A DNA stretch of 64,000 nucleotides from Bryobacteraceae bacterium. GTDB taxonomy: Bacteria; Acidobacteriota; Terriglobia; Bryobacterales; Bryobacteraceae. Position numbers and translations under genes: made by a program. This document shows positions 1-64,000 of the stretch, piece after piece (position 1 is the first letter of the stretch; each line of letters starts with the position of its first letter). The notes under the pieces were generated by a model. That model ran no database searches. It was not told where the DNA came from and was given only the letters and a program-made list of their open reading frames with translations. The stretch lies in NCBI GenBank assembly GCA_025056455.1, contig JANWVY010000005.1, positions 124,001 through 188,000 of the forward strand, read 5' to 3'.

Positions 1-291
1 AAGCCGCGTCCTGGGGATGAACCGGCGCCAGAACACTTGACGACTTTTTCCTCGAGTCGTCTGCTCCCGCTTGAGACGTCGCTAGCCATCGAGCGGGCCC
101 TGGAGCGCCTCACGTTGGATCAGCGCGAGGCCGTACTGCTGAAAACCCACCATGGCTTTAAATTCGAAGAGATCGCCGAAATTCTGGAAACGCCTGTGTC
201 CACCATCAAATCCCGGGTTTATACCGGGCTTGAACGGTTAAAGGAGTATCTCGCCCCAGCCCCCCTGGGAAGAAGTGGAAGGGAAGAATGA
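1..291 (+). CDS. ECF-type RNA polymerase sigma factor, C-terminal part (5' end outside window)
   Basis: The reading frame is open from base 1, so the gene starts to the left of the window and only the last 96 codons are visible. They contain a sigma-70 region 4 helix-turn-helix: a helix with LTLDQREAVLLK followed by GFKFEEIAEILETPVSTIKS and RVYTGLERLK, the usual ending of ECF sigma factors that recognise the -35 element. The stop codon overlaps the ATG of the next gene (ATGA at 288-291), so the two are translationally coupled, as expected for a sigma/anti-sigma pair. A TTG at 37 could be mistaken for a start, but it would remove region 2 and is unlikely to be used. The family call is firm. 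The regulon is unknown, although position suggests the secretion operon downstream. Confidence 0.85.
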   Translation, partial: KPRPGDEPAPEHLTTFSSSRLLPLETSLAIERALERLTLDQREAVLLKTHHGFKFEEIAEILETPVSTIKSRVYTGLERLKEYLAPAPLGRSGREE

Positions 292-926
292 CCAATCAGC
301 CAGACTCTTCTCCAGCCGAACTCTACGGCTACATTCTTGGCGAGCTGTCGCCTGCCGAGCGGCTCGAAGTGGAACAGAGGATCGCCTCGGATCCTGATTT
401 GGCCTTGCACGTGGAACGGCTAGCGCTCACGCACCAGCTCCTTCGGCGGCTGCCGGAAGAGGAGCCGCCGCGGCGGATCGCCTTTGTTTCCGACCAGGTT
501 TTCGAGCCAAACTGGTTTCGGCGATGGTGGGGCTCACCTGCCCGGACGGTGTTCGCGGGGTTGGCCATGCTCTCGCTGGCGATTCTGGCGCACGCCTGGT
601 TCACTCGCTCCGCCGCGGTTGCACCTCAACCTCCTGCCTCAGTAGCCGGCGCCCGGCCTGCGGATCTTGAGGCCATCGTCCAGGCGCGGGTGGAACAGGA
701 AGTGGCCCGGCGTCTGGAACCGGCGCTTGCTCGAGCAGTGGCGGCAGTTGAATCCAAGCAACAGCAGATCACAGCCTTGCGAATCGCCGCCGCGATGAGA
801 GAGGCGGAAAAAAAATACGCCCTCGAACGCCAGGCGCTGTTGGTCTCGGTGGAGGAAAATCTCACTCAGTTGCGCAAGCAGCTGAACCGTTTCTACATCG
901 CTAGCGCGGAAAGAGGTTTGCAATGA
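288..926 (+). CDS. Membrane-anchored anti-sigma factor-like protein
   Basis: A 212-residue protein translated from an ATG that overlaps the sigma factor stop. The N-terminal 55 residues (ELYGYILGELSPAERLEVEQ and the following helix) resemble the anti-sigma domain that holds an ECF factor at the membrane. The HxxxCxxC zinc motif of ZAS-type anti-sigma factors is absent. One membrane span lies at about residues 86-105 (TVFAGLAMLSLAILAHAW). The outer part, about 125-205, is rich in Ala, Glu, Gln and Arg and is probably a coiled coil. The fold is inferred from position and architecture. The role would be to sequester the upstream sigma factor until an envelope signal releases it. Confidence 0.65.
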   Translation: MTNQPDSSPAELYGYILGELSPAERLEVEQRIASDPDLALHVERLALTHQLLRRLPEEEPPRRIAFVSDQVFEPNWFRRWWGSPARTVFAGLAMLSLAILAHAWFTRSAAVAPQPPASVAGARPADLEAIVQARVEQEVARRLEPALARAVAAVESKQQQITALRIAAAMREAEKKYALERQALLVSVEENLTQLRKQLNRFYIASAERGLQ

Positions 927-1459
927 GATTTGCCATTCTCTTTTTCGCCCTTCACTGGTTGACGATCGCCGCGCCGCGATTAAATCTCGCAGCAGTGACG
1001 GCCATGGAGAAAAGTTTTAATCGCCGCCTGGAGCGCGAAGTGCTCGATGGCGATCCGTTTCTGCTGCTTGGGCTCACCCGGGGAATTTATATCGAAGGCT
1101 TTGGCATCGTCTATTCGGCCGAGGTGAACCTGGCTCAAGGGCCAGGCATTAGCCCCTTCCATCCTGAGGTGACGAAAGACGATGTGGCGCGCCTCCGGCA
1201 GAAGAAAATGGCTCGCCTACCTTTGCTTCGCAATGCTATGAAGCAGCAATTGCTCGATATGGCGGGCTCGCTTGACGGTCTGCCAGCGGAACAACAAATC
1301 GTGCTTGGCGTCACCCTGTTCCGGCATTCCTGGGAAGACACTACGGGTTTGCCTCACCAGGTCGTCATGCAGGCCCAAAAGCGCCAGCTCCTCGAAATTC
1401 AAACGGGACGCCGCGACCGCGCCCAACTTGACGCCGTGGTTCGTGTGCAGGAATTCTAG
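923..1459 (+). CDS. Unrecognised exported protein between anti-sigma factor and gspE
   Basis: A 178-residue protein starting at an ATG that overlaps the previous stop (ATGA at 923-926). The first 17 residues (MRFAILFFALHWLTIAA) look like a signal peptide or N-terminal anchor. The mature part has no family I recognise. It has a hydrophobic stretch DPFLLLGLTRGIYIEGFGIV at 44-63 and a basic helical C-terminal half with many Arg, Gln and Leu residues. Its stop codon directly abuts the ATG of gspE, and the last 13 bases carry the ribosome-binding AGGA for gspE, so it is part of the same transcript. A role in envelope sensing or secretion is only suggested by context. Confidence 0.6.
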   Translation: MRFAILFFALHWLTIAAPRLNLAAVTAMEKSFNRRLEREVLDGDPFLLLGLTRGIYIEGFGIVYSAEVNLAQGPGISPFHPEVTKDDVARLRQKKMARLPLLRNAMKQQLLDMAGSLDGLPAEQQIVLGVTLFRHSWEDTTGLPHQVVMQAQKRQLLEIQTGRRDRAQLDAVVRVQEF

Positions 1460-3091
1460 ATGCGTTTGGGCGAAATGCTGATCGAGCGCCGCTTGATCAC
1501 TCCAGATGAACTGGAGCGCGCCCTAGAGCTGCAGAAAGAACGGGGAGAAAAACTGGGCAAGATCCTAGTCGACCTAGGCTTCGTGAGTCAAAAAGATGTC
1601 CTGTCTACGCTAGCAGAGCAACTGCGCCTGCCACTGGTCACCGTCGATGGCCCGCCCTTCGTTTCACCCGAAACGGAAGCCCTCGCTCCCCGCTTCCTTC
1701 GCCAGTTCCGAGCCCTGCCCGTCGGTATGCAGGATTCCTCCTTGCGCCTTGCCATGGCTGATCCTCTCGATGTGGAGACCATCCGTGTGGTGGAATCTGT
1801 CACTGGGCTGCGCGTCATCCCGCTTCTCGCGCCAGAGCAAGAGATTGTAGACGCAATCGACAAATATCTCGGGGAGCGAACGCGCGCCGAGGTTGACGTG
1901 GACACTCCAGTTCCAGATGACGACCTGGAACATCTGCGTGACATGGCCAGCGAGGCACCCGTGATTCGGCTCGTGAACGCCTTAATCGCTCAAGCGGTGG
2001 AAAAACGCGCCAGCGACATCCACATCGAACCCTTTGAGAAAGAATTCCGAATCCGCTTCCGCATCGATGGCGTCCTCCACAACCAAGATCCACCGCCCAA
2101 GGAAATGAAGGCGGCCATCATTTCCCGCATCAAACTCATGGCGAAATTGAATATCGCCGAGAGGCGCCTGCCGCAAGACGGGCGCATCAAACTCAAAACC
2201 ATGGGACGCGAAGTGGACCTGCGCGTCTCAACCTTACCCACGCTCTACGGCGAAAGCGTTGTCATGCGCCTGCTGGACCGTTCGGCAGGAGATTTTTACG
2301 ACTTGCGCAATTTGGGATTTGACGACCATATGCTGAAGCGGATGGAGTACTTCACCTCCCTCCCGCACGGCATTTTCCTCGTCACCGGACCTACGGGCAG
2401 CGGCAAATCCACTACGCTTTATTCCGCTCTCAAGCGCATCAATCAGACCGACAAAAAGATCATCACGATCGAGGACCCTGTCGAGTACCAAATGGACGGA
2501 ATCAACCAGATTCACGTCAACCCGCAAATCGGTTTGACCTTCGCAGCAGGCCTGCGGCACATCGTCCGACAGGACCCAGACGTCATCATGGTAGGAGAAA
2601 TCCGCGACCGTGAAACTGCTGATATCGCCATTCGTGCCGCTTTGACGGGCCACTTTGTCTATTCCACTTTACACACGAATGACGCCCCGAGCGCGATTAC
2701 CCGGTTGACAGACATGGGAGTCGAAAACTACCTGATCACTTCCTCGCTGGTCGCGGTGCTGGCGCAGCGGCTGGTGCGCGTCATTTGTCCTTCGTGCCGC
2801 GTTCCGGACGGCGAAGTGCTCACTCCGGCTGGTGAACGGATTCTCACCTATACGGGCCAGGGCTGCGAACGCTGTTTTGGTCTAGGCATGAAGGGCCGGG
2901 TGGGCATTTTTGAAATGATGGAGCTCAATGACGAGCTCCGCCGCCTAATTATGCAAAATGCCGACGCTTCCATCCTCACCCAAGCAGCGCGCCGCAATGG
3001 CATGCGCACACTGCGGGAGGATGGCTGGCTCAAGGTGAAACAAGGCGTGACGACTGCTGCGGAAGTTACTCGCGTGACGCAGGAATTCTAG
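1460..3091 (+). CDS. gspE: Type II secretion ATPase GspE
   Basis: A 543-residue cytoplasmic ATPase of the GspE/PilB family, which powers pseudopilus assembly. The N-terminal part (about 1-150) is an MshEN-type domain (MLIERRLITPDELERALELQ). The catalytic core has a Walker A motif GPTGSGKST at 310-318, an Asp box (ITIEDPVEYQ), a Walker B region with DPDVIMVGEIRD and a His box (STLHTNDAPSAITRL). A zinc module of two CxxC pairs lies at C443/C446 and C469/C472, as in GspE and PilB. Length is normal. The gene starts immediately after the preceding stop, and gspF follows 2 nt downstream. PilB of a type IV pilus is the alternative, but the pseudopilin and secretin genes that follow fit type II secretion. 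Confidence 0.95.
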   Translation: MRLGEMLIERRLITPDELERALELQKERGEKLGKILVDLGFVSQKDVLSTLAEQLRLPLVTVDGPPFVSPETEALAPRFLRQFRALPVGMQDSSLRLAMADPLDVETIRVVESVTGLRVIPLLAPEQEIVDAIDKYLGERTRAEVDVDTPVPDDDLEHLRDMASEAPVIRLVNALIAQAVEKRASDIHIEPFEKEFRIRFRIDGVLHNQDPPPKEMKAAIISRIKLMAKLNIAERRLPQDGRIKLKTMGREVDLRVSTLPTLYGESVVMRLLDRSAGDFYDLRNLGFDDHMLKRMEYFTSLPHGIFLVTGPTGSGKSTTLYSALKRINQTDKKIITIEDPVEYQMDGINQIHVNPQIGLTFAAGLRHIVRQDPDVIMVGEIRDRETADIAIRAALTGHFVYSTLHTNDAPSAITRLTDMGVENYLITSSLVAVLAQRLVRVICPSCRVPDGEVLTPAGERILTYTGQGCERCFGLGMKGRVGIFEMMELNDELRRLIMQNADASILTQAARRNGMRTLREDGWLKVKQGVTTAAEVTRVTQEF

Positions 3092-3093
3092 TC

Positions 3094-4302
3094 ATGACCA
3101 CCTACTTCTACAAAGCGGTGGCAGCGGATGGAAAAGCTCGCACCGGCACTTTGACGGCCAGTAGCGAGAAGCTTGTCGTGCGGGAACTGCGGCGGCAAGG
3201 CTTGACTCCTGTCTATGTCGGACTCCAGAAGACCTCTTCCGGCTTTTCGTTCAAACTTCCGTTCGGCGGCGCCCGGCGCAGAGATCTCCTTTTCTTTACC
3301 CAGGAGATGGCGACGCTGCTCAACTCTGGCGTTCCCCTCGACCGAGCCCTCTCGATCGCAAACGAGCTTACGGAACGTCCCCGATTCCGCTCCGTTATCT
3401 CTGACGTGCTTCGCCTGATCAAAGCTGGTAAATCGTTTGCCGATGCGCTGGCCACCTATCCCGAACACTTTTCTGAACTGTATGTCAACATGGTGCGCGC
3501 AGGCGAGGCAAGCGGAAGCTTAGGAGTGATCTTCCTTCGTTTGGCCGATTTTGAGCGTACGCGCGATGATCTCCGCGGCTACATCGTTTCCTCGCTCATT
3601 TATCCGGCCCTGCTCGCGCTGGTTGGTCTGGGATCGATCTTCGTGCTCCTCAACTTTGTTGTGCCGCGCTTTGCCGCAGTGTTTGAAGAATCCCGCATGC
3701 AGATGCCGCTGCCTACCAAGCTCATGTTGGAAACAAGCCGCGCCTTGCAAAACTACGGCTGGCTGGCCTTGCTGGCCGCATCTGCCGGCCTCGTTTTCCT
3801 GTATAGCTACACCCGAACGCCCCAAGGCCGCATGTGGTGGGATGCTTTCCGCCTCCAGCTGCCGCTCCTTGGCCCTGCGTTACGTAAAGCCGAGACTGCC
3901 CGTTTTGCGCGAGCGATGGCTACGCTCGTTGCAAACAGTGTGCCTCTCGTACAAAGCTTGTCCATCGCAGCGGCAACGCTGAACAATCGCAAAATTGCCG
4001 CGTCCCTGGAGGCTGTGGCTCAGGGCGTGAAGCGAGGCGAGGGCCTTGCCGCGCCTTTGCGCCGCACAGGGGAATTCCCCCCTCTAGCCGGCCACTTGCT
4101 CAGTGTGGGCGAGGAAACCGGTAAACTCGACGAAATGTTTCACCGCATGGCGGACGTGTATGAAAACGATACACGAGTAGCCATTCGCCGCTTCACGGCT
4201 CTCTTCGAGCCCTTGGTCATCCTCGTGATGGGCCTGATGGTTGGCGCCCTGATTCTAAGTATGCTTTTGGCGATCACCAGCATGAACGACGTAGCCGTTT
4301 AA
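3094..4302 (+). CDS. gspF: Type II secretion inner-membrane platform protein GspF
   Basis: A 402-residue protein of the GspF/PilC family, the inner-membrane platform on which GspE acts. It has the two-repeat architecture: a first cytoplasmic domain with the signature LLFFTQEMATLLNSGVPLDR, a membrane segment near 165-190 (YIVSSLIYPALLALVGLGSI), a second near 210-235, the second cytoplasmic repeat (RFARAMATLVANSVPLVQSL) and a C-terminal span (VILVMGLMVGALILSMLLAI). The N-terminal region (TTYFYKAVAADGKARTG) is typical. Length and domain order are normal. It lies between gspE and gspG with short gaps, as part of one operon. Confidence 0.95.
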   Translation: MTTYFYKAVAADGKARTGTLTASSEKLVVRELRRQGLTPVYVGLQKTSSGFSFKLPFGGARRRDLLFFTQEMATLLNSGVPLDRALSIANELTERPRFRSVISDVLRLIKAGKSFADALATYPEHFSELYVNMVRAGEASGSLGVIFLRLADFERTRDDLRGYIVSSLIYPALLALVGLGSIFVLLNFVVPRFAAVFEESRMQMPLPTKLMLETSRALQNYGWLALLAASAGLVFLYSYTRTPQGRMWWDAFRLQLPLLGPALRKAETARFARAMATLVANSVPLVQSLSIAAATLNNRKIAASLEAVAQGVKRGEGLAAPLRRTGEFPPLAGHLLSVGEETGKLDEMFHRMADVYENDTRVAIRRFTALFEPLVILVMGLMVGALILSMLLAITSMNDVAV

Positions 4303-4320
4303 GAATGTGAGGAGTTGGAT

Positions 4321-4755
4321 ATGACACACAATCGAGATTTCAGGCAAGCTGGCGTTACCCTCATCGAGATGCTCGTCGTGGTGACGATCATTGCACTCTT
4401 TGCCGCAGTCGTCGCCCCCCGCATGCTTCGCAAGAGCGACACGGCGCGGGCCACGGCCGCACGTGCCCAAATTAATGGCTTTATGACCGCCCTCGGAAGC
4501 TATAAGCTGGACACCGGTCTTTTCCCAACAACCGAACAGGGCCTACAAGCTTTGCGCACCCGGCCGGCTGGCGTCAACCAGTGGCAGGGGCCCTATTTGC
4601 CGCAAGACATTCCGCTGGACCCCTGGGGCCGCCCTTACGTCTACAAGTATCCAGGAGAACATGGCGACGAGCCTGACGTCATGAGCTACGGGGCCGATGG
4701 CGTGCCGGGTGGTGAGGGAATCAATGCCGATATTGTCAGCTGGAAAAGCCAGTAG
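4321..4755 (+). CDS. gspG: Major pseudopilin GspG
   Basis: A 144-residue class III prepilin. The leader is short and charged and ends in Gly11, followed by VTLIEMLVVVTIIALFAAVV with the conserved Glu at +5 needed for prepilin-peptidase processing and assembly. The globular part has the GspG features FPTTEQGLQALRTRP, DPWGRPYVYK and the calcium-loop-like end SYGADGVPGGEGINADIVSW. I chose the ATG at 4321 because GAGGAG lies 6 nt upstream at 4309-4314; a TTG two codons earlier is less likely. GspG forms the body of the pseudopilus that drives substrates through the secretin. Confidence 0.94.
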   Translation: MTHNRDFRQAGVTLIEMLVVVTIIALFAAVVAPRMLRKSDTARATAARAQINGFMTALGSYKLDTGLFPTTEQGLQALRTRPAGVNQWQGPYLPQDIPLDPWGRPYVYKYPGEHGDEPDVMSYGADGVPGGEGINADIVSWKSQ

Positions 4756-5266
4756 CGGCCCGGCTCTGCCGGCGCGACAAGGCCAAACCCCACCCCCATC
4801 CAGGGAATCCGGCATTACCCTTATCGAAATGCTGGTTGTCGTGACGCTCGTGGGATTAATGGTGAGCGTCAGTTTTCCAGCCGTGAGCTCCGGCCTGGAT
4901 TCCCTGCGGCTGATCTCAGCGGCCGATGCGGTAGCAAGTTTTCTCAACGCCGCTCTCAACCGCGCCGAGCGCCGGCAGGAAGTGATGGAGGTTTCCATCC
5001 TTACAGCGGAGAATAAACTAGTTCTGCGTTCCTCGGAAGCCAAGTTCCTCCGGGAGCTCTCCTTGCCGCCTGGCGTTGTGATTGAAACGGTGCTTCCCGA
5101 GGTTCCCCTCGCGGAGGATTCGCCGCGCCGCATTTTTTTGTATCCGGGTGGCGCCGCGCCCCAGATCTCAATTGAGCTCAAGAACCGCCGCAACGCGCGG
5201 AAACGCGTCCAGCTGGATCCCATGACGGGTGCGCCGCAGATTGAGAACTTGACGCCGGAGAAATGA
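4724..5266 (+). CDS. gspH: Minor pseudopilin GspH
   Basis: A prepilin-like protein of about 180 residues with a rather long leader (about 30 residues), a Gly/Ile cleavage site and the hydrophobic helix ITLIEMLVVVTLVGLMVSVS with Glu at +5. The mature domain contains the GspH-type stretch AADAVASFLNAALNRAERRQ. The start at 4724 is preceded by GAGGGA at 4714-4719, 4 nt away, and lies inside the end of gspG. An in-frame ATG at 4697 without a good ribosome site is the alternative. The assignment as GspH rests on size, position after gspG and the mature-domain sequence. Confidence 0.85.
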   Translation: MPILSAGKASSGPALPARQGQTPPPSRESGITLIEMLVVVTLVGLMVSVSFPAVSSGLDSLRLISAADAVASFLNAALNRAERRQEVMEVSILTAENKLVLRSSEAKFLRELSLPPGVVIETVLPEVPLAEDSPRRIFLYPGGAAPQISIELKNRRNARKRVQLDPMTGAPQIENLTPEK

Positions 5267-5273
5267 CAAGCTC

Positions 5274-5744
5274 ATGAAACATTTCGCCGCGAGTCGCCGC
5301 TCCACGATTCCTTCGCAGGCAGGGTTCACCCTGCTTGAAATGCTGGTGGCCACGACCATTATGGCTGTTGCGGTCGTGGGACTACTATCGGCGTTGTCGG
5401 CTTCCCTGCGCAACGCCGCGCGTCTCACCAACCAGGATCGCGCTGCGTTGGTTGCAAGGCGGAAGATGGAGGAGCTCTTGGTTCAAGCCCGTCTGCCCCG
5501 CTATCAAGTGCTCGAGGGACCCCTGACTCCCCTCAAAGACGCAGGTCTTCAAGGAGGATGGCGAGCCCGCATGACTCCTTTCGAGTTTCCACCCAACATC
5601 GAGCCCGGTAACTCCATTCTGGAGCGCGTGGAGTGTGAGATTTGGTGGATGGAAGCGGATCGCCGGCGCAGCTTTCAACTGGAGGCCTATCGCACCACCG
5701 TGCTCACACCCCAGGACATTCTCCAGGGCTTAACACCACCATGA
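5274..5744 (+). CDS. gspI: Minor pseudopilin GspI
   Basis: A 156-residue prepilin. The leader ends in AG, followed by FTLLEMLVATTIMAVAVVGL with the conserved Glu at +5. The segment after the helix, LSASLRNAARLTNQDRAALV, then ARRKMEELLVQ, matches minor pseudopilins of the GspI type, which usually have a shortened globular domain containing this kind of element. It starts 7 nt after gspH and its stop overlaps the gspJ start (ATGA at 5741-5744). GspI, J and K form the tip complex that starts pseudopilus assembly. Confidence 0.88.
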   Translation: MKHFAASRRSTIPSQAGFTLLEMLVATTIMAVAVVGLLSALSASLRNAARLTNQDRAALVARRKMEELLVQARLPRYQVLEGPLTPLKDAGLQGGWRARMTPFEFPPNIEPGNSILERVECEIWWMEADRRRSFQLEAYRTTVLTPQDILQGLTPP

Positions 5745-6514
5745 ACTGGATTTCGAACACCGCAAGCCGGGGCCGGAATCGTCAGGCGTCACGCGGCGTC
5801 ACTTTGATCGAAGTGCTCATCGCGGTGACGTTGTTGTCGCTTCTCGTCGCGGGTGTGCTTCTGGCCATGAGGGTTGGCCTGGACGCCCTTCAGAAGACAA
5901 ACTCCCGCTTCCTGGCCAACCGCCGCGCTCTTGGAGCGCAGCGCATCCTCGAACAGCAGCTCGCTGGGTTTGTAGTGACGGCAGCTGATTGCATTGCCTC
6001 AGGGGGTCCGCAGCCTACTGCCAAGATCAACTTTTTTCAGGGTGAGCCGCAAACCATGCGTTTCGTTTCCCAATTTTCGTTGGCCGGAGCCTCGCGTGGC
6101 TTTCCCCAAATTCTCGAATTTCAGGTGATTCCAGGTGAGGAGGGGCGCGGCGTGCGGCTCATTGTGAATGAGCACCTCTACACGGGACCGCTCAGTACCG
6201 GGAGGTTCTGCTATGGCCTTGCGCCCGACCCAGAAACTGGAACATCGCTGGCGAGATTTACGCCCGTCGTCACCGGACCCGGTTCGTTTGTGCTCGCGGA
6301 CCAGCTTGCGTTCTGCCGTTTCCTCTACAAAGAAACTCTTCCGGATCCACCCTTTGAACGCTGGTTGCCGCGCTGGGTTGCAACCTACCTTCCTGCCGCT
6401 ATTCGCGTGGAGATGCAACCTTTGGCACTCGACCCAGCGAAAATCGGGCTCACAAGTTTCGTTTCCCCGGTATTTGTGAGGAGCCGCGTGCCGTTGGGGG
6501 TCTACAGTGACTAA
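5741..6514 (+). CDS. gspJ: Minor pseudopilin GspJ
   Basis: A 257-residue prepilin. The leader ends in RG, followed by VTLIEVLIAVTLLSLLVAGV with Glu at +5. The globular part is large, as in GspJ, and begins with LDALQKTNSRFLANRRALGA. I place the start at the ATG at 5741, which overlaps the gspI stop. An earlier in-frame ATG lies inside gspI and would add residues unlike a leader peptide. The C-terminus overlaps the GTG start of gspK by 8 nt. Family assignment rests mainly on order, size and the prepilin signature. Confidence 0.85.
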   Translation: MNWISNTASRGRNRQASRGVTLIEVLIAVTLLSLLVAGVLLAMRVGLDALQKTNSRFLANRRALGAQRILEQQLAGFVVTAADCIASGGPQPTAKINFFQGEPQTMRFVSQFSLAGASRGFPQILEFQVIPGEEGRGVRLIVNEHLYTGPLSTGRFCYGLAPDPETGTSLARFTPVVTGPGSFVLADQLAFCRFLYKETLPDPPFERWLPRWVATYLPAAIRVEMQPLALDPAKIGLTSFVSPVFVRSRVPLGVYSD

Positions 6515-7535
6515 CGCTTGCCGGGGCAAACGGCTGGTTCTCAGGTTTGCTTCCAGCCGGGGCGGCGCTCTACTTGCCGTACTTTGGCTTTCGGCGGCGC
6601 TTTCTGCTGTTGCCTTCTCCGTCGCGACGACGATTCGCGGCGAAGTGGAGCGTTCCTCGACCGCTACGGACGGTGTGAAAAGCTACTTCCTAGCGCGCGG
6701 AGCGATTGAGCGGGCGCTTCTTTGGATGGTTTGGAGCGAACTGTATCGCAACCCAGACGGCAGCTATCGTTACTGGGTTCCAGGAGCGCGCCGGCTCAAT
6801 TTCGACTTCCCAGCGGGCCAAGTAGAGGTGCAGTTGATCCCCGAACTGGGAAAGCTCAATGTCAACACGATCCGGCCTGGGGAACTGTTCGCTCTGCTTC
6901 TCGCTTTGGGCGCCCCGGCCGAGCGCGCCCGAGAAATCACTGCCGCCATCCTGGACTGGCGTACACCCTCCCCGCAGGGCCTCACTGAATTCGATCAATA
7001 TTATCTGCTGCGAACTCCGACTTTTCTGGCCCGCCATGCGTCCATAGAAGAGATCGAGGAAGTATTAAACGTCAGAGGCATGACGCTTGAGTTATTCCAT
7101 GGAAGCTGGGACCGCGATCGAGAGGGCAATTTGTTTGCGAAAGCCGGTCTGAAGGACTGCCTCTCGGTATATGCTAGCGGCGAGCAAGTGGACGTCAATT
7201 CGGCGCAGCCCGAAACGTTGCTCGCCATGGGACTGCCGCCTGATGCCGTTGCCACCCTGGTGCAAGCGCGCCGCCTGGCGCCCTTTCAAAGTGTGGAGCA
7301 ACTGCGGTCGTTCAGTGCTCAACTGGGTCCGGTTTCTGGCAGGTTGACGGTGGGCATGGGAACGATTCTCACTGTCCGGGCCACGGCGCGCCTCCGTCTT
7401 GCCAGCGGCCAGCTCAGCGATCTGAAGCGCACCGTGGCTGCTTTGGTAAAACTGGCTCCCGTCACGCGCGACGCTCCTTACCACGTCATTCGCTGGTATG
7501 ACCAACCGGGATTGCTAAGGGGAGACTTGCAGTGA
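6507..7535 (+). CDS. gspK: Minor pseudopilin GspK
   Basis: A 342-residue protein starting with GTG inside the end of gspJ. It has the GspK form of the prepilin helix, GGALLAVLWLSAALSAVAFS, without the usual Glu at +5, as is normal for GspK, the tip pseudopilin. The large domain includes ARGAIERALLWMVW, the helix-hairpin-helix-like element VDVNSAQPETLLAMGLPPDA and LNVNTIRPGELFALLLALGA, all typical of GspK. It is followed by gspL with a 4-nt overlap. Role: caps the pseudopilus with GspI and GspJ and may contact substrate. Confidence 0.9.
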   Translation: MTNACRGKRLVLRFASSRGGALLAVLWLSAALSAVAFSVATTIRGEVERSSTATDGVKSYFLARGAIERALLWMVWSELYRNPDGSYRYWVPGARRLNFDFPAGQVEVQLIPELGKLNVNTIRPGELFALLLALGAPAERAREITAAILDWRTPSPQGLTEFDQYYLLRTPTFLARHASIEEIEEVLNVRGMTLELFHGSWDRDREGNLFAKAGLKDCLSVYASGEQVDVNSAQPETLLAMGLPPDAVATLVQARRLAPFQSVEQLRSFSAQLGPVSGRLTVGMGTILTVRATARLRLASGQLSDLKRTVAALVKLAPVTRDAPYHVIRWYDQPGLLRGDLQ

Positions 7536-8854
7536 GAGCGAGAAGTGGGGGGCTGCGGTCCTGGCTTGCGTTCGGAACGGGCGTTGGGATTGAAATCCAG
7601 GACCACGATCTCCGTGTGGTTTTAGCCAGAGTGCGCCCGTCTGGAATTGACGTGCTCGCAGCAGCCTCGATCGAGCGCTTCCGAGAACGTCCCGCCGCCG
7701 AGTGGGGTCAAGAGTACAATTTGTTAATCCGCCGCCACGGCGCCGGTCACCTCTCTGCAACAGTCGCCCTGCCCCGCCGCGATGTCATTGTGCGCACCGT
7801 TTTGCTGCCTGGTGTCGCGGAGAACGATTTAGAAGCGGCCCTGGCTCTACAAATCGATGGGTTGCACCCTTATCCCGAAGGCGAAGCCGCTTGGTCCTGG
7901 GCGAAACTCCATGCGCCGGGAGCCGTACTTGTCGGCCTGGCGCGACAGCCGGTGATTGACCACTATGCGGAGAAATTTGCAGAGGCGGGCATTAAGATCG
8001 CCAGTTTCACTTTCTCCGCCGCTCTCTGCTACAGCGCCGTCCGGCTTATGGGCCAACCTCCCGCAGAGGGCTTTTTGGGAATAACGGAAACCCCTGGCGG
8101 CGTCGAAGTGTACGGCGAAAGCCCAGCGCGTCCCTGTTATTCAGCGAGCTATCTTGAGCCGTGGGAGCGGGCTGCTGTGCTTTCCTTGGCGGAGCTCAGA
8201 TTGAGCTCTGCCAGCCGGCCGCGGGAACTTGTCGAACTCTTTCCCCCTCCGCGACGAGTTCCCGCTACCCAAGGGGAGCCCTTGCGAACCCATATGCTGG
8301 CCTATTTGGCCGCGCTAGCTGCGGCTTGTCCCCACTTAGCTTTGCGCCTCAACCTGCTGCCGCCCGCCTTGCGCGTGCAGAGTTCTCGGTGGATCTATGT
8401 GCCCACTCTAGTTCTGGGCGCATTGTTCATTCTTGGCTTAGTTGCCGTGGGAGTGTACTCGCGATACGAAAACCTAAAGTATCTGCGCGCGCTTGAAGCT
8501 GAGATTGCCTCGCTCGAGCCACTGGTCAAAAAGCTAGCGGAGTTAGATTCCCGCACCGACCAAGCGCGCCGCCGGATTGAGCTGCTCGATCGCTTTCAGG
8601 CCAGGACAAAAACAGATCTTGATGCCCTCCGCGAAGCAACGAAAATCCTTGCGCCTCCAGCTTGGTTGAACACGCTTGAGCTGAGCCGCACGGCCATGGT
8701 TGTGGCGGGCGAGGCAGATCAGGCGACGGGGCTGCTGAAAGCGCTCGATGGTTCGCCTCTCTTCCAGGGATCAGAATTTCTCGTGCCGCTAATGCGCGTG
8801 GGCAATACGGAGGTTTTCCGTATCCGCTCCGCGCGGGAAGGTGCTGAGCCATGA
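7532..8854 (+). CDS. gspL: GspL-like assembly protein with PilM-type and PilN-type halves
   Basis: A 440-residue protein starting with GTG. The N-terminal part (about 15-270) is an actin-like PilM/GspL cytoplasmic domain (VGIEIQDHDLRVVLARV; ALPRRDVIVRTVLLPGV). One membrane span follows at about 287-310 (VPTLVLGALFILGLVAVGVY), then a coiled coil (LRALEAEIASLEPLVKKLAE) and a small periplasmic ferredoxin-like domain ending in VFRIRSAREG, which resembles PilN. The protein therefore joins what are two proteins in type IV pili. In GspL the cytoplasmic domain recruits GspE. It overlaps gspK by 4 nt and gspM by 4 nt. Confidence 0.85.
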   Translation: MRARSGGLRSWLAFGTGVGIEIQDHDLRVVLARVRPSGIDVLAAASIERFRERPAAEWGQEYNLLIRRHGAGHLSATVALPRRDVIVRTVLLPGVAENDLEAALALQIDGLHPYPEGEAAWSWAKLHAPGAVLVGLARQPVIDHYAEKFAEAGIKIASFTFSAALCYSAVRLMGQPPAEGFLGITETPGGVEVYGESPARPCYSASYLEPWERAAVLSLAELRLSSASRPRELVELFPPPRRVPATQGEPLRTHMLAYLAALAAACPHLALRLNLLPPALRVQSSRWIYVPTLVLGALFILGLVAVGVYSRYENLKYLRALEAEIASLEPLVKKLAELDSRTDQARRRIELLDRFQARTKTDLDALREATKILAPPAWLNTLELSRTAMVVAGEADQATGLLKALDGSPLFQGSEFLVPLMRVGNTEVFRIRSAREGAEP

Positions 8855-9444
8855 AGCTCTCCGCACGCGACCGCCGGGCTTTGCTCTTGCTGGGCTGCGC
8901 AGTGATTGGGATTCTACTTTATGTCGCCATCACAGACGCCCCGGAACAAACAGCAACGGCAGTCTCGCTCGAGCAAGCAATTTCAGCCGCCGAAAAGCGT
9001 GTCGAGCGCATGAGGCAGCTAGCTGCTCAACTGCCAGCCCGGACGCAGGTTTATCAGAAGGTCATGGAGCAGCTTGCGCAGCGTGAAAAACGGATGCTCA
9101 CGGCCGATACTGCTGCCCAGGCGCAAGCGCAACTGCTCACGATTTTGCGACGTATCGCGAGCGCTCAGTCCCCTCGCATTGAGATCCGAAACAGCGAGTT
9201 CGGCCCGGTAAAAGCCTTTGGGGAGCACTATGGCGAGATTCCAGTTTCCATCACGATGGAATGCGGGATTGAACAACTTTTGAATCTCGTCGCGGAGCTC
9301 ACATCCCAGCCTGAGCTCGTGGCCTTGCAGGAGCTTCGTGTCTATTCCGCCAACCAAAAACAGAAGACGACGAACGTGAGACTTACGGTGTCGGCGGTTG
9401 TCGCCAAAAAGCTTGTGCCGGAGCGGAAGGGAGTGGCCTTTTGA
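8851..9444 (+). CDS. gspM: GspM/PilO-like assembly protein
   Basis: A 197-residue inner-membrane protein. A basic N-terminus (MKLSARDRRALLLLG) leads into a single span at about 10-28, then a coiled coil rich in Glu, Arg and Gln (ISAAEKRVERMRQLAAQLPA) and a small alpha/beta domain. This is the GspM or PilO layout, the partner of GspL. Sequence similarity in this family is low, so order and architecture carry the call. Both ends overlap neighbouring genes by 4 nt (ATGA at 8851, TTGA at 9441). Confidence 0.78.
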   Translation: MKLSARDRRALLLLGCAVIGILLYVAITDAPEQTATAVSLEQAISAAEKRVERMRQLAAQLPARTQVYQKVMEQLAQREKRMLTADTAAQAQAQLLTILRRIASAQSPRIEIRNSEFGPVKAFGEHYGEIPVSITMECGIEQLLNLVAELTSQPELVALQELRVYSANQKQKTTNVRLTVSAVVAKKLVPERKGVAF

Positions 9445-10154
9445 GAAAGAAACTGTGGTTTCTCAATTTGCTTCTTATCAGCGGCCTAGCGCTCATTGCT
9501 CGTGAGTTGCATGTCAGCTGGAAGGCGGCCCGCGAGCGGGAGAAGAAACTGGCTGCAAAACCTGCGCCAAAGCCGGAAACGGCGATTCCCGCCACAGCAC
9601 TGCCCGTCGCTCCGCCCCCTGCCCCTGTGCAAGCAGCAAGCTACGCCGATGTCGCGCAACAAATGTTGTTTTCCAAAGATCGCAACCCTGTGGTCGTAAT
9701 TGAGGCGCCGCCGCCAAAGCCGCAACCGCCTTTTCCGCGTTTTTACGGCGCGATGAATTTGGGCGACGGCATGATGGCGATTCTCAGCGACGGGCCCAGC
9801 CAACAGAAACCTTTTCGCCCAGGTGAAAAGGTCGGCGACTACAAGCTGGTAGAGATTGCAGAGGACACGCTGGTGTTTGAGTGGGACGGCAAGAGGTTCC
9901 CCAAAAAGTTTGACGACTTAGCGGATCGCAGCGAAGTGTCCTCGGATTCGACCCCACAGATTGCCGCCGCGCCCGCTGCCCCGCCGCCACCCCCAAAGCC
10001 CGCGGCACCAGGCCCCGGCGCTGACATCGGCGGTGGCTTCGCCGCCTGTAACCCGGGAGATTCTTCGCCTCCGGGCACCGTGATCAACAATATGCGCAAA
10101 GTAGTGACCGAAACGCCGTTTTCCAAGGTCTGTCGATGGGAACCTGTCAAGTAG
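9441..10154 (+). CDS. gspC: GspC-like inner-membrane protein with a Cys-pair C-terminal tail
   Basis: A 237-residue protein with a TTG start overlapping the gspM stop. It has one membrane span at about 5-20, a Pro/Ala-rich linker, and an HR-like domain (about 100-155: FYGAMNLGDGMMAILSDG, FRPGEKVGDYKLVEIAEDT, LVFEWDGKRF) of the GspC/PilP type that contacts the secretin. No PDZ or coiled coil follows. A second Pro-rich linker leads to a tail with C203 and C231 framing GDSSPPGTV, RKVVTETPF and CRWEPVK. The tail is unlike classical GspC and looks like a small disulfide-closed periplasmic module. The HR domain call is inferred from fold-like features and position. Confidence 0.72.
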   Translation: MRKKLWFLNLLLISGLALIARELHVSWKAAREREKKLAAKPAPKPETAIPATALPVAPPPAPVQAASYADVAQQMLFSKDRNPVVVIEAPPPKPQPPFPRFYGAMNLGDGMMAILSDGPSQQKPFRPGEKVGDYKLVEIAEDTLVFEWDGKRFPKKFDDLADRSEVSSDSTPQIAAAPAAPPPPPKPAAPGPGADIGGGFAACNPGDSSPPGTVINNMRKVVTETPFSKVCRWEPVK

Positions 10155-10186
10155 AAAAACTTCATTTACCAGGGAGGGAGACCAGC

Positions 10187-10633
10187 ATGAAGAAGATCAT
10201 TTTGTTGACTTTTTTAGGAGGACTTTGCCTCTTTTCTGGGCTGGCTGAGACGCAGCAACCGAACACAAAAGCGCCGAAAGGCGCGCGCCCGTCTTCCAAG
10301 GCATCCGCTAAAAAACCTGCATCTCCAGCAACAATCCTTCCCAAGGATGCAAAAGAGATTTTGCCAGGCACCTACCGTCACGTGGACTCGAAAGGAGAGG
10401 CCTGGATCTACCAGCAAACGCCGTTTGGGTGGATGCGCGCTCCTGAGAGTAAAGAACAGGCCGCAGACGTAATTCCCACGGATTGGACAGCTCGGGATGA
10501 GGGTGATTCGGTCACCTTCGAGCGACCGTACCCATTTGGCGGCGTCAAACGCTGGACAGTGAAGAAGACCGAAATGAGCAAGGTCGAGCAAGCAGTCTGG
10601 CAGCGACTTCAGGCCACCAAACAAGACAAATAG
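10187..10633 (+). CDS. Unrecognised exported protein between gspC and gspD
   Basis: A 148-residue protein. An N-terminal signal peptide (MKKIILLTFLGGLCLFSGLA) is followed by a Lys/Pro/Ala/Ser-rich stretch and a compact domain with PGTYRHVDSKGEAWIYQQ and TPFGWMRAPE. The ribosome site AGGGAGGGAG at 10171-10180 fixes the ATG at 10187. A Cys inside the signal region (LCLFSG) is not a convincing lipobox. No family is recognised. Its place between the GspC-like gene and the secretin gene suggests a periplasmic accessory of the machine, perhaps with a pilotin-like or GspC-stabilising role, but this is inference. Confidence 0.7.
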   Translation: MKKIILLTFLGGLCLFSGLAETQQPNTKAPKGARPSSKASAKKPASPATILPKDAKEILPGTYRHVDSKGEAWIYQQTPFGWMRAPESKEQAADVIPTDWTARDEGDSVTFERPYPFGGVKRWTVKKTEMSKVEQAVWQRLQATKQDK

Positions 10634-10659
10634 TCCGAAAAGTAGCAGAAAGAGAACTC

Positions 10660-12816
10660 ATGGTTCGCAGACTACTGACTGCTGTTTGGATCGCGTTTCT
10701 GATGCAAGGGCAACAGCAACCGCCTGCTCAGCAACCTCCGCCGCCCGTGCAAACCGCCTCACCAGCGGGAAACCTGGTGCTGGATCTGCCCAACGCTTCC
10801 TTGGTGGACGTCATCAACATCCTTGCGCGACATCTCAAGTTGAACTACATCCTGGATCCGCGGGTCAAAGGAACGGTGATTGTCAAAACCTATGGCGAAA
10901 TTAAGTCCGTGGACGCGCGTTCTCTTCTGGAAACCATCCTGCGGATTAATGGCGCCACCATGATTCAGGTGGGCGATATCTATCGCATCGTTCCCATCGC
11001 TGAGGCGGGCCGACTGCCGCTCAAACCTCAGGTCAACCCGGACGCGAAGGAAATTCCGGAAGACGAGCGGATGAGTTTGAACTTAATCTTCCTCAAATAC
11101 ACGCAGGTCGGGGACATGGCGAAGTTGCTCGAACCTTTCCGGGGCGAAGGATCCCAAGTCTCCATTTACGAACCCGCGAATCTGCTCATGGTCCTCGATA
11201 ACAACCGCAACATGCGACGCACCATGGAGCTGGTTGCCCTGTTTGATAGCGACACCTTCGCCACCAAGCGCGTGAAGATCTTCGAAGTAAAAGAGGCGCG
11301 TCCAAGCGACCTCGCCAAAGAATTGGAGAACGTGTTTAAGGCTTACGCTCTGAGTGAAAAAGTGAGCGCGGTGCGATTCATCGCCGTCGACCGGATTGGC
11401 GTGCTGATTGGCGTAGCGCCAAACCCCGGGGTCTTCGAGGAAGTGGAGAAGTGGATTAGGAGGCTCGATGTTCCGGTGAAGTCTAGCGCCAGCGCCACGG
11501 ACAACTATGTGTACCGGGTGAAATATGGCCGGGCAGAGACGCTGGCCATCGCCATCATGCAGTTGTATGGCGGTCTGCAGTATGGCTTTGGCGCCATGGG
11601 GATGATGGGCATGGGCGGTATGTTTGGTCCGGGGCTTTTTGGCGCTGGCCTGTATGGCGGGATGTACGGCGCTGGAATGGGAATGGCCGGGCTGTACGGC
11701 GGAGGCATGGGTTTTCCGGCTTTGGGTGGGATGGGTGCGGGCGGCTATCCCATGATGAGTCCCCCCGTGTTTACGGGCTCGGGCGTGCTTCCCCAAGGCG
11801 CCTCGGCAGCCGCACCTCTTACCACCACTACTCCGAGCTCAGCCATGGCCGCGGGTGGCGCTGATCTAACGGGTACCTACTTGGGGGCAGCCGGCGCGAC
11901 CACACAGAACCTGAAAATTCCTCGCGTGGTTCCCAATCCTTTCGATAACACGCTGCTCATACAAGGTACCCCAACTGAATATGACCAGATCGTACGGCTG
12001 CTCGAAAAGCTTGACGTCCCCCCGCGTCAGGTGTTGATCGAGGCCCGCATCTATGAAGTCACGCTGACCGGCGCACTGGCCAGCGGCGTGCAGGCCTTCT
12101 TGCAAAAGCGGAGCGCGGGTCGGGAAAACGACCGCGGCTTGTTGTCAGCGTCACTCGAAAATGGCGCGGTCGCCCTATCGACGGCGGGCTTGGTGGGCAA
12201 GACGAAAGAGCTGCTGTTATTTCTCACGGCGCAGGAAGAACAACGCCGGGCCAAGGTCGTCTCTGCGCCCTCTGTAATCGCTACCGACAGCATACCGGCG
12301 CTGGTTAACGTCGGCCAAGAAGTGCCCACCCTGAGCGCCAGTTCTACAACCCCGATTCAAAGCGGCGGCAGTAGCGTTTTCGCCAATACGATCACGAACC
12401 GCAATGCGGGCGTCACTCTGCAAATTCTCGCCCGCGTCATTCCAAGCGGGATTGTCACCCTGGTGATCAATCAGGAAGTCAGTTCACCAATCGCCCCGCC
12501 GGCGAGCGCTGCCATCCAGTCCCCGAGCTTTTCCAAACGCAACGTGACGACTCAGGTGACCGTCCAGGACGGCGATACGATTGCAATCGCAGGGATCATT
12601 CAGGAATCGGACACGGCCTCTACAGCGGGCATCCCGATTCTCAATCGGCTTCCTGGAGTTGGCGCCTTGTTTGGCAATCGCAGTTACAGTAAAGAGCGCA
12701 CCGAGCTGGTTGTCTTCATGACGCCCCGCGTGATTTACGATACAAACGAGATGACGGAGGCTTCCGACGAGCTCAGAAGCAAATTGCGCAGGCTCCAGCG
12801 AATGATCAAAGAGTAA
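10660..12816 (+). CDS. gspD: Type II secretion outer-membrane secretin GspD
   Basis: A 718-residue secretin. After a short signal region come the N0 domain (LVLDLPNASLVDVINILARH; LDPRVKGTVIVKT), N1/N2 domains (LIFLKYTQVGDMAKLLEPF; VKIFEVKEARPSDLAKELE) and N3 (PRVVPNPFDNTLLIQGTPTE; LDVPPRQVLIEARIYEVTL). The C-terminal secretin domain carries the family motifs VPTLSAS, TLQILARVIPSGIVTLVINQ, TQVTVQDGDTIAIAGIIQES and LPGVGALFGNRSYSKERTEL. A low-complexity insert of about 65 residues (about 303-368), almost wholly Gly, Met, Tyr, Phe and Ala, splits the periplasmic region before N3. The gene closes the operon. Confidence 0.94.
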   Translation: MVRRLLTAVWIAFLMQGQQQPPAQQPPPPVQTASPAGNLVLDLPNASLVDVINILARHLKLNYILDPRVKGTVIVKTYGEIKSVDARSLLETILRINGATMIQVGDIYRIVPIAEAGRLPLKPQVNPDAKEIPEDERMSLNLIFLKYTQVGDMAKLLEPFRGEGSQVSIYEPANLLMVLDNNRNMRRTMELVALFDSDTFATKRVKIFEVKEARPSDLAKELENVFKAYALSEKVSAVRFIAVDRIGVLIGVAPNPGVFEEVEKWIRRLDVPVKSSASATDNYVYRVKYGRAETLAIAIMQLYGGLQYGFGAMGMMGMGGMFGPGLFGAGLYGGMYGAGMGMAGLYGGGMGFPALGGMGAGGYPMMSPPVFTGSGVLPQGASAAAPLTTTTPSSAMAAGGADLTGTYLGAAGATTQNLKIPRVVPNPFDNTLLIQGTPTEYDQIVRLLEKLDVPPRQVLIEARIYEVTLTGALASGVQAFLQKRSAGRENDRGLLSASLENGAVALSTAGLVGKTKELLLFLTAQEEQRRAKVVSAPSVIATDSIPALVNVGQEVPTLSASSTTPIQSGGSSVFANTITNRNAGVTLQILARVIPSGIVTLVINQEVSSPIAPPASAAIQSPSFSKRNVTTQVTVQDGDTIAIAGIIQESDTASTAGIPILNRLPGVGALFGNRSYSKERTELVVFMTPRVIYDTNEMTEASDELRSKLRRLQRMIKE

Positions 12817-12851
12817 GGGGAGTACCCACTGCGGCCAAAGATCGAGAGTGG

Positions 12852-12926
<75 letters not shown>

Positions 12927-12944
12927 ATGACCGTCTACTAACGT

Positions 12945-12950
12945 ATCATA
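12945..12950 (-). promoter_or_regulatory. Candidate -10 element for tRNA-Arg
   Basis: On the minus strand the hexamer reads TATGAT, 5 of 6 matches to the -10 consensus, 19 bases before the tRNA 5' end. No good -35 is found at standard spacing (TGGACG is close but too near), so only the -10 is proposed. Confidence 0.35.
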
Positions 12951-13035
12951 GCGCCACCGTGCGCGTCCACGGGCGAGCGGAGGGAACGCCAAGACTCTTC
13001 CAAAGACAGATAATTTTATACTGTATCAACTAATC

Positions 13036-13059
13036 AATTAAGACTAAAACGGTCTAATT
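13036..13059. repeat. Imperfect inverted repeat in AT-rich leader region
   Basis: AATTAAGAC (13036-13044) and GTCTAATT (13052-13059) pair over 8 bp with one bulged A and a loop of 7. The surrounding 13000-13160 is much more AT-rich than the rest of the window. It could be an operator for the promoter about 80 bp downstream. The 12926-13234 gap otherwise holds only the proposed tRNA and activase-locus promoters. Confidence 0.35.
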
Positions 13060-13134
13060 TGCAACACGTTCCGCTCATCTGACTTTCCTTCCATTTAGCT
13101 ACAAACTTCACCGTTCGATGAAGATTTATTCCCT

Positions 13135-13140
13135 TATAAT
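13135..13140 (+). promoter_or_regulatory. Candidate promoter (-10 TATAAT) for the 2-hydroxyacyl-CoA dehydratase-like genes
   Basis: A perfect TATAAT lies 95 bases before the ATG at 13235 in an AT-rich stretch. The -35 is weak (GTTCGA at 13113-13118, 16-nt spacing), so an activator may be needed. Transcription would start near 13147 and leave a leader of about 88 nt. Confidence 0.45.
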
Positions 13141-13234
13141 GGCAAAGACTGCAAACTTAACCATCTGGGATACGGAGTACTGTGGCCGTCTGAATCTTGA
13201 CAGAATCTTATAGGTTTATCGAGGGCTATCCAAC

Positions 13235-15034
13235 ATGAGTACGCAGCCATTCGAACCCAAACCCAGCCTGGGAACTGGTTTGGTTCAGATTCATCAATCG
13301 ATCGAGGACATCATTCAGCAGCGTCTTGCTGAGGAGCGGGCTCGCCTAGAGCGAGAAGCAGGTCTCGAGAAGAAAGAAATCCATCATTTCAAGCGCCCGG
13401 TCGAGCGACCATTTACCGCGAAGCAGCGAGGGCATACAACCCTGTTGTTTGGCGGGCTCACCTGGAAGCATGAAAAGCTGATTCACGGCGCACTGGAAGG
13501 CTTGGGTTACATGGCGGAGGCTTTGCCGACGCCCAACGTTGCCGCTTTTCAACTGGGAAAAGAATACGGCAACAACGGACAATGCAATCCGACGTATTTC
13601 ACGGTCGGGAATCTCGTTCAGTATCTCCAAAGTCTCGAAGAGCAAGGGCTAACCAAGCAGGAAATCATCGACCGGTATGTATTCTTTACGGCTGGTGCTT
13701 GCGGTCCCTGCCGGTTTGGGATGTACGAGGCAGAATACCGGCTTGCGCTTCGCAACGCTGGCTTTGACGGCTTCCGGGTGCTGTTGTTCCAGCAGTCTGG
13801 CGGGTTAAGCCAGTCGGATGCCGAAGCTGGCCTGGAAATGAACCTCGACTTCTTCCTAGGGATTCTCAATGCCTTGAATTGCGGTGACATCATCAACGAG
13901 GTCGCCTACCAGATCCGGCCCTTTGAGGTGCAGCCAGGCCAGACCGATCAAGTCGTGGACCGGATCATGGATTACATGCAAGAGGTCTTCCGGAAAAAAC
14001 AGCCCTGGAAGATCGGCGACCGGCTGCCGGGCTTTTTGGCTGGTTTTAAGGATACGGCTGAATATATCGGGAAGTTCGTAAACCAGCTCACGGGGGACGA
14101 CATTACCTCCTCGCTACACCGTTGCCGGGATATGTTCAACGAGGTGGAAGTGGACCGACTTCGCGTTAAGCCCATCGTCAAGATTACGGGCGAGTTCTGG
14201 GCTCAAACGACGGAAGGCGATGGCAACTTCAACATGTTCCGGTTCTTGGAGCGTGAGGGCGCCCAGGTTTTGGTGGAGCCCATCGGCACCTGGATCATGT
14301 ACATGATTCACCAGGTGATTCAAAAGTATCGGGACACCAAAGGGCTAGAAGTGGGTGCGACGCTTCCTCCGCTCTGGCGCTTGGATCAGAGGACCAAAAT
14401 TGAGTGGAATTTCCGCCACAAGGTCGCCAAGCTGAAGCTGGCCGAAGCCATCTTCAAGCGGGAGTATCACCGCTTGGTGGACGCCCTGGGAGGGTTGGCG
14501 CACCATCTGGTCGACCAGTATGAGCTTCAGCGCTTGGGTCACCCCTTCTATAATTCGCGTACCGGCGGCGGCGAAGGCCATCTGGAAGTCGCCAAGAATA
14601 TTTACTACTCCAACAAGGATCTGGCGCACTTTGTGTTGAGCCTCAAGCCGTTTGGTTGTATGCCATCGACCCAATCCGACGGAGCCCAAGCGGCCGTGGT
14701 CAGCCAGTACCGCGATATGATCTACCTGCCGATCGAGACCTCAGGGGAAGGCGAGATCAACGCGCACAGCCGAGTTCAAATGGCGCTGGGTGAAGCGAAG
14801 AACAAGGCGAAGCTGGAGTTTCAAGAAACTCTCGCCCGCACCGGGCTCACGCTGGATGACTGCCGCGCTTGGGTTGACGAGCATCCCGAAACAAAGCGTC
14901 CCATGTACCGCGTGCCGCACGTGAAAGGCGTAGTCGGAACGGCTGCCAACTTCGTTTTACATATTGCGGACCGCATCCAAAAAGAGCGCTGGAGCCGCAA
15001 GCCCATCGTTGCTGTTGCCGAAGCGGTACACTAA
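13235..15034 (+). CDS. 2-hydroxyacyl-CoA dehydratase-like protein (COG3581-type)
   Basis: A 599-residue cytoplasmic protein of the 2-hydroxyglutaryl-CoA dehydratase-related superfamily, whose members carry iron-sulfur clusters and receive electrons from an ATP-driven activase. Conserved-looking cysteines are C117 (NNGQCNPTYF), C156 and C159 (FTAGACGPCRFGMYEAEYR), C216, C297 and C475 (KPFGCMPSTQSDGAQAAV). The GACGPCRFG block is the strongest family mark. The N-terminus (about 20-60) is charged and probably helical. The gene lies 29 nt upstream of the double-activase gene, and the two almost certainly act together. The substrate cannot be told from sequence. A classical two-subunit dehydratase is unlikely because no separate alpha/beta pair is present. 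Confidence 0.75.
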   Translation: MSTQPFEPKPSLGTGLVQIHQSIEDIIQQRLAEERARLEREAGLEKKEIHHFKRPVERPFTAKQRGHTTLLFGGLTWKHEKLIHGALEGLGYMAEALPTPNVAAFQLGKEYGNNGQCNPTYFTVGNLVQYLQSLEEQGLTKQEIIDRYVFFTAGACGPCRFGMYEAEYRLALRNAGFDGFRVLLFQQSGGLSQSDAEAGLEMNLDFFLGILNALNCGDIINEVAYQIRPFEVQPGQTDQVVDRIMDYMQEVFRKKQPWKIGDRLPGFLAGFKDTAEYIGKFVNQLTGDDITSSLHRCRDMFNEVEVDRLRVKPIVKITGEFWAQTTEGDGNFNMFRFLEREGAQVLVEPIGTWIMYMIHQVIQKYRDTKGLEVGATLPPLWRLDQRTKIEWNFRHKVAKLKLAEAIFKREYHRLVDALGGLAHHLVDQYELQRLGHPFYNSRTGGGEGHLEVAKNIYYSNKDLAHFVLSLKPFGCMPSTQSDGAQAAVVSQYRDMIYLPIETSGEGEINAHSRVQMALGEAKNKAKLEFQETLARTGLTLDDCRAWVDEHPETKRPMYRVPHVKGVVGTAANFVLHIADRIQKERWSRKPIVAVAEAVH

Positions 15035-15063
15035 TCGAGCGTCCATCGCGCGAGGTTCAAAAC

Positions 15064-18000
15064 ATGGAAAGAAAGTTCATGATTGGCATGGACGTGGGGT
15101 CCACCACGGTCAAGGCCGTGGTGGTCGACGTAGCCACGGACCAGATCATCTGGCGCGATTATCAGCGCCATGACACCAAGCAGCCGGAGAAGTGTCTCGA
15201 GTTTCTCAAGCGTTTTGAGGAAGAAATTGACGGATTTCAGGCCAAGAATGCCCGCCTGTTCATCACGGGCTCAGGCGGCAGTGGTCTTGGCAAGTATCTC
15301 GGCGCAAAATTCGTCCAGGAAGTCAACGCCGTCTCTCTCGCCGTCGAAAAACTCTATCCGGAAGCTGGATCTGTCATCGAGCTGGGCGGACAAGATGCCA
15401 AAATCATCATCTTCAAAGAGGATCCTGAAACAGGGCGCAAGAAGAAGATCCCGTCCATGAATGACAAGTGCGCCGGGGGGACGGGAGCCGTCATCGACAA
15501 AATCAATGCGAAATTGCGCATCCCGCCGGAAAAGCTTTGCCAGATGGGCTACAAAGGGCTGAAGCTTCATCCGGTAGCGGGCAAGTGCGGCGTCTTTGCG
15601 GAAACCGACATCAACGGTCTGCAGAAAAGCGGTGTGCCCGCCGACGAGCTGATGGCCTCCTTGTTCGAGGCGATCGTCATGCAAAACCTTTCGGTTCTGA
15701 CACGCGGCAACACGCTCCGTCCGGTTGTGCTGTTGCTTGGCGGACCGAATACCTATATTGTCGGGATGCGAGATTGCTGGAAGCACAACATCCCGAAAAT
15801 CTGGGAGGAGCGTAAATACCCGCTGCCCGAAGGCGTACCCCCGGAGGATCTCATCCGGACGCCAGAAAACGCGCAGTATTTCGCCGCCATAGGCGCCGTC
15901 GAGTTCGGCAAAACCGAGGACGAGCATGTTGGCCAATATCTCGGCTATGAAAAACTCCAGTGGTATATCGAGGTTGGCCGCGACGAAGAGAAGAAGAAAA
16001 AAGGCGGTGGTGGCGGGCTGGCGAAAAGTGAGGCCGAGCTCGAAGCGTTCAAAGCCAAGTACCGCCACAAGAAATTTGTTCCTGCGACCTTCCAGCCGGG
16101 TGAAATCGTCGAAGGATTCATCGGTATTGATGGAGGCTCAACGTCCACCAAGGCGGTTCTCCTTTCCAAGGACAAAGAGCGCCGTGTGCTGGCTAAGGCT
16201 TACCAGCTCTCCAAGGGGAACCCGATTGAGGACTCGATCGAAATCTTCGCCAAACTCGAAAAACAGATCGCTGACCAGGGGGCCACGCTCAAAGTTTTGG
16301 GCGTGGGCACCACCGGCTACGCCAAGGACATTTTGAAGGATGTCATGGGGGCTGATGCCGCTGTGGTGGAAACGGTCGCGCACACGCAAGCAGGCCTGCA
16401 CTTCTACAAAAATGTGGACGTCATTTGTGACGTCGGCGGCCAGGACATCAAGATCATCATCCTCAAAAATGGCCGGGTGAAGGATTTTAAGCTCAATACG
16501 CAATGCTCGGCGGGCAATGGCTATTTCTTGCAATCCACCGCCCAGGGCTTCGGCTACCCGGTTGAACAGTTTGCGGATGTCGCTTTTAGCGCGACAGGCT
16601 TCCCGCAATTTGGCTACGGCTGCGCGGTGTTCATGCAGTCCGACATCGTGGACTTCCAGCGTCAGGGCTGGAAGCCGGAAGAAATCATGGCCGGCTTGTG
16701 CAACGTGCTTCCCAAAAACATTTGGCTGTATGTTTCGCAGATACCAAATCTAGCGGCCATTGGTTCAACCTTCTTGCTGCAAGGCGGCACTCAATACAAC
16801 CTCGCCGCCGTGAAGGCGCAGGTGGACTTTATAGAGTCCCGGTTTAAGGGCAAAGAACAACAGCCTACGGTGATCGTGCATGAGCACTGTGGGGAAGCCG
16901 GAGCCATCGGAGCGGCTCTTGAGGCTGGGCGGCTGTGGGATAACGGCCGGCAATCGACCTTCATCGGCCTTGAGGCTGTGGGACAGATCCAATACAAAAC
17001 CACGCGCAACGAGCAAACGCGGTGCTATTTCTGCAAAAACAAATGCCTCCGCACGTTCATCGATGTCAAGACGAGCGTTCTCAACGAGAATGCCTACGTG
17101 CCAAAGAAATCGAAGGTCCCGCTCGAAGAGGGTTCGCAACGGCTAATTATTGCCACTTGTGAAAAAGGCACGGTCGAAGACATCAATGAGATGCGGACCA
17201 TTAAAGGGAACCTCGACAAGGTGAAGAAAGAGAATCCCAACTTTGTCGAAATTGCCGCGCGTCAGGCCTTCAAGGTGCAGGACGTGCCGATCGTGGCGGA
17301 CCCGCTGCCCAAGTTTGCCTTCACCGCGGCGCAGAAGCGGCGCATCGAACTGATGAAGCGGCGCTCAGAGCTGCGGATCGGCATGCCTCGCGTACTGAAC
17401 ATGTATTCCCAGGCGCCGGTGTTTACGGGCTACTTCGCTTCGCTCGGAATCAAGCCGGAGCACATGATCTGGTCAGACTACACTTCGGAAACACTCTATA
17501 AGGAAGGGGCCAAGCGCGGCGCTATTGATCCTTGCTTCCCATCCAAGCTCGGCATTCCCCATGTGCACAACCTGTTGTATGTGCATCACGCGAAAAAGCG
17601 GCTAGACATCATCTTTTTCCCGATGATCGACTGTTTGACCAGCGATCTCACCTACACGCAGGCCTCGCGGGCTTGTCCAACGGTTGCCGCAACGCCGGCA
17701 GCAGTCAAAGCGGCGTTCACCAAAGAGGGGGATTTGTTCAAGGAAAAGGGAGTCCTCTTCCTCGACACCTTTGTGAACATTTCCAAGCCTGACTTGTTCG
17801 AGCGCCAGATGTATGAACAGTTCAAGGACATTTTGGGCCTTTCTCCTGAGGAAAACGCTCGCGCCATCCGCGAAGGCTACAAAGCGCTGCACTACTTCAA
17901 CAACGTGATCCTCCGCGGTGCCGCGCGAGAGGTGCTCGAGCAGCTGGAACGCGAAGACCGCCTCGGTGTCGTATTGCTTGGGCGGCCCTACCACAATGAT

Positions 18001-18639
18001 CCGGGTGTTAACCACGAAATCCTCGAAGAGTTCCAGAAACTGGGCTATCCAGTGTTCACGCAGGACTCTTTGCCCATCGACGACGACATCGTTTGGCGGC
18101 TGTTCGGCGACGAAGTGAACGCCGGTGAAATCCCACACCCGCTAGCGGTAACTGATGTGTGGAAGAACTCTTATTCCGAAAATACGACTCGCAAGGTGTG
18201 GGCCGCGAAATATGTTGCGCGGCACCCCAATCTGGTGGCCCTAGAGTTATCTAGTTTTAAGTGCGGCCATGATGCGCCCATCTACACAGTGGTGGAGGAA
18301 ATCGTGGAGCACTCGGGTACCCCATACTTCTGTTTCAAGGATATCGACGAAAACAAACCCACCGGCTCCATCAAGATTCGCACGGAAACCATCGCCTACT
18401 TCCTGAAACGATACCGGGAGGATATGGTGGTGCGGCGTAAGAAGATGACGGAGATCGAACGCAAACTGGCTGAGTTTGAGCAACGTTTACGTCGCCAGCT
18501 GCTGAAGGAGAAGCTCGACCGCCTGAACTCGGACGAGGCCGTGAAGAACTCGCTGGATCAGGGCGCCATGCCCCAAATTCACGTGAGTCTTAGCCAGCTG
18601 GCTCAGCCGGCGCCGCGTGCGCAAGCGCAAGGCGATTGA
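15064..18639 (+). CDS. Double BadF/HgdC-type activase fused to a DUF2229-like domain
   Basis: A 1191-residue protein. Domain 1 (about 1-300) is an ASKHA activase: MIGMDVGSTTVKAVVVD, ELGGQDAKII, C136 in KCAGGTGAV and C175 in GKCGVFAETDI, the two positions that bridge a [4Fe-4S] cluster in the HgdC dimer. A Lys4-Gly5 linker (about 313-321) leads to domain 2 (about 350-630), a second activase with GIDGGSTSTKAVLL, VGGQDIKIII, C481 (QCSAGNGYF) and C520 (YGCAVFMQSDI). A CxxCxxxC motif follows at C654/C657/C661. The C-terminal third is DUF2229-like, with C824, C857, C871, C1067 and C1090. Family knowledge says such activases use ATP to drive low-potential electron transfer. The partner is probably the upstream protein. 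Confidence 0.85.
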   Translation: MERKFMIGMDVGSTTVKAVVVDVATDQIIWRDYQRHDTKQPEKCLEFLKRFEEEIDGFQAKNARLFITGSGGSGLGKYLGAKFVQEVNAVSLAVEKLYPEAGSVIELGGQDAKIIIFKEDPETGRKKKIPSMNDKCAGGTGAVIDKINAKLRIPPEKLCQMGYKGLKLHPVAGKCGVFAETDINGLQKSGVPADELMASLFEAIVMQNLSVLTRGNTLRPVVLLLGGPNTYIVGMRDCWKHNIPKIWEERKYPLPEGVPPEDLIRTPENAQYFAAIGAVEFGKTEDEHVGQYLGYEKLQWYIEVGRDEEKKKKGGGGGLAKSEAELEAFKAKYRHKKFVPATFQPGEIVEGFIGIDGGSTSTKAVLLSKDKERRVLAKAYQLSKGNPIEDSIEIFAKLEKQIADQGATLKVLGVGTTGYAKDILKDVMGADAAVVETVAHTQAGLHFYKNVDVICDVGGQDIKIIILKNGRVKDFKLNTQCSAGNGYFLQSTAQGFGYPVEQFADVAFSATGFPQFGYGCAVFMQSDIVDFQRQGWKPEEIMAGLCNVLPKNIWLYVSQIPNLAAIGSTFLLQGGTQYNLAAVKAQVDFIESRFKGKEQQPTVIVHEHCGEAGAIGAALEAGRLWDNGRQSTFIGLEAVGQIQYKTTRNEQTRCYFCKNKCLRTFIDVKTSVLNENAYVPKKSKVPLEEGSQRLIIATCEKGTVEDINEMRTIKGNLDKVKKENPNFVEIAARQAFKVQDVPIVADPLPKFAFTAAQKRRIELMKRRSELRIGMPRVLNMYSQAPVFTGYFASLGIKPEHMIWSDYTSETLYKEGAKRGAIDPCFPSKLGIPHVHNLLYVHHAKKRLDIIFFPMIDCLTSDLTYTQASRACPTVAATPAAVKAAFTKEGDLFKEKGVLFLDTFVNISKPDLFERQMYEQFKDILGLSPEENARAIREGYKALHYFNNVILRGAAREVLEQLEREDRLGVVLLGRPYHNDPGVNHEILEEFQKLGYPVFTQDSLPIDDDIVWRLFGDEVNAGEIPHPLAVTDVWKNSYSENTTRKVWAAKYVARHPNLVALELSSFKCGHDAPIYTVVEEIVEHSGTPYFCFKDIDENKPTGSIKIRTETIAYFLKRYREDMVVRRKKMTEIERKLAEFEQRLRRQLLKEKLDRLNSDEAVKNSLDQGAMPQIHVSLSQLAQPAPRAQAQGD

Positions 18640-18865
18640 TTTCAGGTCGACTCGCGGCCTGTTGCGATTCAAAAGGAACGGATTTCTGGACAGGCGCCGG
18701 CGGGGTGTAGCTTCCTCGTTTGGCCTGGGCCCCACCAGTAAAAATGGCCGTTTACTTTTTCATCGGCTCCCGGCGAGGTGCTATCGGCAGCGGGGTATGC
18801 TGTCGATAATATCCTGAGGGGAAACTTGTATCCGCTTGGATCGCGCCTGCCACAACTTCGTTTCG

Positions 18866-20863
18866 ATGAGACGCTGGGGATTCTTCGCTCTGGTCCTGGC
18901 TTATACAATTTTTGCCCAGCGGGGTCAAGCGAGAGCCACCTACAAGATCGGCTACAGCTCTTTTCCTCCTTATTTCATCGTTCAATCGGACGGTAGCCCA
19001 ACTGGTTTCTCTGTGGAGGTCTTGAAGGAGGCGGCGCGGCGTAGCGGTATCCGCTTGGCCTGGACCCGTTACCAAAGTTCTCCGGATGTCGCTCTGAGTA
19101 AGGGGGACATTGATATTTTCCCCATGCTTGCGATCCTTCCCGAGCGAGCGCACTTGGTGGATTATAGTAGCCCGTGGTGGGAGAATTCGCTAGTTTTGGT
19201 TTCCTTGCGCTCGCGCCCCGTTCGCACGGCTGAGGATACGGTTGGCAAAAAGATTTCCCTCATCCATGCTTCCTTTGGCCTGCAGCGCATGATGAAACTG
19301 TTCCCGAAGGCGCTGCCGCAGCCTTCAACCGATTACCGGGTGGTCGTTGCTAGCGTCTGCCAGGGTGATTCCGATGCCGCGATCATGGAGACCCGCCTGG
19401 CTAACTCGCTTCAATTTCTGAACGAGTGCCGGAACCAGGATCTGACGATGGCTTGGTTTCCTGAACTCAATCTGACTTACGGCGTAGGAGTGCGCAAAGG
19501 CCTCAAGTTCCTCGCCGACCGCTTGCACGAAGAGATCGTCGGGATGGCGCTCGATGGGACCATGACCCGCCTTGGCGAGCCCTGGGGGGTAGTGGTCACC
19601 AACCAGCGAAAGCTCACCCAGCAACTTGAGGCGGCGCGGGCCAGAGACCAATGGTGGAAAGGCGGCATTCTCGCATCGCTAGTCATTGTCTTTGTCTTAG
19701 CCTACGCTACGGTTCGGATGCGGAAGGCCAAAGAAATGGCCCAGCGCGCTGCCAATTTCCGCGCAAAATTCCTCGCCAACGTGAGCCATGAAATACGCAC
19801 GCCGCTTCATGGTTTGATTGGGATGACGGAACTGTTAGCCTCCACTCCCCTTAGCCCCGAGCAACGTGACTATGTCGAAGCCATCGAGGGAGCCGGAAAG
19901 CTTTTGCTCTCCCAAATTAATGATTTGCTGGACTACTCCAAGCTCGAAGCCGGCAAAATGGAACTCGAAAGTATTCCTTTTTCTCCTCGCATTCTGATTC
20001 AGGAGGTCAAGAGGCTGTATGAGGCGACGGCCTCGAAAAAGGGGTTAACCTTACTCGCGAGTTCAGAGGTATCGGAGTATGTTCTGGGAGATCCGACGCG
20101 TCTTCGCCAGGTGCTTAACAATCTGTTGAGCAACGCTATTAAGTTCACGGAACAGGGAGAGGTCCAGCTCACCTGCCTCCGAATTCAGGGCCGCAGCCGC
20201 GCTTGGTTGCGATTCTCGGTCAAGGATACGGGAATCGGCATCGAACCTGCCGTGCGCGAGCGGATCTTTCAGGCCTTTACTCAGGCGGATGGGTCTACCA
20301 CGCGCCGCTATGGCGGCACGGGCCTCGGCCTGGCCATTTGCCGCGAACTAGTTGCGCTCATGGGAGGAGAAATTGGCGTGGAAAGCCAGCTGGGCCAGGG
20401 CAGCGAGTTCTGGTTCACGATTCCCTTGGTTCCTGCCCGCAAGGAAACCGCCGGATCTTGCCAGAACGACGAGGCCGAATCGAAGCAAGAGACGGCGGTC
20501 CTAGTGGCCGACGATCATCCGGTGAACCAGCGCCTTTTGGCTGCTCAACTCAAACAACTCGGTTGTACGGCCGTAATTGCGCGCAATGGCGCTCAGGCGG
20601 TTGAGCTCGTGCGAAAGCAGCGGTTCGATCTCGTTCTCATGGATGGGAGTATGCCGGAGCTGGATGGCTTTGACGCAACACGCCAAATCCGATCCTTAAG
20701 TTCCGCGGTCCGCGATGTTCCCATCATCGGTGTGACTGCAAGCGGCTACCCCGAGGACATTCGCAAAGCCCTCGCCGCTGGAATGAACGACGTCTTGCAG
20801 AAGCCCTTCGATCTTTCCCAGCTGAGGGAAGTTGTCACGCGCTGGACTACATCGAAGACGTGA
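18866..20863 (+). CDS. Hybrid sensor histidine kinase with periplasmic solute-binding-type sensor
   Basis: A 665-residue protein. A signal-like N-terminus ([18 protein letters not shown]) precedes a family 3 solute-binding domain (about 30-240: [34 protein letters not shown]), then a membrane span near 270-287 ([17 protein letters not shown]). The kinase core has HisKA with H308 ([15 protein letters not shown]) and HATPase motifs N ([13 protein letters not shown]), G1 (VKDTGIGI) and G2 ([10 protein letters not shown]). A C-terminal receiver has acidic residues in [11 protein letters not shown] and phosphoacceptor D593 ([11 protein letters not shown]). This is an EvgS-like layout but lacks the C-terminal Hpt domain. 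I prefer the ATG at 18866; a TTG ten codons earlier gives an atypical N-terminus. GATAAT at 18805-18810 may be its -10. Confidence 0.88.
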
Positions 20864-20913
20864 CGGGCGACAGTGGCGGCCGAGCCGGCCTGCATCCACT
20901 TGAGGGGATCCGC

Positions 20914-22353
20914 CTAGGCTAACACCTCTCGAATTACACGCCCACCGGTGTCGGTGAGCCGCTTATAGCGGCCGGCATGGAGCACCGTAAGGCGGTCTTG
21001 ATCCAAACCCATTAGGTGGAGGATCGTAGCGTGGACATCCCGCAGCGGGACAGGCTCCTCTTTGGATCGCACCGAGAAATCATCTGTTTCGCCAAACGCC
21101 GCACCCGGTTTTACCTCTCCTCCCGCCATCCACACGACCAGCCCATACTGATTATGGTCGCGACCAGGCCGATCCGTAACTAAGTTGTTGTCAAACGGCG
21201 TACGGCCCATTTCCGAAGCCCACACCACGAGAGTCTCTTCAAGTAGGCCCCGGGCTTTTAAATCCTTCAGCAAGCCTGCGATGGGTTGGTCGACTTCTTT
21301 GCAATGCTTCGGAATGCGGGTGGCAATGTCTCCATGATCGTCCCAGCGGTCATTCCCAGCGCCATGCAAAACCATCACATAGCGCACGCCGCGCTCTACC
21401 ATACGCCGGGCCAGGAGACATTGCCTGCCGAAGGCCTCGGCGACGGGATCATCCAGGCCGTACAACTTCCGTGTTGCCTCCGATTCGCGATCGATCGCCA
21501 CCAGCTCGGGCGCCTTGATCTGCATGCGGAAAGCGAGCTCGTAGGAGGCAATGCGCGCATCGAGATCGCTCGTGTCAGAGCGGGCGTCCCGGTGCCTCTG
21601 GTTGAACCAACGCAACAGATCCAGTTCGCTTCGCTGGGAAGCCTCGGAAATCGAGGCGGGCCGGCGCAAATCCACGATCGGCGTGTCGCCCTGGCGAAAC
21701 AAAGTCCCTTGGTAGGCAGCAGGCAGAAACCCGTTCCCCCACACCCCAGCGCCGCCGATCGTCGCTCCGCGATAATCTCCTAAGACCACAAAGCCCGGTA
21801 AGTCCTGGTTTTCGCTCCCCAGGCCGTAGGTTACCCAGGCTCCAAGGGAGGCGCTTCCGGGAAACTGGCTGCCGGTGAGCGTGTGGTAGACGGCAGGCCC
21901 GTGGTTGTTGTTGTCTACCTTCACGCCATGGATGAATGCCGTCTCATCCACCACCGTGGCAAAATGCGGCATCAGCTCTGTGAGCCAACGTCCGCTTTGA
22001 CCGGCTTGGCGGAGAGGGGCTACCGGCGGGATGATGCGGTTTGGCGCGGCGGAAAAGGTCGCGATTTCGCCGACCGTACCCTCGGCCTTGGGCATCTGCC
22101 TGCCTGCCATTTCAAGGAGGCGCGGCTTGTGCTCGAACAGGTCCATCTGGCTGACGCCGCCTTCCATGAAAAGAAAAATGCAACGCTTGGCCTTGGCCAC
22201 CCGGTGCGGCGCGCGGGCCGCCAGCGGATTGGCAGCACTTCCTCTCGCTGCGGCTCGAGGGGAGAAGAGGTGGCTTAAGGCAAGGCCCCCTAGGCCGAGA
22301 TAGCTGCGGAAAAGGAAATCCCGGCGAAGCATGGATTCACGGTTGGCATTCAT
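20914..22353 (-). CDS. DUF1501 family exported protein (sulfatase/phosphatase-like fold)
   Basis: A 479-residue protein. The N-terminus has a twin-arginine-like signal (ESMLRRDFLFRSYLGLGGLA), so export in folded form is likely. Family motifs include FLFMEGGVSQMDLFEHKPRL near the start of the mature part, WDDHGDIATRIPKHC, VWASEMGRTPF and GRDHNQYG. The DUF1501 fold is alkaline-phosphatase-like; its reaction is not known. GAGG upstream and a 15-nt gap to the preceding DUF1549/DUF1553 gene fix the ATG at 22353. This pairing is the standard arrangement in Planctomycetes and Solibacter-type Acidobacteria, where the two proteins are thought to act together outside the cytoplasm. Confidence 0.9.
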   Translation of the reverse strand: MNANRESMLRRDFLFRSYLGLGGLALSHLFSPRAAARGSAANPLAARAPHRVAKAKRCIFLFMEGGVSQMDLFEHKPRLLEMAGRQMPKAEGTVGEIATFSAAPNRIIPPVAPLRQAGQSGRWLTELMPHFATVVDETAFIHGVKVDNNNHGPAVYHTLTGSQFPGSASLGAWVTYGLGSENQDLPGFVVLGDYRGATIGGAGVWGNGFLPAAYQGTLFRQGDTPIVDLRRPASISEASQRSELDLLRWFNQRHRDARSDTSDLDARIASYELAFRMQIKAPELVAIDRESEATRKLYGLDDPVAEAFGRQCLLARRMVERGVRYVMVLHGAGNDRWDDHGDIATRIPKHCKEVDQPIAGLLKDLKARGLLEETLVVWASEMGRTPFDNNLVTDRPGRDHNQYGLVVWMAGGEVKPGAAFGETDDFSVRSKEEPVPLRDVHATILHLMGLDQDRLTVLHAGRYKRLTDTGGRVIREVLA

Positions 22354-22368
22354 GGAAATTCGCCTCAA

Positions 22369-25020
22369 TCAGTCAACATACAGAAATTCGTTCGAGTTGA
22401 ACAGGACGCGGCAGATGGCGTCGAGAGCGCCGGAGAAGTTGCGAAACTGCTGAAGCTCCTCGCCTGTAGGTTGGCGGTTTAAAACGAGTTCAAAGGCGTA
22501 AGCGATTTGAGCCTCCCGACCAGGGCCCACCCTTTCGATCACGCGCCGCGCCAAATGCGCCGCTTCTTCGTGCACGAGACTCCCATTCATCAACGATAGG
22601 GCTTGGAGGGGCGTTGTCGTAGCGCTCCGCCGTTCACATGGCTCGCTGAAGACCGGAGCGTCGAACGCCGCCATGAGAGGCAGGGGCATTGAGCGCCGCT
22701 GGAAGACGTAAACAGAGCGCCGCCTTGCATCTTGCTCCTTCTCGTTGGTTTCCCACATGAGTGCACCGCCGCGGCCGTAGCGGGCGAAATCGGCGAGATC
22801 CTCGGGCAGCGGAGGGAAGACGCTTGGCCCACCCCGTTCCGGATTCAACCGCCCGCTGATCATGAGAATACTGTCCCGGATTTCTTCCGCCTGAAGGCGC
22901 CGGCGCGGGAAACGCCACAACAGCCGGTTGTCCGGATCTTGGGACTCGGCTCGAACCTCGCGGTTTTCGGACGCCTGGCGATAGGTCGCCGAGGTCATGA
23001 TGAGCCGGTGCATAGCCTTGATGCTCCAGTTTGCTTCGATGAAGCGTAAAGCTAGCCAGTCGAGCAGCTCAGGATGAGTCGGCCGTTCACCATTCGCCCC
23101 AAAATCATTCGGGGTTGCCACGATTCCCTTGCCAAAATGGTATTGCCAAATGCGGTTCACCATGACGCGCGCGGTCAGGGGATTTTCCGGGCTAGCAATC
23201 CAACGGGCAAGCGTCAAGCGCAAACCCCGAGTGGGAAACTGACGGTAGCGGTCCGTAATCAACTCGGCAGGCCGTTGGTGGCCTTCGATCACGCTCAAAA
23301 ATCCAGGCTCCACCGCTTCTCCCGGCTGACGGTAGTCGCCTCGGAGTAGGACACGGGTGGGTGCAATCATAGGTCCTGTGGGTGGTCCAGCGACGTTTTT
23401 GACCGTGAGAGCGACCGGTCGCCACCGTTCGAGCCTGCGGCGCAGGATTTCCAAACGTTCCGACAGCTCGCGGTGACGATCCCGCTGTTCGGAAGAGAAA
23501 ATCTTCGAGTTCGCACGGCGCATCTCAGCGCGTAGATCGCCGACCGTCAGGGCATCAAAGCGGGTGGCGGCGTGCGCCGGGCGCGAAGCGTAAGCCGCCG
23601 TGAGTTGCGGCAGCAACTCGCTCTCGAATTCGTCGAGGAGCTTCTTCTCCTCAGCGTCTTGCGTGCGCTCGGCATCTTCGCGCAGATCCCAGTAACGGTT
23701 TCGAATCGCCAGCGGAAACAGCGACCGCTCCTGGCGCAACATCTCGAGTCGCAAGTCTTCCCGAGTGAGCTCTTTGCCTTCCGCGCTCTTTCTTCGCTCG
23801 GCGATGTAGGTTTGCAGCATTTGCTGTTCAAACTGATCGAGTGCTTGTTTATCTGGACCGCTTTTTAGCAGGGTCTCCAGTTCAGCGATCTTGGCTTCCG
23901 CTTTCGCGCGAAACTCTGGGTCTTTGTAGGGGACAAGAGTGTTTTCCACTTCGATGGCATTGAAAAAGGCTTGCATTCGATAGTAGTCGCGCTGGGGGAT
24001 GGGATCGTATTTGTGGTCGTGGCAGCGGGCGCAACCGAGGCTCAAACCGAGAAAAATGGATCCCGTCGCCGTTGTGATTTCGCTCAAATAATTCTGACGT
24101 ACCTCTTCCGCCACTAAATTGGAACGGTCCCAAGGGGCTAGGCGGAGAAAGCCGAGCGGGATGTGACCCTGCACGTCGGGCTGATAGTTGTTGCGGGTTT
24201 TGGAATGCTCATCGGCGCCGGCCAGTTGGAGCAGAACAAAGCGGTCATAAGGAAGATCCTGCTGAAAGGATTCGATGACCCAATCGCGATAGCGCCAAGC
24301 GTTACCGATTTCCCCATCGCCTTCCAAGCCGCTGGTTTCCCCATAACGCACCACGTCTAGCCAGTGACGACCCCACCGTTCACCATAGCGGGGATCGCTC
24401 AGCAATCGGTCGATCAACCGCTCGTATGCGCTTGGACTGTCGTCCTGTAAGAAGGCGTTCAATTCCTCTGGATGGGGAGGCATTCCGAGAAGATCGAAAT
24501 AGGCCCGGCGGGCGAGTGTCCGTTTGTCAGCTTCGGGCGCCGGTTTCAATCCCGCCGCCTCGAGTTTTGCAGCGATGAAATTGTCAATGGGATTGCGCAA
24601 CCACGCTGTATTTCTCACCGCGGGAGGGGGCAGCTTGACTGGTTTTTGAAATGGCCAGAGCCACTGCCGGGATACAGGAGGTTCCTCGGGAGGCAGGCTC
24701 CGGATCCATTTTTCGAGCTTCTCGATTTCTTGGGGAGTCAGAATGCCGCCGACCGGCATTCTCGGCGCAAGCTCGCCGCGCACGATCTTGATCAGCGGGC
24801 TCAGCTCGGGGCGCCCCCCAATGACTGCTTTGCCATGTTTCTTGCCACCGGCCACGACGGCAGACAGCGTATCCACAGAAAATCCACTCGTTGTGAGTCT
24901 CGCAGAGTGGCAGGCGGAACATTTTTGGGCCAGCAACGGCGCGATTTCGCGGGCGAAATCTGGATTTGTCGCAGCGTGAATTAGCTGTGCAACCCAGGCC
25001 ACGAGCCCCAGGACGGTCAT
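22369..25020 (-). CDS. PSCyt1-DUF1549-DUF1553 exported cytochrome-like protein
   Basis: An 883-residue protein with an N-terminal signal peptide (VLGLVAWVAQLIHAA). A planctomycete-type cytochrome c domain follows with heme motif C34-S-A-C37-H38 and a distal region PRMPVGGILTPQEIEKLEKW. The DUF1549 domain holds a second CxxCH in CARCHDHKYDPIPQRDYY and the family block RWGRHWLDVVRYGETSG. DUF1553 follows with NPLTARVMVNRIWQYHFGKG and TPLQALSLMNG. The reaction is unknown; multi-domain members are thought to be envelope redox proteins. The gene is first in a two-gene operon with DUF1501 and diverges from the DUF3467 gene. Confidence 0.9.
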   Translation of the reverse strand: MTVLGLVAWVAQLIHAATNPDFAREIAPLLAQKCSACHSARLTTSGFSVDTLSAVVAGGKKHGKAVIGGRPELSPLIKIVRGELAPRMPVGGILTPQEIEKLEKWIRSLPPEEPPVSRQWLWPFQKPVKLPPPAVRNTAWLRNPIDNFIAAKLEAAGLKPAPEADKRTLARRAYFDLLGMPPHPEELNAFLQDDSPSAYERLIDRLLSDPRYGERWGRHWLDVVRYGETSGLEGDGEIGNAWRYRDWVIESFQQDLPYDRFVLLQLAGADEHSKTRNNYQPDVQGHIPLGFLRLAPWDRSNLVAEEVRQNYLSEITTATGSIFLGLSLGCARCHDHKYDPIPQRDYYRMQAFFNAIEVENTLVPYKDPEFRAKAEAKIAELETLLKSGPDKQALDQFEQQMLQTYIAERRKSAEGKELTREDLRLEMLRQERSLFPLAIRNRYWDLREDAERTQDAEEKKLLDEFESELLPQLTAAYASRPAHAATRFDALTVGDLRAEMRRANSKIFSSEQRDRHRELSERLEILRRRLERWRPVALTVKNVAGPPTGPMIAPTRVLLRGDYRQPGEAVEPGFLSVIEGHQRPAELITDRYRQFPTRGLRLTLARWIASPENPLTARVMVNRIWQYHFGKGIVATPNDFGANGERPTHPELLDWLALRFIEANWSIKAMHRLIMTSATYRQASENREVRAESQDPDNRLLWRFPRRRLQAEEIRDSILMISGRLNPERGGPSVFPPLPEDLADFARYGRGGALMWETNEKEQDARRRSVYVFQRRSMPLPLMAAFDAPVFSEPCERRSATTTPLQALSLMNGSLVHEEAAHLARRVIERVGPGREAQIAYAFELVLNRQPTGEELQQFRNFSGALDAICRVLFNSNEFLYVD

Positions 25021-25118
25021 GACTCCAAACTCTATCAGATCCTGCCGCTGGCTGAAAGCCTCGCTCGGGTTGCCGGAACCGGGCCGACGCGCCGCTCAGG
25101 AGACACCCAAGTTGCGGC

Positions 25119-25141
25119 CCGGCATTTTGCCGCAATGCCGG
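25119..25141. repeat. Perfect 8-bp inverted repeat in a divergent promoter region
   Basis: CCGGCATT (25119-25126) and AATGCCGG (25134-25141) are exact reverse complements around a 7-nt spacer. The repeat lies between the divergent DUF1549/1553 gene (start 25020) and the DUF3467 gene (start 25168). It has no T-tract on either side, so it is more like an operator than a terminator. Confidence 0.4.
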
Positions 25142-25167
25142 AAAATCTGGGTATCCTAAAATTATCT

Positions 25168-25470
25168 ATGACCCCACCATCGCCGAAGATCGAGCTTGTC
25201 CAGCGTCCCGATTATCGTGAGGGCTACGCCAACAGCGTTCAAGTCCGCGCAAACCTGTGGGACTTCTTTTTGATGTTCGGCATTGTCCAACAAACAAGCC
25301 CAGATGCGGTGTCGATTCACAATTTCCAGGGCGTGTACCTCAGTCCGCAGCAAGCCAAAGCCTTGCTTAACGTGCTGCAGCAAAACGTGAAAGAGTACGA
25401 GGCAGCATTTGGCGAGATCCGGCTCGAGCCCCAGGCCGCCGCAACGGCGGGAGGAAGAGTGATCCAGTAG
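25168..25470 (+). CDS. DUF3467 family protein
   Basis: A small cytoplasmic protein of about 100 residues. The core IELVQRPDYREGYANSVQVR, the helix DFFLMFGIVQQ and VYLSPQQAKALLNVLQQNV match the DUF3467 family, whose function is unknown. The ATG at 25168 gives the usual N-terminus; an upstream in-frame ATG at 25135 lies inside the inverted repeat and has no ribosome site. No Shine-Dalgarno precedes 25168 either, so the transcript may be leaderless or nearly so, with TATCCT (25152-25157) as a possible -10. A gluconolactonase-like gene follows 37 nt downstream. Confidence 0.8.
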   Translation: MTPPSPKIELVQRPDYREGYANSVQVRANLWDFFLMFGIVQQTSPDAVSIHNFQGVYLSPQQAKALLNVLQQNVKEYEAAFGEIRLEPQAAATAGGRVIQ

Positions 25471-25507
25471 CCGTTCACAATGCCGATTGAAACTGGGTCA
25501 GCGGAAC

Positions 25508-26434
25508 ATGAACGCAAGTCGGATCATTCGTCTTGATGCCAGGCTGGATTCTCTGATCGCGTCCGAGGCGGCAGTTGAAAAACTAGCAGGAGGTTTTACC
25601 TTCACCGAGGGGCCGGTGTGGGTATCCGAGGGGTACCTGTTGTTCTCTGATATTCCCGAGAACACGATCTACCGTTGGAACCCCGGTGGAACGGTTTCGA
25701 TCTTTCGCAAACCAAGTGGCTATGACGGAAGCGATGCCTCTCCGGGCGCCTTCATCGGATCGAACGGCTTGACACTCGACGCGCAAGGCCGGCTGACGAT
25801 TTGCGAGCACGGCAATCGCCGGGTGACGCGGCTAGAACGGGACGGCTCGCTCACCGTGCTTTGTTCTCACTACCAGGGCAAGCGGCTCAACAGTCCGAAC
25901 GACGCCGTTTACAAATCCGATGGCGCCTTGTATTTCACCGATCCGCCCTACGGGTTGCCGAAGCTCGATCTAGATCCCGCAAAGGAGCTTGATTTCAACG
26001 GGATCTACCGACTGAAAGAGGGAGAGTTAACGCTGCTCTACCAGCAGATGTCCAAGCCGAATGGACTGGCGTTCTCTCCGGACGAGAAATATCTTTACGT
26101 CGCTAACTCCGATCCTTCAAGACGGTACTGGAACCGGTTTCCGGTTCTCGAGGATGGCACGCTGGGTGAGCCGGAGATCTTCGCCGACCTCACGGCAGAC
26201 GCCGCAAGTGGAGTGCCCGACGGGATGAAACTCGACGAACTCGGTAACCTCTACTGCACGGGTCCGGGAGGAGTGAACGTTTTCGCGCCGGATGGCCAGC
26301 GTTTGGGAGTCATGGTGTTTCCAGAGCAGCCGGCAAATCTGCATTGGGGTGATGAGGACAGCCGGACGCTTTATGTAACGGCGCGTACGGGGTTGTACCG
26401 GATCCGGATGAAAGCTCGGGGGATTCGCCCGTAG
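25508..26434 (+). CDS. SMP-30/gluconolactonase-like protein, no signal peptide
   Basis: A 308-residue beta-propeller protein of the SMP-30/gluconolactonase/LRE family. Motifs include FTFTEGPVWVSEGYLLFSDI, SNGLTLDAQGRLTICEHGNR, KRLNSPNDAVYKSDGALYFT, DPPYG and PNGLAFSPDEKYLYVANSDP. Glu in FTEGPVW, Asn in LNSPND and Asp in the ADAASGVPDGM region would be the metal ligands of the family. The N-terminus lacks a signal peptide, unlike the paralogue at 45.3-46.2 kb, so this copy is probably cytoplasmic. It would hydrolyse a sugar lactone to the aldonic acid; the exact substrate is unknown. ATG at 25508 is preceded by AGCGGA; a TTG at 25487 is a weaker choice. Confidence 0.88.
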   Translation: MNASRIIRLDARLDSLIASEAAVEKLAGGFTFTEGPVWVSEGYLLFSDIPENTIYRWNPGGTVSIFRKPSGYDGSDASPGAFIGSNGLTLDAQGRLTICEHGNRRVTRLERDGSLTVLCSHYQGKRLNSPNDAVYKSDGALYFTDPPYGLPKLDLDPAKELDFNGIYRLKEGELTLLYQQMSKPNGLAFSPDEKYLYVANSDPSRRYWNRFPVLEDGTLGEPEIFADLTADAASGVPDGMKLDELGNLYCTGPGGVNVFAPDGQRLGVMVFPEQPANLHWGDEDSRTLYVTARTGLYRIRMKARGIRP

Positions 26435-26503
26435 AGGGAAGCGTTTTTCGGGGCAGTGTTCTGGTCGGCGAAAGCGCCCAGTTGGGCATTTCGAGCTCGC
26501 GTT

Positions 26504-27670
26504 TCAGCGCACGCCCAAACACTCTTCATAGGCCCGGAGCACCTGTTTGGCGGTTCGTTCCCAGCTAAAGCGGCGGGCCTGCTCGAGTCCCGCCTTCACC
26601 AGCCGGCTGCGCAGGTTCTCATCCAGGAGAACTTCCTTCATGCCACGCGCAATATCGAAGACGTTTTCAGGATTCACGACAACAGCTGCGTCACCAGTCA
26701 CCTCGGGAAGTGAACTGACGTTTGAAGTCACCACGGGTGTGCCCGAGGCCATCGCTTCCAACGGAGGCAGGCCAAAACCCTCATATAGCGAGGGAAACAC
26801 AAAGGCTTCGGCCGTTTCGTAAAAGACCCGCAGGGTGTCAAAAGGAACGAATCCAAGGAAGCGGACTGCATTTCCTGTGCGTGTCTGGACGACGGTTCTG
26901 CGCACGTCGGGGAAACGTGAAATCTCATCTCCGATGATGATCAAACGGAGATCCTTATAGATGGGATGGTTTTCCAGCTCGCCGCGCAGCACGGCGAAGG
27001 CTTCCACTAGTCTGGGGATGTTTTTTTGGGGACGGATCGTGCCGGCATAGAGGAGAAAAGGGTAGGTGATTTGGTATCGCTCCAAGATGCGACGTTTTTC
27101 ATGCTCCACGATGTCCGGGCCTGCGGCGCGCGAATCAGCCGGAGGCGAGTGTTCAAAGAAGCGCGGATCCGGAGCATTTGGAATCACTGTCACATGATCG
27201 GGCGGAATATTCAAAAGGCTTTCCACATCTAGCCGGGTGGCTTCGGAGACCGCAAAAATGCGTTCCGCCCGCATCAATCCCCGCCGAAGCTGATAGCGGT
27301 GCAAATCGTTGCGCCAGCCCGAAACTTGTTCGAACAACAGGCGCGACACGTCATGGACTGTCACCACATAGGGCTTTGGCATCAGCAGCGGAATGTTGGG
27401 CAGGGGCATGTGGTGGAGATCCACCCGCAGACGTTTGAGGAACATGGGAAAGGCGAAATTGTCCCTAAATTCGGTGTCATTGATTTCGTAGTGAAGGATT
27501 CGAAAGTTCGACGGCAGGCCCGCAAGCAGGGAGGCGTCACGGCGGTACGTAATGAGCGTGTAGTGATTTTTATCGTCGATCTTTGCCAGGGCTTGAACCA
27601 AGTTCCGGATGTAAGTTCCGACGCCAAAATCGCGAACATGGCGCGCGTCCAGGGCGATCGAAAAGGCCAT
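26504..27670 (-). CDS. Family 4 glycosyltransferase
   Basis: A 388-residue cytoplasmic or membrane-associated GT-B glycosyltransferase. The N-terminal domain begins with IALDARHVRDFGVGTYIRNL and contains VTVHDVSRLLFEQ. The C-terminal nucleotide-sugar domain has LLYAGTIRPQKNIPRLVEAF, VRFLGFVPFDTLRVFYETAE and the EX7E motif region AFVFPSLYEGFGLPPLEAMA, followed by SGTPVVTSNVSSLPEVTGDA. This is a retaining mannosyl- or glucosyltransferase of the GT4 type; donor and acceptor are unknown. It is last in a run with rpiB and glyA, 11 nt after glyA. Confidence 0.9.
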   Translation of the reverse strand: MAFSIALDARHVRDFGVGTYIRNLVQALAKIDDKNHYTLITYRRDASLLAGLPSNFRILHYEINDTEFRDNFAFPMFLKRLRVDLHHMPLPNIPLLMPKPYVVTVHDVSRLLFEQVSGWRNDLHRYQLRRGLMRAERIFAVSEATRLDVESLLNIPPDHVTVIPNAPDPRFFEHSPPADSRAAGPDIVEHEKRRILERYQITYPFLLYAGTIRPQKNIPRLVEAFAVLRGELENHPIYKDLRLIIIGDEISRFPDVRRTVVQTRTGNAVRFLGFVPFDTLRVFYETAEAFVFPSLYEGFGLPPLEAMASGTPVVTSNVSSLPEVTGDAAVVVNPENVFDIARGMKEVLLDENLRSRLVKAGLEQARRFSWERTAKQVLRAYEECLGVR

Positions 27671-27681
27671 AGGCCTGAGAC

Positions 27682-28965
27682 CTAGCGGGTGATAGCAGGC
27701 TGGAGTTTCCAGGCGTAAAGCGGAAAGCGCTCGGTGAGCTGATGAACGCGGCGCCCCACGGAGGCAATCACTTCTGGTGAGTGCAGATTGCTCAACACTT
27801 CTGCGATCAGCTGCCCAACCTCTCGCATTTCACTTTCGCGAAAACCGCGCGTGGTGACGGCCGGCGACCCTAAACGGATTCCACTGGGATTGAGCGGGGG
27901 GTTGACGTCAAACGGAATCGTATTCTTATTCACGGTGATGTGAGCCAGATCGAGGGCTTGTTCGGCTTCCTTGCCACGAACACCTTTGGCGAAAACGTCG
28001 ACAAGCAACAGATGAGTGTCGGTTCCACCGGACACGATGCGGAAGCCTTGCTCGGCAAGCGTGGCAGCGAGCGTTTGCGCGTTGGCTACCACTTGCTTTT
28101 GATAGTTCACAAACTCGGCAGACATCGCTTCGAGAAAGCTAACTGCCTTGGCAGCAATCACGTGCACCAGCGGCCCGCCCTGCACGCCTGGGAACAGACT
28201 TTTATCAATCGCTGGACCATATTTCTCCTTGGCGAGGATGATGCCTGAGCGCGGCCCGCGAAGCGTCTTATGCGTCGTTGAGGTGACAATATCTGCCCAC
28301 GGGCACGGATTCGGATAGAGGCCGGCAGCCACCAAACCGGAGAAATGAGCCATGTCAACGAGCAGGATTGCACCCGCCAAGTCTGCAATTTGACGGAATT
28401 TCTCAAAGTCGAGAATGCGCGGGTAAGCGCTGCCGCCAGCAATGATCATCTTCGGCTTGTGCTGCTCGGCTAGCCGCGCTAGTTCTTCATAGTCAATTCG
28501 TTCATCATCCCGCCTCACGCCATAGGGAATGACGCGGTAGGTCTTGCCTGAAAAGTTGAGCTTGTGGCCATGGGTGAGGTGGCCGCCGTGCGCTAAATCG
28601 AGTCCAAGAATGGTGTCGCCAGGTTGAAGAACGGCGGCATAGGCGGCTTCATTGGCCTGGGAGCCGGAGTGCGGCTGGACGTTGGCATATTCGGCCCGAA
28701 ACAGCTTCTTGGCGCGTTCTCGCGCCAGATTCTCCACCTGGTCTGCAAACTCACAGCCGCCATAGTAGCGCTTGCCCGGATAACCTTCGGCGTACTTATT
28801 GGTGAAAACACTAGCTGTGGCTTCTAAAACGGCCTCGGAGGTGAAATTTTCGCTGGCGATGAGCTCGATGCCAGAGTTCTGCCGTTCCACCTCCTTGCGG
28901 ATGGCCTCGAAAATTTCAGGATCGACCACGGCTAGGGGTCGCGCCATGCGCTGCTGTTCGGTCAC
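27682..28965 (-). CDS. glyA: Serine hydroxymethyltransferase
   Basis: A 427-residue PLP enzyme that interconverts serine and glycine with tetrahydrofolate, feeding one-carbon metabolism. Identity is clear from [66 protein letters not shown] and the PLP-binding Lys233 in [13 protein letters not shown]. Length and motif spacing are normal. It starts 3 nt after the rpiB stop, so the two are coupled. The rpiB-glyA order is common in many bacteria. Confidence 0.97.
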
Positions 28966-28968
28966 TCG

Positions 28969-29427
28969 CTAAGCTCCTTCCTTCGATACGCCTTGTTCGA
29001 TGGCGCGAATTTTTTCAATGCGGCGCTCATGACGGCCACCGTCAAAGGGCGTAGTCAGAAACACATCCACAATCTCAGCCGCCTTGTCTTCCGGAGTGAA
29101 TTTCGCGCCAAGCGCCAAGATATTGGCGTCATTGTGGCGGCGCGCCAGCTCGGCCATTTCGCGGTCCACCACGACAGCGGCGCGAATTCCAGGGATTTTA
29201 TTGGCGGCAATTGACATTCCCACCCCAGTCCAGCAAATCAGCAAACCCCGGTCCGCTCTGTTCTGGCGAACGTCTTCAGCGACCGCAGCGGCATAGTCGG
29301 GATAATCCGTCGAGACGTTGCTCGAAGTGCCATGGTCCACCACTTCATAACCGTCGGCTTCAAGCTTTTGACGCAATTTTTCTTTCAGGGCGAAACCGGC
29401 GTGATCGGCGCCGAGAGAGATTTTCAT
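28969..29427 (-). CDS. rpiB: Ribose-5-phosphate isomerase B
   Basis: A 152-residue enzyme of the RpiB/LacAB family that interconverts ribose 5-phosphate and ribulose 5-phosphate in the pentose phosphate pathway. It begins with KISLGADHAGFALKEKLRQ and has the active-site Cys65 in LLICWTGVGMSIAANKIPGI and the base region REMAELARRHNDANILALGA. In E. coli RpiB the active-site loop reads CGTG; here the Gly is Trp (CWTG). The other catalytic and phosphate-binding residues look intact. First gene of the rpiB-glyA-glycosyltransferase run. Confidence 0.95.
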   Translation of the reverse strand: MKISLGADHAGFALKEKLRQKLEADGYEVVDHGTSSNVSTDYPDYAAAVAEDVRQNRADRGLLICWTGVGMSIAANKIPGIRAAVVVDREMAELARRHNDANILALGAKFTPEDKAAEIVDVFLTTPFDGGRHERRIEKIRAIEQGVSKEGA

Positions 29428-29460
29428 TCCGAATGCCCAGCCGTGCTACCAGTCTATCAC

Positions 29461-29504
29461 CCCTCCGGTAGCGAGCTTTTCCCCCTCTCGGACTACCGGG
29501 AGGG
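29461..29504. repeat. Long imperfect hairpin in the rpiB leader
   Basis: CCCTCCGGTAG (29461-29471) pairs with CTACCGGGAGGG (29493-29504) with one bulge. An inner CGAG/CTCG pair (29472-29475 and 29487-29490) extends the stem. The hairpin lies 34-77 bases upstream of the rpiB ATG, inside its likely leader. It has no clear U-tract on either strand. Confidence 0.5.
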
Positions 29505-29534
29505 TTGTTCTGGTGGCGTGCGGACGTTTGGGCT

Positions 29535-29550
29535 GTCCAGCGGGCTGGAC
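29535..29550. repeat. Short perfect hairpin GTCCAG/CTGGAC
   Basis: GTCCAG (29535-29540), a CGGG loop and CTGGAC (29545-29550). It is the middle one of three dyad elements between the divergent rpiB and receptor genes. Confidence 0.4.
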
Positions 29551-29573
29551 GACTAGGTAGGATGCAGTCTAAA

Positions 29574-29585
29574 TCTCGATCGAGA
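29574..29585. promoter_or_regulatory. 12-bp perfect palindrome, operator candidate
   Basis: TCTCGATCGAGA is fully self-complementary. It lies 24 bases upstream of the -35 candidate of the receptor gene and is placed to affect both divergent transcripts. The size fits a dimeric repressor half-site pair, but no regulator gene is nearby. Confidence 0.4.
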
Positions 29586-29608
29586 ATGCCAAAAATCCTG
29601 ATCGAGCT

Positions 29609-29635
29609 ATTGACTCAACCCTACACAAGGTATAA
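29609..29635 (+). promoter_or_regulatory. Candidate promoter of the Oar-like receptor gene
   Basis: TTGACT (29609-29614) and TATAAC (29630-29635) match both sigma-70 boxes at 5 of 6 positions, but with a short 15-nt spacer. The start would fall near 29642, giving a leader of about 34 nt before the GGGAGG ribosome site and the ATG at 29676. Confidence 0.45.
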
Positions 29636-29675
29636 CGTGCAGGAAACGGGGAGAACAGCTGATTGGGAGGTGCGT

Positions 29676-32600
29676 ATGCGCTGGGCGCGTTTAGGTTTAC
29701 TGTTTGCTCTGCCGTATGCCTCATGGGGCCAGACAACTTTTGCCACCATCACGGGAACGGTTCAGGATCCAGCTGGGGCAGTGATCCCCGGTGTGACCAT
29801 CACCGTCACCAACACGGCCACGAATATCCAGACCAGTACAGTGTCAAACGAACTTGGCGTGTACACACTCGCCCAGCTCAAGGAGGGTACCTACACCTTG
29901 CGGGCCAAAGGAGCGGGTTTTCGGGAGTACGTGGCCAACGACATTGTTCTCGTTGCTCGTGACTACCGGCGCCTGGACATTGAGCTCAGCGTTGGCACTG
30001 TCGAGACTTCGGTGGAAGTAAAAGCCGGTGCAACGCTCATTGAAACGGAATCGGCGCGCATTTCGGATACTAAGACCGCTGAGATTTTGAAGTCGATTCC
30101 CTTAAACACACGAGGCATCTGGGCATTTCTGGCGCTGTCTCCCGCAGTCCTCCAGGCTGGCAGCGGCTCCTCCACGATCCGCTTTGCCGGCAGCCGCACC
30201 AATCAGTCCAACTGGGCGATTGACGGAACTACCATGAGCGATGGCGTAAGCCAGACCCAGATCGGGCCTCTGGCCAACTATATCGAGTCCTTTCAAGAGA
30301 TCAAGATCGATGTGTCGAACAACACCGCGGAGTTCGGAACGATCGGTCAGGTGACGATGATCTCCAAGTCTGGCACCAATCAATTCCGAGGCGTGATTTT
30401 TGATTACTATTCGACCCCGTGGTTCCGTGCCCGCAACCCGTTCGCCCTTGCGCGGGGAACGGGCGTCAGCCATGCGCCAGGTTTTACTGCGGGTGGGCCT
30501 GTACTGATTCCGAAACTGTACAACGGTCGAAACAAAACGTTCTTTTTCTACTCCTTTGAGACCAGCCGGGGCAGCCCCCAGAATCCCTTGCTTAATCCTA
30601 CGGTCGCGCCCGCGCCGTGGCGCACGGGCGATTTCTCGGCAATCAATGCGCCGATCCGGGATCCGTTCGGAGGCAACGCGCCTTTCCCCGGGAGCCGCAT
30701 CCCTGCCTCGCGGCTCAATCCAACTGCAATCCGGATCCAGGACCGTTTTTTCCCCTTGCCAAATTTTGATTTCTCTCCCGATGTCCGTCCCCAAAATTAC
30801 CGCGAGAATAAGATTCAGCCCTTTGTGCCATCCACGTACTGGACGGTGCGAGGAGATCACCGTTTCTCCGATAAGGATTCGATCTTCGTGCGGTTCACGA
30901 CGCAAGATCTAGTGGCGCAGTCCTGGCAAGGAAATCTCCCAACGATTGGGAAGCATTATCAGCACCGCTACAACTACGCCCTAACAGGAGCTTATACGCA
31001 CACCTTTAAGCCCACTCTGATTAACGAGTTTCGTTATGGTTTTGCGTTCAACAACAACACCATCGCCGCACCGTTAAATGGAAACCAGCTCATTCGGGAG
31101 CTTGGCTTAACGGGTTTGGCGCCGGGAATTCCGGATAATTTAACCGGTATTTTCAAGTTGAGCTGGACGGGAATTGGATTGACGGGTTTGACGAGCTTGG
31201 ATCATCGCAACCCGGGGTTCTTGAATTTCCTCCAGGAATTTCAGGATCACATTAGCTGGTTCCGCGGAAGACACAGCTTAAAGTTGGGGGCCAACATTGG
31301 CCGAATTGAGTGGGACGATCAAGCGGCCCATCCCAGCCTCTTTGGAAATCTCAACTTCTCGAATCGTTTCACTGGCCATCCTTACGCCGACTTTTTACTG
31401 GGTACTCCTACGACGGCCAACCGCGCGTTTGCTCCTGTTCGAATTGACCGGCTGCGATACCAATACGACTTTTTTGTCGCGGACGATTTCAAAGTGACTC
31501 CCCGCCTCACGCTGAATTTAGGGCTGCGCTATGAGTACCATCCCGTCTGGACCGAACAGGGCGGGTTAGGGTCGATGTTTGATATTGGATCCGGAAAGAT
31601 TGTGGTGCAGAATGGCTCGCTTTCGAAGGTCAGTCCTCTGATGCCGCGCGACTATGTGGACGTCGTGGAGGCGAAGAGCCTCGGCCTGCCCGGCGCCACC
31701 ATCATCCGGGCGGATCGAAACAACTTCGCGCCCCGTTTTGGGGTTGCTTGGCGCCCGTTTGGCAACCGTACAGTATTTCGCGGCGGCTTCGGTATTTACT
31801 TCGATGTGGTTCCCCGCAACATCAACCATGGCGGTGTTCCCTTCGTACTCTTGGAGCCAACCTACACCAACCCTTTAGAAAACCCAGTTGTGATCCTGCC
31901 AAGTGTATTCCCTGCGACGGGGAGTGGCGGCCCCAGCACAGTCGGGATTCCCGCCGCAGTGAACACCAGTCTCAAGATCCCGTATTCGATGCAGTACAAC
32001 GTGACGATTGAACATTCGCGCTGGGATACCGGATTCCGCGTGAGCTACATTGGTACCAATACGCGTCAAGGGGACTGGGCCTACGACATTAACGCGCCCC
32101 TGCCTGACAACCGGCCTTACGTGGACAAACCGCGACTGTTTCCGCGTTATCCGGGAATTAGCTACTTCACCAATGGAGCTGGCCATCAGTATCACAGCTT
32201 GACTCTTGAGGCGGAGCGGCAGATGGCGCGAGGCCTCTACTTCCAAGCTTCTTGGGTGTGGGCTCGCGATATCGGCGACCTTGAGCGGGGCGGTGCTCCG
32301 GAGAACCCCTATGATCGGCGGCGCGAACGCGCCGTTTGGGAGGACATTCCGACGCACCGGTTCACCTCGAATCTTTTCTACCAGTTGCCTTTTGGCCGGG
32401 GGCGTCCCTTCGGCAGATCGGTCAATAAGTGGGTCAATCTGGCTCTTGGCGGCTGGGACATCAGCGCCATTTATAGCTACTACTCGGGGCAATTTCTCAC
32501 TCCGTTTTGGACCGGGCCCGATCCGGTTGGAATCGCCTTCTCTCCCTCCCGAACGCCCGCCAATGTCACATTGCGTCCCGACCACTTGCGCAATGCGAAT

Positions 32601-32975
32601 CTTCCGGCTGATCAACGTTCACTCAACCGGTGGTTTGATCCCACTGCCTTTGGCCGCCTAGACCCGCCTGCCGGTGTCGCACAGCTCGGCCGTTTTGGCA
32701 CCTCCGCGAAGGGTGTAATCAAGGGCCCAGACGTCAACGCGCTTCACGCTGGGCTTTTTAAAACCTTCTTCATTCGAGAAAACGGACCTCTGCTGCGATG
32801 GGAAATCACAGCGACCAACCTGCCCAATCACCCGAACTACAGTAACCCAGGGACGAACATCGTACAAACAGCGGCGGTGGGGGTGATCAGTGGCGTTGGC
32901 GGCGTCAATGGCGCCTCTACTGGGGATCAGCCCGGCGCTCGCGCCTTCCGCATGGGTCTGCGCTTCGAGTGGTAG
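29676..32975 (+). CDS. Oar-like TonB-dependent outer-membrane receptor with carboxypeptidase-regulatory domain
   Basis: A 1099-residue outer-membrane protein. A signal peptide (MRWARLGLLFALPYASWGQ) precedes a carboxypeptidase-regulatory-like domain (ATITGTVQDPAGAVIPGVTI, YTLAQLKEGTYTLRAKGAGF), then a plug region (SSTIRFAGSRTNQSNWAIDG) and a large beta-barrel ending in FRMGLRFEW. This is the CarboxypepD_reg/TonB receptor form that is greatly expanded in Acidobacteria. Such receptors probably import polysaccharide fragments or other large nutrients, but the ligand is unknown. GGGAGG at 29665-29670, 5 nt upstream, sets the ATG at 29676. It lies divergent from rpiB and upstream of thiD, with no obvious functional link. 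Confidence 0.9.
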   Translation: MRWARLGLLFALPYASWGQTTFATITGTVQDPAGAVIPGVTITVTNTATNIQTSTVSNELGVYTLAQLKEGTYTLRAKGAGFREYVANDIVLVARDYRRLDIELSVGTVETSVEVKAGATLIETESARISDTKTAEILKSIPLNTRGIWAFLALSPAVLQAGSGSSTIRFAGSRTNQSNWAIDGTTMSDGVSQTQIGPLANYIESFQEIKIDVSNNTAEFGTIGQVTMISKSGTNQFRGVIFDYYSTPWFRARNPFALARGTGVSHAPGFTAGGPVLIPKLYNGRNKTFFFYSFETSRGSPQNPLLNPTVAPAPWRTGDFSAINAPIRDPFGGNAPFPGSRIPASRLNPTAIRIQDRFFPLPNFDFSPDVRPQNYRENKIQPFVPSTYWTVRGDHRFSDKDSIFVRFTTQDLVAQSWQGNLPTIGKHYQHRYNYALTGAYTHTFKPTLINEFRYGFAFNNNTIAAPLNGNQLIRELGLTGLAPGIPDNLTGIFKLSWTGIGLTGLTSLDHRNPGFLNFLQEFQDHISWFRGRHSLKLGANIGRIEWDDQAAHPSLFGNLNFSNRFTGHPYADFLLGTPTTANRAFAPVRIDRLRYQYDFFVADDFKVTPRLTLNLGLRYEYHPVWTEQGGLGSMFDIGSGKIVVQNGSLSKVSPLMPRDYVDVVEAKSLGLPGATIIRADRNNFAPRFGVAWRPFGNRTVFRGGFGIYFDVVPRNINHGGVPFVLLEPTYTNPLENPVVILPSVFPATGSGGPSTVGIPAAVNTSLKIPYSMQYNVTIEHSRWDTGFRVSYIGTNTRQGDWAYDINAPLPDNRPYVDKPRLFPRYPGISYFTNGAGHQYHSLTLEAERQMARGLYFQASWVWARDIGDLERGGAPENPYDRRRERAVWEDIPTHRFTSNLFYQLPFGRGRPFGRSVNKWVNLALGGWDISAIYSYYSGQFLTPFWTGPDPVGIAFSPSRTPANVTLRPDHLRNANLPADQRSLNRWFDPTAFGRLDPPAGVAQLGRFGTSAKGVIKGPDVNALHAGLFKTFFIRENGPLLRWEITATNLPNHPNYSNPGTNIVQTAAVGVISGVGGVNGASTGDQPGARAFRMGLRFEW

Positions 32976-33042
32976 GCTTCTGGTTCTGCTCTTTCGCCGC
33001 CTCAAGTCGCCAAACGAAGGTCGGCCTCCGTAACCTAGAAGT

Positions 33043-33831
33043 GTGTACCCGGTAGCTCTTACTATTGCCGGCTCTGACCCAAGTGGCGGGGCCGGCGTTC
33101 AAGCAGACCTCAAAACATTTCATCAGTTCGGCGTCTACGGCGAGGCGGTCCTCACGCTAATCACCGTGCAGAACACCCAGCGCGTGGATCGCGTGGAATG
33201 CCTGGATCCGCGTTTAGTCACCGAACAGATCGATGCTGTCATCCAGGATATTCCCCCTAGGGCTGCCAAGACGGGCGCACTGGGAAATCACCACATCGTG
33301 GAAGCTGTGGCTCAGCGGGCTCGAAGTTTCAGCTTTCCCCTTGTTGTGGACCCAGTCATGATCAGCAAGCACGGCGCTCCTCTCATGACCCGCGAGGCGC
33401 AGCAAATGTTGCAACGTGTACTGCTGCCATGCGCCTGGCTCCTGACTCCAAATCTCCACGAGGCTTCTGCTCTTGCTGGTTTCGAAATCACGAGCCTCGA
33501 GGACATGGCCCGAGCGGCCGAAAAAATTCGGGGTCTTGGCGCTCGGAATGTGCTGGTCAAGGGCGGTCATTTGACGGGGAAAGCAGCCGACTGGCTTCTT
33601 TTGGAAAACGGCGAGAGCTTAGTGTTCGAGTCCGAACGGATCATCACCCCGCACACTCACGGCACGGGGTGTACTTATTCGGCAGCGATCACCGCCAGCC
33701 TCGCCATCGGACTTCCGTTGCCGGAGGCCATACGCCGGGCCAAAGCTTTTATAACAGAGGCAATCCGCTCGAATCCTGGTCTTGGGGGAGGGTCCGGGCC
33801 TGTCAACCACCATGCCCCGGTGAAGGGTTGA
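33043..33831 (+). CDS. thiD: Hydroxymethylpyrimidine/phosphomethylpyrimidine kinase
   Basis: A 262-residue ribokinase-fold enzyme that phosphorylates HMP and then HMP-phosphate in thiamine synthesis. Motifs: ALTIAGSDPSGGAGVQADLK at the start, PLVVDPVMISKHGAPLM, LTPNLHEASALAG and the anion-hole and catalytic region THGTGCTYSAAITASLAIG. Length is normal. The start is GTG at 33043, 67 nt after the receptor gene. No other thiamine genes are nearby, so it is a stand-alone copy. Pyridoxal kinase-like activity is known in some relatives but less likely. Confidence 0.95.
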   Translation: MYPVALTIAGSDPSGGAGVQADLKTFHQFGVYGEAVLTLITVQNTQRVDRVECLDPRLVTEQIDAVIQDIPPRAAKTGALGNHHIVEAVAQRARSFSFPLVVDPVMISKHGAPLMTREAQQMLQRVLLPCAWLLTPNLHEASALAGFEITSLEDMARAAEKIRGLGARNVLVKGGHLTGKAADWLLLENGESLVFESERIITPHTHGTGCTYSAAITASLAIGLPLPEAIRRAKAFITEAIRSNPGLGGGSGPVNHHAPVKG

Positions 33832-33838
33832 ATTCCCA

Positions 33839-35371
33839 TCACGGGGCGTAGAGAAACACTCTACCCTCAGGGAGCTCCCTCACTTCATGGTGCGGGCTTG
33901 GCCAGCGGCGCCGGAGCAGAAAATCAGCCTCTGGCGTTGTCTCAATCAAGACTGGAAGCTCACTGGCGTCGCGCAAGACGATCACTGAAGCGATGGGTTC
34001 CGCCGAGTCAACACCCCACTGCCGGAGAAGCTTCAAATAACGCGGAATGCGCGCCTTGCGATCCCTCCATTCTTCCAGCGTGACGGCGATCCCTAAGGCG
34101 TGGAAATCGAGACCATAGCGTCGATACGGTTCGAGATCACCGAAGTACACATAGCGAACCTTGCGCAGGCCCAAGGTTGTGGCTACGAATTCATCCTCGG
34201 GATCGACAATCAAGAGATCGTGCGTGCGACCCAGCTGGGCGTAAGTTTCGAGCGACTGCCGGACCTTAATGTTATGCACGGGTTGGAAACGTAACCCCCA
34301 AGGTTGGTCAGGTTGCGTGGCGCGGAAAGCATAGACCAGCGCCAGCAAGATTGCAGCCGGCCGGGCGTGTTTTGCGGCCAGCAATCCACCAAAGTAGGCA
34401 AGCGCCGGGACTGCTGGAAGAACATATGCGATATTGCGGTACTGGTTGCCGCTCAAAGCAAGTGCCACGGCCAGAACCAAAGACAGCCACGCTCTATGCG
34501 CTGGATCGCCAAGGAGGTATCGCGCACGCAAAAAGCACGTCCCGAGTACCACCAGCAACAGGGGATCGAGCCGAAGAAGACGGCCGAGATAAAACCCGAG
34601 CTTGGACTCCTCAGAGGTTTGCGGTGGCGTCCCAAATGAATAGCCAAGAATTTCGACTTGAACGAATTCGGCCCAGAACCAGCGGGGATGGAGCCAGAGT
34701 TGAGAAGCCGCCCACAGGAGAAAGGGAGGCAGGGGCGCCGTAAGCCACAAGATCAGTCTAGAGAGCGGCCAGCGATGAACCGGACTTGAAACCAGCCACC
34801 AGATGGTGAGAGCGATCATCGGGATCAGGCCAGCGATGCCTTTCGTCATTAAGGCGGCCGCCGTACACGTAGCAAACTGCAGAAGAGAGGATCGAGTGAT
34901 CGCGTGAACCGCACCCGCAGTAAAAGCAGCCAGCAGCGCATCGGTTAGCGCCAACCGGGACAGCGTGTGCCACAACGGATCTCCCAGCAGGAGCAAGAGC
35001 GCGGCAATCCCCGCCCAGCTGCGCAAGATCCCCAAGAGGAGTGCTGCTGTTGCGGCTCCGGCCAGCATGGAAGGGAGTCGTAAAACAAACGGGTTGGCAT
35101 CGAACAGCCGCACGCAGGCCGCAGACAGCCAGTACAGCAAAGGGGGTTTGAATAGCGCTAACCGGTCGAGAAATTTTGGTGCAAGCCACTCTCCGGTTGC
35201 GGCCATTCGCAGGGAGATGTGGCTATAGAGGGCTTCATCCTGAGCTGCGATCCGGCCAACGGGATCTACGTAGCCGTCGGCCACAGGAACCCGCCAGACC
35301 GCATAAGAGAGAAGGCCGAAGGGGATCAGGAAGCTCAGGATGACCTGAAGCCAGCGGATCATTTTCTCCAT
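33839..35371 (-). CDS. Membrane glycosyltransferase of the GT39/ArnT-like (PMT) family
   Basis: A 510-residue polytopic membrane protein. The N-terminus has a first span (VILSFLIPFGLLSYAVW), then the family's loop with acidic residues in RIAAQDEALYSHI and the block FLDRLALFKPPLLYWLSAAC, which match ArnT and related lipid-linked-sugar transferases. About nine more hydrophobic segments follow up to about residue 350, and a soluble C-terminal domain of about 150 residues completes the protein. It would transfer a sugar from a polyprenyl-phosphate donor to an envelope acceptor; both are unknown. It is convergent with thiD, 7 nt apart. Confidence 0.85.
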   Translation of the reverse strand: MEKMIRWLQVILSFLIPFGLLSYAVWRVPVADGYVDPVGRIAAQDEALYSHISLRMAATGEWLAPKFLDRLALFKPPLLYWLSAACVRLFDANPFVLRLPSMLAGAATAALLLGILRSWAGIAALLLLLGDPLWHTLSRLALTDALLAAFTAGAVHAITRSSLLQFATCTAAALMTKGIAGLIPMIALTIWWLVSSPVHRWPLSRLILWLTAPLPPFLLWAASQLWLHPRWFWAEFVQVEILGYSFGTPPQTSEESKLGFYLGRLLRLDPLLLVVLGTCFLRARYLLGDPAHRAWLSLVLAVALALSGNQYRNIAYVLPAVPALAYFGGLLAAKHARPAAILLALVYAFRATQPDQPWGLRFQPVHNIKVRQSLETYAQLGRTHDLLIVDPEDEFVATTLGLRKVRYVYFGDLEPYRRYGLDFHALGIAVTLEEWRDRKARIPRYLKLLRQWGVDSAEPIASVIVLRDASELPVLIETTPEADFLLRRRWPSPHHEVRELPEGRVFLYAP

Positions 35372-35440
35372 TATGGCCGCCCGGTTCCAGAAAAGGCCCG
35401 CCCGTGCGGTCCGAGGCGATTTCCTGGGATCGCGGCCGAC

Positions 35441-37525
35441 CTAATCGGGCAAGGCGAAGGCGAGATCTGCTGGTTCGATGTAGACGATTTCCGATGATTG
35501 TGGCGCTGGCAAAACAACAGGGACCCCGTCCTCCAGCAGCTGGCGCCCTGTCATGACATAGATCCGACGGTCGTCCTGAAAACGCACGCGGTAACTGGAT
35601 TCCGGATTGAGGCCCTCGAGCCGAAGCAAGTGGTGGTTGCTAGGAACGCCGTCCCGAGTGATCACAACGACCGCGGTATCCCTGGATGGAGAGTACGCTT
35701 CGATGGCATCCACCCGGCCCTCAAGGGGAGCATCGGTAAGATGAAAAATCTTTGAGTCGCGCATGAGGGGGCGGATGGCCTTGTAGGTGCGGATCTCGTT
35801 AGCCGCCAGAGCGAGCTCGGCGGGAGACATTGCCTCTAGCTTATTCATGAAGATCCAAGGTCCCCCGAACATATAGCTACGAGTGATGTAGGTATTGGAG
35901 GGCTGCTCCGGCATATAGCGATCGGTATATCGGGCGGGGAAGGGGAAAGTGGCTCCAAAAACCGCTTGGCGCGAGCCGAGGGCGCCAGAGGCGTCGTTGG
36001 TGATCGAGGTGACGTAGTACTTGACCATGTTAAAGGTCATCATGCTGCCACCATTCGCGCAATTTTCCCAAAGAACGGCTGGCCGGAGTTTCTGAACTGC
36101 CTCCAGGATGGCATTCAAACCATCCACAGCGTTTGAGTAGTTGCTGTCATCTGGATCATGCGTGTGATCTCTGCGGGTGCAGCGTTTCACAAGATGCTCG
36201 CCGTCCTGGAGGATCCAATCCACTTGATATTCGTCGATGACCCGGACGATCTCTTGAATCAACCACTGTTGAACGGGTTTATGGGAAAGGCACAGACCCT
36301 TGGCGCCAAAATAGCTATAGGGCTCTGTGGAGAGCCACTCCGGATGTTCTCTCGCTACTGGTGAATCGAGGGCGGCTTCAGCGATTGCCAGGTGAAGGCC
36401 GAATTTCATTCCCAGCGAATGGACGTAGTCCGCCAGGGGTGCTAAACCATTGGGGAATTTCACCGGATCATGGCGCCAGTCGCCAATGGTTCTCGACCAG
36501 CCTAGATCAACGATGACCATTTCCATCCCGAGACGGGCGGCGATGTCAGCATTTCGCCGGATCAGCGATTCGTTGATGTCCGTCTGATATCCCCAAGAGT
36601 CCCAGACGACGTACGGAAATTTGTGCTCTTCGGGGACTCGCTTTGCGAGAACCCGCTCGACGAACCGCTGGGTCCGGAATCCGGCCTCATCCCAGTTTCC
36701 GCGGAAGAGTCCGATGAATGCCGGCGGAACCTGAAACTCGCCACCCGGTGTTACGTAGCGATTCAGGCTCTCGATGAAGGCGGAAAGCTGGAGCCGGCCG
36801 TCAGAAGCGCGGTAACGGGCGCTAGCTTCGGTACGCCCGTCAAATTCCCATCCTGCGATCAGCCCGCGGTCCCGGCGGTCGCGAACCGCTAGCCAGGCGC
36901 AGTGGGCTGCTCCAGCTCCCGAATAGACAAACTCACGTCGGAAATCGCTGGGTAAAAGAATGTCTTGTGGTTCGAAATTGCGCAAGGGGGGTAAAACCGA
37001 CCACTGGTTGACGCGCAAAAGGCGAAATTCATTTCCCGGTTCTTCAAAGTTCCAGCTCAGCATGTCCGCCATACGAATCCGGCGTGGCTGGTCGAGCAGG
37101 TTGCGAATCCGGACGCTGTAGCGAAGAACCGGCTCATTGTCGTAGAGCTCGAGCGCGAGGAAAATGCGAAAACCGCCCCCTTTTTCGTCAAAAACCAGGT
37201 TTTGCCGCATCCCCCGCGGTGGGATCGGTTCAATAGATTCCTGGACAAATCGCAGAGGGATGTAGGCATCCACCGCCTCGCTTTCACTGGCAAACCGGAC
37301 GGGGGAAGAGGCCAGAGCCGGGTGGGCTTTCCAAATATCTCCTGTTCGAAGATTCCTCAGCGCAACAAACTCGAAGGTTTGCTGATGCGTGAATTGAAAC
37401 TCCGCCTCGATCCAACCATTCGAAAGCACCCAATGATTTTCGGGAGTGTGCTGGAAGTGAAATTGCGCGTTGCCGCCGATTGGAAGGGTAAGGGTAAGCC
37501 AAGTCAGCGCAGCAACCACCTTCAT
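35441..37525 (-). CDS. Exported alpha-galactosidase-like glycoside hydrolase (GH36-type)
   Basis: A 694-residue protein. A signal peptide (MKVVAALTWLTLTLPIGG) is followed by an N-terminal beta-sandwich (HWVLSNGWIEAEFQFTHQ) and a (beta/alpha)8 barrel with YVVWDSWGYQTDINESLI, MVIVDLGWSRTIGDWRHD, GMKFGLHLAIAEA, YQVDWILQDGE (probable nucleophile Asp) and VLWENCANGGSMMTF, plus ITNDASGALGS where the acid/base Asp is expected. These match the melibiase/GH36 clan, but the nucleophile context is not the common KWD form, so substrate may differ from simple alpha-galactosides. The ATG at 37525 lacks a strong ribosome site; the upstream in-frame ATG at 37621 would hide the signal peptide. Confidence 0.82.
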   Translation of the reverse strand: MKVVAALTWLTLTLPIGGNAQFHFQHTPENHWVLSNGWIEAEFQFTHQQTFEFVALRNLRTGDIWKAHPALASSPVRFASESEAVDAYIPLRFVQESIEPIPPRGMRQNLVFDEKGGGFRIFLALELYDNEPVLRYSVRIRNLLDQPRRIRMADMLSWNFEEPGNEFRLLRVNQWSVLPPLRNFEPQDILLPSDFRREFVYSGAGAAHCAWLAVRDRRDRGLIAGWEFDGRTEASARYRASDGRLQLSAFIESLNRYVTPGGEFQVPPAFIGLFRGNWDEAGFRTQRFVERVLAKRVPEEHKFPYVVWDSWGYQTDINESLIRRNADIAARLGMEMVIVDLGWSRTIGDWRHDPVKFPNGLAPLADYVHSLGMKFGLHLAIAEAALDSPVAREHPEWLSTEPYSYFGAKGLCLSHKPVQQWLIQEIVRVIDEYQVDWILQDGEHLVKRCTRRDHTHDPDDSNYSNAVDGLNAILEAVQKLRPAVLWENCANGGSMMTFNMVKYYVTSITNDASGALGSRQAVFGATFPFPARYTDRYMPEQPSNTYITRSYMFGGPWIFMNKLEAMSPAELALAANEIRTYKAIRPLMRDSKIFHLTDAPLEGRVDAIEAYSPSRDTAVVVITRDGVPSNHHLLRLEGLNPESSYRVRFQDDRRIYVMTGRQLLEDGVPVVLPAPQSSEIVYIEPADLAFALPD

Positions 37526-37550
37526 GTTTGGTTTTACACAAACTGAAGCA

Positions 37551-37590
37551 AAATGTTTCGGCTTTGAAGTTAAGGAAGTGTAAATGTTTC
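37551..37590. repeat. Direct repeat AAATGTTTC upstream of the alpha-galactosidase-like gene
   Basis: AAATGTTTC occurs at 37551-37559 and again at 37582-37590, 31 bp apart, about three helical turns, in an AT-rich patch just upstream of the gene start at 37525. Spacing and place suit paired regulator sites. The rest of the 37526-37829 gap is G/C-rich, with a C-run/G-run pair (37779-37785 and 37801-37808) beyond the kinase gene end, and no further gene is seen. Confidence 0.3.
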
Positions 37591-37829
37591 TAAAGTAACC
37601 ACGGCTTCTGTAAGTAGGCACAGGTCTTTATTTTGTCCACTTTCTCGGGGCTTCCTTGGCGAACCCAGTTAGCTCGTTGGAGCGGACTCGCCAGGAATCG
37701 GTGCGAAACTCGCGGGCGGTTGGGTCTCACGCGCACGGCCTGTTCTCGAAAGCCTCCGTTCTCCCCTAGGCCGCCTCGTCCCCCCAAAAGGTTGATCGGA
37801 GGGGGAGGTGAGAGGGTTTAGAGGGGTGA

Positions 37830-39569
37830 TCAAAGGATGCCGAGCTTCTCTTCTAGAAACTCCAGGTCTCGATCCGCGCGGTCTAGATTCTGTTTGGCCC
37901 GGGCTGGGTCATTCGCTTTCAACGCATCTTCCGCGGCGTCGAGATACTGCTCCATGCGAGTCAGGGCAGCTTTAAAATCGGCGCGCATGCCAAGTCCCAT
38001 GGCGTTTTGCTGAGACTCCAAGCGCTGGAGTTTGTTACGAACGGCTACGGCGCGAGAAGCAATCTTGACCATCCGGTCTTGTTGAGCTTCGAGGGCGAGC
38101 CGGTCACTTTGGGGTGGAAGGGAGGCCGCTTGGCCAGCAGATGCGGGTTGGGTCCGTGATTCTGAAGGGGAGCCCAACGCTGGGTTTGAGGAGTGGGCAA
38201 CGGGCGGAGTGGAAGCTGGCAGGCTCGGCTGGTTCGCCGGATTGACTTGTGGTGGCGGTGAGGCACTCGCCCGCACCGGCGGCGCGGCCTGGGATGATTT
38301 TTGTTCCCAGGGCGTCGGTGTGCTGGCGGGTGGCAGAGCGGGGGAAGCGCTCGCCGTGGGACGAGGCTCTGGATTTGAGGTTGGCGGCGCCTCGGTGTCT
38401 CCTTGCTGGGCGGGCGCAGGAGTTCCGGCTACGGAGGTGTTCGCTGGATTCGAGGGTGCCGGTGCGGGCGAGTTGGCACGCGATGAAAAGAAGTTCGGCC
38501 CAAAGGTCAAACCAGCCGCTAGGGCGAGGACTGCGGCGAGAGACCCCAACGCCATCCAAAGCATTCGCCGGGCGGGCTGCCGGGTTGAAGCAACCCTCGC
38601 CTCTGGCTGGGGGGCGGAAGAAGCACCTGGGGCAGCAGGCTGCGCTGGTAAAGGAGGAGTCGTTGAACAGGCCGGTGTTCCGGGAGAAGACGCTGCGGAA
38701 ATCAAGCCGGGCGCGGAAGAAACGCTCGATGAGGCGAGAGGTTGCATCGCTTTCTGAACATTCAGAATTGCCGTGCGAAACGCCTCCGCGGACTGAAACC
38801 TCTGCTGCGGATCTTTCGCCAGCGCCATGAGGATCACTTCGTTGAGCAGCGGCGGAACGTTTGGAACGATCTCGATGGGAGCCTGGGGCGCTAGTTGCAG
38901 GTGGCCAGCCATGATCGAGTAGTCGCTCGGCCCTTCGAACGGCCGCTTGCCCGTCACCATTTCATACAGCGTGATCCCTAGCGAGTAAATATCGGATCTC
39001 GTGTCCGGTTCTCGCCCGTTAATCTGTTCCGGGGACATATAGTAGAGAGATCCGATCGTCGTTCCGGTCTGGGTCAAGCGTTTTTCTGATTGGAGCTTGG
39101 CGATTCCGAAATCCATCAACTTGATTTGGCCTTCGGGCGTCAGGACGATGTTGGCAGGTTTCAAGTCGCGGTGGATCACGCCTCGACCGTGGGCGTAGCT
39201 GAGCGCTCGCAAGACCTGCTCGACATAGGCGCAGGCTTCTGCTACAGGAAGCCGCCCGCGCCTGTCCAACTCCTTATCCAATGACTGACCTTCGACAAAC
39301 TCCATTAGCATCAAAAGCTGGTTGTCATGGCGAAGGGCGGTGTGCAGTGACGCAATGTTGGGGTGGGACAAGGCGGCTTGAACTTTGATCTCGCGCAAGA
39401 AGCGGTCAACAAGCGCCGGATCGCTCTGTAAGTCTGGCAATAGTACTTTCATCGCTTCTACGCGGTCGGAGATCAAATTGCGGACCTTGTAGACGCGGCC
39501 CATGCCGCCCTCGCCCAGGATTTGGACCACTTCATAGTCGGCGACGCGGTCGCCGATGCGGAATGGCAT
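37830..39569 (-). CDS. Transmembrane Ser/Thr protein kinase (PknB-like) with Pro-rich periplasmic region
   Basis: A 579-residue protein. The kinase domain (about 11-275) has the glycine loop LGEGGMGRVYKV, Lys41 in EAMKVLL, catalytic HRDLKPAN with Asp135, DFG at 153-155 and SLYYMSPEQINGREPDTRSD. A Pro/Ser/Ala-rich juxtamembrane stretch precedes one span at about 334-352 (LWMALGSLAAVLALAAGLTF). The external part is a low-complexity Pro/Ala/Ser region ending in a charged helical domain (RNKLQRLESQQNAMGLGMRA; ALKANDPARAKQNLDRADRD). PASTA repeats are absent. It begins 1 nt after the stop of the CsgG-like gene. Confidence 0.9.
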   Translation of the reverse strand: MPFRIGDRVADYEVVQILGEGGMGRVYKVRNLISDRVEAMKVLLPDLQSDPALVDRFLREIKVQAALSHPNIASLHTALRHDNQLLMLMEFVEGQSLDKELDRRGRLPVAEACAYVEQVLRALSYAHGRGVIHRDLKPANIVLTPEGQIKLMDFGIAKLQSEKRLTQTGTTIGSLYYMSPEQINGREPDTRSDIYSLGITLYEMVTGKRPFEGPSDYSIMAGHLQLAPQAPIEIVPNVPPLLNEVILMALAKDPQQRFQSAEAFRTAILNVQKAMQPLASSSVSSAPGLISAASSPGTPACSTTPPLPAQPAAPGASSAPQPEARVASTRQPARRMLWMALGSLAAVLALAAGLTFGPNFFSSRANSPAPAPSNPANTSVAGTPAPAQQGDTEAPPTSNPEPRPTASASPALPPASTPTPWEQKSSQAAPPVRASASPPPQVNPANQPSLPASTPPVAHSSNPALGSPSESRTQPASAGQAASLPPQSDRLALEAQQDRMVKIASRAVAVRNKLQRLESQQNAMGLGMRADFKAALTRMEQYLDAAEDALKANDPARAKQNLDRADRDLEFLEEKLGIL

Positions 39570-39570
39570 G

Positions 39571-40551
39571 TTAGTTCTCCGGCGTCTTCACGGTGTCGCC
39601 AACCTGAGGTGTTGCTGGTCCTTTGAATTTTCCAGTGGCCGAAGATTCGTCCACCTCTGTGATGATGAGTTCTCCAATCTGGTCCATGATTCGCTTAATG
39701 ACGCGGCCAGTGGCGGGATCCTTGACTTCCCGGTTGGAGCGGGTGATGAGCAGCTTGTCTCCCACCTTGACCCCGACGCGGGAACCGGCATTGATAATAA
39801 CCGTATCTCCGCTCACGTCGGCGACAAGGGCTTGGAGCTTCACAGTGCGGAGCGAGATCCGATCTGCGTTGCCATTGAGTCCGGCTGCAAGTTGCTCGGT
39901 TGCTTTGCCGACGGCTTCGCCGAGGATTGTGGAGGCGAAATTAGCGCTTCTCATGTCATAGTATCCGCCGCCAGAAGCGGTCTGGGCCCCGCCGCTACCA
40001 AGGAGAGCTGCACCGGACCGTGTCGAAGTACCCTGCCCGCTAGCCACGCCGATCACCTCGCCTGTATCGACGTTAATGATCCTGGCATTCAGCGCAACCA
40101 CGGCCTTCGACTCTTTTCGCCCAACGCCGCTAATTCCGTAACGGCCAGCCACGCGCCCCAGAGCGCCAATCTCGGTTGAGCGGTCGTCGCGGCCAAACTG
40201 CGTGATGCTGCCGATAATGATGGCGTCGACACCAATCAGCTGGCCAATGCGGGCCGCTGTGGCGGGATTGGCGCGGTCTGAATTTGAAAAGTTTTGTTCG
40301 TTGAGGATTTTGTCCATTTCCTTCCGTTCGTAAACCTGGTACACCCCGGAAGAGACCAGCTTATCGACTAAAAGATCGGCGACCCCCTTGCCAACATCGA
40401 CGTTCGAATTAAAAATCATTTGCACCCAATCTTGCACCGTTGCGTAGTCAAAATTGAGCACCGCGACACGCCGTTTTCGGTTCTGCTGTTGTGCTTCCCC
40501 AGGTAGGGCAGAAAAGAAGAGAATCAAAGCCGCCACAAGTCTAAGGCCCAT
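39571..40551 (-). CDS. CsgG-like exported protein
   Basis: A 326-residue protein with a signal peptide (MGLRLVAALILFFSALPGEA, no lipobox). The main domain shows the CsgG/FlgT-middle-like fold: KRRVAVLNFDYATVQDWV, GKGVADLLVDKLVSSGVYQV, YERKEMDKILNEQNFSNSDR and ARIGQLIGVDAIIIGSITQF, followed by VVALNARIINVDTGEVIGVA. The C-terminal 100 residues (DTVIINAGSRVGVKVGDKLL) resemble the FlgT C-terminal or a small beta-barrel domain. CsgG proper is a curli-secretion channel; many acidobacterial members lack curli genes and have unknown roles. It is translated just before the Ser/Thr kinase gene, 1 nt apart, and is preceded by GGAGGTGA 9 nt upstream. Confidence 0.78.
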   Translation of the reverse strand: MGLRLVAALILFFSALPGEAQQQNRKRRVAVLNFDYATVQDWVQMIFNSNVDVGKGVADLLVDKLVSSGVYQVYERKEMDKILNEQNFSNSDRANPATAARIGQLIGVDAIIIGSITQFGRDDRSTEIGALGRVAGRYGISGVGRKESKAVVALNARIINVDTGEVIGVASGQGTSTRSGAALLGSGGAQTASGGGYYDMRSANFASTILGEAVGKATEQLAAGLNGNADRISLRTVKLQALVADVSGDTVIINAGSRVGVKVGDKLLITRSNREVKDPATGRVIKRIMDQIGELIITEVDESSATGKFKGPATPQVGDTVKTPEN

Positions 40552-40575
40552 TCGACTTCACCTCCAGCAGTCTTG

Positions 40576-40581
40576 ATTATA
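40576..40581 (-). promoter_or_regulatory. Candidate -10 of the CsgG-like/kinase operon
   Basis: On the minus strand this hexamer is a perfect TATAAT, 24 bases before the ATG at 40551 and just upstream of GGAGG. A -35 is not clear (GCGATT at 17-nt spacing), so only the -10 is proposed. Confidence 0.4.
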
Positions 40582-40675
40582 CGTTCTGCAGGCTGAAGAA
40601 TCGCTGTTTGATGAGAATTTCATCGCTCATCTAGAACGTGCAATCGAAGCGGCAAAACCATCTTGTCAACTGGGA

Positions 40676-42946
40676 CTAAGCAGTGGACCGAAGCTGTTTT
40701 AAGGACCTTCCCGTAAGGTTCAACCAGTTGCGGAACATGGCTGCAAAATCTTGGGGCTCTCTGAGGCGGCGCAACTGCTCCACACTGAAGCGCATTTTGC
40801 GCCGCCAGTTTGGGTACTGCCAGGTGCTCGCCGGGAGGTTCTGCTGGTGAATTTCTTTGGTCAGGTCCTCCTGATTAAGGACCATCAGCATGCAGGGCGT
40901 CTTCATTAAGAATCCGATGATGGCGTTATGTAGCTCTCCGGTGAGCTCGGCTACTTCTTCGGCCTTGCGGGGAAACCACGAAGGGAGCAGTTCCAGTTCA
41001 TGCAGAGCTTCGAGAATCAGTTGGCGATCGCGGCGCCGCTCGGCGAGCTGTCGCTGGTAGGCCTCTTCGTTCAACAGGCCGGCGGCTTTGCGGGCTTCAA
41101 TGTCCTGATGGATCCAGAAACCGGCGAGTGTCGGCAAATCGTGCGTGGTTGAGGTGACGAGGGCTTGCCGGGCATACTCTTGAGGTTTTCGCATCCGGCC
41201 GTGACATTGCTCAAAGTAAAGCACCTTGTAGCTTAGAATGCCGAATCGGTCAAGCGCTTCGCGCATGCGGTGTTCCACGGTGCCCAAATCTTCGCCAACG
41301 ATTAAGAATTTGCCGCGATGACTTTCCAGGGCGAGGATGCGCAGCAGATCCTCGGATCGATCGAGCACGTAAGCGCCTTGGCTGGCTGGATATCCATCGG
41401 GAATCCAGTACAGGCGGAACAGCCGCATGACATGGTCAATTCGGAGCGCGCCTCCGTAGCGGCTGGTGGCGCGGATGGCGTCAATGAACAAGCGATAGCC
41501 GCTTTGAAAATGCCGCTGCGAGTTCGGCGGCGGAAAAGCCCAATCCTGACCCTGAGGAGCAAATCCGTCTGGCGGCGATCCCACCCGGCATCCAGAAACA
41601 AAGAAATCTCGGTAAGCCCAAAGATCCGCGCCGCAGCGATCGACGGCCAAGGCGAGATCATGGTACAGGCCGATGGGTAAGCCCCGCTGTTTGGCTTTGG
41701 CCTGCACTAGCCTCAGTTGTTCGTCGATCAGCCACTGTAGGTACATGAAATAGTGGATTTGATCCTCGTGGTTGCGGGCGAATTCCTCCACCGCGTCGCT
41801 ATCTGGCCTTTGGTACTCCTCAGGCCAGTCTGGCCAGATCCAGAGTTGGGGATTCTTTTCGTGCAAATATTCCCAAAGCGCGCAGTAAAGCGCAAAGCGC
41901 CTCAGCCTGTCACCCCCCTCGGCGACAAACTGGTGATAGGCGGCCAGCCTGTCAGGATCGGCGCCGGTTTGCTGTTTTTGCAAGAAGTGCGTAAAAGCGA
42001 TCCGGAGCGCTTTTTGCTTGAGCGCCCACACCTTTTCGTACTCGACAAGCTCCGATTCCCGGAGGGCTTGAATTTGAGCTTGAATTTCTGCGCTTTGAAA
42101 CCATTGCCGGGCGGTTTCAGATTCCTGAAATTCAGGGACGCTTTCGACGTCGAGATAAAGCGGATTTCGCCAAAACGTGGAATTGGGGAGATAGGGGCTG
42201 ATGTTGTAGGGCTGACGGTTATCGATGGCATGCAGCGGGTTGAGCCCGAGGAAACTTCCTTCTAAATCTTCGGCAACCCAATCGATCAGCTCCAGGAGGT
42301 CGGAGAAGTCGCCGCAGCCCCAATTCCGTAGCGAGCGAACGCCATAGAGGCTGACCGCGACGCCAGCGGCCCTCCCACCTTGCTCAAGAGTCTCGGGAAC
42401 CCAAGCGCGGTCGGGGCCCACAATGAGATGCGCTTGCGCCGTTTTTGTGCTGTCCTGATCTTGAATGTGTAGCAGCAGCTGGTGATAGCCGAGCGGGGCA
42501 ACAAAAGGCCAAGTTCCCAAGCGCTCCTCGAATTTCTCGCCGAGTTCTGCCTGCGCGCTGACGGCCCAATGCGCAACAGGGAGCTCCGCGCTCTGTCTGG
42601 TCCCATCCTCACACACCAGCTCGGCGCGAAAGAGAGCTTTTCGCTGATGTGTTGGGATACGGATGGGAACCCGCAAGGGTTGGCCGTGGGGCACAACAAC
42701 GGTGTGCGGAATGGTGGCGTTCCAGAAATTTCGGAGATAAGCGCGGAAGCTTTCGCGTTCGCCTTCCGGCGTGGATACATCCCACCCCAAAGAGGTTAGG
42801 ATGGCGCGCTGCACATCTTTGGACGGAGTGTGGCGGTTTCCCCAAATGTCCCAAAACTCGGCAACGATGCCATGCGCTTGACACAGTTGCTCGAGGGGAT
42901 TGATGGGTGAGGCGTTTTCAACGTCTAGACTTGGGGATTGCGCCAT
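40676..42946 (-). CDS. malQ: 4-alpha-glucanotransferase
   Basis: A 756-residue GH77 amylomaltase that moves maltooligosaccharide segments between glucans. The N-terminal domain (LCQAHGIVAEFWDIWGNRHT, about 20-150) is the extra MalQ domain of proteobacterial-type enzymes. The barrel begins about residue 180 with GVAVSLYGVRSLRNWGCGDF and has SFLGLNPLHAI, SGCRVGSPPDGFAPQGQDWA, catalytic Asp in LRIDHVMRLFRLYWIP and catalytic Glu in LIVGEDLGTVE. The length fits the long form. No other maltose gene is nearby. It diverges from the isolated nuoB across 40-60 bp. Confidence 0.95.
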   Translation of the reverse strand: MAQSPSLDVENASPINPLEQLCQAHGIVAEFWDIWGNRHTPSKDVQRAILTSLGWDVSTPEGERESFRAYLRNFWNATIPHTVVVPHGQPLRVPIRIPTHQRKALFRAELVCEDGTRQSAELPVAHWAVSAQAELGEKFEERLGTWPFVAPLGYHQLLLHIQDQDSTKTAQAHLIVGPDRAWVPETLEQGGRAAGVAVSLYGVRSLRNWGCGDFSDLLELIDWVAEDLEGSFLGLNPLHAIDNRQPYNISPYLPNSTFWRNPLYLDVESVPEFQESETARQWFQSAEIQAQIQALRESELVEYEKVWALKQKALRIAFTHFLQKQQTGADPDRLAAYHQFVAEGGDRLRRFALYCALWEYLHEKNPQLWIWPDWPEEYQRPDSDAVEEFARNHEDQIHYFMYLQWLIDEQLRLVQAKAKQRGLPIGLYHDLALAVDRCGADLWAYRDFFVSGCRVGSPPDGFAPQGQDWAFPPPNSQRHFQSGYRLFIDAIRATSRYGGALRIDHVMRLFRLYWIPDGYPASQGAYVLDRSEDLLRILALESHRGKFLIVGEDLGTVEHRMREALDRFGILSYKVLYFEQCHGRMRKPQEYARQALVTSTTHDLPTLAGFWIHQDIEARKAAGLLNEEAYQRQLAERRRDRQLILEALHELELLPSWFPRKAEEVAELTGELHNAIIGFLMKTPCMLMVLNQEDLTKEIHQQNLPASTWQYPNWRRKMRFSVEQLRRLREPQDFAAMFRNWLNLTGRSLKQLRSTA

Positions 42947-42953
42947 TCACAAA

Positions 42954-42982
42954 TTCTGATTCTACCTGTTTCGTGGGATAAT
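42954..42982 (+). promoter_or_regulatory. Candidate promoter for nuoB
   Basis: TTCTGA (42954-42959), a 17-nt spacer and GATAAT (42977-42982). Transcription would start near 42989, so the ATG at 42987 would be excluded from the mRNA. This favours the downstream GTG at 43005. On the minus strand TAGAAT (42964-42959) overlaps and could be the malQ -10. Confidence 0.35.
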
Positions 42983-43004
42983 CAGGATGAGTGAGGAGTG
43001 CACT

Positions 43005-43565
43005 GTGCAAGCTGTTGTGGGCGAGAACAAGTTAAATCTGGAAGGTCCTGATGATCTGTTTGCCCGCGTGGACAACGAAGACTATCAGCATATCTCGCAA
43101 AGCGTTTTAACTACAACGCTCGACAAGGTCATCAACTGGGGCCGGTCCAATTCCATCTGGCCCATGACTTTCGGATTGGCTTGTTGCGCGATTGAGATGA
43201 TGGCCATGAGCGCTTCTCGCTTTGACATCTCGCGCTTCGGGGCGGAGGTTTTTCGAGGCTCACCTCGTCAAAGCGACTGCATGATTATCGCGGGTCGCGT
43301 CTCGAATAAAATGGCGCCCGTCATCCGGCAGTTATACCAGCAAATGCCAGAGCCGCGATATGTCATCTCGATGGGAGCGTGCGCGACCTCTACGGGCGTC
43401 TTCAACAACTACGCGCTGATCCCAGTGAATCAAGTGATTCCGGTGGATGTCTACGTACCTGGATGCCCGCCTCGGCCCGAGCAGCTCATTTACGCCATTA
43501 TGCTGCTCCAAAAGAAAATGGAAAACGAGCGCGGCACCCTGAAGAAAGCTCTTAACCTAGCCTAG
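43005..43565 (+). CDS. nuoB: NADH-quinone oxidoreductase subunit B, isolated gene
   Basis: A NuoB/PSST subunit of about 186 residues. In complex I this protein carries cluster N2, the last iron-sulfur centre before quinone. The ligand set is present: adjacent cysteines in [13 protein letters not shown], then MGACATS and [11 protein letters not shown]. The stretch [20 protein letters not shown] is typical. The start at GTG 43005 has GAGGAG 6 nt upstream (42993-42998) and fits the proposed promoter; an ATG at 42987 is the alternative and adds six residues. No other nuo gene lies within the window on either side, so this is a lone or duplicate copy. Confidence 0.93.
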
Positions 43566-43585
43566 CTGCGACATAGCTACAGGCT

Positions 43586-44215
43586 TTAGCGTACGGTTTG
43601 TCCCTCCAACCGGAAGCTTCGGAATTTTCCGGTATCAAAAAAGCTCCCCAATCCGACTTTGCCGGGTCCTAGGCTCATGTCGACTGCGCGGAACGAGGGG
43701 CTTGTCTTGCCATCCACCCACACATCCACGCGGCCTGTTCCGGCATCGTAGGTCAGTTTGACCTGATGCCAGGTTTCGTCCCGCAACGCCGGGGGCCCTT
43801 CCTCTGAACTGATCCGGACGCGATCGCCGCCATAGACGTGAAAAATTCCGTTGTGCACGGGAACATCCTTTGCGGCGTCCACGGATAGGTGTGCGTAATT
43901 AAAGTGCTCGGGATCCCGCCAGGCATAGACCAGAATTACTGAATTGCGGCGGTCGCGAATCGCCCGAGGTTCCGCTTGTAGCTCCACTCGAAGCGTCACC
44001 TTGCGAAAAGGCGCGGTGTCGGCAATCACGTACTGGCTTGGCCGGCGCGGTTGCATCGAAGGGCGCGGAACCAGAAGTTCGAGCACACCGTTTGAGTACT
44101 TCCAATCGGAGGCAACCGGTGCAAACCAGCGAAGCCCAAAGGCCTCGATGATTTCAGCGCCCTGCGCCAAGCGAGCGACGATCAGCAAGGCAACCAGAAG
44201 GAGGGTGCGTGACAT
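43586..44215 (-). CDS. Exported LamG/concanavalin-like protein, unrecognised role
   Basis: A 209-residue protein with a signal peptide (MSRTLLLVALLIVARLAQGA). The mature part is a beta-rich jelly roll of the LamG/3-keto-disaccharide-hydrolase-like kind: WKYSNGVLELLVPRP, VTLRVELQAEP, VILVYAWRDPEHFNYAHLSV, DETWHQVKLTYDAGTGRVDV and WVDGKTSPSFRA. These are the core strands of DUF1080-like and LamG folds, which bind or cleave carbohydrates. No catalytic residues can be assigned. It is convergent with nuoB (20-bp gap) and divergent from the DUF6807 gene. Confidence 0.7.
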   Translation of the reverse strand: MSRTLLLVALLIVARLAQGAEIIEAFGLRWFAPVASDWKYSNGVLELLVPRPSMQPRRPSQYVIADTAPFRKVTLRVELQAEPRAIRDRRNSVILVYAWRDPEHFNYAHLSVDAAKDVPVHNGIFHVYGGDRVRISSEEGPPALRDETWHQVKLTYDAGTGRVDVWVDGKTSPSFRAVDMSLGPGKVGLGSFFDTGKFRSFRLEGQTVR

Positions 44216-44275
44216 GCTGGCCAATTTAAACTACTTCGTTTGCCGGCGCCGGCAGGCTGTGATTTACTTGGGGTG

Positions 44276-45232
44276 ATGGTTCTGCGCACTGTTTTCCTTC
44301 CTATTCTAAGCTTGACGTACGCACAGCTCATGCCCCTAGCTGCTCAAGTGGAGATCCGGCGTTTTCCTGACCGCATCAGCGTAGACATCAACGGGGCTCC
44401 TTTTACTTCGCTCTACATTGCCAACGTGCGTAAGCCCTATCTTCACCCGCTGCGTTCCGCCTCTGGCAAAATCGTGACGCGGCGCTATCCCATGGAGAAC
44501 GTCGAGGGCGAACCGAAGGATCATCCCCATCACCGCGGACTCTGGTTTACGCACGGCGACGTTAACGGCGTCGATTTCTGGATGAGCGACCCGCTGGCGC
44601 GAAATGATAACGGCGCAGTCATCGCCGTCAAGCAAATCCACCGGGCCAAAGGCGGACGCGACAAAGGGCAAATTGTGGCCACCTTCGAGTGGCGCGATAA
44701 GTCTGGCGCCGTGCACCTGGTGGAGGACCGCACCATCACGTTCTATGCCGAGACCGACCGCCGCACCATGGATATCGAAGCCCGGCTCACCGCCGCCAAC
44801 CGCGACGTGAAGTTTGGCGACACCAAGGAGGGAAGTTTTGGCTTGCGGCTGAATCCTCAACTGCAAGAGCTGAAGGGAACGGGCAAGATGACGAATGCTG
44901 AAGGCGCCCAGACGGAAAAACAAGTATGGGGTCGGCCGAGCGCCTGGGTCGATTATGCCGGCACGATCGACGGGGAGCCACTCGGAATTGCCATCCTGGA
45001 TCACCCGAGCAACCCCCGCCATCCGACGCACTGGCATTCCCGCGCCTATGGCTTATTTGCCGCGAATATTTTCGGGCTCCATGATTTCTACGGGGACAAA
45101 ACCAAAGACGGCAGCCTGCTTTTGAAAAAAGGCGAGTCGCTCCGTTTCCTGTACCGTGTGCTCATTCATCCTGGGGATACGGCCTCGGCAAACATCGCCG
45201 CCGAGTTCCGGAAGTTCGCCGAACTTCGCTAG
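44276..45232 (+). CDS. DUF6807 family exported protein (PmoA-like by name only)
   Basis: A 318-residue protein with a hydrophobic N-terminus (MVLRTVFLPILSLTYAQLMP) that looks like a signal peptide. The body matches the DUF6807 family: YPMENVEGEPKDHPHHRGLW, FTHGDVNGVDFW, EDRTITFYAETDRRTMDIEA, DTKEGSFGLRL and HPSNPRHPTHWHSRAYGLFA. The HPHHRG and HWHSR His clusters suggest metal or sugar binding. Databases label relatives as PmoA, but they are unrelated to particulate methane monooxygenase. The function is unknown; relatives sit near sugar oxidoreductases and isomerases. The ATG at 44276 is used here; a GTG one codon earlier is possible. Confidence 0.82.
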   Translation: MVLRTVFLPILSLTYAQLMPLAAQVEIRRFPDRISVDINGAPFTSLYIANVRKPYLHPLRSASGKIVTRRYPMENVEGEPKDHPHHRGLWFTHGDVNGVDFWMSDPLARNDNGAVIAVKQIHRAKGGRDKGQIVATFEWRDKSGAVHLVEDRTITFYAETDRRTMDIEARLTAANRDVKFGDTKEGSFGLRLNPQLQELKGTGKMTNAEGAQTEKQVWGRPSAWVDYAGTIDGEPLGIAILDHPSNPRHPTHWHSRAYGLFAANIFGLHDFYGDKTKDGSLLLKKGESLRFLYRVLIHPGDTASANIAAEFRKFAELR

Positions 45233-45316
45233 CGCGGTGCTACGGTTCGGGTGGTTTTTGAAACCCCAAGGGCCACTGCCGGCCTGCGGTTCTTTCTTTG
45301 ACCTGAGCCGGCGATT

Positions 45317-46174
45317 TTAGTAAGGAATTGCGCCCTTCACATTCAAACGGACGCGGTAGACCGAGGTCATGGCGGTGACGTAGAGGGTCTGAAAATCCGC
45401 ATCGCCAAAAGCGCAGTTTCGCGGCGTCTCGGCGAGCTCGATTGTTTTGAGAAGCTTACCCTGCGAACTGTAAACGGCCAGCTGGTTGCACGCCACCCAA
45501 AGATTGCCCTTTTCATCAGTCCGAATGCCGGCAGGTGGTCCATCGATGCCCGTTAAAAGGAGACGCTCTTGCGACGCTCTTCCAGCGCCATCCAGATCAT
45601 AGGCATAGACGGCGCGCTCATCGGAATTGCTCACATAAAGGATGCGCCCGTTGGGCGACAGCGCTACGCCATTCGGGCGTCCTTTCGGCTTGGCGATCAC
45701 TTCCAACTCGCCCTTCGGGCTAATGTGGTACACGCCAAAGAAATCCAGTTCTCTCCGGTCGAGCTGCTCGCCGAAGGCCGGATCCGTAAAGTAAATGTGG
45801 CCATCCCGGCGAACAACCACATCATTGGGCGCATTCAGACGTTTGCCTTCAAAACGATCTGCCAGCACCTCCCAGCCGTCCTTGGTTTTGCGCACCAGGC
45901 GGCGGTTTCTTGTTTCACAGCTAATCAGCCTGCCCTGGGCATCGAAGGCATGGCCACTTGCACCAGCGGAGTTCTCGCGGTAAGTCTGGAGGCCAATTCC
46001 TGGCGTCCACTTGACGACCCGGTTATTTGGGACGTCACTAAAGAGCAGAAAGCCTTCTTTCGACCACACCGGTCCGTCTGTGAAGCGAAAATTTCCTGCT
46101 AGCTTTTCGATTCTTAGATCCGTGAAATCCTGGCCGCACAGGGCGGACACAAGCAGCAGGATCCAAGCCAGCAT
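45317..46174 (-). CDS. Exported SMP-30/gluconolactonase-like protein
   Basis: A 285-residue beta-propeller protein with a signal peptide (MLAWILLLVSALCGQ). Family motifs: FRFTDGPVWSKEGFLLFSDV, GHAFDAQGRLISCETRNRRL, KRLNAPNDVVVRRDGHIYFT, DPAFG and GRPNGVALSPNGRILYVSNS. In FTDGPVW the usual ligand Glu is Asp, unlike the cytoplasmic copy at 25.5 kb (FTEGPVW). It would act on a lactone or related sugar ester in the periplasm. GGAAGG, 7 nt upstream, supports the ATG at 46174; several in-frame ATGs up to 46192 are alternatives. Confidence 0.85.
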   Translation of the reverse strand: MLAWILLLVSALCGQDFTDLRIEKLAGNFRFTDGPVWSKEGFLLFSDVPNNRVVKWTPGIGLQTYRENSAGASGHAFDAQGRLISCETRNRRLVRKTKDGWEVLADRFEGKRLNAPNDVVVRRDGHIYFTDPAFGEQLDRRELDFFGVYHISPKGELEVIAKPKGRPNGVALSPNGRILYVSNSDERAVYAYDLDGAGRASQERLLLTGIDGPPAGIRTDEKGNLWVACNQLAVYSSQGKLLKTIELAETPRNCAFGDADFQTLYVTAMTSVYRVRLNVKGAIPY

Positions 46175-46277
46175 ACCCATCCCTTCCATCATAACCACGG
46201 CGTTGAAGCCACGAGCCTGCGTAAGATGAGACAAGAGGGGTAGCTCAGGGCGGCTGCGAGGAGAGGAGAGATCTGAC

Positions 46278-48173
46278 TTGCGCCAGGTACTTACCGTTCA
46301 CGAGCCGGTGTTAGTCAATACGCTCGGCCACAGTGCCGGTACCCTGATCTTCGCTACCTTCCTCTATTTGCTTCTACGAGACCGCGCTGGGGCCCGCCTA
46401 CGAGGCAGCCGCCTCACCTTGTGTGCCGCCACGCTGGCGTTTCTTTGGAACGCCACCTCGCTCGCGGTTCTGGCAGCCCCGTCTGAGATTTTGGTCGCTA
46501 TCAGTTCGTCGGCTCTCAGCCTTCTGCCAGCCGTTCTACTCCATCTTTCTCTGGGAGACCAGTTTTCTGGCGTGCGGTGGGGAGGCTACCTCTTCAGCGG
46601 AATCACGATTCTAATCCATCTGACTGAACCCTGGTTTGACGGCTTTGAGCAGCACTTGCTTGCCTTGAGACTAACGACCTACGGCTTTGGAGCGCTGACG
46701 CTTCTTGCGGTTGTGCTCCAACTCCGTTCTACACGAACACTCAGCCGCCGTCTGGCAGGGACGATGTCGCTGTTCCTGTTCTCGCTGTCATTTGCCCATT
46801 TTGGAATTGATACCGCCGCCCCGGTCTTCTGGCCAGTCGAGCTTGTGGCGCATCATGCGGGCATCGCCCTTGCCTTGTTTGTGCTCTTGCAGGACTACCG
46901 GTTTTTGTTGCTCGACGCTTTCGTCCGGCTGTTGGCGAGCATGATGCTGGCCGCGGGTTTCGTGTTCCTGGTGGTGAGCTTGTTCGACGTTCGGCAGCTG
47001 CTGGCGCAAGCTGCGCAAGATCCCTTTCAAGAGGGGATGCTAATCGTCTGCACTTGTCTTCTTCTGCTCGCCTTTGCGGGGATCCGCCGGGCCCTTGAAG
47101 AAGGCTTGCAAAAGCTGCTGTTCCCGCGGCCAGATCTTGATGTGATTGTGCAGGATTTGCGGGGAATCGCGATGGCTTGTAAGGACGAGAACGAATTTCT
47201 CGCTACGGCTGGAGAGCAGATCGCGCAATTTCTGGAGGCTTCTGTCCTTGCTTTTCCCTTCCCAGGTGAGCCTCCTGCCACGCCTTGCCCGGTGGCGGAT
47301 CTTCCCGCCGAAATCCGGGGTCCGATGGAACAAGCTGGAGCGCAAGCGATTCTCCCTTTGCGCCTGTCAGGCTCTGAAGCGAGGGTTTTCCTCTTTGGCC
47401 GCAGACGGGGAGGCAGGCGTTACCTTAGCGAAGATTTCGCTGCTCTATCCCGCGTTCAAGCGGAATTGACCGAGCAGCTCAAAGCCTTCCGAGAGGCGGA
47501 GATGCGAAGGCTGGTCTCCCAGGCGGAATTCCGCGCTCTCCAGTCGCAGATTCATCCGCATTTTTTGTTTAATGCCTTGAATACGCTGTATGGGGTGATC
47601 CCTCGAGAAGCCAAGGGAGCGCGTCAAACGGTGCTAAACCTGGCCGACATTTTCCGCTATTTCCTGCGCACGGACCGCGCCTGGATTCCTTTGCAAGAAG
47701 AACTTCTGATCGTCCAAGCTTATCTCGAAATCGAAAGCCTGCGACTCGGCCCGAAACTCCGCACCGAGATTAACGTGGCCCCAGAAGCGCTTGCCGTGCC
47801 AATTCCTGTGCTCACCATCCAGCCATTGGTTGAGAACGCCGTCAAGCACGGGGTCGCTGCAAAAGCGGAAGGCGGCGCGGTTCGTCTCGAGATTTCCGTC
47901 TGCGGCGACCGGATGCGGGTGCTGGTGGCGGACACTGGAGCTGGCTTTGACGACTCTCCGGCTCAAGTTTCCGCGGTCATGGGTGCACGCGTCGGTCTCG
48001 ATAACGTCATCAAGCGGCTTGAACTCTGCTATGGCCCTGAAGCGACTTTGGAAATTCAAACTGGATCGCAGGGCACTCAGGTAAGGTTCGAGGTTCCCTT
48101 AAGACAATCGGAAACAAAGCAGGGAGCCGGCAAGCCAGCCAAAACCGGTAACCGGCAAGAGGTGTTGCGATGA
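46278..48173 (+). CDS. LytS-type sensor histidine kinase
   Basis: A 631-residue membrane kinase. The N-terminal half has about seven or eight hydrophobic segments (for example TLIFATFLYLLLRD and LASMMLAAGFVFLVVSLFDV), then a GAF-like region (about 300-410). The kinase domain is of the HisKA_5/His_kinase family: phosphorylated His in LQSQIHPHFLFNALNTLYGV and ATP-binding motifs in VPIPVLTIQPLVENAVKHGV and RVLVADTGAGF. The start is TTG at 46278 with GAGAGGAGAG seven bases upstream. It overlaps the response-regulator gene by 4 nt. The stimulus is unknown. Confidence 0.9.
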   Translation: MRQVLTVHEPVLVNTLGHSAGTLIFATFLYLLLRDRAGARLRGSRLTLCAATLAFLWNATSLAVLAAPSEILVAISSSALSLLPAVLLHLSLGDQFSGVRWGGYLFSGITILIHLTEPWFDGFEQHLLALRLTTYGFGALTLLAVVLQLRSTRTLSRRLAGTMSLFLFSLSFAHFGIDTAAPVFWPVELVAHHAGIALALFVLLQDYRFLLLDAFVRLLASMMLAAGFVFLVVSLFDVRQLLAQAAQDPFQEGMLIVCTCLLLLAFAGIRRALEEGLQKLLFPRPDLDVIVQDLRGIAMACKDENEFLATAGEQIAQFLEASVLAFPFPGEPPATPCPVADLPAEIRGPMEQAGAQAILPLRLSGSEARVFLFGRRRGGRRYLSEDFAALSRVQAELTEQLKAFREAEMRRLVSQAEFRALQSQIHPHFLFNALNTLYGVIPREAKGARQTVLNLADIFRYFLRTDRAWIPLQEELLIVQAYLEIESLRLGPKLRTEINVAPEALAVPIPVLTIQPLVENAVKHGVAAKAEGGAVRLEISVCGDRMRVLVADTGAGFDDSPAQVSAVMGARVGLDNVIKRLELCYGPEATLEIQTGSQGTQVRFEVPLRQSETKQGAGKPAKTGNRQEVLR

Positions 48174-48886
48174 AAGTGTTGATTGCCGACGACGAACCCA
48201 TTGCACGCCAAATCTTGCGCGAGCTGCTCGAAGAGATTGAAGGAACGGTCGTGTGCGGCGAGGCCGCGGACGGAAAGGAAGCCGTATCGCTTGCACGCCA
48301 GCTACAGCCAGACGTCATGCTCCTTGACCTCTACATGCCTGGTCTGGACGGCTTCCAAGTTAAAGAGGCCTTCCCCGGAGAACACGCGCCGCTTGTGATT
48401 TTTGTCACTGCCTACGAGCGTCACGCCCTTCAGGCCTTTGACGCTGGGGCCGTGGATTATGTCCTAAAACCTGTTCGAAAGGAGCGATTAGAGGCAGCGC
48501 TTCAAAAGGCTCGCTCCCAACTCGCAGGGAAAATGGCCCCCAAGCCTGCCTCGTTTGCGAGCCGCAAAATCGTCGGCCGTCTCGGGAACGACCTCCACCT
48601 GCTGGACCCCTCCGAGGTAATTGCCTTTCAGGCTCAAGGCGATACAGTTTTCATTATCACAGCGCAAGGCCGCTACTACGCCAACCACACCTTGAAGGCT
48701 CTCGAACAGAAACTCCCCGCGGCGACGTTTCGCCGTGTGCACCGCTCCACGATTATCAATACAGACCAGATCCGGAAGATTTCGCCGCTCAGCAGCAAAC
48801 GCTGGTTGTTACGGATGGCGAACGGCATGGAGGTAATCGTCAGTAAGAGGCTCTCCGGGGTGATTCGGGAGGAGACAGATTGGTAA
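48170..48886 (+). CDS. LytTR-type response regulator
   Basis: A 238-residue regulator with an N-terminal receiver (KVLIADDEPIARQILRELL; phosphoacceptor Asp in PDVMLLDLYMPGLDGF; conserved Thr and Lys in VTAYERHALQAFDAGAVDYV and LKPVRKERLEAAL) and a C-terminal LytTR DNA-binding domain (about 130-235: YYANHTLKALEQKLPAATFR, RVHRSTIINTDQIRKISPL). It pairs with the LytS kinase just upstream (ATGA overlap at 48170). Targets are not evident; no direct repeats of the usual LytTR site were noticed nearby. Confidence 0.94.
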   Translation: MKVLIADDEPIARQILRELLEEIEGTVVCGEAADGKEAVSLARQLQPDVMLLDLYMPGLDGFQVKEAFPGEHAPLVIFVTAYERHALQAFDAGAVDYVLKPVRKERLEAALQKARSQLAGKMAPKPASFASRKIVGRLGNDLHLLDPSEVIAFQAQGDTVFIITAQGRYYANHTLKALEQKLPAATFRRVHRSTIINTDQIRKISPLSSKRWLLRMANGMEVIVSKRLSGVIREETDW

Positions 48887-48916
48887 CCCGGGACGCCCCG
48901 CAAGTCCAAGACTCGC

Positions 48917-50308
48917 TTACGGTTTCTCTCCTGGTTTCAGCTTGCGCCATCTCCCGGTAGCAGGCGGATCTGTGGCCGAATTTGGCCCCGGCTCGGCGGG
49001 GGATGGCGTCGTCGCTACGCGCGAGGGATCGTTCTCTGGAGGACCGTCCACCCGCCGCCACACAGGTCCCTTGGGAGCGGTGCTCGTGCCTTCCTGGTTG
49101 TTTTCTGAGAGCAGGGGGCCGCTAGAGCCTTGAGGCTCATTGATGGGACGGCGCCTCAGACGTGGCCGCTCGGACTCGGAAGGAGAGGAAGGGCTCGGCT
49201 CTTCGGAGACGGTCGGAAGGGAGCTCACCGTTGTTGGTTCCCCTGATGGAGCGGGGGAGGCACTGTCCACGGCAAGATAAGTGCGTCGATATTTGAGTTC
49301 TGCGTCCGGATATCGCCGGCGGGCAGCAGCTGCTAGGAGCACCTCGACCTGGCGTTGTTGACCAGCGCGGGCTCCTTCCGGCAGCAGGAAGTGCAGCGCG
49401 TAACGTTGCCGCAGGCGGCTGAAGGTGCGTTCGAGAGCGCCGGCCTCATCGATGCTCATCGAATCGCCGCCAGAGAGCCGGGCAATTTCTGCCGTCCCTG
49501 CGGAACGTGTTCCAGACCCACGGATCACCGGGCCTCCGCTGCCCGGCCACGACGGTCCCCGCCGGCCGAAAATGATGTCCGGCCAGTTCAGGCCTACGGG
49601 CCAGCTGGTTCTGTCTCCACCTCCTCCGCTGGGTGCACCGCCGCCCCAACGGCCTCGCATGGCGTCTGGCGCCAGCAGCAAACTCAGCGTTGTATCCGCA
49701 CGGGCTAGGGCATTCGCAACGGCAAACTCATCGCGTTCAAATTCAGTTTGATCGTCCGTCAGGATCACGATCGCCCGACGGGCATCCTTGCGGGCGGACC
49801 CCTGAATGTATCGTGCGGCGTCGTAAATTCCCCGGTTAATGTCAGTGCCCCCGTTGAATCTCTCCTGATTCAACAAGTTCGCCAGTTCATCTTCGACCGA
49901 CTCAAGACTGGATTGAAACGGCATGCGAAGCCGCGTCTGACGGTCAAAGACCATGATCGCGACCCGGTCTTCCCGACCTAACACCTGTAAGGCTTGGCTC
50001 GCGCCATTCGCAATTCGTTGGACATGGGGCCTCATGCTGGCGCTCACGTCGAGTAACAACACGAAGTCCACGGGCATGTCCTCGGCCAGGAAGTTCCGGA
50101 TATCGCGCTCTATACCCTCCTCTCGCAGGATGAAGTCCTCGCGGCGGAGGCCGCTCACGGCGCGCTTACCCTCAAGCACCTGGACATCGACACGCACCAA
50201 AGAGACATCACTGCGGAAAACCACGCCAGGCGCGGATTCATTCCCCTTGGCACTCGGCCAGAGAATCAATAACAGACCCGCTGATAAAAAGAAGCGGCGA
50301 GCCGTCAT
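48917..50308 (-). CDS. Acidobacterial VWFA-related exported protein
   Basis: A 463-residue protein with a signal peptide (MTARRFFLSAGLLLILWPSA). The mature start (VFRSDVSLVRVDVQVLEGKR, VSGLRREDFILREEG) and the von Willebrand A domain with metal site DVSASM match the acidobacterial VWFA-related family, a strong lineage marker. The A domain ends about residue 300. A Pro/Ser/Arg-rich, low-complexity tail of about 120 residues follows, including RPRLRRRPINEP. GGGAGGG upstream sets the ATG at 50308. Role unknown; the domain suggests metal-dependent protein binding. It is followed 31 bp away by the convergent LytTR gene. Confidence 0.85.
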   Translation of the reverse strand: MTARRFFLSAGLLLILWPSAKGNESAPGVVFRSDVSLVRVDVQVLEGKRAVSGLRREDFILREEGIERDIRNFLAEDMPVDFVLLLDVSASMRPHVQRIANGASQALQVLGREDRVAIMVFDRQTRLRMPFQSSLESVEDELANLLNQERFNGGTDINRGIYDAARYIQGSARKDARRAIVILTDDQTEFERDEFAVANALARADTTLSLLLAPDAMRGRWGGGAPSGGGGDRTSWPVGLNWPDIIFGRRGPSWPGSGGPVIRGSGTRSAGTAEIARLSGGDSMSIDEAGALERTFSRLRQRYALHFLLPEGARAGQQRQVEVLLAAAARRRYPDAELKYRRTYLAVDSASPAPSGEPTTVSSLPTVSEEPSPSSPSESERPRLRRRPINEPQGSSGPLLSENNQEGTSTAPKGPVWRRVDGPPENDPSRVATTPSPAEPGPNSATDPPATGRWRKLKPGEKP

Positions 50309-50526
50309 CGCTAGCCCTCCCGTTGCTTGTCGACGCAAACCAAGGACGGAGAGTTCCAAAAGTTCAGACAAGATTATGCCAAGAGGCCCGTCGCTTTGGC
50401 ACCCCCTTCGATCCCGGCCCTTGAGCGCCAGCCTGCACCTTTTCCGGGTGAGCCTTCGCGTAGCGGGGTCCTCAGCTCCCCAAAAACCAGAAGATTCCCG
50501 CTCCTCAAAGGGTCAGGAGAAGGATG

Positions 50527-52962
50527 TCACCGCCGGCTAGCGGCGGTTTGTGTGGCAGCGGGTTTCACGCTGGCGGTCTGCTGCGCTTTCGGTTTTACTT
50601 TCAGCAGAATCGGTTCGGGAGCCGCATAGGAGGACTCTTGTGGGGAACGCGTCTCCACCTTACCGCTCACATAAATCAGCTGCTCAATCGGTTCAGCAGA
50701 CGGCAGCGCCTCAATCTGAAAGCTGCGGCGAGATTCCTCTTCCGTAATCAACACGCCGTTAAGGCCGACATCCAAAACGCGGACCCGCGGAGGCAAATTC
50801 CGTACCTCCACCGGTATACGACCCCCGAAATCATACTGCCGAGCCACGCTCACCACCACTTCAGCCGTGCCGCCGGGCTCCAGCACGATTTCCTTAGTTT
50901 CTGTCTTCATGAGGATGTCCGGTTTTGGCATGAGAGCGAGTAGCTTCAACTGGTCTTCCGGATTCGCCCGGCGCACCAGCCGGCGTCCATCGATTTCGGC
51001 GCGCCCCGCCACTTCTATCCGGACCGCTTCGGGAAGCTCTGCATGTTCTTCCGCGCTGAGAAGCAGAGTGGTGCTCACTTGACCCTTCGCGATGATGCCT
51101 TTGGTCGCCCTCACACCGGAAGGAAGCCCTTCCATTTCAACCTCAATGGGCCCCTCGAAATCATCCATCCGGAAGGCGGTTACCGTCAGCGGTATGCTCC
51201 CGCCTCGCGGTACATTCGGATTGCGGGGGGAGACACTCAACTGAAAGTCCGGCTTGGGAGCGCGGATGGTCAGCCGGTAGGAGTGCCTTTCACTGTATTC
51301 CCCTCGTACGTCGCGGATTCGAACAAGGTAGTCACCATCGGCCGGGGCGGTGAATTGCAAATAGGAATCCTTCTCATAGCCCGGCCCACCATCATCGTTC
51401 CGGTAATAGAGACGCACCAGTGGCAGCCCGTTGGAAGCGAATTGCGTTCCGGGAGGATGAATTTGAACCTTATAGACCGGTTTATCGATCGCGTGGGCCT
51501 CGCTCGAGGTACCGAAATAAGCGATGCGCTGGTTATTGAATGACTCGGCGATGAAGTCGTCGTCCGGTGTGCGGGGCAGGGCTTGAATCCGCACGATTTC
51601 GCTCCCAATCATCAGATAATCGCCCACGGCAAAGCTGTTCCAGGACTGAATGCGAATGCCTCGTGACTGCGAGTCGTGGTCACGCAGAACGGTATAGGTC
51701 TCACTCACCGCGCGCACCGTAGCGCGCTCAATGGGCTTTCCCTTCGCGTCGAGAACTTCAATTTCTGAATCCAGCTCGGAATCCAGGCGCCGCGCATTCA
51801 CCTCCAGAACAAACTTCTGCCCCTTCTTCGCTGGGAAACGGTAGTAATGCGCCGGAGCATTCATCTTGCCATTGATGGTGATTGGCGAGGATACGACTTG
51901 GGCCGAAGCGATCGAGATGTTCGCACCCGTCGCCTCTACCTCAGGCTCGTCGCCAAGTGCTAACCGCAGACGACTGAACGACTTCGTGTTGCCAATCTGC
52001 GGGCGTAGAACGACGGCGTTATCGTCCTCAGGTGATGCCTCACCCTTTACCGCCAGCTTCCCATCGCCAAGTTGAAAGCCGAGCAGCGAGACAGATCTTG
52101 TCTCCCCGCGCCGTAAGCCAAGGGGAAACGCACTGACCGCTAACGGGAACTTGCCCACTTTGTAACGGTAGAAGTTCTGCGCGCGCCCGCTTTGCAAATA
52201 GTCGCTGATGCGGATGTAATAAGCACCGCCGCGCTCGAAACGGTGAGAGAATCGCTCCGCCTGGAGAGGATTGTTGTAGCCATATTCCCGAACCACCGAA
52301 CCGTCTTCGGCGAAAATGGCGACCACGGGTTGTAGCTGTGACCCCAGCTGAGAGGCTCCGTTTTCAAACGTGAGTTCCTCGCCCGCCTTCACCTGGATCT
52401 TGAAGTAATCCACGTCTCCCGGGCGGGAAATCGTGCCTGCCAAGATGGTGGGCCAATAACTTTCGAAAGCCCGCTCGGGAACATCATTGGGCTCGGAATC
52501 TGGACTTTCGCCGTAGTAGGGCTCGATGAGAAAGCGCCCCTCAGGCGATGTGCCGAGCGGCGTTAAGAGGCGAAACTTAACCACGCCAACCTCGGCATCC
52601 GGCGCCACTTCGAGCTCTAGGGTCACCTGGTTGCGAGGCGGCAAAGGTCCAAGATCAATCGTTGATTGTGTACCGGCGGATCCGAGCCGGACTTCGGGAA
52701 GATCCGGTAGCTCCTTGATGCGCAGAATTCGCGCCTTGATTCCAGGTTCGCTGAAGTAGATGGCGCTTGCCTTGGCGAGATTAAAACCTTCGATGGTCAT
52801 CTCGACCGTGGCGCCGCGAGCCACCCCTAAAGGCGAAACTGACATGAGCGTCGGGGGTGTAATGCGCGACCCTGTTGGATGGTCGGTTTTGCCTGCAATC
52901 CCGGAACTCGCCACCATCAGAGCGAATCCAATACACATCCATTTGGAAGCACGGACAAGCAT
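50527..52962 (-). CDS. Large exported protein with PPC-type and Ig-like domains
   Basis: An 811-residue protein with a signal peptide (MLVRASKWMCIGFALMVASS). It opens with an IPT/TIG-like region (MSVSPLGVARGATVEMTIEG) and has at least two bacterial pre-peptidase C-terminal (PPC)-like domains, shown by DVDYFKIQVKAGEELTFENG and YLQFTAPADGDYLVRIRDV, with SHRFERGGAYYIRISDY. Later segments (FRMDDFEGPIEVEMEGLPSG) are Ig-like. PPC domains are usually binding or folding modules. GAGGTGA, 5 nt upstream, fixes the ATG at 52962, 4 nt after the WD40 gene stop. It belongs to the DUF1549/1553 cluster. Confidence 0.8.
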   Translation of the reverse strand: MLVRASKWMCIGFALMVASSGIAGKTDHPTGSRITPPTLMSVSPLGVARGATVEMTIEGFNLAKASAIYFSEPGIKARILRIKELPDLPEVRLGSAGTQSTIDLGPLPPRNQVTLELEVAPDAEVGVVKFRLLTPLGTSPEGRFLIEPYYGESPDSEPNDVPERAFESYWPTILAGTISRPGDVDYFKIQVKAGEELTFENGASQLGSQLQPVVAIFAEDGSVVREYGYNNPLQAERFSHRFERGGAYYIRISDYLQSGRAQNFYRYKVGKFPLAVSAFPLGLRRGETRSVSLLGFQLGDGKLAVKGEASPEDDNAVVLRPQIGNTKSFSRLRLALGDEPEVEATGANISIASAQVVSSPITINGKMNAPAHYYRFPAKKGQKFVLEVNARRLDSELDSEIEVLDAKGKPIERATVRAVSETYTVLRDHDSQSRGIRIQSWNSFAVGDYLMIGSEIVRIQALPRTPDDDFIAESFNNQRIAYFGTSSEAHAIDKPVYKVQIHPPGTQFASNGLPLVRLYYRNDDGGPGYEKDSYLQFTAPADGDYLVRIRDVRGEYSERHSYRLTIRAPKPDFQLSVSPRNPNVPRGGSIPLTVTAFRMDDFEGPIEVEMEGLPSGVRATKGIIAKGQVSTTLLLSAEEHAELPEAVRIEVAGRAEIDGRRLVRRANPEDQLKLLALMPKPDILMKTETKEIVLEPGGTAEVVVSVARQYDFGGRIPVEVRNLPPRVRVLDVGLNGVLITEEESRRSFQIEALPSAEPIEQLIYVSGKVETRSPQESSYAAPEPILLKVKPKAQQTASVKPAATQTAASRR

Positions 52963-52966
52963 GATC

Positions 52967-53959
52967 TCACCTCGCGGCAATCCTACTGGTAGCGGGGGTG
53001 CTTAAAAGCTGTCCCACATCATAGATCGTGAGTGAACCGTCGTAGCGTCCCGCGGCAAAACGCTTGCCATCGGGAGAGAAACGTAAGGCTAAAACCCAAT
53101 CTGGCTGATTCGCTAGGACCTTGCGCTCAGACAGGTCCCTGGCGTTGAAAATTTTGATGGTGCGGTCGGCGGAGGAGGAAATGAGCGTCTCGCCGTCTGG
53201 CGACCAGGCCAATTGGAGCACGGCATCTTCGTGCGCAATCAAGGTGTTCAACAAGTCGCCGTTCCGTTCCTTGAGCGCCCACACCCGGATTGTCTTATCC
53301 AGGCCCCCGGCCGCCACCATCTGCCCTGTGGGGTCCAGGGCCATCGCCTGAATCCCATCCACGGCATCGCTGAGCGTGTAAAGACGTTCACCAGTTTGCG
53401 GATTCCAAATCTTCACCGTGCGGTCTGCTGCACCAGAAAGTAGGTACTTGCCGTCCGGCGTGAAGGCCACGGCGTAGACCGCGTCAATATGATCCTTGAG
53501 GGTACGGATCTCCTTGCCGCTTGAGGCATCCCACAGCTTGATGAGCTTATCGTAGCTGGAAGTCGCAACCTGCTTCCCATCCGGCGAAAAAGCAACCGCA
53601 TAAATGCAATCGCTATGACCCTCGAAGTGAGCGGCAACCGATCTTGCCTCAAGATCCCAAATTTTAACTTCGCCTTTTTTGCCGGGGACCCCACCAGCGG
53701 CGGCCAAGCGCTTCCCATCCGGCGAAAAAGCGAGGGCGCGCACGGCTTCTGCATGCCCCTCCAAAACCCCAACCGTGGCCTGGCTAGCAGGTTCGGAAAG
53801 CCGGACTTCCCGGTAGCCGCCCAACGCGAGCAGCTTTCCATCAGGACGATAGGCTAAGGCATAGATCTGCGCCCTTTTAGGAGGGAGTTTTTGGGCCGGA
53901 GAAAAATGACACATGAGGAGCATGGAGAGAGCGAGTAGCGCTCCTCGAGGCGTTGTCAT
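52967..53959 (-). CDS. Exported WD40-repeat beta-propeller protein
   Basis: A 330-residue protein with a signal peptide (PRGALLALSMLLMCHFSPAQ). About seven WD40 repeats follow, each with an ALAFSPDGKRLAAAGG-type turn, for example YAVAFSPDGKQVATSSYDKL, YAVAFTPDGKYLLSGAADRT and LAWSPDGETLISSSADRTIK. It would form a seven-bladed propeller that acts as a scaffold. AAGGAG, 8 nt upstream, supports ATG at 53959. It is translated 11 nt after the DUF1549/1553 protein and 4 nt before the PPC protein, a gene trio common in organisms with planctomycete-type cytochromes. Confidence 0.88.
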   Translation of the reverse strand: MTTPRGALLALSMLLMCHFSPAQKLPPKRAQIYALAYRPDGKLLALGGYREVRLSEPASQATVGVLEGHAEAVRALAFSPDGKRLAAAGGVPGKKGEVKIWDLEARSVAAHFEGHSDCIYAVAFSPDGKQVATSSYDKLIKLWDASSGKEIRTLKDHIDAVYAVAFTPDGKYLLSGAADRTVKIWNPQTGERLYTLSDAVDGIQAMALDPTGQMVAAGGLDKTIRVWALKERNGDLLNTLIAHEDAVLQLAWSPDGETLISSSADRTIKIFNARDLSERKVLANQPDWVLALRFSPDGKRFAAGRYDGSLTIYDVGQLLSTPATSRIAAR

Positions 53960-53970
53960 CTCCAATCTCC

Positions 53971-56421
53971 TTAGTAGTTAAACAAGAACTCTTTGCTAGT
54001 GAGCACGGCCCACAGCAGATCTTCCAAGGCTTGCCGCCGGGCTTCTCTTTGTGCCTCGGCCGAGCCTTTCAACTGGCGGGCTTTTTCGAGGGCGGCCAGC
54101 GCAGACTGCTTTTCCGCCTCAGTCGGATAGCGCGAATAGGCAGCCAAAAAGATATGCTCCAGGATCCGCGCATCCGACAAGCCGAGCTTCAAAAACAGGG
54201 CGATTGTTCCGTCGCTCGCGCTCAGTTTCTGATTCAGGGTATCTCCATTGATGACATGGAGCGCTTGCGCGATGCTCGGATCGGACGAGCGTTCACTCGC
54301 ATCGCAAATGATGCGGTTCGGCCGCCCAAACGCCGTGAGAAACTGCGAGGCCACTTGCGAGTCTGGCAGCTGTAGCGCCCGCGTACCTAGCGGATACCCG
54401 CTAAACGGCGTTGGCACGCCCGTGACCTGGCTCATGGCGTCGAGAATCACCTCGGCCGGCAACCGCTTCACAATGTATTTCGAGTAATACAAGTTGTCGT
54501 GGCCATTGGTGGAATTGGCCTCGGATGCCAGCTGATACACAGCTGAATTCATGATGGTGCGAACAAGATGCTTGATGTCAAACCGGTGGTCGACGAAGTC
54601 TTTCACCAACGCCGCGAACAACTCTTCGTTGGAGGCCGCATTCGCCTCGCGAACATCATCCACCGGATCCACTAAGCCGCGGCCCATGAAGTTGGCCCAT
54701 ACGCGGTTAACAATGGCCCTAGCAAAGTAGGGATTTTGGGGTGAAGTCAGCCACTTGGCGAAATGCTGGCGACGGTCCTCGGTCGATTCCAACGGCATGG
54801 GGACGCCATCCAGGGGCGTCGGTGGCAGTGGTCGAAGCAGACGGGGATGGTTCACCTCGCCCGTGGTTTTAGCGAACACGACCGACTCGCCAGGCTCCGA
54901 GCCATTTTTAATCCCAATCCGCGCGAACAAGTTCGCCATCTTGTAGTACTGAACTTGCGTCCACTTCTCAAGGGGGTGGTTGTGGCAACGCGCGCAGGTT
55001 AACCTTTGCCCCAAAAAAGCCTGCGTCACGTTCTCCGTCAGATCAATGGGATCTTTATGCAAAACGAAGTAATTTAAGGCGCCATGTTGCCGCGTGTTGC
55101 CCGAGGCAGTGAAGATGTCGCGAGCAAACTCATCCCAGGGCTTGTTCGTTTTGACACTATCGCGGATCCAGTTGTAGAAGGACCACATGGCGTTGGGTCG
55201 CAACCGTCGGCTGGAGACTAAGAGCAAATCGGACCACTTATAGGCCCAGTAGTCGACATACTCTTCTCGTTCGAGGAGCTTGTCGATCAACTTAGAGCGT
55301 TTATCTGGTGACTTCTCGGCAAGAAACTGTTCCACCTCCTCGGTGGTTGGCAAAATGCCGGCAGCGTCCAAAAAGGCGCGCCGGATAAACGTAGAATCCG
55401 AGGCTGTTGCAGAAGGTGCAAGATTCAGGCTCTTCCATTTGGCCAAGGCCAGATCATCAATAAAATTGCGCCGTTCAAAGTGCCGGTAGTCGGCCTCAGA
55501 AACTTTTGTTGGATACGGTGAAGTCAGCCGCGTGTAGACGATTTTGCTGGCATACCAGGCGGTAATCGCGGCTTCGCCATGACCCGTAATTTTGGTCTTG
55601 CCCGAGTCATCAACCAAGGCGACCCCTTCATTATTCGAGCTGAATTTCACCCAGTGGGTGACGTCTTCCAAACGGCCATCCGAATACTTAGCTCGGACCA
55701 CAATCTGCTGCTCCTGGTTCGGCTTGAGCGTCGCGGCCTTCGGGAAGACTTCCAGTTCCGTGACCTCGGCATCTTGGGGAGAAGGCGGCGGAGCGCCGGC
55801 TGCGATCCAGTCATGAATCACCCGGTATTCGAAAGCGTCCTTTTTGAAACGCAGTCCCCCGCCGTGCGGAATGCTGAATGTGGCTTTCTGGAGAATCAAG
55901 CTGGCTGCTGGTTCGGCCAGCGACACTCGCCGGGCCAACGATTGGCGCGTCAGCACGTCGTAGTCCAGTTCAGGATCGTAGCCGCGGAGTGTGAGCTTGA
56001 AGCCGTTCTTTCCGGCTTGTGCGCCGTGACAGGCGCCTTGGTTACACCCCGCCTTGGTCAGTACCGGGATTACGTGATTGCGAAAACTAAAAGTAAACGG
56101 GGCCTGCATGCCCTTCACTCGGACAGTCACCGAAGCGCGCTGCCCGCGGACCTGGGCGCGAATCACGGTTTCGCCATCCCCTACCGGCCGCACCAAACCG
56201 GTGCGATCCACAGCGGCGATCTTCGGATTGTCGGAAGTCCACTCCGCCAGGCGCGTCCAGTCCTCAGAAAAGCCATCTTGGAAAGCCTCGGCAAGCAGCT
56301 GCTGGCGCGAGTGCGGCGAAGTGAGTTCCACTTTTTCCGGCAGGATTTTGAAGCTTTGCGCTGCGGCTGCATCGAGAAACAGCCCCGCCCACAGAATCGC
56401 GGTCAAAGAATGCCCCTTCAT
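53971..56421 (-). CDS. DUF1549-DUF1553 exported protein with Ig-like (BIG2) domains
   Basis: An 816-residue protein with a signal peptide (MKGHSLTAILWAGLFLDAAA). Two BIG2-like domains (WTSDNPKIAAVDRTGLVRPV; VKFSSNNEGVALVDDSGKTK) flank a cysteine/histidine segment CNQGACHG, a C-x4-CH arrangement in place of the canonical CxxCH. DUF1549 contains a real CxxCH in RLTCARCHNHPLEKWTQVQY, and DUF1553 contains NPYFARAIVNRVWANFMGRG and PSIAQALHVINGDTL. Unlike the copy at 22.4-25.0 kb no DUF1501 gene follows; WD40 and PPC genes take its place. Function unknown, probably envelope redox. Confidence 0.88.
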   Translation of the reverse strand: MKGHSLTAILWAGLFLDAAAAQSFKILPEKVELTSPHSRQQLLAEAFQDGFSEDWTRLAEWTSDNPKIAAVDRTGLVRPVGDGETVIRAQVRGQRASVTVRVKGMQAPFTFSFRNHVIPVLTKAGCNQGACHGAQAGKNGFKLTLRGYDPELDYDVLTRQSLARRVSLAEPAASLILQKATFSIPHGGGLRFKKDAFEYRVIHDWIAAGAPPPSPQDAEVTELEVFPKAATLKPNQEQQIVVRAKYSDGRLEDVTHWVKFSSNNEGVALVDDSGKTKITGHGEAAITAWYASKIVYTRLTSPYPTKVSEADYRHFERRNFIDDLALAKWKSLNLAPSATASDSTFIRRAFLDAAGILPTTEEVEQFLAEKSPDKRSKLIDKLLEREEYVDYWAYKWSDLLLVSSRRLRPNAMWSFYNWIRDSVKTNKPWDEFARDIFTASGNTRQHGALNYFVLHKDPIDLTENVTQAFLGQRLTCARCHNHPLEKWTQVQYYKMANLFARIGIKNGSEPGESVVFAKTTGEVNHPRLLRPLPPTPLDGVPMPLESTEDRRQHFAKWLTSPQNPYFARAIVNRVWANFMGRGLVDPVDDVREANAASNEELFAALVKDFVDHRFDIKHLVRTIMNSAVYQLASEANSTNGHDNLYYSKYIVKRLPAEVILDAMSQVTGVPTPFSGYPLGTRALQLPDSQVASQFLTAFGRPNRIICDASERSSDPSIAQALHVINGDTLNQKLSASDGTIALFLKLGLSDARILEHIFLAAYSRYPTEAEKQSALAALEKARQLKGSAEAQREARRQALEDLLWAVLTSKEFLFNY

Positions 56422-56553
56422 TGGTTGCTCACCCAGTGCGGTCTGTGGCCCTCTCGACGAGCGCCACCATTTACTTCTTATTGTAGATCCAAGCGGCGCG
56501 CTTCCTAGCAACAGAGCGGCAGCACTCCTAACTTGCGGCGTAAGGACAGGGAT

Positions 56554-57387
56554 CTAGCCATTCAGCCCGGCAAGAACGCCCCGCATATAGGCAAAGGAGC
56601 GCTGCATGCCCACCAGCGGACTATCGGCTTCAATCTCATATTCCAGCATGACGCCACCGTTGTAATTCATCTTGCGAAGTTGTTTGAAAATGGCCACGAC
56701 GGGCATGGCGCCCTCACCCACCACGCATTGTGAGTCCCGGTCCTTGAGATTCTTTAGGTCTTTCATGTGCATATCGAGAAGGCGGGAGCCAGCTTCGGCA
56801 ATCGACTCAACCACGTCTACCCCAGTTCGCGTCGTGTGGCCCACGTCGATGCAGAGGCCCATCCGCGGGTCCATATTCCGGATCAATTTGAGTGCGCTCT
56901 GCGGAGTGGGAAAATGCGGATCTTCTGGTCCATGGTTATGGATGGCTACCTTGATGTTGTAGCGAACCGCCATTTTTTCAATCAACGGTACTGTTTGAGC
57001 GGTGGGGGCCACGACCATCAACGGCATACCTGCTGCCTTGGCATACTCAAAATAAAAGCGGATGTCGGATTCGTCGTTTTTCTGAAGGTTGATGGTGCCC
57101 CCTCCCAAAATCTTGAGCCCTGCTTTTTCAAACTCAGCGCGACCCCGCGCCAGCTCCTCTGGCGTACTGCGATACGGCAAGTGAAATTCTTTGATGTTGA
57201 TATAAGGCGTACCGATTTGCTTCACCATTTTGATGGCGAGCGAACGGCTGAACTGTCGCAGCGAATAACTGGCCACGCCAAGCTGAAACTGCTCCTTCGC
57301 GGTGTTGTTCGCCATGGCCAGCGGGGCGGCGAGAGCCGAACTCGCCACGCCTCCAAAAGCAAGTAGGGATCTTCTTGTGACCGGCAT
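56554..57387 (-). CDS. Exported sugar-phosphate isomerase/epimerase-like TIM-barrel protein
   Basis: A 277-residue protein with a twin-arginine-like signal (TRRSLLAFGGVASSALAAPL). The mature part is an AP-endonuclease-2/xylose-isomerase-like TIM barrel: QLGVASYSLRQFSRSLAIKM, PYINIKEFHLPYRSTPEELA, VAIHNHGPEDPHFPTPQSAL, GLCIDVGHTTRTGVDVVESI, MHMKDLKNLKD and GGVMLEYEIEADSPLVGMQR. His, Asp and Glu residues in these motifs would bind a divalent metal. Substrates of exported members are not known; sugar isomerisation or epimerisation is the usual inference. It diverges from the spermidine-synthase-like gene. Confidence 0.85.
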   Translation of the reverse strand: MPVTRRSLLAFGGVASSALAAPLAMANNTAKEQFQLGVASYSLRQFSRSLAIKMVKQIGTPYINIKEFHLPYRSTPEELARGRAEFEKAGLKILGGGTINLQKNDESDIRFYFEYAKAAGMPLMVVAPTAQTVPLIEKMAVRYNIKVAIHNHGPEDPHFPTPQSALKLIRNMDPRMGLCIDVGHTTRTGVDVVESIAEAGSRLLDMHMKDLKNLKDRDSQCVVGEGAMPVVAIFKQLRKMNYNGGVMLEYEIEADSPLVGMQRSFAYMRGVLAGLNG

Positions 57388-57488
57388 ACGGCCCGTATTC
57401 TCTCACAAACCGTCGATGCCGGAGACCATGCACCCCTGCGGTTGTTGTTTTTCGCGGCGTAAGACGGCAAAGGTAAACTTGTAAGTTC

Positions 57489-59558
57489 GTGCTCCTCTAC
57501 GCCACTACAGTCTTTCTCAGCGCTTTTCTCCTATTTCACGTCCAGCCCATGATCGCCAAGATCATCCTTCCCTGGTTTGGTGGGAGCGCCGCTGTGTGGA
57601 CCACTTGCATGCTTTTCTTTCAAAGCATGCTGGTAGCGGGTTATCTCTATTCGCACTGGACGATTCGCCGCTTGACCGCCCCGAAGCAGGCCTTCCTCCA
57701 CATCGCGTTACTCGGTTTTAGTTTGCTGGCTCTGCCTGTAACTCCCGCCGAGGCCTGGAAGCCGGCCGGCGGAGAAAATCCCACCGTACGCATCTTGCTA
57801 CTGCTGGCGGTAACCGTTGGCATCCCCTACTGGTTGCTCTCTTCGACAGGTCCTCTGATTCAAGCCTGGTACGCTCGTGCGTTTCCGTCGGCTTCTCCCT
57901 ACCGGCTTTTTTCCTTGTCCAATCTGGGCTCAATGCTCGCTCTGCTTGCTTATCCCGTCCTCGTGGAGCCCTTTTTGCCCACGCGCCAGCAGGCGTTTGC
58001 TTGGAGCGCCGCGTATGTGGCTTTCGCGGGTTTGTGCGCCGTTTGTGCCTGGCGAAGCCGCCACCCACGGCAAGCCGCTTCTTTTAGTTCTCTTCCCTCA
58101 GCTCAAACAGACGCGTCTCTTCCCTCAGCTCAAACAGACGCGCGGCCGCAACCCAGACACTGGCTGTTTTGGCTAGGGTTGACGGCTTGCGCCTCCGCCC
58201 TGCTGCTGTCGGTTACCAATCATCTCACTCAGGATGTTGCCCCCATACCTTTCTTGTGGGTTCTTCCTCTGAGTCTCTATTTAACGAGCTTCATTCTCAC
58301 GTTTGACAGCTCGGGTTGGTACAGCCGTGGCTTATATTTGCCCTTAACGGCGGCCGCGCTGGGTGGCATGTCCTGGGCCCTTGGCACCGCCGAAAACCTC
58401 AATATTCCGGCTAAACTTGCGATCTTTTCGGCATCCCTGTTTCTCTGCTGCATGACCTGCCACGGCGAAGTTGCGGCGCTCAAACCCCATCCGCGCTATC
58501 TCACCGGTTTCTACCTGATGATCTCCTTGGGCGGTGCCCTCGGCGCTCTTTTTGTAGCCGTTATCGCCCCTTACTGTTTTTCTTTCTTCTTAGAGATGCC
58601 AGTTGCCATGATCTCTCTGGCGGTTCTCGTGTTGGCGGTGAATTTTTATGATCCGGCCAGTCCTCTCCACCGCACCAAAAGCGGTTGGGGATGGGTGGCT
58701 GGCGCTGCCGTCACGCTCGCCATATCCGTGAACTTGGTTCGTTACCTGCAACAATCTGTTCAGTTTTATCGCGTGGTGGCACGAAACTTTTACGGCAGCT
58801 TGAAAACAGCTGACTACGGCACGTTTGAGGATCATAATCGATCCCGCAAACTGACCCACGGAATTATTAACCACGGCGAGCAATACCTAGTACCGGGACG
58901 CGAAAAAGAACCTACCAGCTACTTCGGCCCGACAACCGGCGTTGCGAGAGCCATTCACAGTAAAAACCGGAACAAAACCCAGCGTATTGGCATAACCGGT
59001 CTCGGGGCTGGCGTCATGCTCACTTACGCTCGCCCTGGCGACTACTACCGGATCTACGAAATTAACCCCCTGGTGGTTGACATCGCAAAACGCGAATTCA
59101 CCTTCATCCGGGATTGCCCCGCTCAGCTGGACATCGTTCTTGGCGACGCCAGGCTTTCTCTCGAACGCGAGCCGCCGCAGAACTTTGACGTCTTACACCT
59201 CGACGCCTTCTCAAGCGATTCCGTCCCCGTTCACCTGCTGACCCGCGAGGCCTTTCAAATCTACTTCAAACACCTCCAGCCGGACGGCTATCTCGTTATT
59301 CACATTTCAAACCGCTACCTCGACTTACAGCCGGTGGTGGCCTGCGCCGTCGAGGCGTTGGGCAAATATGCCGTCCTGGTCGAGGACCCAGGATCCTCAG
59401 ACGGAGAATTCTTTAGTACGGACATGGTCGTCGTCTCTAGCCGTCGGGAGGCGCTCCAAACACCTCTTTTGCGGGACTTCCCTCCCCCCAAAAGGCGAAA
59501 AGGGGTCAACCTGTGGACTGACGATTACAGCAATCTCTTTCGAATCATGAAAAAGTGA
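57489..59558 (+). CDS. Polytopic membrane protein fused to a spermidine-synthase-like domain
   Basis: A 689-residue protein. Residues 1-430 hold about ten hydrophobic segments (for example TTVFLSAFLLFHVQPMIAKI and SLYLTSFILTFDSSG). Residues 440-670 are a spermidine-synthase-like, SAM-fold domain with RIGITGLGAGVMLTYARPGD, YRIYEINPLVVDIAKREFTF, LDIVLGDARLSL and HLDAFSSDSVPVHLLTREAF. The polyamine pocket residues cannot be confirmed, and the membrane half argues for a different, unknown substrate. A perfect 27-bp tandem duplication adds SLPSAQTDA twice in the loop at about 200-218. The start is GTG at 57489. Confidence 0.85.
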   Translation: MLLYATTVFLSAFLLFHVQPMIAKIILPWFGGSAAVWTTCMLFFQSMLVAGYLYSHWTIRRLTAPKQAFLHIALLGFSLLALPVTPAEAWKPAGGENPTVRILLLLAVTVGIPYWLLSSTGPLIQAWYARAFPSASPYRLFSLSNLGSMLALLAYPVLVEPFLPTRQQAFAWSAAYVAFAGLCAVCAWRSRHPRQAASFSSLPSAQTDASLPSAQTDARPQPRHWLFWLGLTACASALLLSVTNHLTQDVAPIPFLWVLPLSLYLTSFILTFDSSGWYSRGLYLPLTAAALGGMSWALGTAENLNIPAKLAIFSASLFLCCMTCHGEVAALKPHPRYLTGFYLMISLGGALGALFVAVIAPYCFSFFLEMPVAMISLAVLVLAVNFYDPASPLHRTKSGWGWVAGAAVTLAISVNLVRYLQQSVQFYRVVARNFYGSLKTADYGTFEDHNRSRKLTHGIINHGEQYLVPGREKEPTSYFGPTTGVARAIHSKNRNKTQRIGITGLGAGVMLTYARPGDYYRIYEINPLVVDIAKREFTFIRDCPAQLDIVLGDARLSLEREPPQNFDVLHLDAFSSDSVPVHLLTREAFQIYFKHLQPDGYLVIHISNRYLDLQPVVACAVEALGKYAVLVEDPGSSDGEFFSTDMVVVSSRREALQTPLLRDFPPPKRRKGVNLWTDDYSNLFRIMKK
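58089..58142 (+). repeat. Perfect 27-bp tandem duplication inside the spermidine-synthase-like gene
   Basis: Two identical 27-nt units lie at 58089-58115 and 58116-58142. Each encodes nine residues in frame (SLPSAQTDA), so the repeat adds length to a loop without breaking the frame. Exact identity suggests a recent slippage event and possible length variation between strains. Confidence 0.9.
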
Positions 59559-59950
59559 CAGCTTTTCGCCCTCTATTAGCACTCGCTGGCGGCGAAGGAA
59601 CCACATTCTGCGAAGAGCCCGGCTTCCTAAAAAATAGGAACATTCCTTCAGGTGATTTCCTCTCAGGCAATTTTCCCCAGCATTCCCTCTCCCTCAAACA
59701 TGAAGTCGTTTCCTGTCCTCGCCGATCAAACTGGGGGAGGGTCCGGAGTGCTCCAGTAAGTTTGGCCAGGTCTTGGTTCTTGAGCTAGATCTTCCGCCCC
59801 GGTTCGGTTGAAGGCTAGGGCTTGAGCAAGGCTAGGCGCAAGCTGTCGGCAGGGGTCGGGACGGAGCGATGACGCGGTGGATACACCTCACGCTTCAGTC
59901 CAGCTGTCGTTGCGCAAGTGAGAGGATTTGGCTAACATCCAGTCGAGAAC
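59559..59950. other. Gene-free stretch
   Basis: About 390 bases follow the spermidine-synthase-like gene. No credible coding frame, tRNA or clear terminator hairpin was found; only a weak promoter at its right end is proposed. Confidence 0.5.
59910..59938 (+). promoter_or_regulatory. Candidate promoter for the Hpt gene
   Basis: TTGCGC (59910-59915), exactly 17 nt, then TAACAT (59933-59938). Matches are 3 of 6 and 4 of 6. The start would fall near 59945, about 42 nt before the GTG at 59987. Confidence 0.3.
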
Positions 59951-59986
59951 TTGAAAACCGGTTTACCCTCCGTTTTGGGGGACAAT

Positions 59987-60346
59987 GTGCAGGTAGAAAA
60001 TTCGCTTTGTGTCTTGGACCGTTCGCTCGCCCTGGAGCGCGTGGGTGGCGATGAGGATCTTTTGCGTGAGATGGCTCAGCTGTTTCTTGAAGAATATCCA
60101 GCGCAAATCTCCGCCATTCGAAACGCTGTCTCGCAACGAGACGCCAAAGCGATTGAGCGAACGGCACACAGCTTGAAAGGGTCTGTCGGTAACTTTGCGG
60201 CGTCAACCGCCTACCAGTCCGCGCTCGCCCTGGAGATTGTTGGGCGTACCGGCAAGTTGGAAGAGGCCGAGCAAACCTTGAAGGCCTTGGAAACTGCACT
60301 TGCCGACTTGCTTCCGGAGATGGAGAGGCTCGTAGCCTCGCACTGA
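59987..60346 (+). CDS. Stand-alone Hpt (histidine phosphotransfer) protein
   Basis: A soluble protein of about 119 residues with an Hpt four-helix domain: DRSLALERVGGDEDLLREMA, LFLEEYPAQISAIRNAVSQ and the phosphorylated His in ERTAHSLKGSVGNFAAS. The SLKGS motif around the His is the family mark. Such proteins relay phosphate between a hybrid kinase receiver and a response regulator. The start is taken as GTG at 59987 with GGGGGA 4 nt upstream; a TTG at 59951 is the alternative. No kinase lies beside it; the hybrid kinase at 18.9 kb lacks an Hpt domain. Confidence 0.88.
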   Translation: MQVENSLCVLDRSLALERVGGDEDLLREMAQLFLEEYPAQISAIRNAVSQRDAKAIERTAHSLKGSVGNFAASTAYQSALALEIVGRTGKLEEAEQTLKALETALADLLPEMERLVASH

Positions 60347-60358
60347 GCGAGCCTCTCC
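60322..60358. repeat. Inverted repeat across the 3' end of the Hpt gene
   Basis: GGAGAGGCTCG (60322-60332) and CGAGCCTCTCC (60348-60358) form a perfect 11-bp stem with a 15-nt loop. The stop codon (60344-60346) lies in the loop. There is no T-tract, so it may be a factor-independent pause or mRNA 3'-end structure rather than a classical terminator. Confidence 0.55.
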
Positions 60359-60359
60359 A

Positions 60360-60371
60360 GGCGCTAGCGCC
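60360..60371. repeat. 12-bp palindrome GGCGCTAGCGCC
   Basis: The 12 bases GGCGCTAGCGCC are fully self-complementary and lie 1 nt after the 11-bp hairpin. It may be a protein-binding dyad or part of a combined 3'-end structure with it. Confidence 0.4.
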
Positions 60372-60473
60372 GCAGCGAGCAAGCCGTCTTGCGACTGCGG
60401 CCAACCGGCACCTTTAACGCAGGGTTGCGTGTATCGCACGCCTCTCCACCCCCAAGGCTTCCCAGCCGCACGC

Positions 60474-60501
60474 TTGGAGCTTCGGGACTGTCTGCTATAG
60501 T
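60474..60501 (+). promoter_or_regulatory. Candidate promoter for mqnD with extended -10
   Basis: TTGGAG (60474-60479), a 16-nt spacer, TGC and TATAGT (60496-60501). The extended TGN before a 5-of-6 -10 compensates for a weak -35. The start would be near 60508, only about 11 nt before the ATG at 60519, so the leader is very short. Confidence 0.5.
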
Positions 60502-60518
60502 TGTGGTTTCCCGCATTT

Positions 60519-61364
60519 ATGAGTTCTCCCGAACTTCCCGAAATTGTCTGCGCCCACAGTCCCGATTCTGACGACGCCTTCATGTTCTACGGGCTTGCCA
60601 CAAAAAAAATACGCTCCAAGATCCTTACCCTTCGCCATGTCCTTGAGGATATCGAGTCGCTCAACCGTAAGGCCCTCGATGGTGTCTATGGGATGACCGC
60701 GATCTCTTATCACGCCTACCCCTACGTTGCGGACAAATATGTTCTGACCGCCGCTGGTTCAAGCGTAGGCGATGGCTATGGTCCGATCTTGGTCGCCAGC
60801 CGCCCTTTTGGGCCGGACGAAATTAAAGGAAAACGGATCGGAATTCCTGGAACGCTCACCTCGGCCTATCTGACCTTACGATTGATGGAGCCGGATTTCG
60901 AAGCGGTTCCGATGGCTTTTGATCAAATCTTAACCGCCGTGAAAGAACAAGCTGTGGATCTCGGGCTCATCATTCACGAGGGCCAGCTCACCTATGCCAA
61001 GGCGGGATTCTACAACGTGGTAGACCTCGGGCGGTGGTGGAAGAGTAAATTCAACTTGCCACTGCCGCTTGGGGCAAACGCCATCCTCCGCTCCCTCCCT
61101 GCTCCAGTCCAGTCGGAATGTACGCGCCTGTTGTCCGAGAGCATCCGCTACAGCCTGGACCACCAAGAAGAAGCCATTAATTACGCGCTTCAATTCGCCC
61201 GCGACATGGACCTCACGATGGCGCAGAAATTCGTTGGCATGTATGTGAACGACTACACGGTGGACTGTGGCGAGCTCCTACCGGTGGCCGCCCAGAAGTT
61301 GCTGGACTTAGGCTATGAGGCAGGCTTGATCCCACAACAAGTGAAACTGGAATTCGTTCGCTGA
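60519..61364 (+). CDS. mqnD: 1,4-dihydroxy-6-naphthoate synthase
   Basis: A 281-residue protein of the MqnD family, which converts cyclic dehypoxanthine futalosine into 1,4-dihydroxy-6-naphthoate in the futalosine route to menaquinone. Typical features: CAHSPDSDDAFMFYGLAT at the start, VLEDIESLNRKALDGVYGMT, TAISYHAYPYV, GKRIGIPGTLTSAYLTLRL, DLGLIIHEGQLTYAKAGF and LPLPLGANAI. The fold is that of a periplasmic-binding protein, but the protein is cytoplasmic. Its presence implies menaquinone made by the futalosine pathway; the other mqn genes are not in the window. ATG at 60519 is preferred over an ATG at 60501 that overlaps the -10. Confidence 0.93.
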   Translation: MSSPELPEIVCAHSPDSDDAFMFYGLATKKIRSKILTLRHVLEDIESLNRKALDGVYGMTAISYHAYPYVADKYVLTAAGSSVGDGYGPILVASRPFGPDEIKGKRIGIPGTLTSAYLTLRLMEPDFEAVPMAFDQILTAVKEQAVDLGLIIHEGQLTYAKAGFYNVVDLGRWWKSKFNLPLPLGANAILRSLPAPVQSECTRLLSESIRYSLDHQEEAINYALQFARDMDLTMAQKFVGMYVNDYTVDCGELLPVAAQKLLDLGYEAGLIPQQVKLEFVR

Positions 61365-61377
61365 ACGTCTTCAAAGC

Positions 61378-62631
61378 ATGGGTAATTCGGGCCTCTTGCG
61401 AGTTGGTCTGCTCCTGTTGCTGGCGAACGTAGGGAGCGGCGCAAATGATCCGCGCACGAAAGAGCGGATCAAGGGCATTCGCGACTTCGCCAAACAAGGC
61501 TCAAGTGCAATCCCTGCAATTGAGCCCTATCTGGCCGACGCTGACCTGCCCGTCCGGCTAGAAGCCACCAAAGCCATCGCGGGAATCGGCACCCAGCGCT
61601 GCTTGGACCCTTTGGTCAAAGCCTTGCGCGACAACGCGCCAGAAGTCCAGATTGCTGCTGTCATCGGGCTCACGAACTTCTATCATCCCGGTTATTCCCG
61701 AACAGGCGCGCGTCTGTCCGAGGAAAATCGCGACGTGGTCGAAGCCTATGTTCAAGCCAGGCCGGATGTGGTGGAAGGGTTGGGTAAGGTGGCGAGGGGC
61801 GGATCAAGCTTCGAGGCGCGAGCCCACGCCGCCCGAGCCCTCGGCGTCTTGCGAGCCAAAGCCGCTACTGAGGACCTCCTCGAAGCGTTGAAATCGAAAA
61901 ACAGCGCAGTCTTATTCGAAGTCTTGATCGCTTTCCAAAAGTTCGGCGATCCTGCGAATGCCTCTCGGGTTCAATATCTGCTTCGCGACTTGGATGACCG
62001 CGTTCAAATCGCTGCGATTGAGACCGCTGGAATTCTTCACAACCGCGCTGCTTTGCCCGACCTGCGGGACGTGATGGAACGAGCCCGGAACACTAAAATC
62101 CGGCGAGCTGCCCTCACCTCGATTGCCATGATGGCCGACGCATCCAGCCGCAACTTATTCCTTCAATACTTCAAGGACAAAGACGACGGCTTACGCGGAG
62201 CAGCCGCCGAAGGCCTGGGGCGGCTAAAAGATCCCGCCGACCGACCCGCCATGGAAGCGGCTTTTGAAAGCGAAAAGAAAATGGGTCCCCGTCTCTCCGC
62301 CGCTTTCGCCTTGGTCATGATGGGAAAGTTGGAGCTATCAGAATTTAGCCCTCTCCAGTATCTGATCAATACCCTGAATTCCAAGTTGTACCGGGATTCC
62401 GCCGCCCCCTTGCTCGCAGAACTGAGCCGCCAACCAGCCGTACGCCAGCAGCTTTACGCCGCTCTACCCAAAGGGACGAAAGAAGAGAAGTTGCGCCTAA
62501 TTCGAATTCTCGGCTCTACCGGTGACCGGGAAACCTTACGGGCACTTGAAACCTGGAAGACGGATGCCGATCCGGAGGTGTCGCAGGAAAGCATAAAGGC
62601 AATCCGGTCGATCCAAGCCAGATTGCCTTGA
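61378..62631 (+). CDS. Exported HEAT-repeat protein
   Basis: A 417-residue protein with a signal peptide (GLLRVGLLLLLANVGSGA). The mature part consists of HEAT-like helical repeats of 30-40 residues, for example DADLPVRLEATKAIAGIGTQ, DNAPEVQIAAVIGLTNF, ARAHAARALGVLRAKAATED and DDGLRGAAAEGLGRLKDPAD. Such solenoids bind partner proteins. It begins 13 nt after the mqnD stop, so the two may be co-transcribed, but a functional link is not evident. Confidence 0.85.
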   Translation: MGNSGLLRVGLLLLLANVGSGANDPRTKERIKGIRDFAKQGSSAIPAIEPYLADADLPVRLEATKAIAGIGTQRCLDPLVKALRDNAPEVQIAAVIGLTNFYHPGYSRTGARLSEENRDVVEAYVQARPDVVEGLGKVARGGSSFEARAHAARALGVLRAKAATEDLLEALKSKNSAVLFEVLIAFQKFGDPANASRVQYLLRDLDDRVQIAAIETAGILHNRAALPDLRDVMERARNTKIRRAALTSIAMMADASSRNLFLQYFKDKDDGLRGAAAEGLGRLKDPADRPAMEAAFESEKKMGPRLSAAFALVMMGKLELSEFSPLQYLINTLNSKLYRDSAAPLLAELSRQPAVRQQLYAALPKGTKEEKLRLIRILGSTGDRETLRALETWKTDADPEVSQESIKAIRSIQARLP

Positions 62632-62673
62632 GGAAAAACGGATACGTTGTAGGGCCCGTTCGAACCCGTAGTT

Positions 62674-62883
62674 CTACTTGGCCTTCTTCTGTTTCTGCTG
62701 ACCGACGCGGACCTTGAACTGCTTCTGCTGAGCCTCTTGCCAGGCTTTCCAGTCAAAACGCTTGGCGGCGTCGGCAAGATAGGCCTGCTGGTCTGCTCCT
62801 TTGGGCAGAACGGCCATGATCGTGGCAAACGCCCCCGTTTCCGGATGCTGGATTCGGAAGCGCTTCACATTCGGGATTCCCAT
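62674..62883 (-). CDS. Small unrecognised basic protein
   Basis: A 69-residue, Lys/Gln-rich protein with no family I recognise. The sequence VKRFRIQHPETGAFATIMAV is followed by a helical region DAAKRFDWKAWQEAQQKQFK and a basic tail QKQKKAK. GAGG lies about 7 nt before the ATG on the minus strand, which supports translation. It is convergent with the HEAT gene. The size and isolation leave moderate doubt that it is real. Confidence 0.5.
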   Translation of the reverse strand: MGIPNVKRFRIQHPETGAFATIMAVLPKGADQQAYLADAAKRFDWKAWQEAQQKQFKVRVGQQKQKKAK

Positions 62884-62983
62884 AACGACCTCAGTGTAAC
62901 AAAACGGGCGAGTCGGTGCTGGCCTGGGCGATGCGAGGAATGCGGATGCTACGGTTTGCTTGTGCCTGCTATGCTTCCCTCTA

Positions 62984-64000
62984 ATGAGACCTATGGACCT
63001 GTATCAATCCTTGCGGCTTGGCCTGGTTTTGCTGACCACTTTCTCTGCTTTGCTCGCGGAAGACAAGGCCGACCTAGCCATCGTGCACCGGATTCGCCAA
63101 GAGGCGTTCCAAAATTCCAAGCTCATGGAGCATCTTTTTTATCTCACAGACGTCAATGGCCACCGGCTTACGGGTTCGGAAGGCTACAAAAAGGCTGCGG
63201 ATTGGGTTCGGAAGCGCGCTCAAGAATATGGTCTAGAGAACGCCAAGCTTGAAAGCTGGGGGCCCTTTGGGCGCACTTGGGATTACACCAAATTTGCGGC
63301 CCATCTAATCGAACCCGCGTATTCTCCTTTAATCGGGTTTCCGTTGGCCTGGACCCAAGGCACCAATGGCACACTGCTGGGCGAGCCCGTTCAAGCCATT
63401 TTGCGGTCCTTTGAAGATCTCGACAAACACAAGGGGAAGCTGAAGGGTAAGATCGTGTTGATTGATCCCGTTCGGGAAACACCCCTGCTGTTCAATCCCC
63501 TCTCCCGGCGCTTCACCGATGGAGACCTTGCGGGAGTCGAGCAAGCGCCCGATCCGGGGGCGATCTCGCCAGTTTTTGGTCGTCCTTCGCAGCCAGGGAC
63601 TCCTTCACCCCTTGGCAATTTTCGCAGCATGGAGGAATTGCGCCGGTTCCGGACAAAGCGGGCGGAATTTCTTCGAGAGGAGGGGGTTTTGATGGCCATC
63701 TCAAACGGTACAGCAGGCGACGGCGGTACGGTGTTTGCCACGAGTGGAGGCTCCCACGATCCGAAAACGCCCCTACCACCGCCCATGATCGTTCTCACCC
63801 CCGAGCACTATAACCGTATCGTGCGTCTGCTGGAGAGAAAGATTCCTGTCAAGCTGGAAGTCGAGGTGCAGGCCCGCATCTCCGAAGGCAATCAAGATTC
63901 GTGGAACGTGACTGCCGAGATCCCCGGCACCCGCAAGAAAGACGAAGTGGTGATGATTGGGGCGCATTTGGATTCCTGGCATGGAGGCACAGGCGCGACT
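62984..64000 (+). CDS. M28-family zinc metallopeptidase, N-terminal part (3' end outside window)
   Basis: The frame stays open to the last base, so the gene is cut by the window edge; 339 codons are seen. A signal peptide (LRLGLVLLTTFSALLAE) is followed by a helical region HRLTGSEGYKKAADWVRKRA, a PA-like insert (LKGKIVLIDPVR; ISNGTAGDGG) and the beginning of the M28 catalytic domain, VVMIGAHLDSWHGGTGA, in which His and Asp bind the first zinc. Family members are aminopeptidases or carboxypeptidases. ATG 62984 and 62993 are both possible starts; there is no strong ribosome site. Confidence 0.88.
   Translation, partial: MRPMDLYQSLRLGLVLLTTFSALLAEDKADLAIVHRIRQEAFQNSKLMEHLFYLTDVNGHRLTGSEGYKKAADWVRKRAQEYGLENAKLESWGPFGRTWDYTKFAAHLIEPAYSPLIGFPLAWTQGTNGTLLGEPVQAILRSFEDLDKHKGKLKGKIVLIDPVRETPLLFNPLSRRFTDGDLAGVEQAPDPGAISPVFGRPSQPGTPSPLGNFRSMEELRRFRTKRAEFLREEGVLMAISNGTAGDGGTVFATSGGSHDPKTPLPPPMIVLTPEHYNRIVRLLERKIPVKLEVEVQARISEGNQDSWNVTAEIPGTRKKDEVVMIGAHLDSWHGGTGAT

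Follow-up and report, generated by a model that had tools for sequence, protein, structure and literature searches.

The window, a 64,000-nucleotide stretch of a Bryobacteraceae contig, carries two adjacent genes on one strand, called here B and A in the order in which they lie (Table 1). The original prediction, made from the bare sequence, had described them as genes for 599 and 1191 residues forming a candidate undescribed ATP-driven low-potential reductase with two activase domains in a single chain. Both open reading frames are intact, the cysteines that it had named (C136, C175, C481, C520, C654, C657 and C661 of A) are exactly in place, and the cysteines of B include C117, C156, C159 and C475. 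The order B then A on the same strand was found at all 51 loci where both genes are whole, with a median gap of 52 bp, and all 19 genomes of the phylum where B matches strongly have A downstream of it on the same strand. The window genome has one copy of A and one DUF2229 match. A match to A was found in 87 of 150 genomes of the family Bryobacteraceae, to which the window belongs; among the matches listed, some 75 of these A-bearing family genomes fall by identity into the same 1191 + 599 subfamily. Selenocysteine was considered and rejected, the in-frame TGA codons of two relatives (L124 and L128) being ordinary end stops; of three others with TAG or TAA, two (L008 and L018) terminate there, and L015 carries a TAA inside the gene in addition to its terminal stop.

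Table 1. Features of the gene pair, with positions in the window
Feature	Position	Strand	Description
Gene B	13235..15034	+	Intact open reading frame, 599 aa; putative second reductase subunit, PlsR/Red2-like
B C117	13583..13585	+	First putative [4Fe-4S] ligand of B; Cys in 30/30; aligns with A C824
B C156-GP-C159	13700..13711	+	C159, second putative cluster ligand, Cys in 30/30; C156, subfamily-specific extra Cys
B C475	14657..14659	+	Third putative cluster ligand; aligns with A C1067
Gene A	15064..18639	+	Intact open reading frame, 1191 aa; predicted Act1-Act2-Red1, PlsA/Ger-like (Pfam, conservation, model)
Activase module 1	15064..15933	+	Residues ~1-290, boundaries approximate; C136, C175 (PF01869, TIGR02261, repeat alignment)
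Activase module 2	16120..16926	+	Residues 353-621; C481, C520; best stretch of PF01869 and TIGR00241
Four-Cys site	17023..17160	+	C654-x2-C657-x3-C661...C699; putative additional [4Fe-4S] site lying between the activase and reductase modules
Reductase module 1	17356..18438	+	A residues 765-1125, includes DUF2229; C824, C871, C1067

A profile search had been suggested for the larger protein, and it recovered both expected domains, i.e., two BcrAD_BadFG stretches (PF01869, E = 1.5e-69) and DUF2229 at residues 771-1003 (E = 7.8e-46). The best stretch of TIGR02261 lies at residues 8-227, the second module matches the solved activases 1hux, 4eht and 9gai, and the two activase halves share 28% identity in a mutual alignment (E = 4e-18). 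Each module has both of its cluster cysteines, as had been claimed: C136, C175, C481 and C520 are Cys in 30/30 enzymes of three architectures, and the activase cysteines of both modules are also kept in all three named relatives. Their loss in homologues, which the original prediction had named as grounds for abandoning it, was looked for and not seen, since these four, together with C654, C657, C661, C699, C824, C871 and C1067, are invariant in 53/53 aligned large proteins, that of the window included. At the four-Cys site, C654, C661 and C699 are present in 30/30 enzymes and C657 in 27/30, the three rows that miss it being fused proteins. Fused activase modules with all of their cluster cysteines are consistent with an internal activase pair. 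The classical activase HgdC, a single domain of ~260 aa that serves a separate dehydratase, is unlike gene A, where two modules are fused to each other and to a reductase module.

The remainder of A and the whole of B were compared by profile. Residues 765-1125 of A align with B at an hhalign probability of 90.5% (83.7% in the reverse direction) with three Cys in register, and with the HGD-D set at 96% (95.7% in reverse), while B against HGD-D profiles reached 8.6 and 22.8%, which is not significant. B has no Pfam match at E ≤ 0.001, and its direct sequence search against Pfam, NCBIfam and PDB gave no match of note; one of two tested B homologues of the 440-aa type reached the DUF2229 cut-off. 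In a Foldseek search with the 599-aa model the top five matches were chains of DCCP and 3-methylbenzoyl-CoA reductase, DCCP first, at E-values of 4e-3 to 1.1e-2 and an rmsd of 12-15 Å, the loops carrying C156/C159 and C475 being the least confident part of the model (pLDDT < 50). These matches bear out the proposed kinship with double-cubane proteins, but a double-cubane site itself was rejected on the Cys count: the [8Fe-9S] cluster needs six Cys according to PMC11971306, and the invariant Cys number only three in this part of A and four in B. The same source describes a catalytic [4Fe-4S] cluster ligated by three Cys in BzdO. Judged by these comparisons, the DUF2229 third of A and the whole of B are homologous reductase subunits, and they resemble the subunits of DCCP, benzoyl-CoA reductase and 2-hydroxyacyl-CoA dehydratase. 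No PF06050 match was found in B or the C-terminal 552 residues of A at E ≤ 10, in the whole of A at E ≤ 0.001, or elsewhere in the window genome, and one fused relative scores 25.6 against a cut-off of 28.4. The earlier statement that no dehydratase alpha/beta pair lies nearby is therefore right for stand-alone HGD-D genes, the genome having no PF06050 match, and wrong in that such a pair appears to sit within A and B themselves.

The cysteines of these modules are also well kept. C824, C871 and C1067 of A are Cys in 30/30 enzymes across the three architectures, and C117, C156, C159 and C475 of B are invariant in 61/61 aligned small proteins, the window's included; a set of 12 small proteins of greater divergence keeps C117, C159 and C475 throughout, and C156 almost throughout. 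C156 is present in 10/10 proteins of the 1191 + 599 subfamily, 0/11 fused proteins and 1/9 of the 1040 + 440 type. C475 is Cys in 30/30, or 29/30 after realignment. The row of L182 has X and gaps around the C475 column.

These comparisons point to one enzyme plan in three packagings: fused, 1040 + 440, and 1191 + 599 with reversed order. Fused one-chain relatives (1303-1498 aa) match A and then B end to end in 10/11 cases by BLAST, the eleventh having matched A only, and fourteen Cys (4 + 4 + 3 + 3) are common to the 30 enzymes, with exceptions at C657 (three fused rows) and C475 (one row, realigned); all fourteen are present in the Listeria and Acetoanaerobium proteins. In a midpoint-rooted tree, whose members are homologues other than the functionally proven PlsA or Ger sequences, the 1191 + 599 subfamily stands on a long branch as sister, with a support of 1.0, to a clade with PlsA-type proteins of Listeria and Acetoanaerobium; a review credits Listeria with both plsA/plsR orthologues and plasmalogens. 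DUF2229 was also found in the control genomes of Thermotoga maritima and Lactococcus lactis.

The plan itself is already known, so the pair was not undescribed in this respect: Act1-Act2-Red1-Red2 is the plan of PlsA, where a figure legend names Act1 and Act2 (PMC12838417), of the plasmalogen synthase PlsA/PlsR and of the glycerol ester reductase Ger, both of which turn glycerol esters into vinyl or alkyl ethers, and the window pair would be a divergent variant of it. Nor does the claim hold that no substrate is known for a fused form, given that PlsA/PlsR and Ger are reported to yield vinyl- or alkyl-ether glycerolipids when expressed in E. coli (PMC12838417, PMC11150832, PMC13274423). PlsA/PlsR is described as having two activation and two reduction modules, conserved cluster cysteines and a place in the BCR/HAD superfamily, and as a two-gene operon in Clostridium perfringens or a single-gene PlsA in Enterococcus, Lactococcus and Bifidobacterium, that of Lactococcus cremoris being active (PMC12838417). 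The window pair shares with the PlsA/PlsR/Ger family two PF01869 modules with cluster cysteines and two reductase modules, but differs from PlsA/PlsR in that the PlsR-like gene comes first, the proteins are longer (599 and 1191 aa) and the PlsR-like subunit has the extra C156. Ger, compared here through published descriptions of Tmari_0479 of T. maritima and of the Desulfatibacillum alkenivorans enzyme, likewise has two PF01869 domains, and a validated Ger is described as a PlsA homologue with two of them (PMC13274423, PMC11150832, PMC8788747); the D. alkenivorans protein is one chain of 159 kDa, in contrast to the two genes found here, and Ger2, a close homologue, gave no product in E. coli (PMC11150832). 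Class I benzoyl-CoA reductases (Bzd, Mbd, Bcr) share two activase and two homologous reductase subunits (PMC11971306), but have four separate subunits and an aryl-CoA substrate, and the equivalog models for BcrA, BcrD and BzdQ gave A 106.5, 75.5 and 82.6 bits, below their cut-offs of 578, 312.85 and 380.2. For the selenium-linked activase, Streptococcus and methanogens, the passages of literature covered gave annotation tables alone.

Homology thus supports the core of the original prediction, and the pair is very probably an ATP-driven low-potential reductase of the BCR/2-hydroxyacyl-CoA dehydratase superfamily. More specifically, with a probability of roughly 70%, we read the two genes as encoding a single enzyme within this superfamily, a divergent glycerolipid ester reductase of PlsA/PlsR or Ger type that is split over two chains. 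This reading leaves the product open and overlaps with a narrower one, in which the pair makes a vinyl ether as a plasmalogen synthase and not an alkyl ether as Ger does. The Listeria PlsA-type protein, among the closest named relatives in the tree, argues for the vinyl ether, and PlsA and Ger are generally not separable by sequence (PMC13274423). However, two activase domains have been tied to alkyl-ether producers (PMC13274423), even if the PlsA legend in PMC12838417 also has Act1 and Act2, and the acidobacterium Solibacter usitatus is reported to make iso-C15 alkyl mono- and diethers together with brGDGTs (PMC10087280), which makes a plasmalogen synthase rather unlikely.

Genomic setting offers a link to membrane-spanning lipids. 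A Tes-like gene, which matches the archaeal Tes structure 7tol (E = 7e-61) and would encode a membrane-spanning-lipid synthase, lies within ~1.5 kb of the pair at seven relatives' loci, directly after A at three and nearby at four more. In one set it is near the pair at 4/80 loci, or 4/36 of those having at least 3.5 kb either side of the whole pair; neither of two further regions (L240 and L241) has it close to the pair, and the window genome carries it on another contig. Across 199 phylum genomes, a Tes-like match at E ≤ 1e-200 was found in 19/20 with A and 74/179 without it (p = 2e-6, uncorrected for kinship). Within Bryobacteraceae 147/150 genomes have a match at E ≤ 0.001, a few of them weak, and co-occurrence is uninformative there because the gene is nearly universal. 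Three genomes (G236, G237 and G256) carry A with only weak Tes-like matches, and G010 of the phylum sample has A and B and no Tes-like match.

The protein of A scores 86 bits against TIGR03286 (methanogenesis marker 15), which we take to be a protein of another activation system, far under the cut-off of 455.75. Together with a gene order that in some genomes resembles an operon with a radical SAM gene, this score of the activase modules would suit an ATP-driven electron donor or reactivator for the Tes-like radical SAM enzyme, or for another metalloenzyme, with no direct action on lipids. Two reductase subunits with three-Cys sets would be superfluous for a mere donor, and single-gene PlsA and Ger yield ether lipids in E. 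coli (PMC12838417, PMC11150832), so that we consider this role highly improbable.

A different substrate for the same machine, i.e., a free-standing reductase of the superfamily acting on a CoA ester or another non-lipid small molecule, deserves more weight. Identity is 27% to the Listeria PlsA-type protein and 19-28% to fused, 1040 + 440 and named relatives, and a substrate shift is conceivable because of the former value and the long branch; the subfamily-specific C156 of B and the very diverse substrates described for the superfamily (PMC11971306) point the same way. When the open reading frames at 80 loci were clustered, no neighbour of the pair recurred beyond a minority of them (small or overlapped neighbours may have been missed, because pruning even removed B or A at certain loci). 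This result bears on both sides, as it ties the pair to no neighbour, yet also provides no conserved pathway gene for another substrate. With a Listeria PlsA-type protein in the sister clade, a Tes-like gene adjoining or close at seven loci and no stand-alone HGD-D gene in the window genome, a non-lipid substrate seems unlikely, and a glycerol ester is the probable one.

For the glycerolipid ester reductase that we favour, the following mechanism is proposed. A ferredoxin-like donor would reduce a [4Fe-4S] cluster that the two fused activase modules bind between them through C136/C175 and C481/C520, and ATP hydrolysis at the activases would push single electrons uphill, probably by way of the four-Cys cluster C654/C657/C661/C699, to a pair of clusters, each ligated by three Cys and leaving an iron site open: C824/C871/C1067 would bind the one in the DUF2229-containing module, C117/C159/C475 the one in B. 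There the electrons would reduce the ester carbonyl of a membrane glycerolipid, and loss of water would then give a vinyl or alkyl ether. In this lineage the product would most likely supply, or be supplied by, a Tes-like radical SAM synthase, the enzyme coupling alkyl tails into membrane-spanning brGDGT-type lipids. The genes and their order, the domain plan, Cys conservation, homology of the reductase subunits, the position as sister to the clade with the Listeria protein and the proximity to a Tes-like gene in some relatives are observed, and we infer the clusters, electron path, substrate and product.

Lipids of the brGDGT type are widely used for past temperature and pH (PMC13274423), their pathway in Acidobacteria has been called 'still unclear' (PMC11868695), and PlsAR homologues have been proposed for S. 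usitatus (PMC10087280). On balance we lean slightly towards a role of the pair in membrane-spanning ether lipids, where it would convert esters to ethers on the way to the brGDGT-type lipids of acidobacteria. Tentatively, and as a possibility that we would not yet favour, the 1191 + 599 subfamily may be a dedicated ether former for acidobacterial membrane-spanning lipids, partnering an adjacent or unlinked Tes-like synthase and taking the missing brGDGT ester-to-ether step in oxygen respirers, with the extra Cys and longer subunits adapted to oxygen or to the chemistry of tetraethers or of the sn-2 position. If true, this subfamily would supply the step that is missing in Acidobacteriota. A compact two-gene candidate, widespread in Bryobacteraceae and contiguous with a Tes-like synthase gene in some lineages, makes the ester-to-ether step of these soil 'molecular thermometer' lipids directly testable.

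NrdD, found in 1/150 family genomes and hence uninformative as a correlate of anaerobic life, has no match in the window organism, which carries three COX1-family genes. COX1-family genes without NrdD make this an unexpected host for an oxygen-sensitive reductase.

The two genes, B (encoding a putative second reductase subunit, PlsR/Red2-like) and A, lie in the same orientation in the window with a spacing of 29 bp. In a locus scan of named genomes, 80 of the 517 relatives were analysed (relatives' loci and regions carry L-numbers, genomes of the phylum and family samples G-numbers), and the record titles assign 76 of these loci to Acidobacteria and the rest to Acidimicrobiia, Zixiibacteriota, Latescibacterota or simply a bacterium. 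Wherever both genes were whole, B preceded A on the same strand (51/51 loci), and the intergenic gap has a median of 52 bp (range -4 to 1180, using script-chosen start codons); a 52nd pair, L042, was not counted as whole, the contig end cutting off the start of B. Pairwise distances of A and B across the 51 loci are closely correlated (r 0.94). Among 199 phylum genomes, a B gene of this type (E<1e-60) was found in 19, and in every one (19/19) A follows it on the same contig and strand. Another genome, G155, yields an A-type match but no B; the A-type query for this sample was A residues 640-1191. The window genome contains one copy of A and one DUF2229 match. B and A are a real, conserved two-gene enzyme.

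Coordinates of the two genes in the window
Gene	Positions	Strand	Feature
B	13235-15034	+	ORF, 599 aa
A	15064-18639	+	ORF, 1191 aa

Domain search and repeat alignment resolve A into two activase modules, a four-cysteine stretch and a DUF2229-containing module. The cysteines named in the original prediction are present and invariant in all aligned sequences, window included (A 53/53, B 61/61). Among a set of 12 B proteins of greater divergence, C117, C159 and C475 are still invariant and C156 is nearly so. Twenty further regions of relatives comprise 11 fused proteins (1303-1498 aa) and nine pairs (1019-1081 plus 421-706 aa), these being open-frame lengths without start-codon trimming. A 30-row alignment spans the three packagings (1191+599, the window type, with 10 rows; 1040+440; and fused), and C136, C175, C481, C520, C654, C661, C699, C824, C871 and C1067 of A are common to 30/30 rows, as are C117, C159 and C475 of B in the first alignment; C475 stands at 29/30 once realigned with three named proteins, row L182 showing X and gaps there. 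C657 is kept in 27/30 rows, the three exceptions all being fused proteins. The shared cysteine plan is 4+4+3+3. C156 of B is found in 10/10 members of the window subfamily, 0/11 fused proteins and 1/9 of the 1040+440-type pairs, and in the tree the fused L176, L180 and L181 group with the window subfamily, with the 1040+440 type apart.

It had been noted that no dehydratase pair is nearby, and this holds in so far as no gene for HGD-D (the PF06050 dehydratase) was found in the window genome; what does not hold is the implied lack of such subunits, as homologous reductase modules sit within A (765-1125) and B. The profile of A 765-1125 with its relatives aligns for most of its length with the B profile (hhalign probability 90.5%, E 1.3e-6; reverse 83.7%), with C824, C871 and C1067 of A in register with C117, C159 and C475 of B. 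The A module also matches 29 HGD-D proteins (of a set of 30, one left out for stops) with a probability of 96% over its C-terminal part; B against HGD-D profiles was not significant (8.6 and 22.8%). One of two 440-aa-type B homologues scanned attains the DUF2229 cut-off and the other has no match, and in one of three fused homologues scanned a sub-threshold HGD-D match lies right behind DUF2229. For B modelled with AlphaFold2 (mean pLDDT 77.5), the five best Foldseek matches are to double-cubane cluster protein and 3-methylbenzoyl-CoA reductase, at modest E-values (4e-3 to 1.1e-2) and large rmsd. Activases lead the best 50 structural matches of the A model (pLDDT 80.4, pTM 0.67), which are not informative about its DUF2229 part.

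The PF01869 literature leads through PMC13274423 to bacterial ether-lipid enzymes, which turn glycerolipid esters into vinyl or alkyl ethers. According to PMC12838417, Clostridium perfringens plsA-plsR is a two-gene operon, PlsA is a single gene in Enterococcus faecalis (4248 bp) and Lactococcus cremoris (4311 bp), PlsA activity is reported in E. coli, and a figure legend names Act1, Act2, Red1 and Red2. Expression of D. alkenivorans Ger gave dialkylglycerols and its homologue Ger2 gave no product (PMC11150832), and Listeria is listed among genera with plsA/plsR orthologues and plasmalogens (PMC9702350). Proteins of Listeria and Acetoanaerobium, 27-28% identical to the window pair, have all fourteen cysteines in common with it. 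A Paraclostridium protein aligned with them has neither the four-cysteine site nor the B cysteines. In a midpoint-rooted tree, which does not include functionally proven sequences, the Listeria and Acetoanaerobium proteins belong to the sister clade of the window subfamily (support 1.0). Given the shared anatomy and phylogeny, the pair is therefore filed as a divergent relative of PlsA/Ger enzymes, with predicted activity. The proposal of an undescribed reductase is not supported: most likely the pair represents a variant, itself new, of a reductase type that was described recently, and not a reductase of an unknown kind. The substrate is likely to be a membrane lipid rather than an acyl-CoA. 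A literature search that covered a minority of the listed papers and of subscription papers brought to notice no account of the 1191+599 form or of a Tes-like gene in its operon; as evidence of novelty, this silence is weak.

A 693-698-aa radical SAM protein is encoded close to the pair in 4/80 loci (L079, L092, L101, L102), all among the 36 of 51 whole pairs with at least 3.5 kb on both flanks. That of L092 matches the structure of archaeal tetraether synthase Tes (7tol) at E 7e-61, and the L092 and L101 proteins score 317-324 bits against NF045702, under its cut-off of 450. The order is B-A-Tes-like in G208 and G278, with gaps below about 50 bases, and A-Tes-like in G312, where the contig end cuts off B and the start of A. 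A small ORF separates pair and Tes-like gene in L092 and L102. In L101 the Tes-like gene precedes the pair on the same strand, and in L079 (= G245) it is upstream and divergent. In all seven, it lies within ~1.5 kb of the pair. Two more regions, L240 and L241, yielded no such gene; regions L236-L239 probably repeat L038, L075, L072 and L078. The window genome (G000) carries a Tes-like gene on another contig than the pair (G000:C22:990198-992216), 80% identical to that of L101, and one further match. A Tes-like match (E<=1e-200) occurs in 19/20 phylum genomes with an A-type gene versus 74/179 others, kinship uncorrected. In the window's family a match at E<=0.001 is nearly universal (147/150 genomes), and three A-bearing genomes there show only weak ones. 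For Solibacter usitatus, which has membrane-spanning brGDGTs and iso-C15 mono- and diethers, PlsAR and Tes homologues were proposed (PMC10087280); PMC11868695 calls the acidobacterial pathway 'still unclear' and the activity of bacterial Tes homologues unconfirmed.

Enzymes of this class are described as sensitive to oxygen, but one PlsA was aerobically active in E. coli (PMC12838417). Three COX1-family genes are present in the window genome, along with five POR-gamma matches, and NrdD occurs in 1/150 family genomes. The control genomes of Thermus and Deinobacterium also carry DUF2229.

Several further features were observed around these loci. A conserved ORF of ~85 aa (L110:15482-15736 and 13 loci: L083, L085, L090, L092, L097, L099, L101, L102, L104, L111, L114, L115, L118) lies within 300 bp downstream of A in 9/11 carriers among the 80 loci, and at 2 kb in L085 and 5 kb in L101; no Pfam family scored above cut-off for the two members searched, and the 64-kb window contains no match. 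In eight loci B and A are separated by the gene of a small protein (median 162 aa), which by eye we take to be glyoxalase/VOC-like (L081, L084, L086, L087, L088, L096, L102, L109). A second similar system, of 1046+453-aa type by length, adjoins the 1191+599-type pair at L083:5196-9631 (minus strand). L242 (NZ_CP030101.1) and L243 (NZ_CP154629.1) are labelled as plasmids but are chromosome-sized (2.9 and 2.6 Mb) and probably mislabelled. In the window, a gene run at 1460-12816 ends just ahead of tRNA-Arg (12849-12925); by eye it is presumably type II secretion-like, with ATPase, inner-membrane protein, pseudopilins and secretin.
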